DNA from: Oscillospiraceae bacterium
Lineage (GTDB): Bacteria; Bacillota; Clostridia; Oscillospirales; Ruminococcaceae
Assembly (NCBI GenBank): GCA_009777445.1
Contig: WRLV01000004.1
Location: 1-61,025 of the forward strand
Reading direction: 5' to 3'
Length of the DNA: 61,025 nt
The position numbers were made by a program, and so were the translations under genes. The notes below the pieces were generated by a model. That model had not been told where the DNA came from. It searched no databases and worked only from the letters and a program-made list of their open reading frames with translations. Positions within the stretch are counted from its first letter, which is position 1. Each line of letters opens with the position of its first letter. Shown here piece by piece: positions 1 to 61,025 of the stretch.

Positions 1-1
1 T

Positions 2-100
2 GCCTCCACCGACGGCGGCGGCTACAGCAGCGCATCGGCCCCAACCAACGCCGGTGCCTACAAAATCACCCCCCCCCTCCCCCCCGCCCACCCCCACCCC
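2..100 (+). CDS. 3' fragment of a surface protein with an MBG-like Ig repeat (partial)
   Basis: The frame beginning at base 2 encodes a Gly/Ser-rich stretch ending in SAPTNAGAYKIT. The pattern APTNAG-Y is typical of the MBG-type immunoglobulin-like repeats of bacterial surface proteins. It then runs into a C-rich low-complexity tract (about 70-110) that encodes Pro/His repeats and has no protein-like character. No start lies in the window. Because it faces a separate minus-strand ORF across the C run, it may be joined here by misassembly. The family assignment rests on about 12 residues and is weak. Confidence 0.3.
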
Positions 101-248
101 CCCCGACAACGGTGCGTGCCCCGATACCAAAAGAAAATTTCCCCTCTTGGGCCCCGCGGGTCGGCGGGTCGCCGCCGGCAGATAAGCCGTCAGCGACACT
201 TGAAGCGGCTTCTTCAAATAAATTTTCTTTGAACTGTTTTTTTGACAT
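66..248 (-). CDS. Start of an unidentified gene running into a G-run (probably broken or misassembled)
   Basis: On the minus strand an ATG at 248 follows an AGAAAGGAC ribosome site and opens with MSKKQFKENLFEEAAS, which looks like a genuine N-terminus. After about 45 residues it becomes a poly-Gly run from the G-rich tract and stops at 66. It lies downstream of rpoD in the same direction, so it may be the next gene of that transcription unit, cut by a contig-edge artefact. The protein family is not recognisable. Confidence 0.35.
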   Translation of the reverse strand: MSKKQFKENLFEEAASSVADGLSAGGDPPTRGAQEGKFSFGIGARTVVGGGGGGRGGGGG

Positions 249-318
249 TGTTCTAAGCATGTCCTTTCTTCACAAGCATATGTAGATAAACCGTATATGA
301 GTTTTAAGTTATTACGGT

Positions 319-1404
319 CTAATCTAAAAAATCCTTCAACTTCTTACTTCTTGACGGGTGACGGAGTTTTCTCAACGCTTTTGCTTCAATTTGTCTTATG
401 CGTTCACGGGTGACGTTGAAGACTTTTCCCACTTCTTCTAAGGTGCGTTGTCGCCCGTCAATCAGCCCAAACCGCAAGCGCAACACTTTTTCTTCACGGT
501 CGGTCAGGGTAGAAAGCACATCTGACAACTGCTCTTTGAGCAAAGCAAGCGATGCAGCCTCAGCGGGGGCAGGGGCATCTTCATCGGGAATAAAATCGCC
601 TAAGTGGCTGTCTTCTTCTTCGCCGATAGGTGTTTCTAAGGACACGGGGTCTTGCGCTATTCTGATAATCTCTCTCACCCTCTCAACCGGAAGGGCAAGC
701 TCAAACGCTATATCTTCCGCTGATGGTTCATGTCCGTTTCTGTGTAACAACAAGCTGGATGCTTTTTTGACTTTAGTAATCGTTTCAACCATATGAACGG
801 GAATTCGTATAGTTCGCGCCTGGTCGGCAATAGCGCGAGTAATCGCTTGTCTTATCCACCAAGTGGCATAAGTTGAAAATTTATAGCCCTTTGTATAATC
901 GAATTTTTCAACCGCTTTAATAAGACCTAAGTTGCCCTCTTGAATCAAGTCTAAGAACTGCATTCCGCGCCCGACGTATTTTTTCGCAATGCTTACAACC
1001 AAGCGTAGATTTGCCTCGGCTAATCGGCGGCGCGCGGCAATGTCACCCTGCCCCATTCGGGTGGCAAGGTCTATTTCTTCTTCAGCTGAAAGCAAGGGGA
1101 CTCTGCCTATTTCTTTAAGGTAGATTTTAACGGGGTCGTCAATTGAAACCCCATCGGTAGACAGGGCTATTTCTAAATCGTCTTCGCCTTCAAAATTAAA
1201 GGGAATGTCTAAAGAATCGTCTGACGTATAGTCGTCCACGATTTCTATATTGAAATTTTCAAAATCATCATAGAGTCTGTCTATTTGCTCGACATTAAAG
1301 TTAAGGTCTTCAAGCGCGTCAGTAATTTCTTTTGTGGTTAGTTTTCCGCGCGCTTTACCCTGGTCAAGCAATTCGTGCAATAGGTTTCTTGAATTTTCAG
1401 ACAT
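319..1404 (-). CDS. rpoD: RNA polymerase primary sigma factor RpoD (SigA)
   Basis: Housekeeping sigma factor that directs RNA polymerase to -35/-10 promoters. The 361 residues match the compact SigA size of Firmicutes. Visible parts: an N-terminal region 1.1-like helix bundle (about 20-55), an acidic linker, region 1.2 (about 88-118), region 2 with the [14 protein letters not shown] core (about 127-205), region 3, and region 4 with [20 protein letters not shown] near the C-terminus. The ATG at 1404 follows a GAGGGAAG ribosome site. It lies downstream of dnaG in the same direction, the classic macromolecular-synthesis order, but the two are separated by a pair of intergenic repeat elements. 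The TTGACA-17-TATAAT promoters seen in this window are those expected for this sigma factor. Confidence 0.97.
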
Positions 1405-1432
1405 AAACTTCCCTCTCTCTTAACATCTTACG

Positions 1433-1570
1433 AACAGTTGACAATTGACAATTGACAATTGACAGTTATTGTGTCCGCTTCGCGGACGTTTTTAAAATTA
1501 TTTCAAATCCGTCGCCGTAAGGCGACACCACAACTGTCCACTGTCCACTATCCACTGTCCACTGTCAATC
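1433..1570. repeat. Two head-to-head heptamer/hairpin elements between dnaG and rpoD
   Basis: Left element: a TTGACAA-type heptamer array at about 1435-1470 followed by the hairpin GTCCGC-TTC-GCGGAC (1473-1487). Right element: hairpin GTCGCC-GTAA-GGCGAC (1511-1526) followed by an array of CACTGTC heptamers to about 1567. The two hairpins face each other with about 23 bp between. The right array overlaps the dnaG 3' end and supplies its stop codon. Confidence 0.9.
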
Positions 1571-3311
1571 TCGCTCTTCTTTCTTCATTATATTTCAATA
1601 GCTCGTCCATTGACATTTCGGCGGGGTTTTTTTGGTGCTTAAAATTTAGCAGTGTGTTTATGCAGTCTTGAAGTCGCTCTTTTGTGTATAAAAGCTGATT
1701 GCCATCGCGCTTTATCCTCTCTATTCTGCCCACATCTTTAACCGAAAATTCGCCCCCAAGCGCCGCAATGTCGATAGATTGTTGTTTTTTTAACCTAATA
1801 ACCATTTTTTCAAACAAATTTCGATTAAACTCGCCCGGAAAATCACAAGGGCTGATTTGTTTGAGTATTAAAGGAAGAAACTCGGGTGAGTGGAAAAGAT
1901 AAGCAATAATAGAGCGTTCAGCGTTGGTCTCACGCTTTAAGCGCGCCTCATCAGGACTCATTTTGGTGGGATTGTCAACAGCGCGAATTAGAGTTTTTCG
2001 CTCATTATACGACTCTTTTCTTTTGTTATGTTTTAGCTTTTGCTCAACGCTTAACTGAATGTCTGAAGAAGACACCCCGGCAATTTTAGCGACCTCGGAA
2101 ATATAAACAACTCGTTCAAGGTTGTTGTCAATTTGCGCCAACAGAGCAATCGCCTTTTTAAGATACTCTGCTCTGCCATCGGGGGTTTCGAGTTCTTGTG
2201 AGTTTTGAATTTTTAACAACTCAAACGATATGGCAGAGCGACTGTTTTCAAGCAACCTCAAAAACGACTCGCGCCCATATTTCATCAAGAACTCATCAGG
2301 GTCTTTCGCGCCTTCAAACTGAAGCACTTTGGTGTTAAGCCCTGCTTGTGATAAAAGGTTGTTGGCTTTCACCGTTGCTTTTTGCCCGGCATCGTCTGAG
2401 TCATAGGCTATGATGACCCTCTCGCAATAGTTCTTTAAAAGCCGCGCTTGTTCACCGGTGACGGCGGTTCCCAACGTGGCTACGGCGTTGTCAAACCCTG
2501 CTTGATAAAGCGCGACAACGTCCATGTTGCCTTCGCACAAAATGATATATTTCTCTTTGGTGTTTTTAGCGAAGTTAAGCGCGAACAGATTGGCGCGCTT
2601 TTGAAAGACCACCGTTTCAGGTGAGTTTAAGTATTTTGGGGAGGCATCAGGTTTCAACACCCTTCCGCCGAACGCAATGACATTCCCCCTTCTGTCAATT
2701 ACAGGGAAAATCACACGGCCTCTGAATTTGTCATATGTATTGCCGTTTTGCCCTTGGCTTATAAGCCCGGCATTTATAAGTTCGACCTCGCTGTAACCCT
2801 TGCTGTATAAATATGATTTAAGCGCGCTCCAACCATCGGGGGCATAGCCTATCCCAAACTTTTTGATTATGTTATTCGTCAGCCCACGATTGTAAAGATA
2901 ATCAAGAGCAACACGAGAAGACAACAGCATATCGCGAAAGAACCTTGCGGCACACCGATTTATTTCAAGAACTTTCAGCCGATTTTCAAGAACCGGCTCA
3001 CTCACATCACTTTCAGGGACAACAAGCCCTGCCTTTTGCGCTAAAAACCGCACTGCCTCAATATAGTCGAGATTCTCTGCTAATCGAATGAAGGTTATGT
3101 TGTCGCCGCCCACCCCACATCCGAAACAATAAAAGCTGTTGGTTGCAGTATAAATGTGGAATGAAGGCGTTTTCTCCGAATGAAAAGGGCAAAGACAGAC
3201 AAAGTCACGCCCTGCCTGTTTCGGTGACGCATAGGGAGTAACCGTTTCAACTATACCCACGCTCTCGCGAAGCCGCAACAAAAAATCCTCGGGAATAGCC
3301 AAGACCTTCAC
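1548..3311 (-). CDS. dnaG: DNA primase DnaG
   Basis: Makes RNA primers for lagging-strand synthesis. 587 residues, normal for the family. N-terminal CHC2 zinc finger with Cys41, His44, Cys62 and Cys65 in CPFHSEKTPSFH and YCFGCG. The catalytic core and Toprim domain are visible around residues 250-345, with ILCEGNMDVVALYQAGF and the acidic AYDSDDAGQKA motif; a DnaB-binding type C-terminal region follows. The first codon is GTG at 3311; a TTG at 3302 after GGGGTGAAGG is an alternative start. The last residues, RLTVDSG plus stop, are encoded by the adjacent heptamer repeat, so the native C-terminus has been replaced or extended by a few residues. rpoD follows downstream. Confidence 0.96.
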   Translation of the reverse strand: MKVLAIPEDFLLRLRESVGIVETVTPYASPKQAGRDFVCLCPFHSEKTPSFHIYTATNSFYCFGCGVGGDNITFIRLAENLDYIEAVRFLAQKAGLVVPESDVSEPVLENRLKVLEINRCAARFFRDMLLSSRVALDYLYNRGLTNNIIKKFGIGYAPDGWSALKSYLYSKGYSEVELINAGLISQGQNGNTYDKFRGRVIFPVIDRRGNVIAFGGRVLKPDASPKYLNSPETVVFQKRANLFALNFAKNTKEKYIILCEGNMDVVALYQAGFDNAVATLGTAVTGEQARLLKNYCERVIIAYDSDDAGQKATVKANNLLSQAGLNTKVLQFEGAKDPDEFLMKYGRESFLRLLENSRSAISFELLKIQNSQELETPDGRAEYLKKAIALLAQIDNNLERVVYISEVAKIAGVSSSDIQLSVEQKLKHNKRKESYNERKTLIRAVDNPTKMSPDEARLKRETNAERSIIAYLFHSPEFLPLILKQISPCDFPGEFNRNLFEKMVIRLKKQQSIDIAALGGEFSVKDVGRIERIKRDGNQLLYTKERLQDCINTLLNFKHQKNPAEMSMDELLKYNEERRARLTVDSG

Positions 3312-3356
3312 CCCAATCTATATTCTAAACTATGAAATCGACGGTTTTGCTATAAA

Positions 3357-3445
3357 TTCAAATCCGTCCGCGCAAGCGGACACCACAATTGTCAATTGTC
3401 AATTGTCAACTGTCAATTGTTCGTCAATTGTCAACTGTCAATTGC
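3357..3445. repeat. Heptamer/hairpin element between dgt and dnaG
   Basis: Hairpin GTCCGC-GCAA-GCGGAC at 3366-3381, then a CAATTGT/CAACTGT heptamer array running to about 3445. The flank AAATCC before the hairpin recurs at other copies. The array supplies the TGA stop of dgt at 3438-3440. Confidence 0.9.
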
Positions 3446-4397
3446 CGCCAGGCCACGATTTTGGGATAAAAATTTCGCTGAAAAGACCTATGGCATAGTC
3501 GTCAGACATTCCCGAAATAAAATCGCAAACAGCCCTTTGCTTGCCGTATTCAACGCTCAAAGTTTTATAAAGCGCGGGCATTTTGTCAATATTCTTTAGA
3601 TAGTACTCGAACAGCCGTTCGATAACAAACTCTGACTTTTTCTTTTCGGCGTTTACGATTTCATTGTTATAAACCCTATCAAACATAAAGTTTCGCAAAA
3701 GGTCGTGCGCCTTTTGAGTCTGTGAGTCATATTTAATCTCTGTTTCGCCGTTTTCTATAATTGAGCGCACAAGAGAGGTTATTCGTTTTGATTTGGTGTC
3801 GCCTAAATGTTCAATCGCCTCAGGGGGCAATTCATCGGGCGACAACACGCCTGCCCTGACGGCATCTTCTATATCATGGTTTATGTAGGCAATTTTGTCC
3901 GCCAACCGAACCACCCTGCCTTCGTGGGTGAAGCTTAATGTTCCACCACGGTGATTGAGTATGCCGTCTCTTACTTCTTGTGTTAAGTTAAGCCCACTCC
4001 CGTCTTTTTCAAGAACATCAACCACGCGAACGCTTTGAATATTGTGACGAAAATCGAATATTTTGTCTAAGGCGCGCTCGCCGTCATGCCCAAAGGGGGT
4101 ATGCCCCAAATCGTGCCCTAAGGCGATGGCTTCTGTTAAATCTTCGTTAAGGCGCAAGGCGCGCGCAATAGTGCGCGCTATTTGCGACACTTCAAGCGTA
4201 TGGGTGAGACGTGTTCGATAGTGTTCTGACACGGGGCTTAAAAACACCTGCGTTTTACGTTTAAGCCGCCTAAACGCACTCGAATGGATAATACGGTCGC
4301 GGTCACGCTGAAACTCCGTGCGAAAGTCGCAAGGTTTCTCAAACGTTTTTCTGCCCCTTGTCTCATCACTTCGACAGGCGCTCTCGCATAAATCCAT
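3438..4397 (-). CDS. dgt: dGTP triphosphohydrolase-like HD protein
   Basis: HD-superfamily deoxynucleoside triphosphate triphosphohydrolase-like protein, hydrolysing dNTP to deoxynucleoside plus tripolyphosphate. RTEFQRDRDRIIHSSAFRRL near the N-terminus and TRLTHTLEVSQIARTIARAL followed by ALGHDLGHTPFGHDGE carry the H...HD metal ligands. The ORF opens at 4421, but the ATG at 4397 (MDLCESACRS) is the likelier start because an AGAAAGG site lies about 12 bases upstream, whereas the first ATG sits in repeat sequence. That gives about 319 residues. The stop codon lies in the adjacent heptamer array. It precedes dnaG, a common order in clostridia. Confidence 0.92.
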   Translation of the reverse strand: MDLCESACRSDETRGRKTFEKPCDFRTEFQRDRDRIIHSSAFRRLKRKTQVFLSPVSEHYRTRLTHTLEVSQIARTIARALRLNEDLTEAIALGHDLGHTPFGHDGERALDKIFDFRHNIQSVRVVDVLEKDGSGLNLTQEVRDGILNHRGGTLSFTHEGRVVRLADKIAYINHDIEDAVRAGVLSPDELPPEAIEHLGDTKSKRITSLVRSIIENGETEIKYDSQTQKAHDLLRNFMFDRVYNNEIVNAEKKKSEFVIERLFEYYLKNIDKMPALYKTLSVEYGKQRAVCDFISGMSDDYAIGLFSEIFIPKSWPGGN

Positions 4398-4427
4398 TTT
4401 CAGATAAGACCTTTCTTTCATTAATAA

Positions 4428-4466
4428 CTGTCAACTGTATCGCGGTTCGCCACCGGCGGCTCGCCG
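4428..4466. repeat. Variant repeat element upstream of dgt
   Basis: A short array (ACTGTCAACTGT) is followed by a GC-rich hairpin-forming stretch, GCCACCGGCGGCTCGCCGG. This is not the usual GTCCGC/GTCGCC hairpin. It closely matches the reverse complement of the 54-bp unit duplicated inside lysA at 14809-14916, including TGTCAACT, ATC and the GCCA-CGGCGGCTCGCCGG core. Confidence 0.7.
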
Positions 4467-4493
4467 GAAAAAACAAAACCGCCGAAGGCGGTT
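4467..4493 (-). terminator. Rho-independent terminator after rpmE
   Basis: On the minus strand AACCGCC-TTC-GGCGGTT forms a strong 7-bp stem followed by TTGTTTTTT. It lies about 40 bases past the rpmE stop and ends the rpmB-rpmE unit. Confidence 0.9.
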
Positions 4494-4530
4494 AAGCTGT
4501 GAAGTAAACCCCCAAAATATAGAGCTTGGG

Positions 4531-4737
4531 TTATTTCTTTTCTATGTTATATTTCTTGTTAAATTTAGAAACACGACCGCCGGAGTCAACGAGTTTTTGT
4601 TTTCCGGTAAAGAAAGGATGGCACTTTGAACAAATTTCGACTTTTATAGTGGCTTTTGTGGAACGTGTTTCAATTTTCTCTCCACAAAGGCATTCAATGG
4701 TAGTCGCTTCATATTTAGGGTGTATGCCCTCTCGCAT
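4531..4737 (-). CDS. rpmE: 50S ribosomal protein L31 (zinc-binding type)
   Basis: Large-subunit protein. The open frame extends to 4785, but the conserved start MREGIHPKY is at 4737 behind a GGTGAAAG site, giving 68 residues, the family norm. Cysteines in ECLCGE and EICSKCHPF make this the C+ (zinc-containing) paralogue. It follows rpmB after about 100 bases that contain a perfect hairpin (CCGTTGGG...CCCAACGG, about 4772-4793), which could be a regulatory leader or a partial attenuator. Confidence 0.95.
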
Positions 4738-4840
4738 TTTTGCTTTCACCGCCTTAAAAGATATTGTTACACCGTTGGGGCGCAACCCAACGGAAAAATT
4801 TCAGTAAAGTCGACCGCATGTCGGCTGAGAGTTAAGTGGG

Positions 4841-5101
4841 CTATTCAGCAGCCCCAACGGCTTCAAGAGCAACTTGTGAAACAGTTGTCGCTTCGCTGAT
4901 GGCTTTGGGGGCGCGAATGTTTCTCACAACTTTTCCCGAGCGCAAGCATCGTGTGCAAGCATGAACTCGACAATGAACCCCATCGACAATTGCCCTGACT
5001 TTTTGAACATTCGGCTTAAAGGTTCTGTTTGTGCGCCTGTGTGAGTGTGAAAGTTTTATGCCGAAAGTAACGCCTTTGCCGCAAATCCCGCATTTTGCCA
5101 C
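4841..5101 (-). CDS. rpmB: 50S ribosomal protein L28
   Basis: Large-subunit protein. The GTG at 5101 gives MAKCGICGKGVTFG, the family N-terminus, with AAGGAGGTG about 7 bases upstream. An earlier GTG at 5110 overlaps the ribosome site and is unlikely. SHSHRRTNRTFKPNVQKVR and the CTRCLRSGKV segment are diagnostic; four Cys form a zinc site (CGIC, CTRC). 86 residues. A consensus promoter lies directly upstream. Confidence 0.96.
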   Translation of the reverse strand: MAKCGICGKGVTFGIKLSHSHRRTNRTFKPNVQKVRAIVDGVHCRVHACTRCLRSGKVVRNIRAPKAISEATTVSQVALEAVGAAE

Positions 5102-5145
5102 GGTAAACACCTCCTTACATCGTAGGAATATAGGGACACTAAATC

Positions 5146-5174
5146 ATTATATCAAATTATGAAAGGCTTGTCAA
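5146..5174 (-). promoter_or_regulatory. Sigma-A promoter for rpmB-rpmE
   Basis: Minus strand: TTGACA (5174-5169), 17-bp spacer, TATAAT (5151-5146), a perfect consensus match about 45 bases before the rpmB start. Confidence 0.92.
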
Positions 5175-5249
5175 GCTTTTTTTGGATTTTTTTCAAACTT
5201 TTTGGCTAAAAAAACTTATATGTTTTAAAAAAATGCGAAAAATTACAAC

Positions 5250-5340
5250 GTTACGGGACGGGCAAGCCCGTCCCCTACAAGTCGTCCGCGCAAGCGGACA
5301 CCAAAATTGTCAATTGTCAATTGTACATTGTCAATTGCCA
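5250..5340. repeat. GACGGGC hairpin joined to a heptamer/hairpin element
   Basis: GGGACGGGCAAGCCCGTCCC at about 5254-5273 forms a near-perfect hairpin. It is followed at once by GTCCGC-GCAA-GCGGAC (5284-5299) and a CAATTGT array to about 5340. The lipoprotein stop codon sits at the array edge. Both repeat families occur side by side here and at 24655 and 30207. Confidence 0.88.
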
Positions 5341-5895
5341 TCAGCTGACATCAATCACTTCCGGTCCTGTGACTTCTGCTGTTTTGACGTTGCTGAATGT
5401 TATTCTCAGGTTATTATCGGGGACGACAACTGAAACGGGTAGCTTGGTTTTAGAGTCCAACACTAACTTATAACCGCCAAACTGAGTCATTCCCATAATT
5501 TCTATGGTGTCGCCGGCACGGATTGCCTGTGTGCCTTCGCTTGCAATTGCGTTTTCAAGGGTGTCGATTAGCTTTTCAGCAATAGTGGATATTTCGGGAA
5601 GATGGCTCAAATCTACCGTAATCCCCGCGAAAGTTGCTTTCGCCATGTCGTCTTTGAAATAAAGTGATATGCCTTGAAGTTCATACGGTTCGGTAAGATT
5701 TACATTCCAACGACCTTGTGAAAATCGCTCGAAATATGCCGCCGCGCTCATTTCATTGTAATTAATTTGTGCGTTAAATGAATAAGCTTTATCCATTTGA
5801 AGGTTGTTTATGTCAAAGCCGAAGTTTGAACCACAGCCGCTGACAATCCATAGCATAAACGAAATTAAAATGCCGATAAGTATAGGTGTTTTCAT
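5341..5895 (-). CDS. Predicted lipoprotein of unknown function
   Basis: The ATG at 5895 has a GGGAGG site upstream and gives MKTPILIGILISFMLWIVSGCGS, a signal peptide with lipobox VSGC, so the protein should be lipid-anchored outside the membrane. The remaining 165 residues contain repeated Thr/Ile-rich beta-like segments (for example TIEIMGMTQFGGYKLVLDS), reminiscent of outer-face lipoproteins that bind small ligands or measure the cell surface (LolA/LppX-like fold), but no named family can be assigned. The open frame continues upstream to 6003 without a ribosome site and is not used. It may be cotranscribed with nnrDE. Confidence 0.75.
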   Translation of the reverse strand: MKTPILIGILISFMLWIVSGCGSNFGFDINNLQMDKAYSFNAQINYNEMSAAAYFERFSQGRWNVNLTEPYELQGISLYFKDDMAKATFAGITVDLSHLPEISTIAEKLIDTLENAIASEGTQAIRAGDTIEIMGMTQFGGYKLVLDSKTKLPVSVVVPDNNLRITFSNVKTAEVTGPEVIDVS

Positions 5896-5957
5896 AGAAA
5901 CATTGCCTCCCGAAAAAATATTAGACAATGAAACTGAAAAATAAAACTGAAACCGGT

Positions 5958-7529
5958 TTATCTGAAATTCATAACAAACGGCAGGTATTCCGCAATATCG
6001 CACGGCATTATTCCGGCAAGCGAAACGCTCTTTGAAAGCCGTTCCGCCGCGAGACCGTGCAGATATGTCCCCAACAACGCGGCCTCATACCCGGGTACGC
6101 CTTGTGCAACGAAAGAGGCGATTATTCCGGTGAGAACATCACCCGCGCCGCCTTTCGCAAGGCCGGGATTGCCGGTGGGGTTGACACCTACTCTCCCATC
6201 AGGCGAGGCGATTACCGTGTTCGCGCCTTTTAGCACGATTATGCTTAAAGTTTCACGCGCATAATGTGCGGCAAGTTTAATTCGGTTCTGTTCAACCTCT
6301 TCAACCGTGACGCTAATGAGCCGCGCAAATTCCGCCGCGTGGGGTGTGATAATTTTCAGCTTGTCATTGTCCCTTAACATATTTATATTGGGGGCAATTG
6401 AATTTATGCCGTCGGCATCTAAAACGATTGGGCATTTTGCGTTTTTTATGACGAATTCCGTCACTTTTGCGGTGTCGGCGGTGGTTCCCAAACCGGAGCC
6501 GATTGCGACAACCGTTGCTTTAGACAATTCATCGGCTATAATATTCATGCTCGCGGCGTTGATAAAGCCCTTATCATCAGCAGGCAGATGTGAAAACACA
6601 GCCTCGGGAATTGCGGGTGCTATGCTTAAACACACAGCGGCAGGTGCGGCGAGAGTTGCCAGACCCACGCCGGACTTAAGCGCGGATTTAGTGGACAAAA
6701 GTGCGGCACCGGTGTAACGCGCACTGCCCGATATATTCAGCAGTTTTCCGTAATTTCCCTTATGTGAAAACACAGGGCGTTTCGGGATAAACCGTGTTAT
6801 ATCACCGCCCGTTATTGTTGCGGTAAAGTTGGTATAACAACTATTGGGAATTCCTATATTAAGCAGAATAAGCCCACCGCTTTGTTCGGCGGCAGTGCGT
6901 GAGAAAAGCCCTGTTTTTGCCGCCCCGAGAACTAAGGTGCAGTCCGCTTTGAACGCGCCTTCGCTAACCTGTCCTGTTGTTGCGTTAACGCCACTCGGCA
7001 GGTCGATGGCAATTCTTGCGGGCGGTGCGGCATAGGTGGTTTTAGGGTTGCCGTACATCTCGAAGGTGCGGCATTTGCTGTTTATATAGCTGAATAATTC
7101 TGCTATTTTTTGCTCTAACGCGCCGTGGAATCCCGAACCGAACACACAATCGACAATCACATCACAGCTCAACAGGGCTTTCTTAACCGTTTCTTCCCGA
7201 TGCCCGTAATATGAGAAATCAATTCTTTCGTGATATTTTGTATAGGCTAACCGCGCAGTTTCAGAGTCGGGCAGGTCGCTGACAAATATGCAAAGTGTAT
7301 CCCCTCCGTTTTCTTTCAAGAGCGCGCTGAGAACAATTCCGTCACCGCCATTATTTCCGCGCCCACAAAGGATTACGAACATTTTTCCTTCAACGCCGTC
7401 AACAAGCTCTGATATTTTCTTGAAACATTCTTTTGCCGCATTTTCCATTAAGACTAACGGGGCGAGCCCTTTAAGCCCGGCATTTACTTCAGCCTCTTTC
7501 ATCTGTTCAGCGGTTACAATAAAGTTCAT
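5958..7529 (-). CDS. nnrDE: Bifunctional NAD(P)HX epimerase / ADP-dependent NAD(P)HX dehydratase
   Basis: Repairs hydrated NADH and NADPH. The N-terminal YjeF_N (epimerase) half has ILCGRGNNGGDGIVLSALL; the C-terminal half (from about residue 230) is the YjeF_C/ribokinase-like dehydratase with HKGNYGKLLNISGS, ADGINSI and NPGLAKGGAGDVLTGIIASF, the ATP-binding GAGD loop. 523 residues, as expected for the fusion. The start is ATG 7529 (MNFIVTAEQMKEAE) behind GGAGGGGGG; the upstream frame to 7604 reads through the preceding gene. A phosphoribosyltransferase gene ends 20 bases upstream. Confidence 0.95.
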   Translation of the reverse strand: MNFIVTAEQMKEAEVNAGLKGLAPLVLMENAAKECFKKISELVDGVEGKMFVILCGRGNNGGDGIVLSALLKENGGDTLCIFVSDLPDSETARLAYTKYHERIDFSYYGHREETVKKALLSCDVIVDCVFGSGFHGALEQKIAELFSYINSKCRTFEMYGNPKTTYAAPPARIAIDLPSGVNATTGQVSEGAFKADCTLVLGAAKTGLFSRTAAEQSGGLILLNIGIPNSCYTNFTATITGGDITRFIPKRPVFSHKGNYGKLLNISGSARYTGAALLSTKSALKSGVGLATLAAPAAVCLSIAPAIPEAVFSHLPADDKGFINAASMNIIADELSKATVVAIGSGLGTTADTAKVTEFVIKNAKCPIVLDADGINSIAPNINMLRDNDKLKIITPHAAEFARLISVTVEEVEQNRIKLAAHYARETLSIIVLKGANTVIASPDGRVGVNPTGNPGLAKGGAGDVLTGIIASFVAQGVPGYEAALLGTYLHGLAAERLSKSVSLAGIMPCDIAEYLPFVMNFR

Positions 7530-7548
7530 TTTTTCAACCCCCCTCCTT

Positions 7549-8121
7549 TTAAAACAACGGCAGTTTTTCAAGAAACACGATGTCATCGCGGACGGCAGCA
7601 TCACCTTCGGCTAAGATGGCGGCCTTTGCGACAACTTTGCCGCCACATCGCTTGACAATCCTCTCAATAGCCGCTAAAGAATTCCCCGTGCTGATTACAT
7701 CGTCGATGATTATTATTCTGCTGTTGGCAATCAATGCGGCATCACCTGCATCAAACGCCAATATTTGTTTGGATTGTGTAGTGATTGAATAGACCTCCTC
7801 GGTCATCGGCTCAACCATATACGGCTTTACAGTTTTGCGAAGCACAATATATTGGGGAATGTCAAGCACTCTCGCGAGTTGCGCAGCTATGGGAATACCC
7901 TTTGTTTCGGCGGTCACAAGAAAGTCACATTCGGGCAACAAAGGGGCTAACATTGCGGCGGCGGTATCAGTTAGCTCATTGTCGCCCAAAATATTGAAAA
8001 ACGCAATGCTCACCCCATCGGACGGCAAAAGAGCCGCACTGTCCGCTTGAGGTTGAAGCCGCAAAATAGGCAAATCACGAACCAAACCACCCAACGTTAA
8101 ACGATGAAATTTATCTGACAT
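7549..8121 (-). CDS. Purine phosphoribosyltransferase (Apt/Xpt-like)
   Basis: Type I phosphoribosyltransferase. The PRPP loop IIIIDDVISTGNSLAAIE is intact (about residues 136-153), and CDFLVTAETKGIPIAAQLA matches the Apt/Xpt flexible-loop side. These enzymes salvage adenine or xanthine to the monophosphate. 190 residues. The ATG at 8121 follows AGGGCGGTG; a TTG one codon earlier is possible. The substrate cannot be fixed by eye: length and opening sequence resemble adenine phosphoribosyltransferase-like proteins of clostridia. It precedes nnrDE with a short gap and is probably in the same transcript. Confidence 0.85.
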   Translation of the reverse strand: MSDKFHRLTLGGLVRDLPILRLQPQADSAALLPSDGVSIAFFNILGDNELTDTAAAMLAPLLPECDFLVTAETKGIPIAAQLARVLDIPQYIVLRKTVKPYMVEPMTEEVYSITTQSKQILAFDAGDAALIANSRIIIIDDVISTGNSLAAIERIVKRCGGKVVAKAAILAEGDAAVRDDIVFLEKLPLF

Positions 8122-8138
8122 CAAAGCACAACACCGCC

Positions 8139-8728
8139 CTATTCATTTTTATTCGGTAAATTCTTTCGTTTCACCTGTTCCAACTGTTTTATGCTTTTAT
8201 CGGGTGTTGGAAGGTTTTCCGGCATTGTGCCGCCCAACTCTTCTATTGTCCGACGAACCTTGCTTCCAACCTCATAATGGGCGGCATTTGCTCGTTGCTT
8301 GCCCTTAATGTTTTCGCGTTTTATTTTATCCTCTGTTTGAGTGGCGCGAAAAAGATTGGCGGCAATTCGGGAAACTTGTCCGACATCTCTTGTCGCCGTG
8401 TTTGCACGGCGAAATATGTTTGAGCTTTTGCGATAACTTCTTTTGAGGAATCGCCGTTTTGTGCGACAAGGTAGCAGGCATAACGGGTTAAGGCAACATC
8501 TTTGATTTTACGCTCAGCACCGCTTCCTATCCCAGCCATTTTGTTGACATCAACAAAATGGTCTGAAATAGTTAAACCGCTATTTTCGCAAGAGGTTTTT
8601 GCTTTTTCAATAACCAAAGCAAAGTTACGCCATTCTGTATAATCAAACAGCGGTTGCAATTCTCGCGCAAACCAATACTCCACGCCACTTTTAGGGTTAG
8701 TGTGCTTTATACTTTCAAATAATTCCAT
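8139..8728 (-). pseudogene. dinD: dinD-like DNA-damage-inducible gene, internally deleted and frameshifted
   Basis: The first 118 or so residues (MELFESIKHTNPKSGVEYW... IAKAQTYFAVQTRRQE) match the N-terminal half of DinD (BRO/KilA-type) proteins. After MSDKFPEL the reading frame goes out of register and stops at 8321. In another frame the DNA continues with IAANLFRATQTEDKIKREN, then KGKQRANAAHYEVGSKVRR and IEELGGTMPENLPTP, ending at 8139: this is the DinD C-terminus. Roughly 80-100 internal residues are missing. The gene is therefore a deletion pseudogene. It sits directly behind an RsbW-like/STAS pair. Confidence 0.85.
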
Positions 8729-8731
8729 TTT

Positions 8732-9136
8732 TTAACTCTGCCCATTTTTTCTGATGACCAAGATGTTTTTACCGTCTTCGTATCGGTATTCAACCATGTC
8801 CATCATTTGCTTGACCATGAAAACGCCAAGCCCGCCGATTTCTCTTTCTTGCGCGCTTTTTGTTATATCGGGTGTGGGGCTTTCGAGTGGATTGTATGCT
8901 CTGCCGCCGTCTTGAAACTCAATGACAATTTCGTTACCGACAGACATGCGAATTAAAACCTCGCCCGTGTCGGGGTGGTATGCATAGTTTGCTATATTGA
9001 CAAAGATTTCTTCAACCGCTATGCAAACCGATGTTTGCAGTTTCAAAGGGAACTCGGCGGCTTCCATTTCAAGTGTCACAAAATCTAACACTGAGCTTAA
9101 ATTTTCGAGTTTCGCGTGTGTTTTAAGTTCTTTCAT
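8732..9136 (-). CDS. RsbW-type serine-protein kinase / anti-sigma-like ATPase
   Basis: Single-domain GHKL ATPase of the RsbW/SpoIIAB type, 134 residues. The N box is VCIAVEEIFVNIANYAYH, the G1 box EFQDGGRAYNP and the G2 box EIGGLGVFMVKQMMD, all intact. Such proteins phosphorylate a STAS-domain antagonist on Ser/Thr and sequester a partner. The STAS gene lies 16 bases upstream, so this is a paired partner-switching module. No sigma factor is adjacent; the target may be elsewhere, perhaps the phosphatase at 54986. Soluble, cytoplasmic. Confidence 0.88.
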   Translation of the reverse strand: MKELKTHAKLENLSSVLDFVTLEMEAAEFPLKLQTSVCIAVEEIFVNIANYAYHPDTGEVLIRMSVGNEIVIEFQDGGRAYNPLESPTPDITKSAQEREIGGLGVFMVKQMMDMVEYRYEDGKNILVIRKNGQS

Positions 9137-9152
9137 TGTTAAGAAATGCCTT

Positions 9153-9452
9153 TCACACTACAGTCAACATATCCGAGAATCCGGTCATGTCAAACACTTC
9201 TTTAATTTCTTGTGAAACGTTTGAGAGGGTGAGTTTTCCGCTGCTTGATTTCGCGGCTTTTTCGCCCATCAACAGCACGCGCAAGCCTGCCGAAGAAACA
9301 TAGGACAACTCTGAAAAATCGAGTTCGATATGTTTGGATTTGGAAAATTCGGGAATAAGCACCTCTTGCAATTGGGGTGCGGTGGTGGTGTCTAACCTAC
9401 CGGATAACGCCATGATGGTCTTGTTTTCACTATGGATTTTGCTGATAGTCAT
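9153..9452 (-). CDS. STAS-domain anti-sigma factor antagonist
   Basis: 99-residue RsbV/SpoIIAA-type protein. The SELSYVSSAGLRVLLMGEKAA segment is the conserved phosphoacceptor loop, with the Ser in SSAG as the likely site phosphorylated by the kinase encoded 16 bases downstream. The ATG at 9452 follows TAGGAGGAACCCC, a strong ribosome site. A PP2C phosphatase would reverse the phosphorylation; the only one in the window is 45 kb away at 54986. Confidence 0.9.
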   Translation of the reverse strand: MTISKIHSENKTIMALSGRLDTTTAPQLQEVLIPEFSKSKHIELDFSELSYVSSAGLRVLLMGEKAAKSSSGKLTLSNVSQEIKEVFDMTGFSDMLTVV

Positions 9453-9482
9453 TTTGGGGTTCCTCCTAAATCTTTTTTATAA

Positions 9483-10163
9483 TTATAGCGGTTTTGCCGC
9501 TGTAATTTGCCACTTGATTGTTTCTAAGCCGTTTTCTTTCAAAAACTCGTTTGCTTTTGAAAAGTGACGGCAACCGAAAAATCCGTTGTATGCCGACAAT
9601 GGGCTTGGGTGAACGCACTGCAATATTTTATGTATGGGATTAGTAATCAACGCCGCCTTAGCGCGCGCATTCGCACCCCACAGCATAAACACAGTCGGCT
9701 CTTGCTTTTGGTCTAACAGCTGTATTATTTTGTCGGTAAGATGTTCCCAGCCTTTGCCCCTGTGACTGTTGGCAATGCCCTTTCGGACAGTCAACACGGT
9801 ATTTAAAAGCAAGACCCCGCTTTCAGCCCACGCGGTAAGTTCGCCGTGTTCGTGGGTTACCCCCAAATCTGTTTCAAGCTCTTTGAAGATGTTTATAAGT
9901 GACGGGGGCGGTCTGACTCCTTCCTTCACCGAAAAGCAAAGCCCATGCGCTTGCCCTGGTTCGTGATAGGGGTCTTGCCCTAAGAGCACGACACGGGTGT
10001 CGCTGTAAGAAGTAAGCTTTAAGGCATTGAAAATTTCATCGGCAGACGGATAAATCGTTTCATTGGTATATTCCTGTTTTAAAAATGAGCGCAACTCGGC
10101 ATAATAGCGTTTTTTAAACTCATTCGCCAACAGGAAATCCCAGTCATTTCCTATATTAACCAC
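9483..10163 (-). CDS. ung: Uracil-DNA glycosylase (family 1)
   Basis: Excises uracil from DNA. VVLLGQDPYHEPGQAHGLCFS contains the water-activating motif (Asp64, Tyr66, His67), and VHPSPLSAYNGFFGCRHF is the minor-groove intercalation loop. 226 residues, normal. The first codon is GTG at 10163, overlapping by one base the stop of the upstream gene (TAGTG), so translation is probably coupled. Together with the OGG-type gene at 10699 it forms a base-excision repair cluster. Confidence 0.96.
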   Translation of the reverse strand: MVNIGNDWDFLLANEFKKRYYAELRSFLKQEYTNETIYPSADEIFNALKLTSYSDTRVVLLGQDPYHEPGQAHGLCFSVKEGVRPPPSLINIFKELETDLGVTHEHGELTAWAESGVLLLNTVLTVRKGIANSHRGKGWEHLTDKIIQLLDQKQEPTVFMLWGANARAKAALITNPIHKILQCVHPSPLSAYNGFFGCRHFSKANEFLKENGLETIKWQITAAKPL

Positions 10164-10693
10164 TAACTTATAACTATACCGAGCAACACCCCACAGGTAA
10201 CAGAGAGTGCGCCGATAACCGAAACGCAGAGTATAAATGCCGCTTTTCCGAAGAACATTTGGGTCACGGGCGCACCGGACGCACCGGTTGCTCCGGACAT
10301 TCCGGTCGCACCGGACGTTCCGGACACTGTCGCTGAACTGCTGTTTATTGCCGCCGGAGAAACGCTAACCTCCGGTGAATCCGGTCCGTAATAATAAGAA
10401 GCCGTATTTGGAGCTTGCACTTGAACCGGCGTAGCAGAAGTTTTAATTTCCTGTACAAACGTTTCAGTAGGCAATGGGTTTTCATCAGCCGGCTGGTTGT
10501 CGGTGGCAAATTCTTCTGTTGTTTCGGAATGTCTTTGTGCGAGTTCTATTTCGCCGCTTGTCGGCACAGACTCTTCTTTGACACCCTCGTCGTTATTTTG
10601 CACAATTTCAATCTCCTGTTGCACACGGTTGCCGCAATAACGGCAATAACTGTCACCTCCGTGAATATTAGTCCCACAAGTAATGCAATACAT
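10163..10693 (-). CDS. Zinc-ribbon membrane protein with collagen-like Gly-X-Y segment
   Basis: 176 residues. N-terminal zinc ribbon CITCGTNIHGGDSYCRYCG (two CxxC knuckles), then an acidic Pro/Glu-rich linker to about residue 110, then a short Gly-X-Y run (GTSGATGMSGATGASGAP, about 125-142), then one C-terminal transmembrane helix (about 150-174). The topology suggests a cytoplasmic zinc finger tethered to the membrane. Function unknown; such zinc_ribbon_2 proteins are common orphans in clostridia. It sits between two DNA repair genes, overlapping ung by one base. Confidence 0.75.
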   Translation of the reverse strand: MYCITCGTNIHGGDSYCRYCGNRVQQEIEIVQNNDEGVKEESVPTSGEIELAQRHSETTEEFATDNQPADENPLPTETFVQEIKTSATPVQVQAPNTASYYYGPDSPEVSVSPAAINSSSATVSGTSGATGMSGATGASGAPVTQMFFGKAAFILCVSVIGALSVTCGVLLGIVIS

Positions 10694-10698
10694 AAATT

Positions 10699-11502
10699 TT
10701 ATCCTCCATGATTTCTGTTTCTTATATATTCAAACAAGAATTGTTGCGCTATTCCTGCGTGTTCGCCCACACATTCGGGTAGCCCTTGCGGAAAGAACTC
10801 GCTGAGTGCGCGCTTTATCCAGACATCTTTTGGAACAGCACTCGTTTTCCCGTAAGCGAAAAGCAATACGCAATCGGCAACCTTGTCTCCTACACCCGTT
10901 ATTTTCAAAAGCTCTGCTTTAGCTTCAGCAGCTGACATTCCATAAAGAGAATCGAGGTTAATGTCGCCCGTTACCGTCATTTGCGCCGCATTGATTATAT
11001 ATCGCGCCCTATAACCCACGCCTGCTTTTTCAAGCGCGCGAACAGACAATCCCGCCAAAACATCAGGCGAAGGGAAAGAATAAATTCCCTTCTTAATCGG
11101 CGCACCATGCTCTTCGCAAATGCGGTGGATAATCTGCGTTATTCGCTTTATATTGTTGTTTTGCGATATAATGAAACTGATGAGCGTTTCAAAGGCGGGC
11201 TGTCTCAAAACCCTTAAGCCTGCGGCATGTTCGCATGCCATTTTCAGCACATTGTCTTTTGAAAAACACTCAAGCAACCACTCATAGTCGGTGGTCGAAT
11301 CAAAATAGTGTTCCCAAAAATCAACATCGCAAGCCGCGACAGCAATTAAAGAAATGCCATTTTCTTCCTGCTTTAGCTTTATGAATTTCTCTTGAGCCAC
11401 TCCCTCAAAAATCGTCTCAGCTGTTTGTTTCCACCTGAACGCTTGACCGCAAAAGAGGGTGCGCTTTAGATTTATTCCCGGCAAACTCACATAGTGGTTC
11501 AT
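10699..11502 (-). CDS. 8-oxoguanine DNA glycosylase/AP lyase (OGG1-type)
   Basis: HhH-GPD glycosylase removing oxidised guanine. The N-terminal OGG fold is seen in NLKRTLFCGQAFRWKQ; the helix-hairpin-helix is ITGVGDKVADCVLLFAYGK, with Lys207 as the expected Schiff-base nucleophile and Asp226 in PKDVW as the catalytic acid. 267 residues. The ATG at 11502 is preceded by an AT-rich region shared with the divergent gene at 11646. Operon with the zinc-ribbon gene and ung. Confidence 0.92.
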   Translation of the reverse strand: MNHYVSLPGINLKRTLFCGQAFRWKQTAETIFEGVAQEKFIKLKQEENGISLIAVAACDVDFWEHYFDSTTDYEWLLECFSKDNVLKMACEHAAGLRVLRQPAFETLISFIISQNNNIKRITQIIHRICEEHGAPIKKGIYSFPSPDVLAGLSVRALEKAGVGYRARYIINAAQMTVTGDINLDSLYGMSAAEAKAELLKITGVGDKVADCVLLFAYGKTSAVPKDVWIKRALSEFFPQGLPECVGEHAGIAQQFLFEYIRNRNHGG

Positions 11503-11519
11503 ATTTTTAAAATAACCCC

Positions 11520-11548
11520 TTGACTATTATCTTATATTATAATACAAT
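11520..11548 (+). promoter_or_regulatory. Sigma-A promoter for the DUF6062-like gene
   Basis: TTGACT (11520-11525), 17-bp spacer, TACAAT (11543-11548), about 100 bases before the GTG start at 11646. Confidence 0.75.
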
Positions 11549-11645
11549 TAAGAAGGAATGTAAAGAGAAAAATTTAAAATAAATGCTTATTTAGCAAAAA
11601 CAAAAATTTTAAGCAGTATTTTTACCAAAAAGGGAGGATAAGAGC

Positions 11646-12350
11646 GTGAGAGAGAGTTTATTAACTATACCGATTAGTGAGGTGTTCGAACCTAAAGAAG
11701 GCTGTCCGCTTTGTCGTATGCGAGAAACTGTTGAGAAACATATTTGCGAATACATAATGGGGGCCGCCATGATGGAGCCCGATGTGCGCATAGAAACCAA
11801 CAGATTAGGTTTTTGTCTGCGGCATTTTAATCTGCTGCTTTTAGAAGACAATCGCCTTTCTTTAGCACTCATGTTAGACTCATATCTTCAAGTTAACGAT
11901 TCTGTCTTTTCAAATAAGAAGCCAAAACAAAAGTCGGGGCTTTTTTCAAAGGGTGAGACCCCGACACTAACCGAGAGTTGCTTCGTCTGTTCAAAAATCG
12001 AGTGGGGAATTAACCATATGTGCAAAACGCTCTTTACGCTGTTTAAGAAAGAGCCTGAATTTAAGGCGTTGTTTCTTGAACAAGAGTTTTTTTGCCTACC
12101 CCATTATCATTATTTGCTTCAAAAAGGGGAGTCGGTTTTTAATAAAAACGACTTCCCCGAGTTTGCGGCGGCTTTGAATAAGGTCAGCGGAAATTATCAC
12201 AAGTCGCTAAGCTCTGACGTGCATGAATTTTGCCAAAGCTTTGACTATCGAAACGCCGGCAGACTGCACAAAGAAGGCATGGAGCAGGTTCAAAACTCTG
12301 TTAAACGAGCGATTCGGTTTTTGACGGGATATGATGCAGTTGACAATTGA
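11646..12350 (+). CDS. DUF6062-like cysteine-rich protein
   Basis: 234 residues, soluble. Pairs of Cys/His motifs, CPLCRMRE, GFCLRHFNLLL, CFVCSKIEWG and FCLPHYHYLL, and the segment MMEPDVRIETNRLGFC match a clostridial family I recall as DUF6062, thought to bind metal; its function is unknown. GTG start behind AAGGGAGGATAAGAGC. The last residues AVDN and the TGA stop are encoded by the heptamer repeat element that starts there. A terminator follows at 12412. It is the only plus-strand gene in the left arm besides the CAP protein. Confidence 0.8.
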   Translation: MRESLLTIPISEVFEPKEGCPLCRMRETVEKHICEYIMGAAMMEPDVRIETNRLGFCLRHFNLLLLEDNRLSLALMLDSYLQVNDSVFSNKKPKQKSGLFSKGETPTLTESCFVCSKIEWGINHMCKTLFTLFKKEPEFKALFLEQEFFCLPHYHYLLQKGESVFNKNDFPEFAAALNKVSGNYHKSLSSDVHEFCQSFDYRNAGRLHKEGMEQVQNSVKRAIRFLTGYDAVDN

Positions 12351-12400
12351 CAGTTGAGAGTTGACAGTTTTGGTGTCGCCTTGCGGCGACGGATTTGGGA
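12336..12400. repeat. Heptamer/hairpin element at the 3' end of the DUF6062-like gene
   Basis: Heptamers TTGACAA/TTGACAG at about 12339-12370, then GTCGCC-TTGC-GGCGAC (12375-12390) and the common flank GGATTTGG. The array provides the stop codon of the upstream gene. Confidence 0.9.
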
Positions 12401-12411
12401 TTATAACAGCT

Positions 12412-12448
12412 ACACCGCCCGGCAGTTTTTGTTGGGCGGTGTTTTTTT
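12412..12448 (+). terminator. Rho-independent terminator
   Basis: ACACCGCCC ... GGGCGGTGT stem (12412-12420 with 12434-12442) followed by seven T. It ends the 11646 gene. A nearly identical hairpin ends the metallopeptidase gene at 46370. Confidence 0.9.
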
Positions 12449-12483
12449 GTTGGAATGTCTTGCGGAAATGGGTGAGGGTGGGG
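12443..12483. repeat. About 40-bp dispersed repeat next to the terminator
   Basis: The stretch beginning TTTTTTGTTGGAATGTCTTG and continuing to 12483 is repeated, inverted and with one mismatch seen, at 46273-46313. In both places it adjoins a terminator of the same stem sequence and contains the octamer GGAATGTC. Confidence 0.75.
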
Positions 12484-12506
12484 CGGGGAGATGAGCGTTT
12501 TATTTT

Positions 12507-13073
12507 TTAAAAAACAATTGGGTGTTCGATTTTTATATACCCCTCACCAAACATGTTCATTTCGTAAATCTCACAAGTGTTCATTAACACTAAATAAGTA
12601 CCTTTTGTTGTGATATGAGTATTTTCGTTATAAAAGGCTTTTATAACATGCGCTCTTTGACCTTCGTACTCCTCTTCTCGAACCACCATATAACTTAATT
12701 CATCGTCATTTAAAGCCTTTTTTAATATGCTAACAGATTGTTCTTCTTTAGGAAATTCTATCACCCCAAATGCAAAAAGAAATGAAGGGATAGCGCATAA
12801 AATACAAAACGCGATAAAAAAATAGAGCAATTTTATCCACGGATATTTTTCTTTATAGTCTTGTATTATTTTTATTATAAACCCGAAAATTGTGAGAAAG
12901 ATAATAGATAAACAAATGGTTGTGTATAATATTGTAGGGAAATCTCCATCAGGCAAAGGCTCTGTTTCGCCAAACCCAAATATTTGAGCTATTGTAAGAA
13001 ATACTGCAAGTTCAACAACATATATAATCGGAAACAAAAACCTTTTTCTAAGAAACCACTTTTTCTTCTTCAC
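12507..13073 (-). CDS. Small multi-pass membrane protein, unknown function
   Basis: 188 residues. Basic N-terminus (MKKKKWFLRKR), then three predicted membrane helices (about 12-33, 46-70, 80-105), then a C-terminal hydrophilic domain of about 80 residues with the sequence YMVVREEEYEGQRAHVIKAF, rich in beta strands. The first codon is GTG with a weak GGAAATAAA site. It is isolated and AT-rich compared with its neighbours. No family recognised. Confidence 0.6.
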   Translation of the reverse strand: MKKKKWFLRKRFLFPIIYVVELAVFLTIAQIFGFGETEPLPDGDFPTILYTTICLSIIFLTIFGFIIKIIQDYKEKYPWIKLLYFFIAFCILCAIPSFLFAFGVIEFPKEEQSVSILKKALNDDELSYMVVREEEYEGQRAHVIKAFYNENTHITTKGTYLVLMNTCEIYEMNMFGEGYIKIEHPIVF

Positions 13074-13106
13074 TTTATTTCCATGCCCTTCCTATAGTTT
13101 TTATGG

Positions 13107-13138
13107 CATCACCTTACGGCGACACCACAACTGTCAAA
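13107..13138. repeat. Degenerate heptamer/hairpin element at the nagB 3' end
   Basis: ATCACC-TTAC-GGCGAC (13109-13124, stem partly decayed) followed by ACCACAACTGTCAAA. The nagB C-terminal residues and stop are read from it. Confidence 0.75.
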
Positions 13139-13827
13139 TCAGCATGAAATTGTAAGATTGATGCGGGGACTTGCGGTGTTATTTTCCCTGTCAGGGCTTT
13201 GTTTATAATCTCTGCTTTTTCTTTGCCGGCGGCTATTAAAAGCACTTTTTTTGCCGCCATGACGGTACCCATTCCAACAGTAATTGCTTTTTTAGGAACT
13301 TCGTCAATTGTGTCGAAAAATCGCGAATTTGCCTCTATCGTTTTTGCGGCAAGCTGCGTGCAGTGACATTCCTTTATGAAAAAGTCGCCCGGCTCGTTGA
13401 AGCCTATATGCCCGTTGTTGCCTATTCCTAAGAGCTGAAGGTCAATCGGGCCTAACGAGTCAATCAAACGTTCATAACGCGCGCACTCGTCATCAACAGT
13501 GTTTGACATTCCATCAGGCAAATGAGTATTTTCTTTGGCAATATTTATGCCATTAAACAATTGGTTGTTCATAAAATAACGATAACTTTGAGCATTTTCG
13601 GGGGAAAGCCCGACATATTCATCAAGGTTGATTGTTTTGACAGCGGAAAAATCAACCTCGCCGCGCTTATACATTTCGCGAATTTGCTCATACGCCCCTA
13701 TGGGGGTTGAACCGGTCGCAAGCCCCAAAACGCTGTTCGGCTTAGAGTTAACCTGAGCGCAAATAATCTCTGCCGCGTGCACACTCAAAGCATTGTAGTC
13801 TTTAACTTTAATAAAGTTCATTTTCAT
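13114..13827 (-). CDS. nagB: Glucosamine-6-phosphate deaminase
   Basis: Converts glucosamine 6-phosphate to fructose 6-phosphate plus ammonia. LGLATGSTPIGAYEQI (phosphate loop), KTINLDEYVGLS (catalytic Asp region) and LLGIGNNGHIGFNEPG are all present. 237 residues, near the family length. ATG at 13827 behind AAAGGAAAAAC. The expected C-terminal end (LQxHxxxTVVxDxxA) is here LQFHADLTVVVSP: the last seven or so residues are encoded by an adjacent repeat element and may replace the original tail. lysA lies 11 bases upstream, same strand. Confidence 0.94.
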   Translation of the reverse strand: MKMNFIKVKDYNALSVHAAEIICAQVNSKPNSVLGLATGSTPIGAYEQIREMYKRGEVDFSAVKTINLDEYVGLSPENAQSYRYFMNNQLFNGINIAKENTHLPDGMSNTVDDECARYERLIDSLGPIDLQLLGIGNNGHIGFNEPGDFFIKECHCTQLAAKTIEANSRFFDTIDEVPKKAITVGMGTVMAAKKVLLIAAGKEKAEIINKALTGKITPQVPASILQFHADLTVVVSP

Positions 13828-13838
13828 GTTTTTCCTTT

Positions 13839-15200
13839 CTAATATCGCAGCGTTGCAAAATAATCATCAGGGGTTTCGGCGCGGCGGATTAGTTTGTGGC
13901 TTCCGTCTTCGCACAGCAACACCTCTGCCGAACGCAATTTTCCGTTATAATTATAGCCCATTGAAAAGCCGTGAGCCCCGGTATCGTGTATGTAAATTAT
14001 ATCGCCCAACTCAATTTTCGGCAACATTCGGTCAATTGCAAATTTGTCATTGTTCTCGCAAAGACCGCCCGTTATGTCGTACTTATAATCGTGCGGTTCG
14101 TTTTCCTTTCCCATGACGGAAATATGGTGATATGCCCCGTAAATGGCAGGGCGCATAAGGTTTGCGGCGCAGGCATCAAGCCCGATATATTCCTTATAGA
14201 TATGTTTTTCGCGGAGCGCGGTCGCCACCAACGCCCCATAAGGCGCGGTTATAAATCGCCCCAACTCGGTGAAAATTGAAACATCACCCATTCCTGCCGG
14301 AACTAAAATTTCTTCAAAAACCGCCTTAACTCCCTCACCGATTAACTTTATGTCGTTTGGTTTTTGTTCGGGGCGGTAAGCAACGCCGACACCGCCCGAC
14401 AGGTTGATGAAGCTTAAAGATATGCCGGTTTTTTCTTTAAGCTCAACCGCTAATTTAAACATAATTTTCGCCAACGCAGGATAATAATCGTTTGTGAGCG
14501 TGTTACTCGCCAAAAACGAATGCACGCCGAACTTTTTCGCCCCTTTCGCCTTTAAAACCCGATAGCCCTCTATAAGTTGCTCGTGGGTGAATCCATATTT
14601 GGCATCTTTGGGAATGTCCATTACGTTTCCCGATTCGTCGGTTTTAAATTCGCCGCCCGGGTTATAGCGACACGAAATAGTCTCGGGAATACCGCAAAGC
14701 CTGTCAAGCACTTCAATATGAGTAAAGTCATCAAGATTTATAATCGCCCCAATTTGAGCGGCAAGCAAAAAGTCCTCATCAGGCGTAACATTTGAACTAA
14801 ACATTAGCGGCGAGCCGCCGCTGGCAGATTTAGTTGACACAGTAGGCGATAATTTTTCACCCGGCGAGCCGCCGCTGGCAGATTTAGTTGACACAGTAGG
14901 CGATAATTTTTCACCCGGCGAGCCGTCAAAGGCAAACGACTTAAGCACATCGTTTGCCATCAACAACTCGGTATAAGATGCGCAGTCAAAGCCTGCCCCC
15001 TCTTCTAAAAGAATCCGCATTATAGAAGGGTTGGGGGTGGCTTTGACAGCAAAATACTCTTTAAAGCCTTTGTTCCATGAAAAGGCTTGTTTAAACTTTC
15101 TGAAATTCTCTCTGATTCCTCTTTCATCATAAATGTGAAAGGGAGTTGGAATTTCTTTAATAATTTCCTCTAACCGTGCTTTTTCAATAAAAGGCTTCAT
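13839..15200 (-). CDS. lysA: Diaminopimelate decarboxylase with an in-frame repeat insertion
   Basis: PLP enzyme of fold type III making lysine from meso-diaminopimelate. EYFAVKATPNPSI carries the PLP lysine (Lys53); HSFLASNTL, NLSGGVGVAYRP and GGLCENNDKF (catalytic Cys) fit the clostridial LysA-like group. 453 residues, about 35-40 longer than relatives because residues 94-129 contain two identical 18-residue units (GSPGEKLSPTVSTKSASG), produced by a 54-bp tandem repeat, just before the conserved LMFSSNVTP strand. The inserted DNA resembles the intergenic element at 4428. The start overlaps the jag stop (ATGA), so it is translationally coupled. A related carboxynorspermidine-type activity is less likely. 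Confidence 0.88.
   Translation of the reverse strand: MKPFIEKARLEEIIKEIPTPFHIYDERGIRENFRKFKQAFSWNKGFKEYFAVKATPNPSIMRILLEEGAGFDCASYTELLMANDVLKSFAFDGSPGEKLSPTVSTKSASGGSPGEKLSPTVSTKSASGGSPLMFSSNVTPDEDFLLAAQIGAIINLDDFTHIEVLDRLCGIPETISCRYNPGGEFKTDESGNVMDIPKDAKYGFTHEQLIEGYRVLKAKGAKKFGVHSFLASNTLTNDYYPALAKIMFKLAVELKEKTGISLSFINLSGGVGVAYRPEQKPNDIKLIGEGVKAVFEEILVPAGMGDVSIFTELGRFITAPYGALVATALREKHIYKEYIGLDACAANLMRPAIYGAYHHISVMGKENEPHDYKYDITGGLCENNDKFAIDRMLPKIELGDIIYIHDTGAHGFSMGYNYNGKLRSAEVLLCEDGSHKLIRRAETPDDYFATLRY
14809..14916. repeat. 54-bp perfect tandem duplication inside lysA
   Basis: Two identical 54-bp units (14809-14862 and 14863-14916), each starting GGCGAGCCGCCGCTGGCAGA on the plus strand; a partial third copy (GGCGAGCCG) follows. 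The unit is a multiple of three and free of stops in the lysA frame. Confidence 0.95.
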
Positions 15201-16225
15201 AACTCAATCTTTCCGTAAAGAGACGTACTCTTTTCAAAATCAAGGCTATCTTGTGAAATTTCAACTTTTTCAGAGGGCGTTCTCTTATAATCGCGCTCAA
15301 AAGAAGTGCTGAAACCGCTGGATTTTTTATATGACGGCCTGTCTGAATAATCGACAGTGCGATTATCACGATAACCGCCTTCTCTGTTGTCGCGTGAGAG
15401 GGGTCTACGATGTTTGGGAACACTTGCCGAAACCACGACCTTGCGGAAAGGCTCGTCACCAATCGAAGAACTATACACTCCCTCGATTTCTGACACCTTG
15501 CCGTGAATAACGCGGCGTTCGTACGGGTTCATAGGCTCAAGGGTTATACGTCGCCCTTGTGCTAATACTTTTTTGGCGGTGCGCACGGCAAGCGACTCTA
15601 ACGTTTCAGTCCGTTTTTCGCGATAGCTGTTACAATCCACCGAAATACGATTGAAGGGAACGCCCGAACGGTTTCCTGCCAATATAGCTAAATACTGCAA
15701 CGCATCAAGGGTCTCGCCCCGTCTACCTATGGCGATTCCCAACTTGTCACCGACTATATCAAAAACCGTCAAGTTTTCTTTTTTAATGATGTCAATTTTA
15801 AAATCTTTTGCCCCTAAGCCCGTCAAGATATTGGTTAAATAGTTGACGATAATGCTTTGGCTTTGGGCTTGCTGTTCCGTTGTTTCTTGACTTAGCGCGG
15901 TTTTTACAGGCTGTCTAATTGTCTTTGTCGGCTTTTCGTGGAATGTCTTTTTAGTCACGGTTGAAGGTGTGGTTTCTTTAGCTAATTGTGCTTTTGCGGC
16001 GGCTTTTTGTGCTGCCGCGGCCTTCATTTCGGCGACTTTGCTTAAAAATTCTTCCGCAACTTTTACTTTAAACTCGCCTTTCATTCCTCCGAAAAGTTTT
16101 TTAACCGGTTGCTCAATAATTTCATATGAAATATCGTCTTCGTTTATACCTTGCGCCGCGAAAAACGCATACATTTTGTTTTTAGCTTCTTGCAAAGAAG
16201 TTTTATCGCTGAATATATTTTCCAT
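15197..16225 (-). CDS. khpB: RNA-binding protein KhpB/Jag
   Basis: 342 residues. N-terminal Jag_N domain (about 1-50: KTSLQEAKNKMYAFFAAQGI), a Gln/Ala/Lys-rich linker, a KH domain (about 130-205, with IGRRGETLDALQYLAILAGN) and an R3H domain (about 205-275, with RVIHGKVSEIEGVYSSSIGDEPFRKVVVS). The C-terminal tail is Arg/Asp/Tyr-rich and probably disordered. It regulates RNA in cell division and envelope control with KhpA. Typical position downstream of yidC. The stop overlaps the lysA start by four bases. Confidence 0.93.
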   Translation of the reverse strand: MENIFSDKTSLQEAKNKMYAFFAAQGINEDDISYEIIEQPVKKLFGGMKGEFKVKVAEEFLSKVAEMKAAAAQKAAAKAQLAKETTPSTVTKKTFHEKPTKTIRQPVKTALSQETTEQQAQSQSIIVNYLTNILTGLGAKDFKIDIIKKENLTVFDIVGDKLGIAIGRRGETLDALQYLAILAGNRSGVPFNRISVDCNSYREKRTETLESLAVRTAKKVLAQGRRITLEPMNPYERRVIHGKVSEIEGVYSSSIGDEPFRKVVVSASVPKHRRPLSRDNREGGYRDNRTVDYSDRPSYKKSSGFSTSFERDYKRTPSEKVEISQDSLDFEKSTSLYGKIEL

Positions 16226-16276
16226 ATTTTATATATACCCTTTCTGCACAAATGTGCCGTTCACTTATTATACCTG

Positions 16277-17614
16277 TCAATCGTCAGCTATGTCGCCGTA
16301 CTTCAATGCATCTTCTCGTCGTGCATCTTCAAGCTTTTTGCGTTCGTATTCTTTTTGCTCTTTCGTGCTTAGCTCTGACAATTTTCTTTCCTTCACCGTT
16401 TCGTTGCCTTCATCGTCAACGTCCACGACTTTTGCAACGGGTTCGCTTTCGATTATTTTGGCTTTTTTAGCGGCAAGAGCTTCTTCACGCAGTTTTTCAT
16501 TAGGCCAGAATTTGTTCATAACTAAAGCTTGGGCTATCCCGAACAAATATGAAATTCCCCAATAAAAGCCCGCACCGGCAGGTACAACAAAGCTGATGTA
16601 TAGCGAGAAGAGCGGCATGAGATAAATCATCGCCTTCATAGCCGGTGGTTGCGCCATTGTCGCGGCAGGTTGGCTTTTCGCCTGAATTGTTTGCGTAATA
16701 CGCATTTGAAGAAACGAGAATATAAGCGCGAAAATAGGAATGATAATTAACGGCTCAAACCTCAACCGCGGCGTTCCGCTCAAATCTAAACCGAGAAAGA
16801 CCATGTTTTTTTGCAATGTCTTGAGCTTTTCAATCGACTGCGTGCTTATTTCGGGCGTGGAGAAAGAGGGTTCAGAATTATTGAAAGCCTGAAGCGCGTT
16901 AAGCTCTCCCTGAAAGCCCGTATACTTCGGCCCCACGGCTCTTAACGCCGACCTCACCGCGCCTGACAAGCGCGAGGTGTTGCTACCGAGAAATTCCGCG
17001 TTCTCTTCAATAAATTTGCTGTATTTTTCACGTTCTTCTCTTGTCACCTCAGCAGGGAAAAACTCACCGTCTTCAAGCCTTGGGTTTTCGTCTGTCACCG
17101 TCATGATGTTAGCCGCCTTTTCGGAGTTTTCGCGGTTTTCATAATACTCTAAAAAAAGTTCTTTGTCGTCCGAACTCCCCAACATGACTGAGGTATATTC
17201 TGTTTGTTTGCCTATTTCTTTGATGACCGCTATGCTTTCGCTGTCTAAGCGTTCAAGGTGAGACATCGGTTTATAGACAACGTCCATAACACCGAAAAGA
17301 ATCAGCATAACCAAGAGCATTGGCCCACAGCCGCCCATGGGGTTATAGCCTTCTTTTTGAAGTTTAGCCATCTCTTCTTGCATTTTTGCCTGATTGTTTT
17401 TATATTTTCTTTGAATTTCTTGAACTCGCGGCATAAAAAGTTGAGAGAGGGCCATGTTTCTTTGTTGCTTGATGTTTAACGGAAAACTGGCAACCTTCAC
17501 TATTAAAGTGAGCAAAATAACAGCAACACCGAAATTTTGAACCATAAGATAAAGCACCCACATCACATAGCCTAACGGTGTGCCTATTATTGAATAAATG
17601 AATTCTATTTCCAA
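16277..17614 (-). CDS. yidC: Membrane protein insertase YidC/OxaA
   Basis: Inserts membrane proteins with or without SecYEG. 445 residues, long for a Gram-positive YidC. The first helices and the basic cytoplasmic loop (KQQRNMALSQLFMPRVQEIQ) and the MGGCGPMLLVMLILFGVMDV helix are clear; then an extracytoplasmic insertion of about 130 residues (roughly 125-265) precedes the last helices (FAFL-like, FYWGISYLFGIAQALVMNKF). The tail is rich in Lys/Glu/Asp. There is no lipobox, so the N-terminus acts as the signal. Sits between yidD and jag. Confidence 0.93.
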   Translation of the reverse strand: MEIEFIYSIIGTPLGYVMWVLYLMVQNFGVAVILLTLIVKVASFPLNIKQQRNMALSQLFMPRVQEIQRKYKNNQAKMQEEMAKLQKEGYNPMGGCGPMLLVMLILFGVMDVVYKPMSHLERLDSESIAVIKEIGKQTEYTSVMLGSSDDKELFLEYYENRENSEKAANIMTVTDENPRLEDGEFFPAEVTREEREKYSKFIEENAEFLGSNTSRLSGAVRSALRAVGPKYTGFQGELNALQAFNNSEPSFSTPEISTQSIEKLKTLQKNMVFLGLDLSGTPRLRFEPLIIIPIFALIFSFLQMRITQTIQAKSQPAATMAQPPAMKAMIYLMPLFSLYISFVVPAGAGFYWGISYLFGIAQALVMNKFWPNEKLREEALAAKKAKIIESEPVAKVVDVDDEGNETVKERKLSELSTKEQKEYERKKLEDARREDALKYGDIADD

Positions 17615-17650
17615 TCACCTCTGTTTTAATGTTTTAAAAATTCTCTTGTT

Positions 17651-17926
17651 TTAGTTATTCTTTTGGGACAATGTTTTGAAATTCGTTCGTTTTAGTTTCT
17701 CTTGTTTTAGTTTCTCTTGCGGGACTTCGTCAAGACCGCCTTGTGAAAAAGGGTTACAGCGTATAATGCGATACAACGACAACCAGCCGCCCTTGAACAC
17801 ACCAAACCGTGTAAAGGCAGTAATGGCATACTGCGAACAGGTTGGCGTAAACCGACATGAGGGCGGCAAAATCTTAGACAGAGTAGCTCTGTAAAATTTT
17901 ATTATTCCGATAAAAATGTATCTCAT
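17651..17926 (-). CDS. yidD: Membrane protein insertion efficiency factor YidD
   Basis: 91 residues. FYRATLSKILPPSCRFTPTCSQYAITAF is the family core with conserved Cys residues, followed by GGWLSLYRIIRCNPFSQGG. Peripheral membrane helper of YidC. The C-terminal tail contains a 15-bp tandem duplication (GTTTTAGTTTCTCTT on the plus strand, 17689-17718) giving QEKLKQEKLK. The order rpmH-rnpA-yidD-yidC-jag is conserved across bacteria. Confidence 0.94.
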   Translation of the reverse strand: MRYIFIGIIKFYRATLSKILPPSCRFTPTCSQYAITAFTRFGVFKGGWLSLYRIIRCNPFSQGGLDEVPQEKLKQEKLKRTNFKTLSQKNN

Positions 17927-17957
17927 AATTTTATTTTATAAATCCGACAGCTATATT

Positions 17958-18305
17958 TCATAATAAATCCAACAGCTTTTTTTTCATAAGTGAAAAGACT
18001 TTAGTAGATTTAATCAGTGGGGTCTGCCCCCTTGCGACAAACACGAAATCATATCGCTTGTCCGTCTTCTCTCTCAACAGCGGCTCAAAATTACGAAAGG
18101 CTTCTCTAATCACACGCCGCGCGCGATTGCGCTTAACCGCATTTCCGATTTTTTTTGAAGTCACAAAGCCACATCGGTTAACCCGTCTGCGGCCGGGTAA
18201 AAAATAGCAGACAAAAGCATATGTTACGATGCTTTTTCCTTTTTTGAACAGATAGCGAAACTCGCCGTTTTTTTTGACAGCAACATATTTTTTACTGAAA
18301 TCCAT
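17958..18305 (-). CDS. rnpA: Ribonuclease P protein component
   Basis: Protein subunit that helps RNase P process tRNA 5' ends. GRRRVNRCGFVTSKKIGNAVKRNRARRVIREAF is the RNR motif region. ATG at 18305 (MDFSKKYVAVKKN) gives 115 residues; a TTG at 18311 overlapping the rpmH stop is an alternative. No separate ribosome site is seen, so translation is probably coupled to rpmH, whose stop is three bases away. Confidence 0.94.
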   Translation of the reverse strand: MDFSKKYVAVKKNGEFRYLFKKGKSIVTYAFVCYFLPGRRRVNRCGFVTSKKIGNAVKRNRARRVIREAFRNFEPLLREKTDKRYDFVFVARGQTPLIKSTKVFSLMKKKLLDLL

Positions 18306-18307
18306 AA

Positions 18308-18442
18308 TCAATACGACAGTGTTTTTCTGCCTCGCGCTCTTCTTCGTGCTAAAATTTTGCGTCCGCTTCCGGTTGCCATTCTTTTTCTGAAACCGTGTTC
18401 TCTTTTCCTCTGACGCTTCTTAGGTTGATACGTCCTTTTCAT
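18308..18442 (-). CDS. rpmH: 50S ribosomal protein L34
   Basis: 44 residues: [20 protein letters not shown], then a segment ending [13 protein letters not shown], the textbook L34 sequence. The ATG at 18442 is preceded by AAGGAGGGAAGG. A perfect promoter lies about 60 bases upstream, and the leader holds a hairpin ACGGC-ATTAAC-GCCGT (about 18462-18477). Confidence 0.97.
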
Positions 18443-18497
18443 TAAAACCTTCCCTCCTTACTACGGCGTTAATGCCGTTATTCATAGACATTAAATA

Positions 18498-18526
18498 ATT
18501 ATATCTTAATTTGCTTAAAATGTCAA
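18498..18526 (-). promoter_or_regulatory. Sigma-A promoter for rpmH-rnpA-yidD-yidC-jag-lysA
   Basis: TTGACA (18526-18521), 17-bp spacer, TATAAT (18503-18498) on the minus strand, an exact consensus. Confidence 0.93.
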
Positions 18527-18542
18527 GTGTTTTTTTAATTTC

Positions 18543-19157
18543 TTAATTTCGTATGTAATTAAATCTCACTCTTTCATCTTTTTCGGGAATGGGTAACGCG
18601 CTGTTTTCAACTAACTTCATTATATATGCCATATTCTTACCAAGTTGTTTCATTAATTGAACGCCTTCAAGGTCGCTTTCGGCATCGCCCTCAACGGTGC
18701 CGAAAACGCCGCTCCAGTAGGCAGAGGGGACAACCAACATCTCAGCCAACTCAAAATAAAGGTTAATGTTGGTTAAAGCCGAAGTCACGCCCGCCCTTCT
18801 TGCCGCAACAACCGCGGCGCAAGGCTTAAGGCGAAACACCGCCGAACGCGAATAAAACGCGCGGTCAAGAAAAGATTTCAACGTCCCGTTAATTCCGGCG
18901 TAATAAACCGGCGAGCCTATAATAATTCCGTCTGCTTTAGCCATTCTATCGGCAATTTCGTTAACCTCATCATCAAAAACGCATTTGCCGATTTTAGCGC
19001 AGGTTTTACAGCCGACACAGCCGCGAACAGCAAGCTTGCCTATATTAACTATGTCGGTTTTAATATCACTTTCTTTTAAAACATTCGCAATAGTCTCAAT
19101 CGCAAAAGCAGTATTCCCACCCTTGCGCGGACTCCCATTAACAGCTAAAACAGTCAT
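18543..19157 (-). CDS. Flavodoxin-family NAD(P)H-dependent FMN reductase
   Basis: 204 residues. VLAVNGSPRKGGNTAFAI is the FMN phosphate loop, GCVGCKTCAKIGKCVFDDE a four-Cys segment found in iron-sulfur flavoprotein-like members, and GSPVYYAGINGTLKSFLDR the ring-binding loop. Likely reduces flavin or quinone-like substrates; the cysteine motif suggests the NADPH-dependent reductase group common in clostridia. Start ATG 19157 behind GAGGAG; the open frame to 19172 is less supported. It lies where dnaA often sits relative to rpmH, but dnaA is absent. Confidence 0.85.
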   Translation of the reverse strand: MTVLAVNGSPRKGGNTAFAIETIANVLKESDIKTDIVNIGKLAVRGCVGCKTCAKIGKCVFDDEVNEIADRMAKADGIIIGSPVYYAGINGTLKSFLDRAFYSRSAVFRLKPCAAVVAARRAGVTSALTNINLYFELAEMLVVPSAYWSGVFGTVEGDAESDLEGVQLMKQLGKNMAYIMKLVENSALPIPEKDERVRFNYIRN

Positions 19158-19177
19158 ACTATTTCTCCTCAATTATC

Positions 19178-19230
19178 CGTCGCCAACGGCGACTCCACAA
19201 TTGTCAATTGTCCATTGTCAATTGTCAATT
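19178..19230. repeat. Heptamer/hairpin element between serA and the FMN reductase
   Basis: GTCGCC-AAC-GGCGAC (19179-19193) then CAATTGT/CCATTGT heptamers to about 19228. The serA TAA (19229-19231) abuts the array. Confidence 0.9.
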
Positions 19231-20392
19231 ATCTTATCACTCTCACCATCGCTATTTTGTCTACCTTTTTAATTTCGCTTGCCATTCCGTGTTGATAGCC
19301 CGAAACATCTAAAACTGTATATGCCCAGTCTTTTTTGGATTTGCTTTCCATGTTTTCGATGTTAACCTTTCTGTTTGCCAACATTTTTGTTATTTGGGTA
19401 ATAATGCCATCGCTGTTTCTGTGGATTACACAGATTTTCGCGCCACCGGTAAATTGCATTGAAAGGTTGGGCAGGTTAACCGAGTTTGTGATATTGCCGT
19501 GTTCGAGATAGTCAATGATTTGCTCTGCCGCCATAATCGCGCAGTTGTCTTCACTTTCGGGCGAAGATGCCCCTAAGTGAGGAATTGCTATTACCCCTTC
19601 AACGCCGATAAGTGCGGCAGAGGGGAAATCGGTGACGTAGCAACCCATTCCCTTAGACTTAAGAGCGGCAATAATCGCCTCGTCATTAACTAAATCGCCT
19701 CGTGCAAAGTTTAATATTCTCACGTTCTTTTTCATCATGGCTAAAGCCTCGGCGTTAACCATTTCTTTTGTGTCAGCGTTAAGCGGCGCGTGCAAAGAAA
19801 TATAGTCGCATTGTTCATATATTTCTTTATATGATTTGACATACTTCATTGCGGAGGGCAGGGTAACAGCATTATCCACCGATAGGAAGGGGTCAACACC
19901 ATAAACGTCCATTCCCAATGCGCAAGCGGACGAAGCAACCATTGCGCCAATCGCCCCTAAGCCTATTACCCCTAATTTCTTGCCTTTAATTTCGGGCCCC
20001 GCAAAGCGTGATTTTTCTTTTTCAACTAATTTAGGAACCTCTGCGCCTTTGTCTTTAATGCTTTTTGCCCATTCAATTGAGTCGGCGATTTTGCGGCTGG
20101 ACAAAAACAGCGCGGCAATAACCAATTCTTTTACTGCGTTTGCGTTCGCGCCGGGCGTGTTAAACACCACAATCCCTTGTTCTGAGCATTTGTCAATCGG
20201 AATGTTGTTTACTCCCGCGCCTGCCCTTGCAATAGCGCGAAGATTGCTGCCGAGTTCCATTTCGTGCATGGAAGAAGAGCGGACTAAAATTGCCTTTGGG
20301 TTTGCAAACTCATTCGAGCAAACATATTTGTTTTTGTCAAACAAATCAGTTCCGCAAGCGGCGATTTTGTCAAGTGTGAGTACTTCATTCAT
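19229..20392 (-). CDS. serA: D-3-phosphoglycerate dehydrogenase (short form)
   Basis: First step of serine synthesis. 387 residues: substrate domain, NAD-binding domain with GVIGLGAIGAMVASSA, the ARGDLVNDEAI helix and the catalytic His in HLGASSPESEDNC, then a C-terminal ACT domain (about 318-387) that may bind serine. It lacks the large intervening domain of the long SerA form. ATG at 20392 (MNEVLTLDKIA), with AAGGAG 14 bases upstream. serC lies about 50 bases upstream, so the two form a serine operon. Confidence 0.93.
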   Translation of the reverse strand: MNEVLTLDKIAACGTDLFDKNKYVCSNEFANPKAILVRSSSMHEMELGSNLRAIARAGAGVNNIPIDKCSEQGIVVFNTPGANANAVKELVIAALFLSSRKIADSIEWAKSIKDKGAEVPKLVEKEKSRFAGPEIKGKKLGVIGLGAIGAMVASSACALGMDVYGVDPFLSVDNAVTLPSAMKYVKSYKEIYEQCDYISLHAPLNADTKEMVNAEALAMMKKNVRILNFARGDLVNDEAIIAALKSKGMGCYVTDFPSAALIGVEGVIAIPHLGASSPESEDNCAIMAAEQIIDYLEHGNITNSVNLPNLSMQFTGGAKICVIHRNSDGIITQITKMLANRKVNIENMESKSKKDWAYTVLDVSGYQHGMASEIKKVDKIAMVRVIR

Positions 20393-20443
20393 AGTATAAT
20401 ATATTCTCCTTTTAAACAATAAATAACAATAAATAGCAATAAT

Positions 20444-21523
20444 TTAGATATTTGCTTCAAAATTCTTCATAAACTCGACCAATTTTTCTACACCTTCAAT
20501 CGGCATAGCGTTATAAATACTGGCTCTCATTCCGCCGATTGAGCGGTGTCCGCCTAAGTTTATGAACCCCTTTTCTTTTGCCTGCTTTATGAAGTTTTTA
20601 TCAAGCTCATCGTTTCCGGTGACGAACGGGACGTTCATAAGAGAACGCTCATTCCCGACAACTGTCGCGCTGAAAAGTTTTGAGCTGTCTAAGAAATCAT
20701 AGAGGATTTTCGCCTTCTTCTCGTTGTGTTCTTTCATCGCACTAAGACCGCCTTTTGATTTAACCCATTCCAACACTAATTTAACCATATATATAGTATA
20801 GGTCGGCGGTGTATTATACATTGAGTTGTCATCGGCATAGGTTTTATAGCGCAACATAGTCGGGACTTTCGAGTCACTCGGAAAATCGCGGATTAAATCC
20901 TCGCGAACAATCACCACAGCAACACCGGCGGGCCCCATGTTTTTTTGCGCCCCGGCATATAAAATGCCGAATTTAGAAACATCAAGCGGCTCTGACAGTA
21001 TGCAGGACGAAACATCGGCAACCAACGGAACATCGCCCGTGTCAGGAAGTTGTGTGAACCGTGTCCCGAAGATTGTGTTGTTAAGACAGATGTGAAAATA
21101 ATCGGCATCGGGTTGAAACTTTGACTTGTCTAAATCAGGAATATACGAATAGGTTTTGTCTTTAGACGAAGCAACCTCGTTTGCGGCAATAAAGAGTTTG
21201 GCTTCCTGATAAGCCTTTGTTGCCCACTGCCCGGTGATTACAAAATCTGCTTTATTGTTTTTCATAAGGTTGAGCGGAACCATAGCAAACTGCATAGACG
21301 CGCCGCCTTGAATAAAGAGAACCTTGTAATTATCAGGCACTGACATTACCTCACGAATAAGACTTTCACAGCCCGATATAATCTCCCCGTATTCTTTTGA
21401 ACGATGTGACATTTCCATCACTGATTGACCGCTTGAACCATAGCAAAGAAGCTCGCTCCCCGCTTTTTTTAAGACCTCCTCCGGCAAGGTGGCAGGCCCT
21501 GCGCTGAAATTATAAACTCTCAT
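20444..21523 (-). CDS. serC: Phosphoserine aminotransferase
   Basis: PLP enzyme, second step of serine synthesis. 359 residues. FSAGPATLPEEVL at the N-terminus, FIQGGASMQFAMVPLNL (phosphate binding), and VADVSSCILSEPLDV followed by YAGAQKNMGPAGV with the PLP Lys in AQKN. NLGGHRSIGGMRASIYNAM is the C-terminal signature. Start ATG with GGAGGTGCTAT upstream and a consensus promoter 25 bases further. Confidence 0.96.
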   Translation of the reverse strand: MRVYNFSAGPATLPEEVLKKAGSELLCYGSSGQSVMEMSHRSKEYGEIISGCESLIREVMSVPDNYKVLFIQGGASMQFAMVPLNLMKNNKADFVITGQWATKAYQEAKLFIAANEVASSKDKTYSYIPDLDKSKFQPDADYFHICLNNTIFGTRFTQLPDTGDVPLVADVSSCILSEPLDVSKFGILYAGAQKNMGPAGVAVVIVREDLIRDFPSDSKVPTMLRYKTYADDNSMYNTPPTYTIYMVKLVLEWVKSKGGLSAMKEHNEKKAKILYDFLDSSKLFSATVVGNERSLMNVPFVTGNDELDKNFIKQAKEKGFINLGGHRSIGGMRASIYNAMPIEGVEKLVEFMKNFEANI

Positions 21524-21545
21524 ATAGCACCTCCATAATATACTA

Positions 21546-21574
21546 ATTATACGTTAATTTTCCTCTCGTGTCAA
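21546..21574 (-). promoter_or_regulatory. Sigma-A promoter for serC-serA
   Basis: TTGACA (21574-21569), 17-bp spacer, TATAAT (21551-21546) on the minus strand. Confidence 0.93.
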
Positions 21575-21585
21575 GTATTATTTTT

Positions 21586-22242
21586 TTATTTGGGAATGTG
21601 TGCGACAAATCCTTCCCAGTCCTTTAAAAATCGCTCAATGCCTATATCGGTGAGTGGGTGCTTTAACATTTGAAGCAGAACATTCATCGGGATTGTCGCA
21701 ATATCGCAACCCAAACGCGCCGCTTTAACCGCATGTACGGGGTTTCTGACCGATGCCGCAATGATTTCGGTTCTAATATCGTTTACCGCGAAAATCCCGA
21801 CAATCTCTTCAATAAGTGACATTCCGTCAGAGCCGACATCGTCTAATCTGCCCAAAAAAGGGCTGACATAGGTGGCCCCCGCTCTCGCCGCCAAAAGGGC
21901 TTGTGCCGCCGAAAAAATCAGGGTGAGGTTTGTTTTAATTCCCTTTTCGGTGAGGGCTTTACACGCCTTTAGCCCCTCTTCGCAAAACGGCAGTTTGATT
22001 ACGATATTCTCATGGATTTTTGCTAAGTCGTCCGCCTCTTCAATCATCTCAGCGGCATCTAACGAAACCACCTCGGCTGAAATGGGGCCGTTTACAATTG
22101 CGGCGATTTCTTTTACCACTTGTTTGAAATCTCTGCCTTCTTTCGCGATAAGGGAAGGATTCGTGGTAACACCGCAGATAATCCCCATATCGTTGGCTCT
22201 CTTAATATCGTTTATGTTTGCCGTGTCAATAAAAATTTTCAC
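21586..22242 (-). CDS. Transaldolase / fructose-6-phosphate aldolase-like
   Basis: MipB/TalC-type small transaldolase, 218 residues. [16 protein letters not shown] and [16 protein letters not shown] are diagnostic; the Schiff-base Lys is in ENIVIKLPF. It moves dihydroxyacetone units in the non-oxidative pentose phosphate pathway or splits fructose 6-phosphate. GTG start at 22242 behind GGAGGAAACGGAT; the frame to 22272 is an overextension. It ends 12 bases before the serC promoter box. Confidence 0.93.
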
Positions 22243-22420
22243 ATCCGTTTCCTCCATACAATATATTACCAATTCATTTTATACTATTACCACCGATTTG
22301 TCAATAGCAACATCAAAATTTGCCGTAAACAACAGGAAATTCACACTTCATTTTTAGCGGCTCAAGGAATGAAAAATGCACTCTTAAAGCCGTTTCTATT
22401 AATTACCAGCCCAAAAACTA

Positions 22421-22449
22421 TTGACAATTAATTGTTTTCTTGTTATCAT
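22421..22449 (+). promoter_or_regulatory. Promoter upstream of the CAP-protein gene
   Basis: TTGACA (22421-22426), 17-bp spacer, TATCAT (22444-22449). It precedes the leader ORF at 22477. Confidence 0.75.
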
Positions 22450-22476
22450 ATTTTTATGGCGTGAAAGGAGGTAAGT

Positions 22477-22506
22477 ATGAGTAATCAAAAACAGGGTTTT
22501 GGGTAA
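22477..22506 (+). CDS. Nine-residue leader ORF (MSNQKQGFG)
   Basis: AAAGGAGG at 22464-22471 is the best ribosome site of this region, five bases before an ATG that opens a nine-codon frame ending at TAA 22504. It sits between the promoter at 22421 and the CAP gene at 22577, whose own AAGGAG is less well spaced. It may be a translated leader or the remnant of a gene start. No known attenuator peptide pattern is visible. Confidence 0.45.
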   Translation: MSNQKQGFG

Positions 22507-22576
22507 CGTTGCATGAAAAAGAAATATAATAAAAAAAGAGTAAGAATAAAAAATAAGAAGGAGTTAATACATAGAA

Positions 22577-23647
22577 ATGAAAAATTTGAGAAAAATTTTG
22601 GCTTTAGCCATAGTGTTTACATTTGTTACCCTTAGTTTTAATATCAGCGCGGGGGCATCTTGCCCTTTCAGCAACATATTGTCCGGCTCTAATTTCGGCT
22701 CTAACAACACCTCTAATTTCGGCGGTTTAGGCAATTTCGGGGGCTACCTTTCAAATTTTATGGGCAACAGCACACCAACCGCTAAAAACAACGCCGGCAA
22801 CTGCGCTTTGGGAAACAATTCTAACTCCGGCAATTGTGCTTTAGGAAATAACAGCAACTGTGCTTTAGGCAGTAACGTCAACTGCCCCTTAGGCAACAAC
22901 TGCAATAGCGGCAACTGCCCTTTGAGCAACAACTGCAACAGCGGCAACTGCCCTTTAAGCAACAACTGCAACAGTGGCAACTGCGCTTTAGGCAACAACT
23001 GCCCTTTAAGCGATAACTGCACTAACGGCAACTGTGATAACCCAAACAGTTGCACAGGTGATAACTGCAACGCCACTATTACTAATAATAACGCCAATAA
23101 CAGCAGAACTAATACCAGAAGCAATCCTCGCAATAGCAGAAACAATTTCAGAAACAATAATGACATTCCCAACAGAAATAATAATAATGCCAATACTAAC
23201 GTAAACAACAATAACAGCAACGTTAATACCAACAAAAACAATACCGGCAATACAAACAACAATAATAGCGTAAACCTTCCGACTGCAAGCAGTGATGCCG
23301 AATTGGTATTATATTATGTTAACCTTGCGCGCGCCGAATATAATCTGTCGGCACTCGCACCGTTATCAAAGCTTGACAGTGCCGCTCAAATCAGAGCCAA
23401 AGAGGTTGGAACAAGATTTTCTCATACCCGCCCTGACGGAAGAAGCTGTTTCACAGTATTTGATGAGGTGGGGCTTAACTATAAAAGCGCCGGAGAAAAC
23501 ATCGCATCAGGTTACACCGGAGCAAAAGCCGTAGTAGATGCCTGGATGAACTCCCCGGGACACAGAGCCAACATATTAAGCAAAAGTTATACATACATGG
23601 GGTTGGGCAGGTCTAACAACAACTGGGCGCAATTGTTTATGGCTTAA
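22577..23647 (+). CDS. Secreted CAP-domain protein with a Cys/Asn/Gly-rich repeat region
   Basis: 356 residues. Signal peptide in MKNLRKILALAIVFTFVTLS with cleavage near SAGA. Residues about 30-170 are a repeat of NNCNSGNCPLSNN-type units with regularly placed cysteines, residues 170-230 are almost pure Asn/Arg/Thr, and residues about 236-356 form a CAP (SCP/PR1) domain: YYVNLARAEYNLSAL, FSHTRPDGRSCFTVF and GENIASGYTGAKAVVDAWMN then SPGHRANIL. Clostridial CAP proteins such as SafA/YkwD relatives act in coats or walls. The cysteine repeat may cross-link the protein into a surface layer. Followed by a terminator-like hairpin. Confidence 0.85.
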   Translation: MKNLRKILALAIVFTFVTLSFNISAGASCPFSNILSGSNFGSNNTSNFGGLGNFGGYLSNFMGNSTPTAKNNAGNCALGNNSNSGNCALGNNSNCALGSNVNCPLGNNCNSGNCPLSNNCNSGNCPLSNNCNSGNCALGNNCPLSDNCTNGNCDNPNSCTGDNCNATITNNNANNSRTNTRSNPRNSRNNFRNNNDIPNRNNNNANTNVNNNNSNVNTNKNNTGNTNNNNSVNLPTASSDAELVLYYVNLARAEYNLSALAPLSKLDSAAQIRAKEVGTRFSHTRPDGRSCFTVFDEVGLNYKSAGENIASGYTGAKAVVDAWMNSPGHRANILSKSYTYMGLGRSNNNWAQLFMA

Positions 23648-23661
23648 ATAGGAAATAATAA

Positions 23662-23703
23662 GGGACGGGCAGAGCCCGTCCCGAATTTTTTTGCCCGTCC
23701 CTT
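23662..23703 (+). terminator. GACGGGC hairpin acting as terminator after the CAP gene
   Basis: GGGACGGGCAGAGCCCGTCCC then GAATTTTTTT is a classic terminator shape; a second half-copy, GCCCGTCCCTTA, follows. The same hairpin family occurs without a T run at several other sites, so this may be a repeat insertion recruited as terminator. Confidence 0.75.
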
Positions 23704-23720
23704 ACAATTAATGTTGGTTT

Positions 23721-24575
23721 TTAATGCAGTTGCAAACCCTCAATCTCTCTGTGTGTTAAACCTGTGGCTTTTTCAATTTGCCACATAGACATATTCATTG
23801 CGATAAGGTTTCGCGCAATCTCAAAAGAGCGTTCATTACGCCCCTCAATAATCCCCTCTTGCTTAGCCCCACGGACAAACATATTATGGTCACGCCGTGC
23901 TTTTTCCCTGCGTTCATACAAATCACGCGCCTTTTCATCGGCAGACAACTCACGCAATCTGACAACAGTTGGTTGAAACTGCGGATTTCTTTCAGCAATC
24001 ATGGTTAGCTCCTCCTCCGTTTCGGCATTGATAAACCTTGCCCAATCGTACAACTCTGTGCCGTCCGTATCAATCGGCAATTTACTTAACTCAAGCGTAT
24101 GTATTTCCAACAAATCAGAAAATTCAACGTTTGATTTTTGGTCGAACATTACGAAACGATGATGATATTCCGGGCTATCGGCAATCAGCGTTTCTTCCGT
24201 AATTATTATACTTATAACTTTCTTAATCGTGTCATAATTATCACCGCTGCCCATTTGCTCTGTTATGAGTTTTGAACTGTAATAAATTACACGTTCTTTA
24301 AGCTCGGGAGTTACTCGAAGCTGAATTTCTATATGGATTGTCTTCTTGCTTTTGGTACGAAGTTTCACATCAATAATCGCCAACTTATCGCCGTCATAGT
24401 CTCGTAATAAATGAGGGTCGGCTATTTCAATCTCGTCATAATCATCATCGGACAATAGCAAAAAAGCTTTCAAAAACCTCGTAAGGTCACCCATATCGCG
24501 CTCATCTGCAAAGAAGAGCCGGAATACAACATCGCTCTTAACGGGCAAAATCGCCTTTATAATTCTACTGCTCAA
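23721..24575 (-). CDS. Rpn-family recombination-promoting nuclease
   Basis: 284 residues of the PD-(D/E)XK Rpn/DUF4351-like group. IKAILPVKSDVVFRLFFADE opens the domain, and LAIIDVKLRTKSKKTIHIEI followed by Gln supplies the catalytic Asp and ExQ motif. The C-terminal third is the charged YERREKARRDHN / GAKQEGIIEGRNER helix and a final MSMWQIEKATGLTHREIEGL segment, usual for the family. These nucleases raise recombination and are mobile. First codon follows GCGAGGTG; a consensus promoter lies just upstream. A second, truncated relative is at 34581. Confidence 0.85.
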   Translation of the reverse strand: MSSRIIKAILPVKSDVVFRLFFADERDMGDLTRFLKAFLLLSDDDYDEIEIADPHLLRDYDGDKLAIIDVKLRTKSKKTIHIEIQLRVTPELKERVIYYSSKLITEQMGSGDNYDTIKKVISIIITEETLIADSPEYHHRFVMFDQKSNVEFSDLLEIHTLELSKLPIDTDGTELYDWARFINAETEEELTMIAERNPQFQPTVVRLRELSADEKARDLYERREKARRDHNMFVRGAKQEGIIEGRNERSFEIARNLIAMNMSMWQIEKATGLTHREIEGLQLH

Positions 24576-24601
24576 AATAACACCTCGCTTTCTGTAATAT
24601 T

Positions 24602-24630
24602 ATTTTAGCATATTTGCTCTTGAAAGTCAA
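24602..24630 (-). promoter_or_regulatory. Sigma-A promoter for the Rpn nuclease
   Basis: TTGACT (24630-24625), 17-bp spacer, TAAAAT (24607-24602). Confidence 0.8.
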
Positions 24631-24654
24631 GTTTTTTAATTTGATATGGGCAAA

Positions 24655-24716
24655 TCGTAGGTGACGGGCAAGCCCGTCCCCTACACAAACTGTCAACTCT
24701 CAATTGTCAACTGCCA
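24655..24716. repeat. GACGGGC hairpin plus heptamer array at the addB 3' end
   Basis: GTAGGTGACGGGCAAGCCCGTCCCCTAC lies at 24657-24684, and AACTGTCAACTCTCAATTGTCAACTG follows without a GTCCGC hairpin. The addB stop and its final residues AVDN come from the array. Confidence 0.85.
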
Positions 24717-27700
24717 TCTGTCCGTCGTTTCCGCAAAAGCAGCGATAATCGCAATAAGCGCATGGTCCGTTTTCGCGATTTTTGTCCTTTTGAACCGGAA
24801 GCGCGGGGATTTTTCCGTTTAGCAGTGTTTCTTTCTGCTCTGTCAATTTCGTGCCGACATAGTTTTTAAGTTCTTCATATTCCTCATTTGTCAGCATTTT
24901 AGCGGCGACATATTGAGTCCGTGCTGTTCCGGTAAGCTCTTGAAAGTGGGATTTAAGACGTTCTACTTCTTTTGCGCCAACGTCACCGTTTAGCTGAATT
25001 CCGCTCATTCGGCGGCCGTCAAGCTGATTTTTAAAGATGTCTTGCTCAGACGGCTCAAGGCTTTGTGAAAACACCGCCGGTTTAGAGTTCGTGCCGCCTG
25101 TGTTTTTTATATACGCTCCCGATGGTTCGCCCTGCTTTTCAACAGCAAACAGATATAATAAAATTTGAAGGTTCATTCCGTAGCAGACACTGTCCCAGTC
25201 GAAGCGTGCCTTGCCGCTCTTGTAATCGACTACACGCAACAAGTCGTTCCCCCCATTTTCACAAACGTCAACCCTGTCGATTCGCCCCTTAACTGTTATA
25301 TTGCCGATATTATACGAAAACGGGTGTTCAGAGCTTATAACCTTAAAAAACGAACCCTTAAACTCACCCTGCAACAAACACAGCATTTTGACAATTTCAT
25401 CTACTTGAAGCCCCAAGAGATATTTTGTTTGCTTTTTAGTATATTCATTATAAGGCAGACTTTCTATAAAAAGTTCGACCGCCCTTTTTGTTTTTTCGGT
25501 AATGTCTTGGCTTGATAATTTCAAGAAGCTGTCAAAATCTGTCGTGAGCTTTTCGATACAGCTGTGGATTAAACTGCCCTTTAAGAAACTTTCGGGTTCT
25601 TCGGAATTACCCTTAGCGCGCGGAAAAACCGCTAAGCCATATCGGCAAAAATAACAAAACGGGCAATTTGACAAAAACCCCAGCGAAGTGGGAGATTCAG
25701 GCCTTTTGCCAATCAGCTGAGTCGCAACATGGCTTGAGATTTCGTGTTCGTTGTCGTAATTATGAGAGAGTCTCTCAACAAATTGCGGCTCGTGCTTTTT
25801 TATTGCCGCTAACAAACGCTTGTCTTTGGGGCTTCGTGCCGCCGCATATTTCAGCGTTTTCAGATTACGGATAAAGAACTCAATTGGCAAATCGGCGGTT
25901 TTAATTATCTGTCTTCCTTTAGTGTTGAGTTCTTCCGATAATTGACGAAACAAAGGGGACGGCTCTAAGGTTTCATATGACAGCGAGTTTTGAGGGCAGG
26001 TGATTATTAACCGTTGCGCGCCCGATGCCATCGCCTTGCTTGCTTGATAATTTCTGCGCTCAACCCTGCCTTGACGATTATCTGACAGTTCGATTCCCAT
26101 TTCAACAAGGCTCTCTAATTCGTCGGCTTTAAAAAAGTCGTCCTGTCTTACACCCCCGGGAAAAACGCCGCTTGTTGCCCCCATTATAAATGTCGCTTTT
26201 ATATTTCTTGTTCGGGTTCTCTCTATGTCACCGACAATCACCGCATCTAATACTTGAGGCGGTCTTGCTATGTCGGTATTTGACAGCGCGCGAGAGAGTA
26301 TTTCGATATAATCTTTAAGCTTTATCGGAAAGTCAACAAGCGCGCTGTGCATTGATTCAAGCACTGTGACCATAATGTCCCAAAGCTGACGATATTCGTC
26401 TGACAGCGATTTATCTAACTGAAAGCCTTTTTTAAATTCGGCGTTGCGGCGGTTGACAATTGCCAACACCGTGCGCCCGAGTTCTAACTCGTCTATTAAG
26501 AACTCTGCCAACACCTCAGTCATTTTGTCCCCTGTTTTCGCGGCTTTAAGTCGCTGCGAAAAAGCACGAAGCTTTTGAGTGATTTCGCTTCTTAACGGCT
26601 CAGCGCGTAAACCCTCAGCAGTCTGTGGGAAACTTTTCTCCCAGTCATTCCCCCTAATATTATAAGCTTCTGCAAGTGAGTCTAACTCGTTTATGCTTCT
26701 TCTTCCCAATCTTACGGTTCGCTGTTTTCGCTCTAAGAAAGCAAAAGCCTCGTTATGGGAAAATTTTTTTAAAGTGAGTTTTCCTCTTGAACGCACTGCT
26801 GTATTTTCCAAGCTTGACGGGACACGGACAAAACCGCTTTTGATATACATCGCCACGCTGTTCGCGCTGAACGTTGCCGCCTCAAGCACGGTAAGCATAA
26901 ACCTGATTATCGGCTTTTCGGGAATTGCAGAGGGCAAATCGGCAAACACGGGGACATCATACCTTTTAAACGCCGTGACAAGTTCTGTCGTCGCGCTCGC
27001 CGCCCCACTCGGAATTAAAACCGCAATGTCATTATAACAACACTCTCCATCGTCAACCAAATCGCGAATTTTCGCCGCGATATAATCACATTCGGCATAG
27101 ACATCGGGGGCTGAAACTAAATCCACACTCTGCTCTTGTCGGGTGGGCGCGATAGCTAAAATTATTTCATGTTTTTTGCCGACATCGTCACAAAGAGCAA
27201 TTAGTTGTTTTGCGGTAATGGCTGCGAAGCGATAATCAGGGTTATTTGTGGGATATTTGTCAAGCCCTAAAGCAACCGCAACTTCGTCGGATTGTCTGAT
27301 TATTGAGCCGAGCAATTTTCGCTGACTTCCCGAAAAGCTGTCAAAACCATCAATAAAGACTCGCCTTTTTGAGAAGTAATTGCTTTGATTAAGGGTTAAG
27401 TTTGCCGCTCTTAAAATATCGTCGAGTTTATCGGCAAAGTTTTGGTCTAAATCTTTGGTATATTCGCTGTAAATAAGTGATATATCTCGCATTTTTTTAT
27501 TCAGCAGCTTATAACCGCCCGGCATTTCACCGAAAGGTTGAGCCCTTTGATTAAGCTCATCCGGGGTTATTCCTTCGCGCTTAAAACTCTCAATAAGAGA
27601 GAGTGTTTTGGCGGCAAAATTCTTAGCGTCAACCCTGCCCGTGTAAAAAACAAATTGCGGTTTAAGTGCGTTTATACATTTCATCATGGTGACGAGTTTT

Positions 27701-27966
27701 ACGGTATCGTCACAATATAGCTTAGGCTCTGCGAATGTGGCGACAATTTCAGCTGAAAGTTTTGAAAAAGTGGTTATAGTAATGTCATTTATGTTTCTCG
27801 CGCCCAAGTAATAATAGAGTTCCCGCTCAGTTTCAAAGTGCGCCTGCTCGGGGACTATGTAGATGGGTTTAACACGCTTGTCGCTTGTTTTTATAAACTC
27901 TGCGACAACACGCTGAAGACATTCCGACCTCCCCCCCGAATGAAGGGAATGAATAATTCTAAGCAT
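24700..27966 (-). CDS. addB: Helicase-exonuclease AddAB, subunit AddB
   Basis: 1088 residues, the usual AddB size. N-terminal inactive helicase domain (IIHSLHSGGRSECLQ, IVPEQAHFETERELYYYL), and a C-terminal PD-(D/E)XK nuclease with LLRVVDYKSGKARFDWD. Four Cys of the iron-sulfur staple are visible: one near FLSNCPFCYFCRYGLA and three in CAYCDYRCFCG. With AddA it resects double-strand ends and responds to Chi. AddA normally follows, but here a repeat and an Rpn gene do, so addA must be elsewhere. The last residues AVDN derive from the repeat. It is the last minus-strand gene before the strand switch at 28 kb. Confidence 0.93.
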   Translation of the reverse strand: MLRIIHSLHSGGRSECLQRVVAEFIKTSDKRVKPIYIVPEQAHFETERELYYYLGARNINDITITTFSKLSAEIVATFAEPKLYCDDTVKLVTMMKCINALKPQFVFYTGRVDAKNFAAKTLSLIESFKREGITPDELNQRAQPFGEMPGGYKLLNKKMRDISLIYSEYTKDLDQNFADKLDDILRAANLTLNQSNYFSKRRVFIDGFDSFSGSQRKLLGSIIRQSDEVAVALGLDKYPTNNPDYRFAAITAKQLIALCDDVGKKHEIILAIAPTRQEQSVDLVSAPDVYAECDYIAAKIRDLVDDGECCYNDIAVLIPSGAASATTELVTAFKRYDVPVFADLPSAIPEKPIIRFMLTVLEAATFSANSVAMYIKSGFVRVPSSLENTAVRSRGKLTLKKFSHNEAFAFLERKQRTVRLGRRSINELDSLAEAYNIRGNDWEKSFPQTAEGLRAEPLRSEITQKLRAFSQRLKAAKTGDKMTEVLAEFLIDELELGRTVLAIVNRRNAEFKKGFQLDKSLSDEYRQLWDIMVTVLESMHSALVDFPIKLKDYIEILSRALSNTDIARPPQVLDAVIVGDIERTRTRNIKATFIMGATSGVFPGGVRQDDFFKADELESLVEMGIELSDNRQGRVERRNYQASKAMASGAQRLIITCPQNSLSYETLEPSPLFRQLSEELNTKGRQIIKTADLPIEFFIRNLKTLKYAAARSPKDKRLLAAIKKHEPQFVERLSHNYDNEHEISSHVATQLIGKRPESPTSLGFLSNCPFCYFCRYGLAVFPRAKGNSEEPESFLKGSLIHSCIEKLTTDFDSFLKLSSQDITEKTKRAVELFIESLPYNEYTKKQTKYLLGLQVDEIVKMLCLLQGEFKGSFFKVISSEHPFSYNIGNITVKGRIDRVDVCENGGNDLLRVVDYKSGKARFDWDSVCYGMNLQILLYLFAVEKQGEPSGAYIKNTGGTNSKPAVFSQSLEPSEQDIFKNQLDGRRMSGIQLNGDVGAKEVERLKSHFQELTGTARTQYVAAKMLTNEEYEELKNYVGTKLTEQKETLLNGKIPALPVQKDKNRENGPCAYCDYRCFCGNDGQMAVDN

Positions 27967-27996
27967 TTTCCCTGCTCCTTAGTTTTATAGCGCCGG

Positions 27997-28025
27997 TTGA
28001 CTTATTGAGTAAAACTTGTTATAAT
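27997..28025 (+). promoter_or_regulatory. Sigma-A promoter for the RelB/RelE-like pair and tgt
   Basis: TTGACT (27997-28002), 17-bp spacer, TATAAT (28020-28025), 30 bases before the antitoxin ATG. Confidence 0.88.
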
Positions 28026-28056
28026 AGTGTTATAGAATTTTTGGGGGTGCTTTTTT

Positions 28057-28305
28057 ATGGAAGCAAATACTAATCAAAAACAAAGATGTATAAATATCAT
28101 TGAGAGATTTCCCGAAGAACAGCTTGCAATGCTTGCGGATTCTTTGGAAAACATGCACAAAATGCTTGATGAGGCTTTTGACATGGCTTTTTGTGTCAGT
28201 TTAGCAGAGTTACACAAAAATAACAACCCTGCTCATATTGAAGATGACTTTTCTTCAATTGAAGATGTTGCAAATCGCTTGGGGGTTAATTTGAATGGTG
28301 TATAA
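28057..28305 (+). CDS. Probable antitoxin of a RelBE/ParDE-type pair
   Basis: 82 residues, acidic and helical: IIERFPEEQLAMLADSLENM, then SSIEDVANRLGVNLNGV. The sequence is not a recognised named antitoxin, but size, charge and the 11-base overlap with a RelE-like gene support the role. GGGGGTG precedes the ATG. Antitoxins of this kind usually repress their own promoter; two near-repeats, TTATAATAG and TTATAGAA, lie at 28019-28038. Confidence 0.72.
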   Translation: MEANTNQKQRCINIIERFPEEQLAMLADSLENMHKMLDEAFDMAFCVSLAELHKNNNPAHIEDDFSSIEDVANRLGVNLNGV

Positions 28306-28537
28306 ACTACACAAAGATGCTGAAAAATATCTTTCAAAACTAAATTCAAAGCAGATTTTGCGTATATTAACTGCAATTAAAAATCTTCCAAATGGTGATG
28401 TTAAGCGACTTAAAGGCAGAGAACCCGAAATGCGCTTGCGCATTGGAAATTTCAGAGTTGTTTTTGAAGTACGTGAAAATATATTTTATGTTCTTGAAAT
28501 AGGCAGTCGAGGAGATGTATATAAATGTTTAAACTGA
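28295..28537 (+). CDS. RelE/ParE-family toxin
   Basis: 80 residues. VYKLHKDAEKYLSKLNSKQ, LPNGDVKRLKGREPEMRLRI, FRVVFEVRENIFYVLEIGSR and GDVYK match the RelE/HigB mRNA interferase fold, including basic residues of the active face (Lys, Arg in MRLRIGNFR and GSRGDVYK). It starts inside the antitoxin gene and ends 13 bases inside tgt, so all three are likely one transcript. Confidence 0.88.
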   Translation: MVYKLHKDAEKYLSKLNSKQILRILTAIKNLPNGDVKRLKGREPEMRLRIGNFRVVFEVRENIFYVLEIGSRGDVYKCLN

Positions 28538-29661
28538 TTAAAACCGATGGCGCGGCGCGGCGCGGGCGACTTATTACTGCGCATGGCACAATTGAATCTC
28601 CCTTTTTTATGAATGTCGGAACCTGCGCGGCAATCAAGGGGGCAATTTCCTCTCTTGATTTGAGAGAGCTTAAATGTCAAATTGAGCTTTGCAATACCTA
28701 TCATCTTCACCTTCGCCCGGGTGATGAAATTATAAAAACAATGGGCGGTCTCGGCCCCTTCATGAACTGGAAAGGCCCCATTTTAACCGACTCGGGCGGT
28801 TATCAAGTCTTTTCACTTGCTAAGCTTCGTCGAATTAAAGAAGAAGGGGTTTATTTTTCCTCTCACATAGATGGGCGAAAAATTTTTATGGGCCCCGAAG
28901 AAAGCATGAGAATCCAGTCAAACTTAGGCTCAACTATAGCTATGGCGTTTGATGAGTGCATAGAAAACCCCGCAAGCCACGAGTATGTCAAAGAATCAAT
29001 CGCAAGAACCACCAATTGGCTTGTCCGCTGTAAAAGTGAGCTTGAACGGCTCAACGCACAACCAAACACGCTGAACAAAGAGCAAATGTTGTTTGGAATT
29101 AACCAGGGTGGAACATATCACGACCTGCGAAAAGAGCATATGAAACAAATCAACGAGCTTGAACTGCCCGGGTATGCCATCGGGGGGCTTGCCGTTGGTG
29201 AGCCGACAGAGGTTATGTATGATGTGTTGGACAATATTGTCGGCGATATGCCGATTTCAAAACCACGCTATCTTATGGGCGTGGGAACGCCTTCAAATTT
29301 GATTGAAGCCGTAGCGCGCGGCATTGATATGTTTGATTGTGTCATTCCATCACGCAACGCACGCCACGCAACCATATATACTTGGAATGGGATTACTCAT
29401 ATGGTCAACAAAAAATACGAGACCGATGCTCGTCCGCCCGACGAAAATTGCAATTGCCCCACCTGCTTGAATTTTTCACGTTCATATATTCGTCACTTGT
29501 TTAAAGCGAAAGAACAGCTCGCCGGCAAACTTGCGGTTCAACATAACCTGTATTTTTACAACACGCTGATGGAAAAAATCCGCAACGCCATCGACAACAA
29601 CGAGTTTGAACTTTTCAGGCGTGAATATTCACAAAAGCTTTCACAGTTAACGAGTGATTAA
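28525..29661 (+). CDS. tgt: tRNA-guanine(34) transglycosylase
   Basis: Exchanges guanine for preQ1/queuine in tRNA anticodons. 378 residues. GPILTDSGGYQVFSLAKLRR contains the general base Asp, SHIDGRKIFMGPEESM follows, MFDCVIPSRNARHATIYTWNG carries the nucleophilic Asp region, and NCNCPTCLNFSRSYIRHLF is the zinc site (three Cys plus a later His). The start lies within the toxin gene, so expression is probably coupled to the toxin-antitoxin promoter. No queA, yajC or secDF follows. Confidence 0.96.
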   Translation: MFKLIKTDGAARRGRLITAHGTIESPFFMNVGTCAAIKGAISSLDLRELKCQIELCNTYHLHLRPGDEIIKTMGGLGPFMNWKGPILTDSGGYQVFSLAKLRRIKEEGVYFSSHIDGRKIFMGPEESMRIQSNLGSTIAMAFDECIENPASHEYVKESIARTTNWLVRCKSELERLNAQPNTLNKEQMLFGINQGGTYHDLRKEHMKQINELELPGYAIGGLAVGEPTEVMYDVLDNIVGDMPISKPRYLMGVGTPSNLIEAVARGIDMFDCVIPSRNARHATIYTWNGITHMVNKKYETDARPPDENCNCPTCLNFSRSYIRHLFKAKEQLAGKLAVQHNLYFYNTLMEKIRNAIDNNEFELFRREYSQKLSQLTSD

Positions 29662-29715
29662 TGCACACTTATAGCATAGCATATTTCAAAAATAAATTCA
29701 AGTGTTTCGCAAATA

Positions 29716-29789
29716 AATCCTGTCCCAAAATGTCCGTTTTGTTGTGTTATAGTAATTACATAATTATTTAACACAGAAAGGACAGGATT
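29716..29789 (+). promoter_or_regulatory. 10-bp perfect inverted repeat flanking the leader of the DUF1492-like gene
   Basis: AATCCTGTCC (29716-29725) and GGACAGGATT (29780-29789) are exact inverted copies. The right arm covers the ribosome site (AAAGGACAGG) of the gene at 29793. If transcribed together they could hide the site; otherwise they may be an operator. Confidence 0.6.
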
Positions 29790-29792
29790 AAA

Positions 29793-30206
29793 ATGAGAGC
29801 TAAAGAATACTTAGAACAGGTGATTGGCATAGACATGGTGACGAATGCGTTAAGAGAGCAACAACGTCTTTTGCGCACAGCCGGCCCCGGCTCTGTACGC
29901 TTAGACGGTGTGGGGAGAAGCACATCGCCCGGCGACCCGACAGCAAACACAGTGGTTAGAATTTCGATATTGCAAGAGCGCATTGACGAGCATGAGCGTT
30001 TAGCAAACGAACTAAAAATCAAATTACTCGATGACCTTATGAAAATTCCAAACAAAACCCATTCAGCAGTACTCATAAACCGCTACATAAACGGCAAGAG
30101 TTGGGAAGAAATCGCGCTTATAATGGGCTATAACTGCGACTATGCCAGAAAATCATTGCACAAAAACGCCGTTAGGAGTTTTGATAAGTATTTGGCGAAT
30201 AGCTGA
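29793..30206 (+). CDS. DUF1492 / ArpU-like phage-type transcriptional regulator
   Basis: 137 residues. An N-terminal helical part, a central coiled segment (RISILQERIDEHERLANELK) and a C-terminal sigma-region-4-like helix-turn-helix: SAVLINRYINGKSWEEIALI then MGYNCDYARKSLHKNAVRSF. This is the architecture of phage late-gene regulators. No other phage genes adjoin, so it is a lone remnant or a domesticated regulator. Starts AAAATG after AAAGGACAGG. A repeat element follows its stop. Confidence 0.78.
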   Translation: MRAKEYLEQVIGIDMVTNALREQQRLLRTAGPGSVRLDGVGRSTSPGDPTANTVVRISILQERIDEHERLANELKIKLLDDLMKIPNKTHSAVLINRYINGKSWEEIALIMGYNCDYARKSLHKNAVRSFDKYLANS

Positions 30207-30280
30207 CGAACAGTTGACAGTTGTGGTGTCCGCTTGCGCGGACGGATTGTAGGGGACGGGCTTGCCCCGTCCCGAATTTG
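30207..30280. repeat. Heptamer/hairpin element joined to a GACGGGC hairpin
   Basis: ACAGTTGACAGTTGTGGT, then GTCCGC-TTGC-GCGGAC (30230-30245), GGATTGTAGG, then GGGACGGGCTTGCCCCGTCCC (about 30254-30274). Same order as at 5250 but reversed. Confidence 0.88.
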
Positions 30281-30322
30281 TTTTGTGGGGTTATTTTACA
30301 CAATGTCAGATTTATGCTTTTT

Positions 30323-31438
30323 CTATAGTTGGTTGCTTAATATTTTTATCGCCTCTATTGCTTCTAACAATATTAGGATATATAGCGGTGACATTATGAA
30401 ATAAACTATTTTAGGAGCGTTAGAACATTTAAAAATTATAATTGATACGATGGCGGCAACAAGGGCAAATATAAGGGTGTGTAGATGCGAATAGTCGTTT
30501 TTTCTACTCATTTCGTAATGCAAACTGTCCCATTCGGAAGCAATCATTGCTAAGCCACTATTATTGTTGTCATTTATATGTATTTGTATATCGCAATCAG
30601 TTAACGAATCTTTTAAATAAACCCTTATTTCCTCTGCTTGAGTTCTGTCTATATCATTCATAAACAAAACTAATTTGGTTAAATTAGTGAACTCTGTGAA
30701 TTGAGACAAATCAGTGATTTGGTGTTCAAGTAGATATAATTCCTTCAAATTCTCCAATTCACTCAAAATTGATATATCTCTAATCCGACTGCCTTTTAAT
30801 CTCAACTCCACTAAATTACCTAATTCTCCTAAGGGCGATAAGTCGCTAATTTGATTGCCGCCAAGTTTTAACACTTCTAAGCTATCTAATTCACCTAACG
30901 CCGAGATGTCGTTTATTCGGGCCCCTAATATGTCTAAGTGTGTCAATCCGGTAAAATTACTTAAATGGGACAAATCATTTATTTGGTCACTACTGAATTT
31001 AAATTCATCTAAGTTATTTAATTCGCCTAAAGACGACAAGTCATCGGTTTGATTTCCTATCAAGTTCAATTTTTTCAATTCGGGCAAGTCGCTTATTGGA
31101 GAAAAATCTTTAATTTGATTTTGCCCCAAATTTAATTCCACTAAATTCGTCAATTTTACCAATGAGAAAATATTGCTGATTTGATTCATTTCTAAGTTTA
31201 AATTAATAACATTCAATGGCATTTCAAGATTATCAATAATTGTTACAAGTTGATTATTGGTTATATTGCTATTACTGATATCAACCCCAATATCGTCCCC
31301 CTCAATTATTATAATTGTTGGCGGCTTATGTTCACCAGGCATAAGAAAGGGGAAAAATTTGGAAATAAAGGTGTATAAGGCAATTATTGAGGCCAAACAA
31401 CTTAGTAGTATATTAAACCATTTTATACGCTTTTTCAT
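30323..31438 (-). CDS. Leucine-rich-repeat membrane protein (internalin-like repeats)
   Basis: 371 residues. ATG 31438 (MKKRIKWFNILL) follows AAGGAGAATTC. One N-terminal membrane helix (about 7-27), then about ten 21-22-residue repeats of the SPLGELGNLVELRLKGSRIRDIS type (about 70-285), then two C-terminal membrane helices (about 320-340 and 350-368). The repeats match the SDS22/internalin class used for protein binding. The membrane orientation is uncertain, so the repeat may face either side. The DNA is AT-rich relative to glyS upstream. Specific function unknown. Confidence 0.75.
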   Translation of the reverse strand: MKKRIKWFNILLSCLASIIALYTFISKFFPFLMPGEHKPPTIIIIEGDDIGVDISNSNITNNQLVTIIDNLEMPLNVINLNLEMNQISNIFSLVKLTNLVELNLGQNQIKDFSPISDLPELKKLNLIGNQTDDLSSLGELNNLDEFKFSSDQINDLSHLSNFTGLTHLDILGARINDISALGELDSLEVLKLGGNQISDLSPLGELGNLVELRLKGSRIRDISILSELENLKELYLLEHQITDLSQFTEFTNLTKLVLFMNDIDRTQAEEIRVYLKDSLTDCDIQIHINDNNNSGLAMIASEWDSLHYEMSRKNDYSHLHTLIFALVAAIVSIIIFKCSNAPKIVYFIMSPLYILILLEAIEAIKILSNQL

Positions 31439-31471
31439 TTGAATTCTCCTTGTTTGTTTTATTATAATTTC

Positions 31472-31510
31472 AATAACTGTCAACTCTCAACTGTCAATTG
31501 TCAACTGTCA
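31472..31510. repeat. Heptamer array without hairpin at the glyS 3' end
   Basis: AACTGTCAACTCTCAACTGTCAATTGTCAACTGTCAA, five heptamers and no GTCCGC/GTCGCC stem nearby. The glyS TGA (31508-31510) is the edge of the array. Confidence 0.85.
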
Positions 31511-32884
31511 AAACCCAACCCTCTCCAAAATATAATCCTTCACGTCTTCAATTTTAATTCTTGTTTGCTCCATGCTGTCTCGTTCGCGGACGGTTACTTT
31601 GCCGTCTTGCTCGCTGTCGAAGTCGTAGGTTATGCAAAATGGCGTGCCTATTTCGTCCTGGCGGCGGTAACGTTTTCCGATTGCCCCCGTCTCATCGTAA
31701 TCGGTTTCAAAATGTTTTGAAAGCTCAGCGCGTATTTTTTCCGCGCCTTCAGCCAATTTTTTCGACAACGGCAACACCGCCGCTTTGATTGGTGCGATAA
31801 ACGGGTGAAAACGCAACACGGTGCGGCTTGTGCCGTCCGGCAACTGTTCCTCATCGTATGCATCGGTCAACAGCGCAAGCAATGTCCGCTCAACGCCTAA
31901 AGAAGGTTCGATTACGTAAGGAATATACCGCTCGTTTGTTTCGCTGTCGAAATATTCAAGCGACTTTCCGCTTTTTTTCATATGCTGTGAAAGGTCGTAG
32001 TCGGTGCGGTCGGCAATCCCCCAAAGCTCGCCCCAACCGTGCGGATAAAGATACTCAAAGTCGGTAGTAGCAACCGAATAAAACGAAAGCTCTTCCTCGC
32101 CGTGGTCGCGTGTGCGAATATTTTCTTCAGACAATCCAATATCAAGCAACCATTTTTTGCAAAAATTTTTCCAATAATCAAACCACTCTAAATCCGTACC
32201 CGGCTTGCAGAAAAACTCAAGCTCCATCTGCTCAAACTCGCGAACGCGGAAGATGAAGTTGCGCGCCACTATTTCATTTCTGAAACTTTTGCCGATTTGC
32301 GCGACACCGAACGGGATTTTCTTGCGGCTTGCGCGTTGAATATTATTAAAGTTGACAAAAATGCCCTGTGCCGTTTCGGGGCGCAGATATATTTCGTTTT
32401 TGCTGTCATCGGTCACGCCCTGAAATGTCTTGAACATCAGATTAAATTGTCGGATATCGGTAAAATTCAACTTGCCGCAATCAGGGCAGGCGATTTTATG
32501 CTCGGTGATATAATCTTGCAATTGTTGATTGCTCCAGCCGCCGACATTACTGCCATCAAAACCTTCTATTAATTGGTCGGCGCGGTGTCGGGTTTTACAT
32601 TCACGACAATCCATCAACGGGTCAGAAAATCCACCCAAATGCCCCGAAGCCGCCCAAACTTGCGGGTTCAGCAAAATTCCGCTGTCTAACCCAACGTTAT
32701 ATTTACATTCTTGTATAAACTTTTTGCTCCACGCACTCTTTACGTTGTTCTTAAGCAAAACGCCGAGCGGCCCGTAGTCCCACGTGTTGGCAAGTCCGCC
32801 GTAAATTTCGCTCCCTGCGAAAATCAAGCCGCGCCCATTGCAAAGCGCAATCAGCTTTTCCATCGTTTTTTCAGTGTTTTTCAT
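31508..32884 (-). CDS. glyS: Glycyl-tRNA synthetase (dimeric type)
   Basis: Class II aminoacyl-tRNA synthetase of the alpha-2 type, 458 residues. [20 protein letters not shown] and motif 2 [20 protein letters not shown], motif 3 [16 protein letters not shown], then the anticodon domain [15 protein letters not shown]. Start chosen at 32884 ([13 protein letters not shown]) behind AAAGGACATTCC; the frame to 32923 lacks a better site. DCRECKTRH and ACPDCGKLN hold a zinc-like Cys set. The ribosome site overlaps a copy of the octamer GGAATGTC. Confidence 0.96.
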
Positions 32885-32965
32885 TTTTTGGAATGTCCTT
32901 TCAGAAGAAAAATAAGGCGGCAATTTGTCCGCCCATTGATATTATAAACTATATTACAGGATTTG

Positions 32966-33319
32966 TCAACTTTTTGCTGAAGGTTCTTCGCGCAAAATGC
33001 ACATGCGTTCAATTATTTGCCCCTTTTCGCGTTCGGAGAAAGCGCGGAAGTTTCGTAAAAACTGTTCTTCTTCTTTGCTCAGTTTAACCCACGATAAGTC
33101 TCTGACGGGCGAACTGTCGGCGGTGCGGCAAAGCAGATAGTCGGCATTGGTTTTCAGCGCATCGGCGATTTTTACAATAATGTCTGCCCGCGGCTCGCGC
33201 AAGTTTTTTTCATATTTTGACAGAGTTGTCGCAGAAAGCCCTACCTTTTTCGCTAAAGAAGTTTGGCTTATATCGTTTAATTCCCTTAAAAATACAATAC
33301 GTTCACCTATACCGCTCAT
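32966..33319 (-). CDS. XRE-family transcriptional regulator
   Basis: 117 residues. Cro/C1-type helix-turn-helix in the first 65 residues (SQTSLAKKVGLSATTLSKYE, EPRADIIVKIADALKTNADY), followed by an alpha-helical acidic tail. Divergent from the small membrane protein at 33467, which it probably controls: two copies of AATGTCCAAA(A)TTTA lie between them. Confidence 0.88.
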   Translation of the reverse strand: MSGIGERIVFLRELNDISQTSLAKKVGLSATTLSKYEKNLREPRADIIVKIADALKTNADYLLCRTADSSPVRDLSWVKLSKEEEQFLRNFRAFSEREKGQIIERMCILREEPSAKS

Positions 33320-33371
33320 CTAAACCACCCCCAAAAAACATTATATCAGACACAGAGGGTGATAAAAAATA

Positions 33372-33426
33372 AATGTCCAAAATTTAGTTATAAACACTTG
33401 ACAATGTCCAAATTTATGTGTATAAT
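33372..33426 (+). promoter_or_regulatory. Promoter for the 33467 gene with a directly repeated operator candidate
   Basis: TTGACA (33398-33403), 17-bp spacer, TATAAT (33421-33426). The spacer begins with the repeat AATGTCCAAATTTATG (33403-33418), whose partner AATGTCCAAAATTTAG is at 33372-33387, 31 bp (three helix turns) upstream. Likely binding sites of the divergent XRE regulator. Confidence 0.75.
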
Positions 33427-33466
33427 GTATTTATAAGGTGAAATTTGTCGAGGAAGGAGAATAATT

Positions 33467-33814
33467 ATGCGCGCTAGATGGTTAAATTTTTTTGGAGCAC
33501 TTTTAACTTTATTGGGGGTTGGGTTGTCTGTAAATGCGGCTAATGGTGGTAGTTCGTCTTGGGTGTATGGCATATTCGCATTTATTTTAATTGCAGCGGG
33601 GCTTAATTTCCTTTGTTATGTTTGGACTGTAGGGTGTTTTTTACAAGGTCAGCCCGAAAGAATAATCGGTGGAATCCTTATTATATTCGTTAGTATAGGA
33701 CTCTTCTCTGTGGGAATCGCGCAAACGATTATTATAGGTTGTGCGTTACTTTACATAGGAATAGGGCATATTATATGCGGCATAAAAGATATTGATATTG
33801 ACATCGACTGGTGA
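33467..33814 (+). CDS. Small four-helix membrane protein, unknown function
   Basis: 115 residues with hydrophobic segments at about 7-23, 31-52, 63-82 and 83-105 and a strictly acidic end (DIDIDIDW). Excellent ribosome site GAGGAAGGAG. Paired with the divergent XRE gene, suggesting regulated expression of a membrane protein of prophage or stress type. No family recognised. Confidence 0.72.
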   Translation: MRARWLNFFGALLTLLGVGLSVNAANGGSSSWVYGIFAFILIAAGLNFLCYVWTVGCFLQGQPERIIGGILIIFVSIGLFSVGIAQTIIIGCALLYIGIGHIICGIKDIDIDIDW

Positions 33815-33887
33815 TGAATTAAAGCAAAAAAACAATCTGCGAAATCTTCCAAGAGAATGAATTTTTATATGAGCCTGAAATCACCCC

Positions 33888-33973
33888 ACCCGACACCTGT
33901 TTGTGTCGGGTGGGGGTAGGTTTTTACTCTACTATATGTTTAATATCCGTTGAATTTCATTATAGGGCATGCC
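33888..33973. repeat. Direct repeat, left copy (duplicate of the Rpn-gene 3' end)
   Basis: About 85 bp nearly identical to 34537-34622, offset 649. It contains a hairpin CACCCGACAC...GTGTCGGGTG and codes on the minus strand for MPYNEIQRILN plus stop, the C-terminus of the Rpn gene at 34581. So the left copy is a gene fragment with no upstream part. Confidence 0.88.
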
Positions 33974-33995
33974 CTTTGCAGGAGGTTTAACATTT

Positions 33996-34241
33996 TTAAT
34001 ACCATGCGTGTGTAAACTCAACGGGATAATTTCGTTTTTCCACACGTTCCTTCACCGCTTTTGCTGCCGAAAAAGCATAACGCCCCGAAGTAATTTCATT
34101 GCCTAAATCCACGCGCGTTAGTACAATCGCCTCTTCATCGCCTATATTCATGCGGATTTCCCCACACTTGTCTTTTCCGTCCGGGAAATATAGATAAATC
34201 ACATAGGTCTGTGTGGCTTCTTTAAGTTTAAGTTTAATCAA
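33996..34241 (-). CDS. Second gene of a small cassette, unknown function
   Basis: About 81 residues from the TTG at 34241, four bases behind AAAGGGAG and overlapping the stop of the gene before it; an upstream ATG at 34256 is the alternative. Sequence KEATQTYVIYLYFPDGKDKC, ALTRVDLGNEI-like strand and a basic helix ending KRNYPVEFTHAWY. Reads as an alpha-beta single domain. Size, overlap and the flanking repeats suggest a two-gene cassette such as toxin and partner, but no family is recognised. Confidence 0.6.
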   Translation of the reverse strand: MIKLKLKEATQTYVIYLYFPDGKDKCGEIRMNIGDEEAIVLTRVDLGNEITSGRYAFSAAKAVKERVEKRNYPVEFTHAWY

Positions 34242-34452
34242 AATACTCCCTTTCATCACCTAAATCATGCGTATCTATAAAAATATGCAGTTTTATTTTC
34301 TCTACATCTTCGGTAGAAAATCCCGCGTTTTCAGCGATTGCCGCAACATCGGATTTGCGTTTGCGGATTTCTTCGTAATATCGCTCGGCATGAGCATCCA
34401 TGCGCTTAATGTCGTCTCTTGGTATCGCGCCGCTTGCGCCTGTAATATTCAT
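34234..34452 (-). CDS. First gene of a small cassette, phage-head-tail-like short protein
   Basis: 72 residues from the ATG at 34452, with AGAGGGTG ribosome site and a strong promoter immediately upstream; the longer frame to 34503 starts inside the promoter. AHAERYYEEIRKRKSDVAAI then AENAGFSTEDVEKIKLHIF resembles a short helical domain I recall at the C-termini of phage head-morphogenesis and polymorphic-toxin proteins. Here it stands alone. Overlaps the next gene by a few bases. Confidence 0.65.
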   Translation of the reverse strand: MNITGASGAIPRDDIKRMDAHAERYYEEIRKRKSDVAAIAENAGFSTEDVEKIKLHIFIDTHDLGDEREYFD

Positions 34453-34474
34453 AAATTTTTCACCCTCTGCACTT

Positions 34475-34503
34475 AGTATAACAGCATTATCAACATCTGT
34501 CAA
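34475..34503 (-). promoter_or_regulatory. Sigma-A promoter of the two-gene cassette
   Basis: TTGACA (34503-34498), 17-bp spacer, TATACT (34480-34475), 25 bases before the ATG at 34452. Confidence 0.88.
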
Positions 34504-34536
34504 TACCGGGGTTGGAATTTCTTAAAATTAAACCTC

Positions 34537-34622
34537 ACTCGACACTTGTTTGTGTCGGGTGGGGGTAGGTTTTTACTCTACTACATGTTTAATATTCGTT
34601 GAATTTCATTATAGGGCATGCC
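34537..34622. repeat. Direct repeat, right copy (3' end of the Rpn-like gene)
   Basis: Partner of 33888-33973. Includes the stop and last codons of the gene at 34581 and its downstream hairpin CACTCGACACTTGTTTGTGTCGGGTG, which may serve as terminator. Confidence 0.88.
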
Positions 34623-35261
34623 GCTTTGCTTGAGTTTTTCTATGATTTCGTTTTCTCTTTTTTGTCTACCTCTTTCCATACCTTTTTGCATACCCTCTTG
34701 TCTACCTATTAAAATCCCCTCCTGCCTACCCTCCTCTTTCCCCAATCTCCGACTAACAGAAAGGTTTGTAGTTAGGTCGGCTTCCCATTTGCGCCTTGCC
34801 CTGTATTTTGCGATTGCGTGTTCATCTTTACTGATTGTATTTAAAATTTCGGTAGCCATAGCGATTTCCTCCTTTACCCTCATGGTCTCGCTGATTTTAG
34901 CTTTAAACTGCGGATTATCCGCGTGAGCAAAGAACATTGTCCAGATTTCGAGCGCGCTCATTTCGCTTATCGGCTTAGCCAAAACGTCGCCGAGTTTCGG
35001 AACCTCAATCGAAACAGCGGTTACGGAATCGCTCAGTTTCAAGCCACTTTGGTTGCGCATATTGAACTTATTAATTAAGTCGTTGTTGTCAAACATAACG
35101 AAGTTGCAAAAGCTGATTTGATAACTTTTAAGCAATTCGTCGAAGTTCAAGCCCTTTCCCTTTTGCTTCGCGTGTAGGTCACAAAGGCAGTAGACAATCC
35201 TATTTTTAAAGATTTCATATTCATTTTGAAGGCTGTCACCTTGCATTTTTGTAGATTGCAT
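34581..35261 (-). CDS. Rpn-family nuclease-like protein lacking the catalytic N-terminus
   Basis: 226 residues. The first residues MQSTKMQGDSLQNEYEIFKN correspond to the middle of Rpn-family proteins (region after the PD-(D/E)XK core, normally preceded by an ExQ motif ending IEIQS). The rest is typical: YELLKS-like SYQISFCNFVMFD, then ARRKWEADLTTNLSVSRRLG, a repeated GRQEGILIGRQEGMQKGME segment and the end SGMPYNEIQRILNM. So the catalytic half is missing. A consensus promoter 20-40 bases upstream shows the shortened gene can still be transcribed. Whether it is a decayed gene or a regulator is not known. Confidence 0.72.
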   Translation of the reverse strand: MQSTKMQGDSLQNEYEIFKNRIVYCLCDLHAKQKGKGLNFDELLKSYQISFCNFVMFDNNDLINKFNMRNQSGLKLSDSVTAVSIEVPKLGDVLAKPISEMSALEIWTMFFAHADNPQFKAKISETMRVKEEIAMATEILNTISKDEHAIAKYRARRKWEADLTTNLSVSRRLGKEEGRQEGILIGRQEGMQKGMERGRQKRENEIIEKLKQSGMPYNEIQRILNM

Positions 35262-35275
35262 TTCAATTTGCCTTT

Positions 35276-35304
35276 ATTATAGCACATTTTAAAAACCATG
35301 TCAA
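35276..35304 (-). promoter_or_regulatory. Sigma-A promoter of the truncated Rpn-like gene
   Basis: TTGACA (35304-35299), 17-bp spacer, TATAAT (35281-35276). Confidence 0.85.
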
Positions 35305-35338
35305 ATATTTTTAAGAATTCTTGTTCGATATAGACAAT

Positions 35339-35367
35339 CGTAGGGGACGGGCTTGCTCGTCCCGAAT
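35339..35367. repeat. GACGGGC hairpin
   Basis: GTAGGGGACGGGCTTGCTCGTCCCGAATT, an imperfect copy of the hairpin repeat, upstream of the SRP RNA promoter. Confidence 0.8.
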
Positions 35368-35404
35368 TATTTTACACCCCAACAGAAGATTATTTATTTT
35401 CCTG

Positions 35405-35433
35405 TTGACATTTTAAAGCGAGTGTGATAAAAT
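35405..35433 (+). promoter_or_regulatory. Promoter of the SRP RNA
   Basis: TTGACA (35405-35410), 17-bp spacer, TAAAAT (35428-35433), about 20 bases before the RNA. Confidence 0.88.
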
Positions 35434-35453
35434 AAGGTATATTGGAATAATAG

Positions 35454-35577
35454 TTCTTTGCTTTTGAGTGCAGACCCTGTGCAAGGGCGTACCGTGAACC
35501 ATGTCAGGCGGGGAACCGAGCAGCATTAAGCGGAGCACGCCCTGTGCCGCAGTAAGTCTGCACTCAAAAGCAAAGAA
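35454..35577 (+). ncRNA. ffs: Signal recognition particle RNA (bacterial small form)
   Basis: The segment GTGAACCATGTCAGG, then a GGGGAACCGAGCAGCATTAAG loop, then GTGCCGCAG is the conserved domain IV that binds Ffh. The ends TTCTTTGCTTTTGAGTGCAG and CTGCACTCAAAAGCAAAGAA pair over at least 20 bases, closing a single long hairpin of 124 nt. The location just upstream of dnaX is the standard one in Firmicutes. The apical loop reads GGGGAACCGAG rather than the usual GGAAGG, a small variation. Confidence 0.93.
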
Positions 35578-35578
35578 A

Positions 35579-35634
35579 CGTCCGCGCAAGCGGACACAAT
35601 AATTGTCAATTGTCAATTGTACATTGTCAATTGT
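35579..35634. repeat. Heptamer/hairpin element between SRP RNA and dnaX
   Basis: GTCCGC-GCAA-GCGGAC (35580-35595), then CAATTGT heptamers including GTACATTGT to about 35633. It starts three bases after the SRP RNA and lies directly before the dnaX ribosome site. Confidence 0.9.
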
Positions 35635-35650
35635 AAGGTGGGGTGTTTTA

Positions 35651-37321
35651 TTGTATTTAGCTTTATACCGAAAATATCGGCCGCTTACTTTTGCCGATGT
35701 TATTTCTCAGCCCACTATTACTAAAACCCTCACAAATCAAATCATAAATTCTCAAATGGCGCACGCCTATCTCTTCACCGGCTCACGCGGGACGGGGAAG
35801 ACTACCTGCGCTAAGATTTTGGCGAAGGCGGTGAATTGCGAGAGTCCGGTTAACGGAAACCCTTGTTTGGTTTGCGGAGCTTGCGTTGCGATTGACGAAG
35901 GGGTCTCAGACATCGCCGAGATTGATGCGGCGAGCAACAACGGTGTCGGTGACGTTCGGCTTTTGAGAGAAGAACTTAATTACCTCCCCGTCAGCTGTAA
36001 ATACAGGGTGTACATCATAGACGAGGCGCATATGCTCTCGAGTGGGGCATTTAACGCTTTGCTTAAAACCATCGAAGAGCCGCCGCCCCACGTGATTTTC
36101 ATATTAGCGACAACCGAAAATCATAAAATCCCGGCGACGATTTTGTCGCGCTGTCAGAGATTTGACTTTCGTCGGATTGACATTCGCGAAAGTGCCGACA
36201 GGTTAATTGAAATCGCCCAAAAAGAAGGGGTAATGTTAGAGCCATCGGCGGCATTGCTCATCTCGCGGCTGTCAGAGGGGGGAATGAGAGACGCGCTTTC
36301 ACTGTTAGACACTGCCCTCTCTAAAAGCCCAAACGTAACAACCGAGTTAGTGCGTGAGAGCGCGGGCATAGTGGGTAGTGCGCATTTGTTTTCAATATCA
36401 AAGGCCGCCCACGAGCAAAACTGCACTAAAGCGATTGAAATACTCACCGAGTTGTGGGGGCTTTCAAAAGACCTGACACGACTGATTGATGAGTTGATTT
36501 ATCATTACAGGAATCTTATGCTGTTGAAAGCAGGTGTTGTTTCTGATGGATTGTTAAGTTGCTTGCCGGAAGAAATACCTGAATATAAAGAGTTGAGCGA
36601 ACGGCTGACGTTAGACGAAATTATGCGTTGCATGAAAACTTTGGAATCGGGCTTTGAACGCTTAGGGCGTTCAAAAAATGCCAAAATAACAGCAGAGATG
36701 ACTATTATCAAACTATGTCAACCCGAACAAGTTGACGACAATATTAAGCAGGAATCGACAAGAACTCACAGTCAACTCGGACGGGTTGTCAACTATATCA
36801 GCCAAGAATCGCCACCAAACCCCGCTATATCTGGTGGTGGTGGAGCGTACGACAACTTTTTCAAAGAAATCACCTCTACCCCTGTGTCAACAGTGGCAAG
36901 CACAATGGGTATGGGGAAGAAACCAACTCAGCGGACGTTAGAGCCTGTGATGCGCTCAAACGTTGAAAGTTTTGAGAGCGTTGAAGAAGAAAAGCCTACA
37001 CATTACCAACCGGGAAATATTTTAAGTGGGCTTCCCTCTTATTTGCAGGCAATGCTCAGCGATGTTCGCGCTGAAATTGAGGGGGACAACCTTTATCTTT
37101 ACGGCGGCGAGTTGTCTAAAAGCGTTGTTGAAAATCCCGAAAGCAAAAAGGCAATTGCCGAGACGGCTCAAAAACACACCGGCAGCGCGCTTAACGTAAT
37201 TTTCAAAGTCGTGGGAGAGGGCTTTGAGTCTGAACCCGAACAACCGGAAATACCGAAAAGCAGAATAGAAATCTTTCTTGATATAGCAAGGGCTCAAGGG
37301 GTTAAAGTAAAAGTAAAGTAA
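35651..37321 (+). CDS. dnaX: DNA polymerase III subunit gamma/tau
   Basis: Clamp-loader ATPase, 556 residues. True start is TTG at 35651, giving LYLALYRKYRPLTFADV, the family opening, with AAGGTGGGGTG ribosome site at 35634. The reading frame extends back to an ATG at 35603, but this would translate the repeat. Walker A FTGSRGTGKTTCAKILAKAV, the zinc set CLVCGACVAI, EIDAASNNGV, and Walker B IIDEAHMLSSGAF are intact. The C-terminal third is a low-complexity linker, then a tau-like end. ybaB and recR follow. Confidence 0.95.
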   Translation: MYLALYRKYRPLTFADVISQPTITKTLTNQIINSQMAHAYLFTGSRGTGKTTCAKILAKAVNCESPVNGNPCLVCGACVAIDEGVSDIAEIDAASNNGVGDVRLLREELNYLPVSCKYRVYIIDEAHMLSSGAFNALLKTIEEPPPHVIFILATTENHKIPATILSRCQRFDFRRIDIRESADRLIEIAQKEGVMLEPSAALLISRLSEGGMRDALSLLDTALSKSPNVTTELVRESAGIVGSAHLFSISKAAHEQNCTKAIEILTELWGLSKDLTRLIDELIYHYRNLMLLKAGVVSDGLLSCLPEEIPEYKELSERLTLDEIMRCMKTLESGFERLGRSKNAKITAEMTIIKLCQPEQVDDNIKQESTRTHSQLGRVVNYISQESPPNPAISGGGGAYDNFFKEITSTPVSTVASTMGMGKKPTQRTLEPVMRSNVESFESVEEEKPTHYQPGNILSGLPSYLQAMLSDVRAEIEGDNLYLYGGELSKSVVENPESKKAIAETAQKHTGSALNVIFKVVGEGFESEPEQPEIPKSRIEIFLDIARAQGVKVKVK

Positions 37322-37348
37322 TATTTGAGAAAAGGAGTTTTTAAAAAC

Positions 37349-37699
37349 ATGAAGGCGAGATTACCGAAAGAGTATCAAACGCGTGGGGCGGGCAATATGA
37401 ACGACATGCTCCGTCAAGCGCAGGTTATGCAGGATAGCATTAAAAAAATTCAGGACGAGCTTAAAGACGTAGAATATACCGTTGAGGCGGCAGGGGGAAT
37501 GGTAGAGCTTACCATGACCGGTGCGAAAGTGCTTAAAACGATTAAAATATCGCCCGACATAGTGGATAAAGATAACATCGAAGATTTAGAGGACATAATA
37601 ACAGTCGGGGTTAACGCCGCTATTACAAAGGTTGAACAAGAAGCCGAAAAAGAAATGGAAAAAGCAACAGGCGGCATAAATATCCCCGGATTGGTGTAG
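37349..37699 (+). CDS. ybaB: Nucleoid-associated protein YbaB/EbfC
   Basis: 116 residues. MKARLPKEYQ..., then MNDMLRQAQVMQDSIKKIQDEL, EAAGGMVELTMTGAKVLKTIKIS and VNAAITKVEQEAEKEMEKATGG. DNA-binding protein of the dnaX-ybaB-recR cluster. AAAAGGAG lies 12 bases before ATG 37349. The earlier in-frame TTG at 37325 lacks a site. Confidence 0.95.
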   Translation: MKARLPKEYQTRGAGNMNDMLRQAQVMQDSIKKIQDELKDVEYTVEAAGGMVELTMTGAKVLKTIKISPDIVDKDNIEDLEDIITVGVNAAITKVEQEAEKEMEKATGGINIPGLV

Positions 37700-37700
37700 T

Positions 37701-38372
37701 ATGGCAGAATACATTCCTTTGCCTTTGGTGCTTGCCGCCGAACAGTTTGCAAAACTCCCCGGGATTGGCATTAAGACCGCTCAACGCCTTGCTTATTGCC
37801 TGTTGACCATGTCGGAAAAAGAGGTTGAAACATTTGCAAAAGCACTGTTGGATGCACGCAAATCGGTGAGAACCTGCCCTGTGTGTCAAAATTTCACCGG
37901 CGTTCCCGAAGAGGCAGCGCGACATTCCCAAAAAACAACCGAAGAAACTCCAAACGCCGACGAGGTGAGTTTTCCTTGTCGCATTTGCGCTGATTTCAGA
38001 CGGCAAAAAGAAATCATCTGCGTTGTCGAATCGCCCAAGGATGTTACTGCTTTTGAGCGCGCCGGGGCGTTTTCGGGGGTTTATCATGTTTTGCACGGGG
38101 CATTGTCTCCTATGGACGGAATGGGCCCCGAGTCTATTCGTGTGAAAGAGCTTATGGCGCGCCTGTCGGGGGATATAGACGAGGTGATTATGGCAACCGC
38201 CCCCACGATTGAAGGCGAGGCTACCGCCGCTTATATCAGCCGAATGCTCAAGCCGATGGGGCTTAAAATAACACGCTTAGCCTACGGCTTGCCTGTCGGC
38301 GCGTCGTTAGAGTTTGCCGATGGCGTAACCCTATCGCACGCTTTGGATAATAGAAAAACGATTGATTTATGA
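37701..38372 (+). CDS. recR: Recombination protein RecR with an enlarged zinc finger
   Basis: Gap and fork repair with RecFO. 223 residues. HhH LPGIGIKTAQRLAYCLL, zinc-finger cysteines in TCPVCQNFTG and PCRICADFRR, then the Toprim domain ICVVESPKDVTAFERAG and IMATAPTIEGEATAAYISR. Between the two Cys pairs are about 24 extra residues (GVPEEAARHSQKTTEETPNA), whereas relatives usually have four to eight. The insertion contains a copy of the octamer GACATTCC. Starts one base after ybaB ends. Confidence 0.94.
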   Translation: MAEYIPLPLVLAAEQFAKLPGIGIKTAQRLAYCLLTMSEKEVETFAKALLDARKSVRTCPVCQNFTGVPEEAARHSQKTTEETPNADEVSFPCRICADFRRQKEIICVVESPKDVTAFERAGAFSGVYHVLHGALSPMDGMGPESIRVKELMARLSGDIDEVIMATAPTIEGEATAAYISRMLKPMGLKITRLAYGLPVGASLEFADGVTLSHALDNRKTIDL

Positions 38373-38386
38373 TTTGAGTGTTGAAA

Positions 38387-39115
38387 ATGAAAGAAACAGA
38401 AATAATTTATGGGAGAAACGCGCTTAGTGAAGCGTTAAAGTCCGGTCTCGCGCTTGACACCCTTTATGTCCAAAGTGGCTTAAAAGGGCTTGAGTGGGCG
38501 GTGTTTGCGGCGCGAGAAAAGGGCGCGGTAGTTAAAAATGTCAGTTCTCAAAAACTCGACTCGTTAACCGACAACGCACGTCACGGCGGTGTCGCGGCAA
38601 CTGTTTGCGCTATGCCTTATGCCGAGTTAGATGAGTTGTTAGATTTAGCGGCAGAAAAGTCACAGTCGCCTTTTTTTATAATGGCGGACGAAATAGAAGA
38701 CCCCCACAATTTAGGCGCGATTATCCGAACCGCCGAAGCGGCGGGGGCGCACGGCGTAATAATCCCTAAGCGAAGAAGTGCGCAATTAAGCGGAACAGTT
38801 GCAAATACATCGGCAGGGGCATTGAGTTGGATTAAAGTCTGCCGTGTAACAAATTTGGTTGACACAATAAAAGAGCTGAAAAAGCACAACATATGGATTT
38901 ACGGGGCAGACATTCAAGGGCAACCATATCGACAAACCGACTTTTCAGGCGGCGTTTGTCTGATTATCGGCTCTGAAGGAAAAGGCTTAGGGCGATTGGT
39001 GCGTGAAAACTGTGATATAATCGTCTCAATTGACATGCACGGCAAAATAAATTCACTAAACGCCTCGGTGAGCGCGGGGATTTTGATGTATGAGGTCGTG
39101 AGACAAAAATTATGA
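38387..39115 (+). CDS. rlmB: SpoU-family 23S rRNA 2'-O-methyltransferase (RlmB/TrmH-like)
   Basis: SPOUT methyltransferase, 242 residues. ETEIIYGRNALSEALKSG is the substrate domain; DEIEDPHNLGAIIRTAEAAG, CLIIGSEGKGLGRLVRENCD and IDMHGKINSLNASVSAGILM form the knotted SAM site. Start ATG 38387, or GTG 38378. It overlaps the next gene by four bases (ATGA). Confidence 0.92.
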   Translation: MKETEIIYGRNALSEALKSGLALDTLYVQSGLKGLEWAVFAAREKGAVVKNVSSQKLDSLTDNARHGGVAATVCAMPYAELDELLDLAAEKSQSPFFIMADEIEDPHNLGAIIRTAEAAGAHGVIIPKRRSAQLSGTVANTSAGALSWIKVCRVTNLVDTIKELKKHNIWIYGADIQGQPYRQTDFSGGVCLIIGSEGKGLGRLVRENCDIIVSIDMHGKINSLNASVSAGILMYEVVRQKL

Positions 39116-40281
39116 TTAGTAATATCATTGAGTGCGTGTTGATGCACGTGGACATTCCCGTTGTGAAATTATATATTACCGGCAGAAGCTCAGAAATTAT
39201 AAAAGTCGGTGAACTGTATAACGAAAAGCATTTGCCCATAGGGGTTACCTGTAAAAACGCGCCCGACTTGGAAGATTTAAACGACTGGTGGGAGGGCAGG
39301 TCTATTCCCGCAAGTCGTGATAACTTAAAAGAAGCTTTACGATTATTGGGGGTAAAAACCACAGGTGAGTTAGTCAATAAATCATTAGGGTTATCATTAT
39401 CAGACCATTATTGGATTAAGCCCGTAAACACAGATTTAAGTTGGAGCAATATCAACTTCTATGAAAACGACTTTTCTGAAGATGTGGGCGCGGCATTCTT
39501 AGACGGCAAACTGAACAGGGGCGTGAAATTAAATACCCGTGCACCCGACAATACGGCTGACGGAATACAACCTAAGCGATATAAAATAAACGATGGCAAA
39601 AGAGTGTTGTATAAAAGGGGCAGAGAGATTTTGTTTCAAGAGCCTTTTAACGAGGTGATTGCATATAAAATAGCTGACCTAATCGGCATTAACCACACCA
39701 AGTATGATTTAGTGTGGAGTGGGCAAATTCCTGAAAGTGTGTGCGAAATATTCACAAGCGCGAGAGTAGAATTAGTAAGCATTTATAATATACAAAACAC
39801 CAAAAAAATAGAAGTCGGCAACAGTTGGTATGAACACACCATCAAAATATTAGAAGATTTAAAAATCAAACATGCGCGTGAAGATATAGAAAAAATGCTC
39901 GTGTTAGACTTTATTATCTGCAACAGGGACAGGCACTTTAACAACTTCGGAATATTGAGAAACCCTGTAACGCTTGAGTGGTATGAAATGGCTCCGGTTT
40001 ATGACAGCGGAAACAGTTTATGGAGTAATCTCTTAAAACCAAACTACTCAACCGACGAAATAACAGCCCAATCTTTCACCAAAAGCCATGCGGAACAAAT
40101 AAAGTTAGTAAAAGATTTTTCATGGTTAGACATGAATAAGTTAGACGAAATAGAAAACATAATAAGAAAAATAATAATAAAAAACGAATGGTTTCAATCG
40201 GGTGAAAGATTAGATTTGCTGTGCGAAGCCGTTAATAAGCGAGTTAGTATACTGAAACAGTTGACAGTGGATAGTGGATAG
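39112..40281 (+). CDS. HipA-like kinase-domain protein without HipB
   Basis: 389 residues. The C-terminal half has the HipA kinase features FIICNRDRHFNNFGILRNP (catalytic loop, NRDRHxxNFG) and APVYDSGNSLW (metal-binding Asp), with EPFNEVIAYKIADLIGINHT upstream. The first 130 residues are unlike classical HipA. It starts inside rlmB (ATGA overlap), which ties its expression to housekeeping genes rather than to a HipB antitoxin. HipA kinases phosphorylate aminoacyl-tRNA synthetases or other proteins. The terminal residues LTVDSG and stop come from the repeat element, the same tail as on DnaG. Confidence 0.83.
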   Translation: MISNIIECVLMHVDIPVVKLYITGRSSEIIKVGELYNEKHLPIGVTCKNAPDLEDLNDWWEGRSIPASRDNLKEALRLLGVKTTGELVNKSLGLSLSDHYWIKPVNTDLSWSNINFYENDFSEDVGAAFLDGKLNRGVKLNTRAPDNTADGIQPKRYKINDGKRVLYKRGREILFQEPFNEVIAYKIADLIGINHTKYDLVWSGQIPESVCEIFTSARVELVSIYNIQNTKKIEVGNSWYEHTIKILEDLKIKHAREDIEKMLVLDFIICNRDRHFNNFGILRNPVTLEWYEMAPVYDSGNSLWSNLLKPNYSTDEITAQSFTKSHAEQIKLVKDFSWLDMNKLDEIENIIRKIIIKNEWFQSGERLDLLCEAVNKRVSILKQLTVDSG

Positions 40282-40383
40282 TGGACAGTGGTGGTGTCGC
40301 CGTTGGCGACTTATTGAAATTTCAAATCCGTCCGCGTAAGCGGACACAATAACTGTCAATTGTCAATTGTCAATTGTCAATTG
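40259..40383. repeat. Two heptamer/hairpin elements between the HipA-like and P-type-like genes
   Basis: Left: TTGACAG/GTGGATA/GTGGACA heptamers, then GTCGCC-GTT-GGCGAC (40296-40310). Right: ATCCGTCCGC-GTAA-GCGGAC (40329-40344), then a CAATTGT array. As at 1433, the two hairpins face each other and have different stems. Confidence 0.9.
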
Positions 40384-43300
40384 GAAAGTGTGGTGAGAGG
40401 CTTGTCTGATAAAAATTTTTCGGTAGATGAAATTTTGGCGGAGTTAGATACAGATGGTTCTGATGATTCTGCTATGGTCACATCGCCATCGTTTACCGAT
40501 GATATTCTTGAAGCTCTGTTGAATGAGCCCGAAACCCCGTTAAAGAAAGAGCCTTTAAATGAAATTAACGAAACTAATGTTTTCACGGTTGAAAAACCCG
40601 TTGCCGTTGCCGTTGAAGTCGACATAGAGCCGCGCGAAAAAGAACCCAAACCCAAAAGAAAACCGCTAATCAAGTTCCCGAGCAAAGAAAACAAAGCCGA
40701 TAAAGCCCTTTTTAATAAGGCAAAAAAAATGCCGAAGCCGCTCATTGAAGACATAGATGACGTAGTGCGCGCGCCTATAAAAGAAGTTGAAATTACGCCG
40801 TATAAAGGGACAGAGGCGCAATTTTCAGTTCACGATGAATCCGCCGACCCACACGAAAGGCGGCGGCGGAAAAACATAGAAGACACCGACAACATAGAAA
40901 TATTCGATGACCGTTATAAACCCCCGAAGTTCAGCGACACAATGAACATTCCGAGCGACACGCGAGTCATTCCCCCCATAAATCGCGAAAAACAATTGAA
41001 ATTGTTAGAAGAGCAAACTATTCTCAAAACAGACAAACAACTCGAACACCACGATGATATAATTGACGGAATTAACCCCTATGAAGTCATTAAGAAAGCA
41101 CGAAAAGAACTCTCGGATATAGACATAGGCGACATGGAGTTCGGCGACCTTTCAGGCGACACCCAGGGGGTTGTCGGCGATGATTTAAAACAGCTTGCCT
41201 CAAAAGTGGCAGACAAAAATCAAGCGGAACATATAACCGAAGAGGTTGGAATAAAAACCTATCAGCCCCCCGAAAAAAAGAAAAAAGAAGATTTTTCTGT
41301 GACCTCGATTATCGACTCGGTCAGCGATGACACCGCCGCATTGCTCGGTGAGATTAACCATGCAATAAAAGAGCGCGAAGTCATGAAGAAAAACACCCTG
41401 CCAATCGGCGACAAACGTGAAATCAAGCCAACCACCCAAACCGTAACAAATGTGTTAACGCCACAGCTCAATGATTTAACTCAAACAGGCGGCTCAATTC
41501 CTCTTAACGCCTTAAATATAGATTATCAAAAACAAGTTTTAAAAGACACCACACTTGTGCCGCAGCAAGATATAGCAGATGTTCAAGAAAAAGCTGAAAA
41601 ACTTGAAACGTTAGGCGAAAAAAGAAAACGCAAAATTAAAAGTTTTATGCTTGAAGACCTTGACGACGATGACGAATATGAAGATGAAGAAGAAGTTGAA
41701 GAAGCAGAAGACTTCGATGGATATGATGCCTCAGAGCAGATTTGGGAAGAGCTTCGCGACTCTCATCGCGCCCTTAATTTTAGGTTCTTCGTGCTTTTCA
41801 TTATCACGGGCTTTTTGGCGGTAGTCACCTTTTGCAACGATTTCGGGATTAATTTAGCCTACCGCGTTTTCGGGTTCGATTTTGTTATTTTAGACCGCCG
41901 ATTTGAACCGATAGCGCATATTGTTATGCAGTTAGTCGTGGGTTTAATGGGATTGGCGGTGTGTAAAGGTGTTTTGGTTGACGGCATTAAAAAGCTTTTC
42001 TTAAAGAGGGGCGACTGTGACGGAATCTGCGCGGCATCATCACTTATGGCGACTGTCGGAACTGCCGTTGCTTTGGCAGACCCGGTGGCGGTTAAGGCAG
42101 GTGAAGCTCACATTTATATAGTTGTCGGAATGGGCGCGTTGCTGTTTAACACCATAGGCAAACTTATGATGATTAGACGTGCAAAGCACAATTTCCGATT
42201 TGTGGCAGGTGACGGGGCTAAGTATTACGGCGACATAGTGAGTAACAGCGAATTGGCTGACGCGTTCACTAAAGGCGTGGCAGAAGAATTACCCGTGCTT
42301 TGCACCATGCGTAAGACTGAATTTTTGTCTGACTTTCTTAAATCAAGCTATTGCAACGACGTGGCGGATGCGACTTCAAAGACACTCACGCCAATCGCGT
42401 TTTTGGCATCACTGCTCATCGGATTTATTGCTTTCTTTTTCGGGATTGGCGACTACACCCCCCAAAACAATATCGTATGGTCATCAACCGTCTGTGTCGG
42501 GGCTATGTCGGCGTTTTCATCGTTTTCGATTATGCTTGCCGTGAACAATCCATTCAGGCGCGCGCTCAAACAATTAGAGAAAAACGATTCCGTTGTTTTG
42601 GGCTATGATTCAGCAATGGCTTTTTCGGCGGTAAACTCGGTGTTGGTAGATGCGCGGTTACTCTTTCCTGCCGGCTGTGTGGCATTTCGCAACATCAAAC
42701 TTTGCCAAAACAAAACCAGTCTCGCCAGAGTGAGCATAGACGAAGCGATTATAACCGCGGCGAGTTTGGCGATTGAAAGCGGCTCAATTCTTTCAAGCAT
42801 GTTCTATGATATGGTGGCGGGCAAAAAAGAGCTGTTATATGATGTAGAAGAGCTGATTTATGAAGTTAACATGGGGATTAACGGGTGGATTGGCAGCCGC
42901 CGAATACTATTAGGCAACCGAAAACAAATGGAACGTCATTCGGTTGAAATAGGCTCACGCGACAAAGAACGAAAATACACAAAGCAAAACTGCGATGTTG
43001 TCTATCTTGCAATCGGCGGTGAAGCTGTTGCCATGTTCTTCATCGAAGTTTTCTCAAACCCCGAAATAAAAAGAAGTATGCAAAAGCTCTATCAAAACAA
43101 TACATCGGTTGTAGTAAGGTCTTGCGATTCTCTGATTACAGTAGCGAAAATAGCAGACGTATTTGACATTCCCCCCGATAAGACGAAAATATTAAACTTC
43201 AACCTGCATGAAAAATTTGAGGAATGCACAAAATACACGTCAAGAGGAAGGGGGGACCTCTCCTGCAACGGCACTTTCACCTCACTCGCCACCGCTTTGA

Positions 43301-43506
43301 TTACCGCGAAAAAGTTGGTTAAAGACATCTCATATTCAATAGCAACCGTAGTCATCGGCTCTTTCCTCGCGCTGATTTTAGGAACACTCTTCATGATGTT
43401 CGTAATGCCCGAAATGTTCAGCGCGACCACGATAATAGGTTACAACCTAAGTTGGTTGACAGTGATGTTGATTATACAGACTTTGAGGAAGTATAGGGAT
43501 GGGTGA
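40381..43506 (+). CDS. P-type-ATPase-like membrane protein lacking the phosphorylation motif
   Basis: About 1040 residues. The start is unclear: ATG 40360 lies in the repeat, so TTG 40381 or GTG 40393 is likelier. The first 450 residues are charged and probably disordered (FSVDEILAELDTD, repeated acidic and Lys-rich stretches). Then membrane helices and a region that follows the P-type layout: VDARLLFPAGCVAFRNIKLC where DKTGT is expected, GSRRILLGNRKQM like the N-domain, AIGGEAVAMFFIEVFSNPEI then SVVVRSCDSLITVAKIADVF where the TGD motif normally lies. No DKTGT is found, so catalysis is unlikely. A pair of helices ends the protein. Proposed as a pseudo-P-type ATPase of unknown role. Confidence 0.65.
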   Translation: MESVVRGLSDKNFSVDEILAELDTDGSDDSAMVTSPSFTDDILEALLNEPETPLKKEPLNEINETNVFTVEKPVAVAVEVDIEPREKEPKPKRKPLIKFPSKENKADKALFNKAKKMPKPLIEDIDDVVRAPIKEVEITPYKGTEAQFSVHDESADPHERRRRKNIEDTDNIEIFDDRYKPPKFSDTMNIPSDTRVIPPINREKQLKLLEEQTILKTDKQLEHHDDIIDGINPYEVIKKARKELSDIDIGDMEFGDLSGDTQGVVGDDLKQLASKVADKNQAEHITEEVGIKTYQPPEKKKKEDFSVTSIIDSVSDDTAALLGEINHAIKEREVMKKNTLPIGDKREIKPTTQTVTNVLTPQLNDLTQTGGSIPLNALNIDYQKQVLKDTTLVPQQDIADVQEKAEKLETLGEKRKRKIKSFMLEDLDDDDEYEDEEEVEEAEDFDGYDASEQIWEELRDSHRALNFRFFVLFIITGFLAVVTFCNDFGINLAYRVFGFDFVILDRRFEPIAHIVMQLVVGLMGLAVCKGVLVDGIKKLFLKRGDCDGICAASSLMATVGTAVALADPVAVKAGEAHIYIVVGMGALLFNTIGKLMMIRRAKHNFRFVAGDGAKYYGDIVSNSELADAFTKGVAEELPVLCTMRKTEFLSDFLKSSYCNDVADATSKTLTPIAFLASLLIGFIAFFFGIGDYTPQNNIVWSSTVCVGAMSAFSSFSIMLAVNNPFRRALKQLEKNDSVVLGYDSAMAFSAVNSVLVDARLLFPAGCVAFRNIKLCQNKTSLARVSIDEAIITAASLAIESGSILSSMFYDMVAGKKELLYDVEELIYEVNMGINGWIGSRRILLGNRKQMERHSVEIGSRDKERKYTKQNCDVVYLAIGGEAVAMFFIEVFSNPEIKRSMQKLYQNNTSVVVRSCDSLITVAKIADVFDIPPDKTKILNFNLHEKFEECTKYTSRGRGDLSCNGTFTSLATALITAKKLVKDISYSIATVVIGSFLALILGTLFMMFVMPEMFSATTIIGYNLSWLTVMLIIQTLRKYRDG

Positions 43507-43637
43507 TATATTATGTCAAGCATATTTTAAATTTTCACAAAACTTTCACATAACCATCACCATCAGCACACATAACGGCTTTACAATTAGATTACTAGTG
43601 TAATTATAATTGGAAAAATTGAAAAGAGGTGTATGAT

Positions 43638-43802
43638 ATGCATAATGAAAATTATGTTTTCATAAAGGACAATGATGGCAACCAATTAAGGTTTAGACGC
43701 ACGGACACTTTTTGCCCACGGTTGAAAAGTAGAGTAACATTTAAAGATACTGAAAGCGATGAGGTAGCACAAGACTCAAAAGAACAAAAACATATAAGTT
43801 GA
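43638..43802 (+). CDS. 54-residue protein upstream of the metallopeptidase-like gene
   Basis: AGAGGTG lies six bases before ATG 43638. The protein begins MHNENYVFIKDNDGNQLRFR and ends with an acidic-basic tail (TESDEVAQDSKEQKHIS). It has one cysteine and no membrane segment. It lies 76 bases before the next gene on the same strand. No family recognised; it may be a small regulator or partner of the large protein. Too short for routine ORF calls, but the ribosome site supports it. Confidence 0.6.
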   Translation: MHNENYVFIKDNDGNQLRFRRTDTFCPRLKSRVTFKDTESDEVAQDSKEQKHIS

Positions 43803-43878
43803 GTGTCTGTGTCCAAATTATTTTTGGGGGATTTTTGCCCCCTTAGTTTCGTATGCCCACAGAAAGGAATTATAAATC

Positions 43879-46251
43879 ATGTCAAACCCAAAGGGACATA
43901 TCTTGAAATTTTATAAAAAAATATCAGCACTTAGCTTTCTCGTTCCTAACAACAAATTTAATTTCACGATTTTCATGAATTTTGATGGAATATGTGTCGA
44001 AAACATTTATAAATACGAAGAGTTTTCTGATGTCAAAAAGTTCAAAGAAGACGATGCTTTTCTTCGTGCGCATTGTGAAATTCAAAAACTAAACGTGTAT
44101 TATTTGAATTCTGAGCACACGAACATTTTCTCTCATGGTGAAGGTTCTGAATTGTCTCCCCTTATTGCTGTCACACTCATTGATAAAGCCTCTTATAATT
44201 ACATGGAACGAGATGAATTGGTAGAAGAACTGAATAAAATTTCAGAGGAAGAAAACGGAAAAACTGGTTGTGAATATAAGTACGAGCTTTTAGGCACATT
44301 TTCTTCCGAAAGCTATGTGTTGGTGTCACGTAGCAACAGTTATGATACCATCTTTAACGTGCTTGAAAATTTGAGGGAAATAGAAGACTTTCCAACAAAC
44401 ACCATATACACGATTGTGGGTTTTGACCCACTATCTAAAAAAATAAGAGATTGGAACGATAATGACTTAGAGTTGTCCATTAGATTGCAATTAAGTTCTG
44501 CGGCTAAATTTAAAAACGTCTCTGACAAAATTGGAGACTTTGTCGATGTAAAAAAACAATATTTAACATTTGGAAAATTCGACCTTGGCGTTGTGGGCAA
44601 AGCTACTAACACGGAAAGCCTAATAAAACTATATGGAGATAAGGGCTTTCTTGATTTAAAAGATAGCGAAAGTGGGGTTTTATCATCTAACACCAGGTTC
44701 TTAAAAAGATTAGAAAAAAATAGCGCACAAAAAAACAAAGTCATTACGAAATACTCGGACATAACTACAAAGAAACCGTGGGATTCTAAATTTTATGGTG
44801 ACGGTCGTGGTGCAGACAATGAATTGAAAAGATTGATAATTCGGTTGACTCAAGCTCAAAACTCAGTGTTTTCCCAAAAGCAAGCAAAAAAAACGGTCGA
44901 AGAAATAAGAGACTTTGCCTTAAAAGCTTTGCAAAATAATGTAGAACCTAAGCCGAATAAAGAAGACATTTTGAGAATTATTAAGCATTTTAATACGCTT
45001 TTAGACAATCGTTTTACATATAACTTTAGGGATTTTGAGAGTCCTCAAGCAGATGTGCGTTGCGCCTATTCCAGTTCAAAAATATTGGTGGCATATGAGA
45101 ATTGCTTAAAAGTTTTCTTGAAAGGGGCAAACTATAGCGTTTATTCAAATTTAACAGTGGCTACATACATGGAAGTGACCGCTCACAAGGCTGCCTTTTA
45201 TAATAATTTGTATGTTTTTGTAGGCTTTCCGGTTGATTTTATCTACTATCCAAACTACGCTCTACCTCTTTTGGTACATGAAATGGGACATCAGATATTA
45301 GAGCATAAGCTAACCAGAATTTATAAAAAAGAATACGACAGTGTTATGTCGAATGTTTTAAACCTATTAGAAGATAAAGAAAGTAATATGGCGTATCCGG
45401 AGCAAATTTTTTCTGAATGTATCGCTGACATATTTATGGTTCGTGCTTTGGATATCACAGACTATAAAAACTATTTAGATGTAGTTGTTTGGTATTATTA
45501 TCAAGTTGATGATTCATTGATTAAAGAAAAAGAATTTTCCGTAGTGAGAATATTGGCAATTAGTATCTTTTTGAATATTAAGAAGTTGATAAAGGGTAAA
45601 GAAACTGATTTAAAATCCCATGAATTGTTTGAACTATACAAAAATGACATTAAGAAAGAGATAGAAAGTTATAAATTATATATAGAAAACAAGAAAAATA
45701 TAGAGGGCAAAGAAGAGCTACTGAAAGAATTACTCGGTTATATGTTAAATTGTTTTGAAATCACAAAAACAAAAGAAGACTCAAACTATCGTGAAATTGC
45801 TTCACTGATATACAAGTTTCTTTACGATGTTTGGAAAAAAGATGAAAGTATCTTGACTTTTAATAACGCTGGTATCAAAACTTTACAAAATAAATATACA
45901 AGCACTAAACACAATAAATTTGATGGGTTGACTCAGTTCGTAGAATTTTATACGTTTGACACATCTATTGCCTGCGTTGAGTTGAATGATAAAAAATACA
46001 GTTTAAGACAGGACGATAAACCAACGGAAATAGAGTTAGATTCTTTTGATATCAAAAAGATTAAAGTATTCACCGTTGAGAAAGAAGCCGAATTGGACGT
46101 AAAAGTAGCCTTATATTGTAAGATAGAAAATCGTGTTCCTGTTCCTTGTGATGATTTTGATATAAAAATCACAGTAAAACAAAACGGCAGGGAAGACAAC
46201 CAAACCACAAAAACTATTAAAATAGTGTTGAATGAAGAAAAGACTGATTAA
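43879..46251 (+). CDS. Large protein with a zinc-metallopeptidase HEMGH motif, unknown function
   Basis: 790 residues, no signal peptide or membrane helix seen. Around residue 470 stands LPLLVHEMGHQILEHKLTRI, an HExxH zinc motif, followed about 50 residues on by EQIFSECIADIFMVRALDI, a plausible third ligand (Glu) of a gluzincin. The N-terminal 450 residues hold several beta-alpha stretches (ESYVLVSRSNSYDTIFNVLE, NTIYTIVGFDPLSKKIRDW) with no assignable fold. AGAAAGGAATTATAA precedes the ATG. Codon use is markedly AT-rich relative to both neighbours, a sign of transfer. Terminator at 46370. Candidates: protease effector of a defence or toxin system, or a phage-derived enzyme. Confidence 0.7.
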   Translation: MSNPKGHILKFYKKISALSFLVPNNKFNFTIFMNFDGICVENIYKYEEFSDVKKFKEDDAFLRAHCEIQKLNVYYLNSEHTNIFSHGEGSELSPLIAVTLIDKASYNYMERDELVEELNKISEEENGKTGCEYKYELLGTFSSESYVLVSRSNSYDTIFNVLENLREIEDFPTNTIYTIVGFDPLSKKIRDWNDNDLELSIRLQLSSAAKFKNVSDKIGDFVDVKKQYLTFGKFDLGVVGKATNTESLIKLYGDKGFLDLKDSESGVLSSNTRFLKRLEKNSAQKNKVITKYSDITTKKPWDSKFYGDGRGADNELKRLIIRLTQAQNSVFSQKQAKKTVEEIRDFALKALQNNVEPKPNKEDILRIIKHFNTLLDNRFTYNFRDFESPQADVRCAYSSSKILVAYENCLKVFLKGANYSVYSNLTVATYMEVTAHKAAFYNNLYVFVGFPVDFIYYPNYALPLLVHEMGHQILEHKLTRIYKKEYDSVMSNVLNLLEDKESNMAYPEQIFSECIADIFMVRALDITDYKNYLDVVVWYYYQVDDSLIKEKEFSVVRILAISIFLNIKKLIKGKETDLKSHELFELYKNDIKKEIESYKLYIENKKNIEGKEELLKELLGYMLNCFEITKTKEDSNYREIASLIYKFLYDVWKKDESILTFNNAGIKTLQNKYTSTKHNKFDGLTQFVEFYTFDTSIACVELNDKKYSLRQDDKPTEIELDSFDIKKIKVFTVEKEAELDVKVALYCKIENRVPVPCDDFDIKITVKQNGREDNQTTKTIKIVLNEEKTD

Positions 46252-46272
46252 CAGTTTGGTTGAACCTCAAAA

Positions 46273-46313
46273 CCCCACCCTCACCTATTTCCGCAAGACA
46301 TTCCAACAAAAAA
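46273..46313. repeat. About 40-bp dispersed repeat, second copy
   Basis: CCCCACCCTCACCTATTTCC... through ACATTCCAACAAAAAAC is the reverse complement of 12443-12483 with one mismatch seen. Next to a terminator-like hairpin, as at the other site. Confidence 0.75.
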
Positions 46314-46328
46314 CAACCTAATCCCGCA

Positions 46329-46353
46329 CATCGTAGGGGACGGGCTTGTCCGT
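46329..46353. repeat. Degenerate GACGGGC hairpin
   Basis: TCGTAGGGGACGGGCTTGTCCGTACC, a worn copy of the hairpin family between the dispersed repeat and the terminator. Confidence 0.65.
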
Positions 46354-46369
46354 ACCGTAAACCAACCAC

Positions 46370-46407
46370 CACCGCCCAACACAAAAGTGTCGGGCGGTGT
46401 TTATTTT
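46370..46407 (+). terminator. Rho-independent terminator after the metallopeptidase-like gene
   Basis: CACCGCCC (46370-46377) pairs with GGGCGGTG (46392-46399), followed by TTTATTTT. The stem equals that of the terminator at 12412. Confidence 0.8.
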
Positions 46408-46543
46408 GCGGTAAATTCGGGACGACCCTACCCGCCCCCCAAATATTTTTAAAAACACACCACCAAAGGTACTTGAATTATGAGAGGATTTTTGGTATCA
46501 TTATAAGGATTGTATACACTTGTTTCTAAGAGGGGGTTGAACT

Positions 46544-47134
46544 ATGAAGTTGAAGTCGGAAACTTTTACCTGTTTTCACGAAATAGAACAAATACTTGAC
46601 AAAACAGAAGAGTTTGGTGAGCTTTGTGGGCTTTGTAATGCCGATAAGGCTAAGTTGCGGTTGTTGGCTGAGGAGATGTTGGGGCTTAATGTTCGCTTGT
46701 TTGATGAGTTGGAGTTTGAATTTTCGTTAAAAAACGAAGGCAACCGCTTTACCCTCAAGTTAAGCGTTAACACTGATGTAAGCGCGGAACAAAAGAGCCA
46801 AATTCTCTCGCTTGCAACTGACGGCAAAAACGCCGCACATAAAGGAATACTCGGCAAAATCAGCGGCGTGTTTTATGATATGTTGATGATTTCGGGCAAC
46901 GTAAATCCGAGCATGTCGCAAATGCCCATTACATACGGCGGTGTCGGGAATCTGATGTATTTTTCAATGAACGAATATCGCGAATGGCTTGCCAACGCGC
47001 CCACAGAAGAACAATGGGACGGCGTTGAAAAGTCAATCATCGCAAATATAGCCACCGATGTAAAAGTCGGGGTAAAAAACAATAAAGTCGAAATGACAAC
47101 GCTTGCAGATTTTTCTCTAAAGAAAGGATTCTAA
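46544..47134 (+). CDS. GHKL-ATPase-like protein paired with the antiporter
   Basis: 196 residues. TFTCFHEIEQILDKTEEFGE and KAKLRLLAEEMLGLNVRLFD look like the N-box helix of an RsbW-type ATPase (LAEEM in place of VEEIxxN), and FEFSLKNEGNRFTLKLSVNT the following strand; no clear DxG or GxG boxes are seen, so it may not bind ATP. GAGGGGGTTGAACT precedes the ATG. The antiporter gene starts four bases after its stop, so they are one operon. Proposed as a degenerate regulatory partner. Confidence 0.6.
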   Translation: MKLKSETFTCFHEIEQILDKTEEFGELCGLCNADKAKLRLLAEEMLGLNVRLFDELEFEFSLKNEGNRFTLKLSVNTDVSAEQKSQILSLATDGKNAAHKGILGKISGVFYDMLMISGNVNPSMSQMPITYGGVGNLMYFSMNEYREWLANAPTEEQWDGVEKSIIANIATDVKVGVKNNKVEMTTLADFSLKKGF

Positions 47135-47138
47135 CCCT

Positions 47139-49163
47139 ATGCAGACTTTTGTATTTATCTTAGTTCTCTTGACGGCGGTTTTGGTTTCCAACCCGATTAA
47201 CCGCTTTGTTCCTGTTTTGTCTGTTCCGATTGTTCAGATTATTTTAGGGGCTTTAATCACTTTTATTCCCTTTAGTGAGTTTGGGTTTGAATTTGAGTTT
47301 GAGCCCGAATTCTTCTTTGTTTTGTTTATCGCGCCGCTGATTTTTCACGCGGGCATGATGTTTGACAAGCGAACCATGCTTAAAGTTTTGGGGCCTATAC
47401 TGTCATCGGCGTTTTTGTTAGTGTTTATATCGGTGCTCGCTATTGGGTTTTTATTAAATTTTTTAGCCCCCGTTATTCCGTTGGCGGTAGCCTTTGTCTT
47501 AATCGCCGCGCTCAGCCCCACCGATGACGTTGCAGTAGATGCGGTGACAAAGCAAGCGGCAGTCCCTAAAAAAATCATGACTATTTTGTCGGGTGAGTCG
47601 GTCATAAATGATGCTTCGGGAATTGTCAGCTTTCAGTTCGCTGTGTTAGTCGTTACGACGGGCGTTTTTTCGCCGCTTCACATGGCTGAGGATTTTATTT
47701 TGATTGGTTTGGGTGGAATAGCAATCGGCGTTGCTTTCAGCGGGCTGAAATATATAATCGTGAAATGGCTGCGTAATGTGGGAATTGAAAACGCGACTTT
47801 ACATATTCTTTTAGGGATTTTAAGCCCGTTTGTTATTTTCATAATCGCGCACAGACTTCATCTAAGCGGAGTGTTGGCAGTGTTCGCCTCGGGGTTAATT
47901 CACTCGTTAGTTCAAGACAAATTTAACCCCGACTCGGTAAAATTACATATTGCCGGCGAGAGTGTTTGGAAAGTTCTCTCTTTCTCTCTTGAGGGGATTG
48001 TCTTTATCTTGTTGGGGTTACAGTTGCCGGGGATTTTAAAAGACTTAACGGACCACCAAGATATTCATGATGTAAACGATGGCTCAATCATAGTTCTCAT
48101 TTTATTACTGACTCTCGCTTTCGCTGTTCTTCGTTTTATATGGTGGATTGTCACCGTTCGCCCCGTTAAATATGAAGAGCAAGACATTCCAACCGAACCG
48201 AAAATAGGCAGAATTCGCTCAGGGTTGATTTTCAGCCTTTCCGGGGCAAGAGGGACGGTTACTTTAGCCTGTATACTGTCGGTGCCGCTTACGCTTTCTG
48301 ACGGAAGCCCCTTCCCCGAAAGAGAGTTGCTCATTTTGTTAGCGAGTGGGGTAATAGTCTGCTCTTTGCTGATTACGAACTTTTTATTGCCACTTGTCGC
48401 CAAAAAGGAAGAGAAACACTCTCAAGCATATGAGCAGGTTCATGCCGAAATCGTTCAAGGGGTAATTGCGCGGCTCTTATCTGATGCAAACGACAAAAAC
48501 CACCAAGAAATTTCAGTCATAGTTGACCATTACAGAAAACGTGATATTTTAAGACACGGGCATTATAGCCGCAAAACAAGAAAAGCAGAAGAAAATTTGA
48601 GAGGGCAAATTCTTTTGTGGGAAAAAGAAAACACGCTGAACATGCTAAAAAATAAAACCGTTGATGAGAGCGCGGCGCGTTATTTTCTCAAACGCTTAGA
48701 AACAATCGAGCTTGCAAAAAAATACGGTTTACTCTATAAAATAGTGTCGTTCTTAAAACAGCGAAAAGCTAAACCGGAGGGTGACATTCCCGAAGAAATA
48801 ACAAGCAGCATGAAAATAGCCGAGTTGAATTTCAAGGCAATTCGCGAGGGTAACGCGCTGTTTGTTTTAGACAAACTAAAGGCCGCCAAAACCGATGAAA
48901 ACGGCGATGCCGTTGACAGGTTGCGCGCTTTCTATGAGCTGTCACACAAATTAGCGGAATCAATTCAACAAAGTGCTTATAACGTCTCGCGCGAAACTAA
49001 AAAGAGGGGCAACTCTTTAGTCATCGAGGTTGCCGCAAAGGCCTTTAAAATCGAGAGAGGGCTTATTCAAGAAATGCTTGAAGTCGGAAGAATTTCAAGA
49101 GAAACCGCCAAAGAAATGCGCTCTAATATTATCGCGATGGAAGCACGTACAATTAACAATTGA
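47139..49163 (+). CDS. Na+(K+)/H+ antiporter, CPA1 family
   Basis: 674 residues: about 12 membrane helices in the first 420, then a 250-residue cytoplasmic domain of helices. AALSPTDDVAVDAVTKQAAV and SGESVINDASGIVSFQFAVL carry the ND-type ion-binding Asp residues of the CPA1 group. It exchanges Na+ or K+ for H+ and sets cytoplasmic pH. AAGAAAGGATTC precedes the ATG. The end TINN and TGA come from the heptamer array of the next element. Confidence 0.92.
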   Translation: MQTFVFILVLLTAVLVSNPINRFVPVLSVPIVQIILGALITFIPFSEFGFEFEFEPEFFFVLFIAPLIFHAGMMFDKRTMLKVLGPILSSAFLLVFISVLAIGFLLNFLAPVIPLAVAFVLIAALSPTDDVAVDAVTKQAAVPKKIMTILSGESVINDASGIVSFQFAVLVVTTGVFSPLHMAEDFILIGLGGIAIGVAFSGLKYIIVKWLRNVGIENATLHILLGILSPFVIFIIAHRLHLSGVLAVFASGLIHSLVQDKFNPDSVKLHIAGESVWKVLSFSLEGIVFILLGLQLPGILKDLTDHQDIHDVNDGSIIVLILLLTLAFAVLRFIWWIVTVRPVKYEEQDIPTEPKIGRIRSGLIFSLSGARGTVTLACILSVPLTLSDGSPFPERELLILLASGVIVCSLLITNFLLPLVAKKEEKHSQAYEQVHAEIVQGVIARLLSDANDKNHQEISVIVDHYRKRDILRHGHYSRKTRKAEENLRGQILLWEKENTLNMLKNKTVDESAARYFLKRLETIELAKKYGLLYKIVSFLKQRKAKPEGDIPEEITSSMKIAELNFKAIREGNALFVLDKLKAAKTDENGDAVDRLRAFYELSHKLAESIQQSAYNVSRETKKRGNSLVIEVAAKAFKIERGLIQEMLEVGRISRETAKEMRSNIIAMEARTINN

Positions 49164-49211
49164 CAATTGACAATTGACAATTGTGGAGTCGCCGTTGACG
49201 ACGGATTTAAA
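49149..49211. repeat. Heptamer/hairpin element at the antiporter 3' end
   Basis: Four TTGACAA-type heptamers (49153-49182), then GTCGCC-GTT-GACGAC (stem with one mismatch, 49189-49203) and the usual GGATTTAAAAT flank. It leads straight into the next gene's ribosome site. Confidence 0.88.
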
Positions 49212-49223
49212 ATGGGAGGTTTT

Positions 49224-49934
49224 ATGTTAAAAATTATAGCTAAGACTATTTGTGTTCTACTTATTATTGCGTTGGTGGGGTGTGTTAATGTTAGTGAGTC
49301 GCCGACGTTGGAGAGTGCTGTTCCTTCGGGGTTTGTGTTGGTTACTGATGTTATTCCAGACGCAATATTGGAAATTCGTTATTATAGCACATATAATTTT
49401 GTGGGTGAACGGATTGACGACTACTTGGCCCCTGTCGCAATTTTAAGCGAGCAAGCCGCAAACGCGCTCAAGTCAGTGAATGACGAGCTTCGCGCTCAAG
49501 GCTATGCCGTTAAAATATTCGATGCTTATCGACCGCAAGGGGCGGTTGCGCATTTTGTCCGCTGGGCTAATGACTTGAATGACATTACAACCAAAGAATT
49601 TTTTTACCCCGACATTGATAAAGACCGCATTATTCCCGACCGCTATATTATGGAACGTTCGGGTCACTCACGCGGCAGCACTGTGGATTTAACCCTCATC
49701 GACATGAAAACAGGCAAAGAGCTTGATATGGGGACACCTTTTGACTTTTTCGGGCTTCCCTCTCACCACGACACCGACTTGATAACAAGTGAACAAACAG
49801 CCAACCGCTTAATCCTAAAAAACGCAATGGAAAAAGCAGGCTTCTTGCCGTATGACGAAGAATGGTGGCACTATACCCTTGACAACGAGCCGTTCCCTGA
49901 CACCTATTTTGAGTTCCCTGTGAAAAATTATTAA
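49224..49934 (+). CDS. D-Ala-D-Ala dipeptidase VanX-like lipoprotein
   Basis: 236 residues. ATG 49224 follows GGGAGG; the frame upstream reads the repeat. Signal with lipobox LVGC (VLLIIALVGCVNV). IFDAYRPQGAVAHFVRWAND, ERSGHSRGSTVDLTLIDM (zinc His and Asp) and DEEWWHYTLDNEPF (catalytic Glu and zinc His) mark an M15D peptidase. It cleaves D,D-dipeptides; as a lipoprotein it would act outside, on peptidoglycan fragments, rather than as a resistance enzyme in the cytoplasm. 23 bases before the ABC transporter gene. Confidence 0.92.
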   Translation: MLKIIAKTICVLLIIALVGCVNVSESPTLESAVPSGFVLVTDVIPDAILEIRYYSTYNFVGERIDDYLAPVAILSEQAANALKSVNDELRAQGYAVKIFDAYRPQGAVAHFVRWANDLNDITTKEFFYPDIDKDRIIPDRYIMERSGHSRGSTVDLTLIDMKTGKELDMGTPFDFFGLPSHHDTDLITSEQTANRLILKNAMEKAGFLPYDEEWWHYTLDNEPFPDTYFEFPVKNY

Positions 49935-49957
49935 ATTTTTGAAAGGTTTAATGGAAA

Positions 49958-52162
49958 ATGTATATTAAGAAAGCCGCGTTGTGCATTTTTATTTCTCTTA
50001 TTATTGCACTGTCGGGTTGTGTCGACAGTGGTGTGGGAGGAAGTGAACTCTCTGAGTTTAATGCCGATGACTGGGTAGGTAAAAAATTAGGCTTAGTCAC
50101 CGGAATGGTCTATGACAAAATTATGGCGGAACATATTCCCGGTTCTGAACCGCTTTTCTATATCAACATGGCAGACGGGATTGAAGCAATGAAAAACGGC
50201 AGAATTGACGGCTTTATCGCCAACAGCGTGGCACTTATAAGACAAAGTATTCAAACACCCGATGTAAGGGTGCTTGAACCGTATGTTACCAACGAAAGTT
50301 ACGGGGCAATTGTCGCAAAAGGCAATGTGCAATTGCGAGAACAACTTAACGAATTTATAACGCTTATTAACTCTAACGGGGTTTTTGAAGAGATGAAAGA
50401 ACGGTGGATTTTGTCTTCCGAAACGCCGATTATGCCCGACATTCCGGTGGGTAGCGGCGAGGTGTTGAGATATGTAACGGGTGGAACAACAGACGGATTT
50501 TCATATTATTCAAACGGCGAAATATCGGGTTTTGATGTCGAGTTCGCGAAAAGATTTGCGGCATTTATTGACAGAAAACTCGAAATATCAGTTACGGAGT
50601 TTGCCGGTTTAATCACTGCTATTCAAACGGGGAAATATGACTATGCCGCCAATTCTCTCACCATAACTGAAGAGAGAGCGGAGATGGTTGACTTTACAAT
50701 CCCCTACTACAACGGCGGCGCGGCGATTGCCGTATACTCTCCTTCATGGCAACAAAGTGTTTTTAATAAAGACGATTTTGAAGGAAAATCGTTCGCCATA
50801 ATAACCGGCTCAATTTGGGACACTTTGCTTGATGAAAACATTCCCACCGCCGTGCAAGTCCACTTTAACTCTTTTCCCGAGTCAATTATGGCGTTGAAGT
50901 TGGGCAAGGTTGATGCGACTTTTATCGTGGCTTCTTTGGCTGAAAAGTACGCCGTTATATATCCCGACTTAATATATCTGAAACCACCCTTTTTTGAAAC
51001 AGACATAGCGTTTATATTCGGAAAGCATAATCTCGCGCTAAGAGATGATTTTAACAGCTTTATGCGCGAAATACGCGAGAACGGCATGTATGACGAAATA
51101 AAAGGACGATGGTTAGGAAGCGGTGCCGACACGCCGGATATGCCCGAATTTGAAAATAAGGGGACTGCCGGAAAACTCGTTTTTGCCACCACAGGTGAGG
51201 CTGACCTTTTCACTTTTGTTCAAAACGGAAAGCCGGCAGGCTTTGAAGTCGAGTTGGCATATCGCTTTGCCGAACATATGAATATGGAGCTTGACATTCA
51301 ACTGATGGAATTTTCGGCAATAATCCCCAATGTTGATTCAAAATCCGATTTCGCCGGCTCAAATATCTCTGTTACAGAAGAACGCGCTAAGACGGTTGCT
51401 TTTTCAGAGCCGGTTTATAGAGAAGGGCTGTTAGTCGCCGTCAGAAACGAACAATATCAAAGTTCATCGGGTTTTTGGGAAGGAGTTGCGGCATCGTTTG
51501 AGCGCAACCTAATCCTTGAAAACCGTTGGAAGTTAATTGTTGACGGATTGGGTATCAGCATGGTTATAACTATTGCCGGTTTTGCGTTGGCAACGCTCTT
51601 AGGCTTCGCTGTCTGCGGCTTAAGAATGAGCAAAAACGCGTTGTTAAGAATGCTCGGAACTTGTTACATAACGGTGTTGAGAGGTACGCCTGTCGTTGTG
51701 TTGTTGATGATATCATTCTATGTGATTTTCGCAAAGAGCACGATTGACGCGGTTACAGTTGCTATTATAGCCTTTGGCGCGAACGGCGCGGCGTTTATCG
51801 GTGAAATTATCAGAAGCGCGATTTTAACCGTAGACAAAGGTCAAATTGAGGCGGCAAGAAGTATGGGCTTTTCTAAAATCGGGGCGTTCTTCACCGTGAT
51901 TTTCCCTCAGGCGGTTAGAGTTGCGTTCCCGGTCTATATGTCAGAGTTCATTTCTTTATTTAAAATGACTTCTGTTGTGGGTTATATCGCTATTGTTGAC
52001 TTGACTAAGGCCGGCGACATTATACGAAGTCGCACATACGATGCCTTCTTCCCGTTGATTGTGGTGGCACTTGGATATTTGATTTCGGCATCGATTATGA
52101 TTTGGCTGTTTAATTTAATCAACCGAAAAACTGATAAGCGTTCAAAGAGAGGTGCGCGATGA
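49958..52162 (+). CDS. Amino-acid ABC transporter: fused multi-lobe binding protein and permease
   Basis: 734 residues. Lipoprotein signal ([13 protein letters not shown]). Then a second-lobe segment ([20 protein letters not shown], about 40-150), a full SBP_bac_3-type domain (first lobe [20 protein letters not shown]; second lobe [20 protein letters not shown], to about 388), a first-lobe segment ([20 protein letters not shown], about 400-500) and a HisM/GlnP-type permease (about 520-730, [38 protein letters not shown]). The order half-full-half looks like two binding domains rearranged. Overlaps the ATPase gene by four bases. Polar amino acids are the likely substrates. Confidence 0.9.
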
Positions 52163-53226
52163 TAAAAATTACGAATTTAAATAAGTCCTACGGCGGTGTT
52201 GAGGTAATCAAAGACATTACCACCACTATTGAACGCGGAGAAATCATAACTATTATAGGAACGTCCGGTACGGGGAAAAGCACTTTTTTGCGTTGTTTAA
52301 ACCTATTAGAACAACCAACAAGCGGCGTGATTGAGTTCGATGGCAAAAACCTCACCGACAAGAAAACAAACATCAACGAAATACGCAAACGAATGGGAAT
52401 GGTTTTTCAAAACTTCAACCTGTTTGCGCATATGAGTGTTATGGAAAATCTTTGTGTGGGGCAGATGAAACTACTCGGGCTTACACGTGAGCAGGCGCGT
52501 GAAAACGCCTTGAACCTTCTTTCGATGGTGGGGCTTGCCGAAAAGGCTGATGCTTATCCCGATGAGCTGTCGGGCGGGCAAAAACAACGGGTGGCTATTG
52601 CGCGATGTTTATCTATGAAGCCTGATATAATGCTGTTTGACGAGCCAACCTCCGCGCTTGACCCGACTATGGTCGGCGAAGTCACAACAGTGATTAAACG
52701 GTTAGCGCAAAACGGAATGACTATGGCTATAGTTACCCACGAGATGGAGTTCGCCAAAAACGTTTCAACACGCGTGATTTATATGGACGAGGGCAGCATA
52801 TATGAACAAGGGACACCGAAGCAAATATTTGAAGAACCCAAACGAGAAAAGACTCGCGCTTTTATCAGAAAAATCAAGAAATTCCGCTATGAACCAAGCA
52901 GTGAGCATTTTGATTTTATCGCGCTTAACAACAGCCTGTTAAACTTTTGTTCGGCAAACGCGCTGACAAAATCAGACTCTAATAAAGCAGGTTTAGTCAC
53001 AGAAGAGCTGACAGTTAACCTGATTGAGAAACGCGATTTTGAGAGCCTTGAATTCAGCTTCCCCGATAACCAAAAAGAGTTTGAAATTTCGGTGAGCTAC
53101 GGCGGAGAGCAAAGAGACGTTACAAAACGCGAGGGCATTGAAACCGACATTATTAAAGGCATTGTCAAAGAGACAAAATATAATTTTGACACAACTAACA
53201 AACTTATCTTGAAATGGGGAAGCTGA
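52159..53226 (+). CDS. ABC transporter ATPase with a C-terminal RsbW-like domain
   Basis: 355 residues. Residues 1-245 are a GlnQ-type ATPase: Walker [21 protein letters not shown], signature [17 protein letters not shown], Walker [14 protein letters not shown]. Residues about 250-355 add a domain similar to the RsbW-like tail of the next gene ([40 protein letters not shown]), which keeps the EE of the N box but lacks a clear DxG box. Starts inside the permease gene (ATGATA); ends four bases before the MATE gene. Fusion of a transporter ATPase to a GHKL-like domain is unusual. Confidence 0.88.
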
Positions 53227-53230
53227 GAAG

Positions 53231-54961
53231 ATGGGGGACAGTGGGAAGTTTATTCGTGGGTTGTATGGCAAGATGGCGTTGTTTTCTACCATCGCGCTTG
53301 CCGGCAACTTCTTGGCGCAAATTGCAGGAACGCTGATTGCCGGAAACATTTTGTCGGACACTGCCCTGAGCGTTGTGGGAATAGCCACACCCGTTTATTA
53401 CGTTTACGGGGCGGCAGGCGCGATGCTCGGCATAGGCTGTGCTACACTGTGCGCCAATCATATCGGGAAGTCAGAGTTTAACGAATGTCGCCGTGTCTTC
53501 ACATTAACTTATATATTGGTTTTCGTTTTCGCCATTATTCTTACCGCTATTTTTTGGGTGTTCATAGAGCCTATTACAGAGCTTTTAGGGGCAAGCAAAG
53601 AAAATTTCGAGAGCGTTAAAGATTATTGCCTTACTATGTCGGCAGGGGGCGTTGGTGTTATGCTCATCTTTCCTGCCTTCGGGATTCTCCGCATAGACGG
53701 CAAAAATAAAACCGCCGCAGGAATATTCATCATGTCCGGCGTTATAACCGTCGCGCTGACTTATGTCTTCATTGTTTTTTACGACATGGGGGTGGCAGGT
53801 GTCGCCGCCGCAACCTGTATAGGGGGCGCGCTTGCAGGAATAGTGGGCGGCGTTGCGATTTTCGTCAAAAGCAAGAATTTCAAGCTATTAAATCCGGTCT
53901 ACCCACTCAAATCATCAAAGGGTATAATCATAGCCGGCACACCGGGGGCATTAGAATATTTTTGTTTTTTCGCGTGTATGTTGGCACTTAATAATTTATT
54001 ATCTGTGCGCTTCGGCGATTCGGCGGTGGCGGCTTATAAAATCACCGAGTCAATCAATTCTTTGTCTTTAATATTTATTTGGGGAATAGCCGGGCCTGTC
54101 ACCCCTTTGTCCGGCGTTTTTGGGGCAGAGCGTGACACTAAAAGTTTGCGCGATGTTCTTAAACTTTCACTTCGCGCCGGGCTTTGGCTTGTTTTGCCGC
54201 TAACTGCACTTTTGTTTGTTTTCGCGCCTGACATCACCGCAATTTTCGGCATGGGGACAAGAGACACGGCTTATGCCGTGAGGGTGTTCTCGTTGAGTAT
54301 ACCGCTTTCTCTTTTAACCCAGTTGTTAATATATCTTTATATGGGTGAAAAGCGCGTGTTTTTAGCCAACGTTCTTATGGCGGCACGCATGGCACTGTGG
54401 GTAATCGTGGCGGCTCTTCCGCTATCTGCTATTGGCTATGATGCGTTTTGGTGGTGTTTTGTCGCGGCGGAACTTCTGACAATTTTAACCGCGTTAACTC
54501 TCTCATTTATTTCTCGAAAGGGCAACAAAAACCTTATACCCGTCCTCTTAACCGACATATCCGCCGAACGTGACGGGCGATATATTTCACTCTCTACCAA
54601 ATCTGACGGCGTGGGAAATGCCGCCGCAACCGTTGCGGACTTTTGTGAGCAAAACGAGCTCTCACCTAAGACAAGCATGTCGGTTTCTTTGGCGGTTGAA
54701 GAAATGTTGGTGGTGATTTTTGAAAAGAGCAAGCCCGAAAGCTTAAACGTCAGGGTCTTAATCGTTGAAGACACCGACATCATTGTTTTGCGTGTGCGTG
54801 ACAACGGAAAGTTGTTTAACTCAATCGACTACGCGCTTAAAGCAAGTGCCGATGAAGCACTTGACGTTATGGGAGTGAAAATGATTTTAAAGTTAGCCGT
54901 CAGCGTAGACTATCGAAATACATTCGGGGTAAACAACACTACGATTATTATTAAAAAATAA
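53231..54961 (+). CDS. MATE-family transporter with a C-terminal RsbW-like ATPase domain
   Basis: 576 residues. Residues 1-435 form a 12-helix MATE transporter (KMALFSTIALAGNFLAQIAG, AGTPGALEYFCFFACMLALN). Residues about 450-576 form a GHKL domain: NAAATVADFCEQNELSPKTS, VSLAVEEMLVVIFEKSKPES (N box), LRVRDNGKLFNSI (DxG box), GVKMILKLAVSVDYR. This is the same class of kinase domain as at 8732. It would lie in the cytoplasm. It follows the ABC ATPase by four bases and is followed by the phosphatase gene by 24. Confidence 0.9.
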   Translation: MGDSGKFIRGLYGKMALFSTIALAGNFLAQIAGTLIAGNILSDTALSVVGIATPVYYVYGAAGAMLGIGCATLCANHIGKSEFNECRRVFTLTYILVFVFAIILTAIFWVFIEPITELLGASKENFESVKDYCLTMSAGGVGVMLIFPAFGILRIDGKNKTAAGIFIMSGVITVALTYVFIVFYDMGVAGVAAATCIGGALAGIVGGVAIFVKSKNFKLLNPVYPLKSSKGIIIAGTPGALEYFCFFACMLALNNLLSVRFGDSAVAAYKITESINSLSLIFIWGIAGPVTPLSGVFGAERDTKSLRDVLKLSLRAGLWLVLPLTALLFVFAPDITAIFGMGTRDTAYAVRVFSLSIPLSLLTQLLIYLYMGEKRVFLANVLMAARMALWVIVAALPLSAIGYDAFWWCFVAAELLTILTALTLSFISRKGNKNLIPVLLTDISAERDGRYISLSTKSDGVGNAAATVADFCEQNELSPKTSMSVSLAVEEMLVVIFEKSKPESLNVRVLIVEDTDIIVLRVRDNGKLFNSIDYALKASADEALDVMGVKMILKLAVSVDYRNTFGVNNTTIIIKK

Positions 54962-54985
54962 ATCGAAAGGCATGGTCTGAAAAAA

Positions 54986-56965
54986 ATGAAAACGTCTATA
55001 CAAAAGAAAATAGCAAGCGCGTTTGTGGTGGTGAGTGTGTTGGCTCTCGTTGCGAGCGGCGTGCTGTCTATGCTTCAATTGCGTGAAATACGAGATATAG
55101 CAGAGGAAGCACTGATTGATTTGTCGCGCACTGACTTAAAGGATTTGGCGACTGAAAAGGGTTCGTCAATCAACTCGCGGCTTCAATTATATGCTGATAA
55201 ATTGAGCATAATGGCAATTTATTCCGCAGACTTATATGTCAACCCCGACGATTATTTAAAAAAACCGGTTCCCTTTTATCTTGACATGCCGCCGGGTGAA
55301 CCCGGGTTGCACTACTTCCCCGAGCCGTGGGCAGAGCCTTCTTTGCTTGAAGAAGAAACCATGCTCTTAGCCAACTCCGCTAAGATTTTCGCGGTTGTAA
55401 TGGAAAGATTCCCGGAAATAACAACGATTTGCATTTCAACCGACACAGGGCAAAACTTGCAGTTCGACTCTGCCGCGGCGCAAAAACAAGACGTTATTGA
55501 ACAAGGCTTTTCTTCTCATACCCGCGAGTGGTATATAAGAGCGAAAGAGAAAAAAGAAATGCCTACGGTTATTATATCCGACACCTATCGTGATGCCGCA
55601 GGGCGTGGGCTTACAATCACTATGAGCAAGGCGATTATGGCAAACGGTGAGTTCAAGGGCGTTTTGGCGTTTGATATTCTCATAGATGATTTAGATAAAC
55701 GTTTGCGCAGTGAAGTGGTGGGAACAGGCGGGCGCATTGAACTCATCGGTGTCGACAAGGTTATTTCAAGTCAAGGCTTGACTACTGAAAACGAACATGA
55801 ACTTCCTGAATATTGGGAGGCCGTCAGCACCTCTGTTACAGGCACGGCAATTTCGGGGGACTATTATATAGCCTGGAGCCGCATTGGTCTCACCGGTTGG
55901 AAGGTTGTTCTTTTAGTCCCCGAAAGCGAAATAACCGCCCCTGTAGAACGCGCAGACAAGGAAATATATGAATCGCTTTTAGAAATCGGCATGCTTTTAA
56001 TTGCAATCGTATTGCTGACTGTTTATGTGGCGTTTTTATCCGCACGAAGGATTGCCGCGCCGCTGTTAGCTTTAGCAAAAGATGCTGAAAAAATCGGTAA
56101 AGGCGATGACATTGAGCTATCGGCGAAAACAGGTGACGAAATAGAAGTTTTGGCAGGCACAATCAATGAAATGCTTATAAACATCAAAACCATAACCGGT
56201 GAAAAAGAAAGAATAGGGGCAGAATTAAATGTCGCCACAAATATTCAAGCCAGCATGTTACCGCATATATTCCCTCCGTTCCCTGAAAGAACTGACGTTG
56301 ATTTGTTCGGCACTATGGAACCGGCAAAAGAAGTCGGCGGCGACTTCTATGATTTCTTCCTTATTGACGACAACACCCTTGCGGTGATTATGGCTGACGT
56401 TTCGGGCAAGGGCGTTCCTGCCGCGCTGTTCATGGTAATTGGAAAGACGTTAATCAAGAATAACGCTCAAATGGGAAAAAGCCCCAAAGAAGTGTTTGAG
56501 ACAGTCAATAATATCCTTTGTGAAAATAACGATGCCGATTTATTTATCACCTGTTTTATGGGTTATCTCGACTTAAAGACAGGGGAGTTCACCAGTGTTA
56601 ACGCAGGGCATAATCCGCCCCTTATCGGAACTAATGGCAAATTTAATTATTATAAAACCAAAATCGGCTTTGTTTTGGCAGGAATGGAGGGTACGCGTTA
56701 CACACAAGAGACGGTTAAGTTAAAACCCGGAGATTCTCTCTTCCTCTATACAGACGGTGTCACCGAAGCCGATAACCATGCGAAAGAACTTTATGGTGAG
56801 AAGCGATTGAACGACATTTTAAACTCCTGCACAAGCGAAGAGGTGAAAGAAACCTGCCTTTATGTTCGACACGATGTTGAAAAATTTGTCGCAGGCGCGG
56901 AACAAGCAGATGATATTTCTATGCTTGTGTTAAAATATTTAGGGCAGGAGGGCACACAGAGTTGA
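54986..56965 (+). CDS. Membrane sensor PP2C (SpoIIE-type) serine phosphatase
   Basis: 659 residues. Membrane helix about 12-33; an extracytoplasmic dCache-like domain (about 35-320, with EWYIRAKEKKEMPTVIISDT and FKGVLAFDILIDDLDKRLRS); second helix about 328-350; HAMP (LLALAKDAEKIGKGDDIELS, about 352-405); then the SpoIIE/PP2C domain: EVGGDFYDFFLIDDNTLAVI, MADVSGKGVPAALFMVIGK, SVNAGHNPPLIGTNG and FLYTDGVTEADNHAKELYG, with the metal Asp residues. It should dephosphorylate STAS proteins in response to an external ligand. It overlaps the NRPS gene start by four bases. Confidence 0.93.
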   Translation: MKTSIQKKIASAFVVVSVLALVASGVLSMLQLREIRDIAEEALIDLSRTDLKDLATEKGSSINSRLQLYADKLSIMAIYSADLYVNPDDYLKKPVPFYLDMPPGEPGLHYFPEPWAEPSLLEEETMLLANSAKIFAVVMERFPEITTICISTDTGQNLQFDSAAAQKQDVIEQGFSSHTREWYIRAKEKKEMPTVIISDTYRDAAGRGLTITMSKAIMANGEFKGVLAFDILIDDLDKRLRSEVVGTGGRIELIGVDKVISSQGLTTENEHELPEYWEAVSTSVTGTAISGDYYIAWSRIGLTGWKVVLLVPESEITAPVERADKEIYESLLEIGMLLIAIVLLTVYVAFLSARRIAAPLLALAKDAEKIGKGDDIELSAKTGDEIEVLAGTINEMLINIKTITGEKERIGAELNVATNIQASMLPHIFPPFPERTDVDLFGTMEPAKEVGGDFYDFFLIDDNTLAVIMADVSGKGVPAALFMVIGKTLIKNNAQMGKSPKEVFETVNNILCENNDADLFITCFMGYLDLKTGEFTSVNAGHNPPLIGTNGKFNYYKTKIGFVLAGMEGTRYTQETVKLKPGDSLFLYTDGVTEADNHAKELYGEKRLNDILNSCTSEEVKETCLYVRHDVEKFVAGAEQADDISMLVLKYLGQEGTQS

Positions 56966-59235
56966 GCCTTATAGATTATTTGACAAAACAGGCGAAAGAA
57001 CGCCCTGAACAAGCGGCACTTGTGTGCGGCAACGAAAGTCTCACATATCGTGCTCTTGATGAACTTTCGACACGCGCCGCCTACGGCTTGACAAAAATCG
57101 GCGTGCAAAAGGGTGAGTGTATCGGGATAAGCACAGACCACGATATTCAAACGATTTTAGCGGTATTCTCTGTCATTAAAGCGGGTGGAATGTTTGTCCC
57201 ACTAAGCCCGTCTTTGCCTTATGCGAGAAAGACTTTTATCAAAAACAACGCACAAATAAAAGTGGACTTTGGTGTAAACGCCGACGTTTTTAAGCTCAGC
57301 GAGACAAGGCATGAAATACATTTGCTTAAACCAAAAGGCGATGAGCCGTTAGCTGTTATGTACACATCGGGCAGCACCGGTGAACCTAAAGGCGTTATAT
57401 TACTACACAAGAATCCGCTTGCCGCACCAAGACATTACAACAAAATCATGAAAATAAATGCTGCTGACAATGTCGCTAACTATGTGAGTTTGTCCTTCAT
57501 CGTGGCACTCAATGATATTGCATATGCACTTGAGGCAGGGGCAACCTTGCATATTATTCGCGACGACATTCGGCTTGACGTTCGCGCTGTTGCCGACTAT
57601 TTTAACAAAAATAATATAGTTTCCGCTCTTATGCCGGTGTCGTTCGGGCGTTGGCTTGCTGACGAGACGAAGCTTGAAACCTTGAAATCGTTGGGGCTGT
57701 GTGGTGAGCGATTTAAAGCCCCGAAGCCTGAAAATCGTGAGGGCTATGAAGTTTTCAATATATACGGCACCACCGAAATTTGCGGAGCGCAATTTGCAGG
57801 GCGAGAAGCCGTCATGCCGATGGGCGACATAAAGGCTGAACTTGATAAAAATATTCTAACCGTGTCGGGGGATTGTGTCGCTTATGGTTATATCGGCGGC
57901 GCGAACTTTAACGGAAGTTACAGCACGGGCGATTTAGCGGAACAAACGCGCGATGGTTTTCTAATCAAAGGGCGAGAAGATTTTCAGATTAAATTGCGTG
58001 CTTATCGCATTGAACCAAACGATATTGACATGAAGATTTTAACCGTAAACGGCGTGAACGAGAGTGTCACCGTCAAGTCAAACGAGCGGCTTGTGAATTT
58101 TTTCAGCGGAACCGCTCTAATAGATGACATAAAGGCAAAATTAACTGAGCAATTGCCGAAATATATGCTTCCGAGTGAGTTTATAAGGCTTGAGAGCCTT
58201 CCGAAAACGCTGACGGGAAAAATTAACAGAGCCGCACTACCGTCTTGCGAATCGTCATCGGAGTCCTTAATTAACACCCTGCACACACAAACAGAAAAAC
58301 GCTTAGCGACTATTTGGGTAGACATTTTGGGAATGTCTTTGAGCAGTATCAGCGCGCACGATGACTTTGAGTCGTGTGGCGGCGACAGTTTGCGTTTGGT
58401 TATATTGTCGATTGAAATTGAAAAGCAATTCGGCATAACAATAACCCCGTGGGAATGTCTCAAAGCAAAGACAATCCGCAAACAGGCAAAGCTTATCGAA
58501 GCATTAACAAGCAGTGTGCCGACAACCACCGTTGGCAACCCACGTGTGTGTGTCCTCAATCAAGGCTTTCAGGACAGCGCGAAAGACACGCCGTTGTGGT
58601 TTGTTCACACGGCTAACAGCGGGCCCGAGGTTTATCGGAAATTCGCAAAAACTTTGCCGCAAAACCGCCCTTTCTTTGTATTTGAAAATCATAATATGTT
58701 GTTTGGAAATTCTCATTTTGAGGGTATTCGCGAACTTGCTTCAAGGTATATAAACGAGCTTCCCAAAGCGGACTTTTATCATTTAGGCGGCTGGAGTTTC
58801 GGGGGCGTTATCGCGTTTGAAATGGGGTTGCAGTTACAGCGGCGCGGCGTTATAAGCCGACTGTTTTTAATCGACCCGCTCATCGGAGAAACAGCTTTAG
58901 CCACCCCCAACAAAACAGACTATCGAGCATATTTAGAGTCAGACCCTCTATTTGAAAGGTTCAGAGCAATGGGCTTGATTGACAAACTCGAACGAAACAA
59001 CGCTTTCGTCCTCAACGAAATAGCAAACTACCGCCCGTCAGAAACATATCACGGAGAAGCAGTTCTGTTCAGAATGACGTTAGACAACCAAGACAGGAGT
59101 TCCACCAAAACCAAAGCCCCCGACAACGGCTTCGGGAACTTCACAAAGAATTTGAAAATAATAAACATAAACCAAACCCACGACAACGCGATGATAGATG
59201 ATGAGTCGTTGGGTGTTATTTGTGAAGAGTTGTAA
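56962..59235 (+). CDS. Single-module NRPS: adenylation - carrier - thioesterase
   Basis: 757 residues. TTG start within the phosphatase stop (TTGA), with GGAGGG ten bases upstream. Adenylation domain (about 1-430): AVMYTSGSTGEPKGVILLHK, FNIYGTTEICGAQFAG, YSTGDLAEQTRDGFLIKGRE and the terminal PKTLTGKINRAAL lysine. Carrier (about 435-510): DDFESCGGDSLRLVILSIEI, the Ser being the phosphopantetheine site. Thioesterase (about 520-757): FYHLGGWSFGGVIAFEMGLQ nucleophile. No condensation domain, so it may load and release one amino acid, dimerise it, or feed another enzyme. Last gene of the unit, which then stops before foreign DNA. Confidence 0.9.
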   Translation: MSLIDYLTKQAKERPEQAALVCGNESLTYRALDELSTRAAYGLTKIGVQKGECIGISTDHDIQTILAVFSVIKAGGMFVPLSPSLPYARKTFIKNNAQIKVDFGVNADVFKLSETRHEIHLLKPKGDEPLAVMYTSGSTGEPKGVILLHKNPLAAPRHYNKIMKINAADNVANYVSLSFIVALNDIAYALEAGATLHIIRDDIRLDVRAVADYFNKNNIVSALMPVSFGRWLADETKLETLKSLGLCGERFKAPKPENREGYEVFNIYGTTEICGAQFAGREAVMPMGDIKAELDKNILTVSGDCVAYGYIGGANFNGSYSTGDLAEQTRDGFLIKGREDFQIKLRAYRIEPNDIDMKILTVNGVNESVTVKSNERLVNFFSGTALIDDIKAKLTEQLPKYMLPSEFIRLESLPKTLTGKINRAALPSCESSSESLINTLHTQTEKRLATIWVDILGMSLSSISAHDDFESCGGDSLRLVILSIEIEKQFGITITPWECLKAKTIRKQAKLIEALTSSVPTTTVGNPRVCVLNQGFQDSAKDTPLWFVHTANSGPEVYRKFAKTLPQNRPFFVFENHNMLFGNSHFEGIRELASRYINELPKADFYHLGGWSFGGVIAFEMGLQLQRRGVISRLFLIDPLIGETALATPNKTDYRAYLESDPLFERFRAMGLIDKLERNNAFVLNEIANYRPSETYHGEAVLFRMTLDNQDRSSTKTKAPDNGFGNFTKNLKIININQTHDNAMIDDESLGVICEEL

Positions 59236-59380
59236 AAATCTGACTGTGGCAGGAGCTGTCTCCAAGAAAAAAACAATCCACAAATACTAAAACCACCAGT
59301 ATTTTTTCACTGATGGTTATAGTAAGGAGATTTTACTGCGCTTATCAGGGCTCTACTTAAACAATATAAAGACTGCGCTA

Positions 59381-59650
59381 TTGCATCGAGCCAAAATTCT
59401 TAATAATAACAGTATAGGGGAGGAAACCGCTACTGTCAAGGTAGCCAAGCCCCCACTCTATGGTGAAGACGTAAAGATGGTGAGCAAAATAAGCCAGAAA
59501 CAGAAAATCCTCACCCCTACCGAAAGAGATGAAATTGCGGCTAAATACCAGTCCGGCCTAAACATGGCGGAAATAGCCAGACTATATGGTTGCCACTATA
59601 CTACCATAGGTAGGATTTTACGGAAGAAGGGGGTGGAGATTAGGGTATAA
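59381..59650 (+). CDS. Helix-turn-helix protein (resolvase/Hin-type HTH)
   Basis: ORF of 89 residues beginning with TTG; an ATG at 59477 (MVSKISQKQKILTPTERDEI) would give 57. The C-terminal part SGLNMAEIARLYGCHYTTIG then RILRKKGVEIRV is the HTH of the Hin/resolvase or transposase-regulator type. The frame remains open upstream to about 59312 without a start, so it may be the tail of a longer gene. No good ribosome site supports either start. Part of the mobile region. Confidence 0.55.
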   Translation: MHRAKILNNNSIGEETATVKVAKPPLYGEDVKMVSKISQKQKILTPTERDEIAAKYQSGLNMAEIARLYGCHYTTIGRILRKKGVEIRV

Positions 59651-59656
59651 TAAACT

Positions 59657-60211
59657 ATGAACCACAAACTAGAAAAGCATAACTTGAAGGCGGCGATTGT
59701 AACCGCTATGGATGGCGATGAAAAAGTTGCCAACCATGTTATGGGGCAGTATTATGTTGGTGACGTACTTATCAAAGCGAGTAACATGGAAGGGATGCTC
59801 GATTTCATTATAACTGGCTATTATATTGGTGCAGGAAAGAAAAGGGAAGAATTCCAGCAGGATTTACTCTCTTCTGACACGCTCAAGATTAGTCTATACG
59901 ATAAGATTAGAATTGTTAGCAATATTGCTAAAAAACTCGGTTGTCCTAAAATAGAGGGCATTGATAAATACGTGGAATTGCGAAATATATTCGCCCATTC
60001 TGATGTTTTACCTACCAAAGAAGGAGACAGCTACCTTGTTGGTAGGCTTGCCCCAAAAGGCAATACAGTTTGCCAATTACACAAAGATTTTATGACTAGG
60101 CACGCCCAGCTGTGGAATAGCACCTTGCTACCGATAGCTACCAATATATGGAAAATCCGCAGAAAAACGCCTTCAGGCTGGGAAATCGTTCCGCCTTATA
60201 AAAAAGTATAG
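59657..60211 (+). CDS. Hypothetical protein with a HEPN-like RNxxxH motif
   Basis: 184 residues, soluble. KYVELRNIFAHSDVLPTKEG contains RN-x3-H, the pattern of HEPN ribonucleases, in a helical context (MEGMLDFIITGYYIGAGKKR, KIRIVSNIAKKLGCPKIEGI). It might be an accessory antiviral or toxin-like RNase, but the rest of the protein is not recognised. The ATG follows six bases after the previous stop. Composition and absence of the dispersed repeats mark imported DNA. Confidence 0.55.
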   Translation: MNHKLEKHNLKAAIVTAMDGDEKVANHVMGQYYVGDVLIKASNMEGMLDFIITGYYIGAGKKREEFQQDLLSSDTLKISLYDKIRIVSNIAKKLGCPKIEGIDKYVELRNIFAHSDVLPTKEGDSYLVGRLAPKGNTVCQLHKDFMTRHAQLWNSTLLPIATNIWKIRRKTPSGWEIVPPYKKV

Positions 60212-60214
60212 TAA

Positions 60215-60290
60215 CCCTAGTAAGCTCTGCGATCTTGTAGTTCGCTGTGCTGCTAGGGTAGATTTACAAAAATACTCAAAACCAGTTGAA
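60215..60290. other. Gap with an inverted repeat after the HEPN-like gene
   Basis: CCCTAG at about 60214 and CTAGGG at about 60255 can pair over a 35-base loop. Little else is seen in the 110 bases before the integrase remnant. Confidence 0.4.
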
Positions 60291-60320
60291 ATATATTGCC
60301 AGTTATGATATAATAACATA

Positions 60321-60652
60321 TTATGCAGAATAATCCATATTCCGATAAACTGCATTCTTATCATCTTGGGTAATACCGAGATAGCGTTGGGTGATTGCCA
60401 GCGAACTATGGTTGTAAATATCCATTATGATCGTTGGATATGTCCCGTTTTTCCAAGCGTGGTAGCCGAAGGTCTTACGCAGCGAATGACTGGACACCCT
60501 CGATTCAAACGCCAGTGCTTCAGCGGCGGCACGAATTATACGGTAAGCCTGAACACGACTGGTTGCTTTACCGGTTCGCTTGTTTTCTATCAGGAAAGCA
60601 CCTGGTCTGGCGGCACCGAGAAAGAGTTTCAGCGCGACAACAATAGACCTCT
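60321..60652 (-). pseudogene. Tyrosine recombinase (integrase), C-terminal remnant
   Basis: Read on the minus strand, about 108 codons end at 60321 and include GAFLIENKRTGKATSRVQAY, VSSHSLRKTFGYHAWKNGTY and DIYNHSSLAITQRYLGITQD. These are the box II (HxLRxTF...H) and final Tyr motifs of phage-type integrases. No start exists: the 5' part is lost where the IS transposase begins at about 60650. It looks cut by insertion of that element. Integrase remnants mark the edge of an imported element. Confidence 0.82.
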
Positions 60653-61025
60653 TCGGAAACTACCCATAAAATAATTCAAAATTAATAATACCGCAAATTA
60701 AATTCATGCGAAGGCTGTGTCTTTTTCTGCGGTTGCGATATTTATTCGCCATAATTTTAAATACTTTAATTTTAGCATTAACATTCTCGACTAAGATTCT
60801 CTCTTGCGAAATACGTTTGTTATCAGCCTTTTCGCTTCTCGTCAATTTACCATTCTTGGGTTTTTTCTTAGGAGTTTCGCTGTTTTTATGAAACTCCAAA
60901 ATTCCTTGAAAACCACTGTCGCCTTGAAACTTAATCCTTTCCAAAATTGCTGCACCGATTTCATCTTTATACATCTTGAAATCGTGCGTTGAGCCCATTG
61001 CTTGATAGGTGGCGATAATCGCCCC
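60640..61025 (-). mobile_element. Insertion sequence of IS5 type, partial
   Basis: One end lies near 60640-60655 (GGAAACTACCC next to the transposase stop), interrupting the integrase. The other end is outside the window. The plus strand reads TTCGGAAACTACCC at the junction, like a terminal repeat, but without the second end this cannot be verified. Confidence 0.7.
60660..61025 (-). CDS. IS5-family DDE transposase, C-terminal part (partial)
   Basis: The frame runs off the window at 61025 and continues into AIIATYQAMGSTHDFKMYKD, so its start is outside. FQGDSGFQGILEFHKNSETP, KKKPKNGKLTRSEKADNKRI, RILVENVNAKIKVFKIMANK and YRNRRKRHSLRMNLICGIIN correspond to the D and E regions of DDE_Tnp_4-type IS5 transposases. 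The stop is at 60658-60660. Confidence 0.85.
   Translation of the reverse strand, partial: GAIIATYQAMGSTHDFKMYKDEIGAAILERIKFQGDSGFQGILEFHKNSETPKKKPKNGKLTRSEKADNKRISQERILVENVNAKIKVFKIMANKYRNRRKRHSLRMNLICGIINFELFYG

Follow-up and report, generated by a model that had tools for sequence, protein, structure and literature searches.

The 61,025-nt stretch of DNA analyzed here (the window) carries a gene run in which an ABC importer ATPase and a MATE exporter each end in an RsbW-derived tail, alongside a membrane PP2C phosphatase. We read this as a partner-switching system with transporters as outputs, at a probability of roughly 0.5. The sequence itself shows the component parts, the descent of the tails from RsbW, one missing ATP-site residue in each window tail and the linkage of such tails to STAS, PP2C and RsbW genes in relatives. 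The tails and a matching phosphatase in this organism and a number of its relatives suggest a phosphorylation switch on transport itself.

Five open reading frames, all on the forward strand (49958-52162, 52159-53226, 53231-54961, 54986-56965, and 56962-59235), follow one another with gaps of -4, 4, 24, and -4, respectively. The earlier note had taken them for a tight operon, and this stands; they share one strand, and the linkage exceeds chance as judged by the tail-less MATE control; the domains it named were recovered by Pfam, with profile comparison instead for the ATPase tail. The five genes are real, but the operon starts earlier, at 46544, with three further genes upstream (46544-47134, 47139-49163, and 49167-49934; gaps 4, 3, and 23), and the resulting eight-gene run (46544-59235) is larger than first described. 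The first gene, g1 (46544-47134, +), encodes 196 aa with no Pfam or NCBIfam match. The second (47139-49163, +) encodes a CPA1-type Na+/H+ antiporter (PF00999, 178 bits; TIGR00831, 301.1 bits, cut-off 279.6), whose profile matched the window alone among the loci compared. The third (49167-49934, +, TTG start) belongs to the VanX-like D-Ala-D-Ala dipeptidase family (M15; PF01427, 130.3 bits) and scored 201.8 bits on the VanX model, under that model's cut-off of 320. A VanX-like gene was also found in L138, L111/L149, L113/L150, and L146, and the importer of L138 is adjoined by LD-carboxypeptidase genes too.

The first importer gene (49958-52162, +) joins tandem solute-binding domains (PF00497 in three stretches) to an ABC permease of the polar-amino-acid type (PF00528). 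In GlnPQ-type amino-acid importers the permease likewise carries tandem binding domains, and their binding domains, permease, and ATPase all have counterparts here; the window ATPase adds a GHKL tail. The fusion adjoins most mapped tailed-ATPase genes, the exceptions being L180 and the second importer of L182. The ATPase is of GlnQ type (52159-53226, +; PF00005; GlnQ model 295.7 bits, below the cut-off of 379), and its tail spans residues 243-355 (52885-53223, +). Pfam gave no match to the C-terminal stretch from about residue 243, but the GHKL-like character claimed for it was upheld by profile-profile comparison. Fourteen ABC tails matched RsbW domains with an hhalign probability of 97.9 over 105 columns, compared with at most 2.0 for seven unrelated families; some of the 14 were chosen by RsbW-type profiles. 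A cleaner comparison with two tails (window and L138) gave 92.9 against MATE tails and only 3.1 against RsbW directly. We rejected the possibility that GlnQ ATPases commonly end in such a tail, as it was recognized in 8 of 30 loci and absent from 22. One of those 22, L309, may be miscalled, with an open frame of either 1186 aa or 860 aa.

The MATE exporter (53231-54961, +) matched PF01554 and PF13581 above their cut-offs and has full-length relatives. The HATPase_c_2 profile search proposed in advance as a check on its GHKL tail (54605-54946, +) was positive, with residues 460-572 scoring 31.7 bits against a cut-off of 27.4. MATE tails matched RsbW at 99.6 by hhalign and are retained across classes. 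RsbW ancestry is thus supported on both transporters, by Pfam for the MATE protein and by profile comparison for the ATPase.

The ATP-site residues indicate what these tails may do. N-box Asn and G1 Asp are both kept in 19/20 solo RsbW proteins, 14/14 APH fusions, and 11/11 PP2C fusions (44/45 together), compared with 38/69 MATE tails and 0/14 ABC tails. Each window tail has lost one residue: the MATE tail reads EEMLVVI from residue 490, with Val replacing the N-box Asn and G1 Asp kept, and the ABC tail keeps the N-box Asn and reads SVSYGGE from residue 311, with Tyr replacing the G1 Asp. With the two residues together taken as the mark of an active RsbW-type kinase, neither window tail carries the pair. 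Because RsbW domains keep both almost without exception and each window tail is missing one, the window tails look like STAS-docking receivers and not kinases. Their assignment as the kinase arm of a switch is not borne out, and the label "kinase-like" was an overstatement. The earlier proposal that uptake state controls phosphorylation also becomes less likely than control of transport by phosphorylation, since each window tail lacks an ATP-site residue. Some MATE tails, both residues being kept in more than half, may be active kinases. Loss of the Asn from MATE tails appeared to track a nearby PP2C gene in raw counts (24/35 versus 7/34, p 9e-5), and we dropped this candidate because the signal vanished once the tree was considered: the 6 changes gave p about 1 by independent pairs.

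The phosphatase (54986-56965, +) has the order dCache_1 - HAMP - SpoIIE by Pfam (PF07228, 167.4 bits), in agreement with the membrane phosphatase and external sensor described before. It carries GGDFYD, MADVSGKG, LYTDGVTEA, and ADDISML, which we take to be metal-site motifs. On the SiaA equivalog model of NCBIfam it scored 56.7 bits, far under the cut-off of 700. The dCache_1 stretch (55508-55909, +) was aligned to solved dCache domains other than PctA, and PctA positions were transferred by eye. In the accessible parts of PMC10104139 and PMC9540692, the dCache_1AA amino-acid motif in PctA is Y121, R126, W128, Y129, and D173, and the CahR-type AI-2 receptor motif in the same numbering is R126, W128, Y144, D146, and D173. 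The window domain has R180, W182, Y183, Y201, D203, and D230 at the positions of these motifs as given there. By this transfer, all amino-acid positions are kept except Y121, which is Phe175, and the AI-2 motif is complete (R180, W182, Y201, D203, and D230). The two motifs overlap, and the AI-2 match therefore leaves the ligand undecided.

Neither a STAS nor an RsbW gene was found inside the run (46544-59235). All RsbUVW-type components were nevertheless found in the window: the PP2C phosphatase, an RsbW-type kinase (8732-9136, -; PF13581, 77.7 bits), and a STAS protein with a candidate phosphorylatable Ser in SSAGL (9153-9452, -; PF01740, 62.2 bits), the last two outside the run. The kinase, a candidate kinase of the switch, has the N-box Asn, G1 Asp, and G2 Gly, and its near relatives sit in STAS-g1-RsbW and PP2C-RsbW runs. 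A BRO-N domain gene comes after the pair (8321-8728, -; PF02498, 37.1 bits, cut-off 25.6). In the whole assembly (91.57% complete), PF01740 detected only two STAS genes. The second, on C51, adjoins an RsbW-type gene and is read as part of a sporulation operon, and the third RsbW-type gene, on C28, lacks a STAS neighbor. The pair at 8732-9452 is the only non-sporulation STAS/RsbW pair found in the assembly, which strengthens the earlier nomination of the STAS protein at 9153 as the candidate shared switch protein.

In relatives, these parts recur together. Tailed MATE genes have a STAS, SpoIIE-type PP2C, or RsbW gene no more than 4.5 kb away in 32/49 order-level and 11/20 held-out class-level loci, compared with 0/20 tail-less MATE loci. 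The order-level set excludes L058 (a MATE gene with no recognizable tail), the class-level set uses 20 of 27 non-order places, and the controls follow the order of the list, with five loci skipped for lying too close to a contig end and L056 for being in the set already; the plain MATE loci L055-L057 are not in the control count. Near-identical genomes were retained (for example, L039 and L109), and therefore locus rows are not independent. Tailed ATPases have such genes within 4.5 kb in 7/11 loci (L180 and L153, with no focal tailed ATPase, omitted; L182 entered twice). Within about 1.5 kb, switch genes are beside 3/8 tailed ATPases (the three do not include that of the window) versus 1/22 tail-less ones. 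L327, with a tail-less ATPase, is nevertheless near STAS and RsbW genes. At genus level, window-type RsbW occurs in 8/9 genomes with a tailed MATE gene versus 9/26 without (p 0.007, from hand counts that ignore kinship).

The most complete arrangement, in L289 of the same genus, is one tight run of STAS, tailed MATE, GH3 ligase, PP2C, RsbW, binding protein-permease fusion, and tailed ATPase, with gaps of 1, -4, -4, -40, 15, and 3. L332, also of the same genus, has RsbW, PP2C, the fusion, and a tailed ATPase whose ATPase domain is 82% identical to that of the window; L243, of another family, has tailed MATE, PP2C, GNAT, RsbW, the fusion, and tailed ATPase; and in L182 and L177, STAS-PP2C-RsbW adjoins the tailed ATPase. 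Recurrence in other genomes is supported for the tails with PP2C, RsbW, and STAS, but not for the synthetase. The g1 family is a recurrent companion of STAS, PP2C, and RsbW genes. Its relatives (E <= 0.01) occur in 22/245 order genomes, own genome counted; 17/19 other distinct g1 proteins have a STAS gene at most 4.5 kb away (exceptions L137 and L147), and two further STAS-g1-RsbW runs were found (L255 and L257). Neither STAS nor RsbW lies within 4.5 kb of the window's own g1. By hhalign, g1 matched ABC tails at 83.9 over 59 columns and RsbW at only 8.6, so that g1 as a certain GHKL domain was dropped; a GHKL origin of its N-terminal part is only suggestive.

The last gene of the run (56962-59235, +, TTG start) encodes a synthetase with PF00501, PF00550, and PF00975. 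The AMP-binding, PP-binding, and thioesterase domains of the one-module NRPS described earlier are present, but Pfam detected no condensation domain; the protein is therefore an A-PCP-TE tridomain enzyme and not an elongation module. Asp235 in the adenylation pocket is the rule for alpha-amino-acid NRPS modules, and alignment to LgrA placed Ile180 where LgrA has this Asp, unlike such modules. A-T-TE tridomain synthetases that act on alpha-keto or aryl acids share the domain order and have no Asp at the amino-group position; the window enzyme differs in having no close relative in the order. At E <= 1e-70, none was found in the 294 other order genomes, with at most three candidates scored per genome. 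As the window alone has it among 295 genomes at this threshold, we rejected it as a core part, and it is the least conserved part of the system. A plasmid search with the synthetase gave 1525 records, every one below 60% identity, with the best places at about 27%. Adenylation-domain genes are near tailed MATE genes in 6/49 order-level and 5/20 class-level loci versus 0/20 tail-less controls, which keeps the proposed synthetase-exporter link in general form, but not for this particular gene.

Based on these parts, the dCache domain would bind an extracellular amino-acid-like ligand and so control the phosphatase, which would dephosphorylate the STAS protein, in the window probably that at 9153. 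The separate RsbW kinase (8732) would rephosphorylate it. Unphosphorylated STAS is predicted to dock on the importer ATPase and the MATE exporter through their kinase-derived tails, which have probably lost kinase activity, and to alter transport by both. The small molecule that the MATE protein exports may come from the neighboring ligase (A-PCP-TE in the window, GH3 or NRPS elsewhere). STAS domains were also found fused to enzymes, namely, in 20 distinct proteins to an APH phosphotransferase (14 of these with RsbW as well) and, in L299, to a condensation domain. It is doubtful, but conceivable, that STAS-GHKL pairing is a phosphorylation-controlled coupler, in which STAS-tagged enzymes dock on GHKL-tagged exporters and importers, so that making, exporting, or importing a small molecule would be regulated as one unit.

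Tentatively, the transporters could instead be the sensors, their tails sequestering or releasing STAS (or RsbW) according to transport activity and thereby setting a distant switch, transcriptional or otherwise, much as trigger transporters do. This would match the gene linkage and, because binding and not catalysis is needed, the degenerate tails, and the window's STAS and RsbW, apart from the run, could serve a distant target. However, the phosphatase has an external sensor of its own. In addition, for 82 of 92 unassigned neighbors in tailed MATE runs (excluding 7 longer than 900 aa and 3 that were short or at an edge), the 25 commonest of the 87 Pfam families include no sigma-factor family, although a rare one could lie among the other 62; LytTR regulators were found in 2. 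Improbably, the tails could be relics or stability modules in an ordinary cell-wall and amino-acid scavenging set (VanX-like peptidase, importer, antiporter) with a metabolite exporter. The VanX-like and LD-carboxypeptidase genes beside importers are consistent with this, as are the 17/49 order-level and 9/20 class-level tailed MATE loci with none of the switch genes nearby, some cut by contig ends; persistence of the tails across classes, their nearly invariant N-box Glu (67/69 MATE, 14/14 ABC) and C-terminal Asn (68/69 and 11/14), and the unlinked controls argue against it. Least credible is the earlier note's model of the tails as active kinases phosphorylating STAS with PP2C opposing, which gains from MATE tails with both residues, many of which have no separate RsbW gene in their vicinity, but is opposed by the residue lost from each window tail, by the ABC tails, and by the existence of intact separate RsbW genes.

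The favored partner switch on transporters resembles RsbU-RsbV-RsbW and SpoIIE-SpoIIAA-SpoIIAB in having PP2C, STAS, and an RsbW-type kinase with the family motifs. It differs in that transporters carry the RsbW-derived domains as fusions and sigma-factor families are missing from the frequent neighbors, whereas in those systems, according to PMC11418112, RsbW binds the targets, which are sigma factors. Partner switching onto a target other than a sigma factor has been demonstrated for SiaABC (PMC7647112). As described in PMC7647112, SiaABCD of Pseudomonas aeruginosa (see also PMC8457831) shares a membrane PP2C with HAMP, a separate kinase, and a STAS-like protein, but its target is the diguanylate cyclase SiaD, whereas the predicted target here is a transporter with a kinase-derived tail. 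SulP/SLC26 transporters also have a partner-switch domain fused to a transporter; they carry the STAS half (PMC8256260), whereas the transporters here are unrelated to them and carry the kinase half, so that STAS would act in trans. Our search of the open-licence literature found no description of such a system, which is weak evidence because ambiguous words also matched unrelated texts.

Partner switching is known for the control of sigma factors and a few enzymes. If our reading is true, this system would represent a new kind of output, with partner switching acting directly on membrane transporters and the kinase half turned receiver. The complete seven-gene operon of L289 makes the idea directly testable in vitro. 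Such a switch would regulate the uptake of nutrients and the export of metabolites quickly and post-translationally.

The five genes proposed as an operon by the earlier note lie on the forward strand at 49958-59235 with gaps of -4, 4, 24 and -4 bases. Pfam bears out the domain content given for them: a binding protein fused to a permease, an ABC ATPase, a MATE transporter with HATPase_c_2, a dCache-HAMP-SpoIIE phosphatase (PP2C), and an adenylation-carrier-thioesterase protein (A-PCP-TE). The run starts three genes earlier, with g1 (46544-47134, 196 aa), a CPA1 antiporter and a VanX-like peptidase, followed by gaps of 4, 3 and 23 bases, respectively. The end of a promoter-like site, at 46501, lies 42 bases ahead of the first start codon. 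This single site means little, because the region holds 37 such sites compared with 23.6 (sd 4.8) in shuffles. Upstream, the stretch 39112-46251 comprises a HipA-like gene (39112-40281) and two large ORFs (1048 and 790 aa) with no Pfam domain above cut-off; it includes the lowest GC of the window (0.375 at 42001-46000). Downstream of the run, close to the contig end, an ORF at 60660-60998 (reverse strand) resembles a transposase end by eye.

Both transporter tails had been read as GHKL-type domains. The MATE tail of the window scored above the Pfam cut-off for HATPase_c_2, and MATE tails as a set matched RsbW domains with a profile-comparison probability of 99.6. The ABC tail of the window had no Pfam match. 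A profile of 14 ABC tails, some of them chosen with RsbW-type profiles, reached 97.9 with RsbW, 99.1 with MATE tails and at most 2.0 with seven decoy families. Because of that choice, a comparison with two ABC tails is cleaner, and it gave 92.9 to MATE tails and 3.1 to RsbW. The GHKL assignment holds for the MATE tail by Pfam and for the ABC tail by profile comparison. The N-box Asn and G1 Asp of the ATP site were both kept in 19/20 stand-alone RsbW proteins, 14/14 APH fusions and 11/11 PP2C fusions, in 38/69 MATE tails, and in 0/14 ABC tails. Each window tail has lost one of the two residues, suggesting that these tails bind rather than phosphorylate, and the kinase role once assigned to them is not supported. 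The degeneracy of the tails is a result read from sequence. A raw association between residue loss and a nearby PP2C failed on the tree.

Tailed MATE proteins were searched with a profile of 17 proteins, scoring four candidates per genome. Among the matches listed, full tailed proteins reached at least 350 bits and plain MATE proteins at most 318, with one exception of 255 bits in genome G299. Tailed MATE proteins occurred in at least 32 of 297 order genomes (own included, hand count of listed rows) and, at E <= 1e-100, in 23/293 class-level and 8/299 phylum-level genomes, two sets that partly overlap and each contain the own genome. Relatives of the window ABC tail (E <= 0.001) were found in 10 of 394 order genomes, own included. 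Close tailed-ATPase relatives were present in two Oscillospiraceae MAGs of the window's order (WRKO01000006.1 and WRIZ01000045.1) and a Defluviitaleaceae MAG (WRLD01000026.1). These matches mark tailed transporters as a family, not an oddity. The own genome carries a second tailed ABC importer (L174:3312-5959), on contig C79, a short contig without switch genes. Tailed ATPases at the mapped loci were mostly paired with binding proteins fused to permeases; for five tail-less ATPases, binding protein and permease were separate genes. Locus L327 has a tail-less GlnQ-type ATPase, yet STAS and RsbW genes lie close by.

Collecting homologous loci showed that switch genes recur beside tailed MATE genes. 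STAS, PP2C or RsbW lay within 4.5 kb in 32/49 order loci, in 11/20 class loci not used in building the detection profiles, and in 0/20 plain MATE loci (Fisher p 2.5e-7 for order and 1.5e-4 for class, without kinship correction). A stand-alone STAS gene immediately preceded the tailed MATE gene, on the same strand, in 15/49 order loci (12 of these at a distance of at most 26 bases), 2/20 class loci, 2/6 phylum loci and the same-genus locus L289 (1/1). A same-strand small-molecule enzyme (GH3, adenylation domain, GNAT, formyltransferase, APH-type kinase or unknown family) lay within 3.5 kb in 23/49, 10/20, 2/6 and 1/1, respectively; neighbour assignments were checked with Pfam on examples. Among 82 unassigned run neighbours, acetyltransferases were the commonest families, and no sigma-factor family was among the 25 commonest of 87 Pfam families.

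L289 reads STAS, tailed MATE, GH3 ligase, HAMP-PP2C, RsbW, binding protein-permease and tailed ABC ATPase, with gaps of 1, -4, -4, -40, 15 and 3. Identities to the window were 30% for STAS, 26% for MATE, 50% for the PP2C catalytic half, 49% for RsbW, 40% for the binding protein-permease and 51% for the tailed ATPase; the GH3 has no window counterpart. Both L289 tails were missed by Pfam and detected by custom tail profiles. L332, also of the genus, carries RsbW, PP2C, binding protein-permease and a tailed ATPase whose ATPase domain is 82% identical to the window's. L243, from another family, combines tailed MATE, PP2C, GNAT, RsbW, binding protein-permease and tailed ATPase. L138 holds a VanX-like gene, STAS, g1, binding protein-permease, a tailed ATPase 73% identical to the window's over the whole protein, and an LD-carboxypeptidase; its family, f2, also contains the tree rows closest to the window MATE. 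NRPS-tailed MATE runs with switch genes occurred in L125 and L240. L299, from another class, encodes PP2C, STAS, a STAS-condensation protein (1355-2944), NRPS and tailed MATE, the fusion sitting between the PP2C/STAS genes and the NRPS-MATE pair. At L182:2182-10776, one STAS-PP2C-RsbW set is flanked by two importers with tailed ATPases; the second has a tail closer to RsbW and separate binding protein and permease.

The g1 protein may be related to ABC tails, with a profile probability of 83.9 over 59 columns, but scored only 8.6 against RsbW. For 17 of the 19 further distinct g1 proteins at fetched loci, a STAS gene lay within 4.5 kb, in most cases together with PP2C and RsbW, which marks g1 as a putative partner-switch gene; none lay within that distance in L137, L147 or the window. 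One g1 relative (L153:9336-10523) carries a fused glyoxalase-like domain; its run also includes genes for STAS, PP2C, lactate/malate dehydrogenase and CstA. Fourteen distinct STAS-APH-RsbW fusions (L111, L113, L114, L116, L139, L140, L143-L146 and L148), and six STAS-APH proteins without RsbW, recur with g1, STAS and PP2C.

The 91.57%-complete own assembly contains two STAS genes (PF01740), one at 9153-9452 (reverse strand), previously named as candidate partner, and one on contig C51. The latter lies beside another RsbW-type gene and a gene of 236 aa, a trio that we take to be spoIIAA-AB-sigF. PF13581 scored above cut-off in stand-alone RsbW-type genes at 8747, on C51 and on C28, and in the MATE tail. 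Four PP2C genes matched PF07228, the run's with the top score (171 bits; others 61, 52 and 22). With the other STAS in the presumed sporulation set, 9153 keeps its place, and 9153 and 8732 (RsbW, 8732-9136, reverse strand) are by elimination the best candidates for the switch. Their nearest genus relatives include STAS-g1-RsbW and PP2C-RsbW runs, tying them to g1. A BRO-N domain gene (8321-8728) directly follows STAS and RsbW.

In the dCache stretch, the Arg, Trp, Tyr, Tyr, Asp and Asp positions of the PctA motif, as defined in PMC10104139 and PMC9540692, are conserved, but Tyr121 is replaced by Phe; motif positions were moved by eye via alignments to other solved dCache domains. An amino-acid-like ligand would fit the adjoining importer family. 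In the adenylation pocket, Ile replaces Asp235, the residue expected for ordinary alpha-amino acid substrates, so the synthetase substrate is probably not one of these. None of 294 other order genomes yielded a relative of A-PCP-TE at E <= 1e-70, so the enzyme looks like a local ligase choice in a slot occupied elsewhere by GH3 or NRPS.

No description of such a system was found in an open-licence collection with few subscription journals. The parts and their recurrence are results at the sequence level, and we put the odds that the switch acts on transport at about even. Such a system would be partner switching in a new variant, and its principle is not new.
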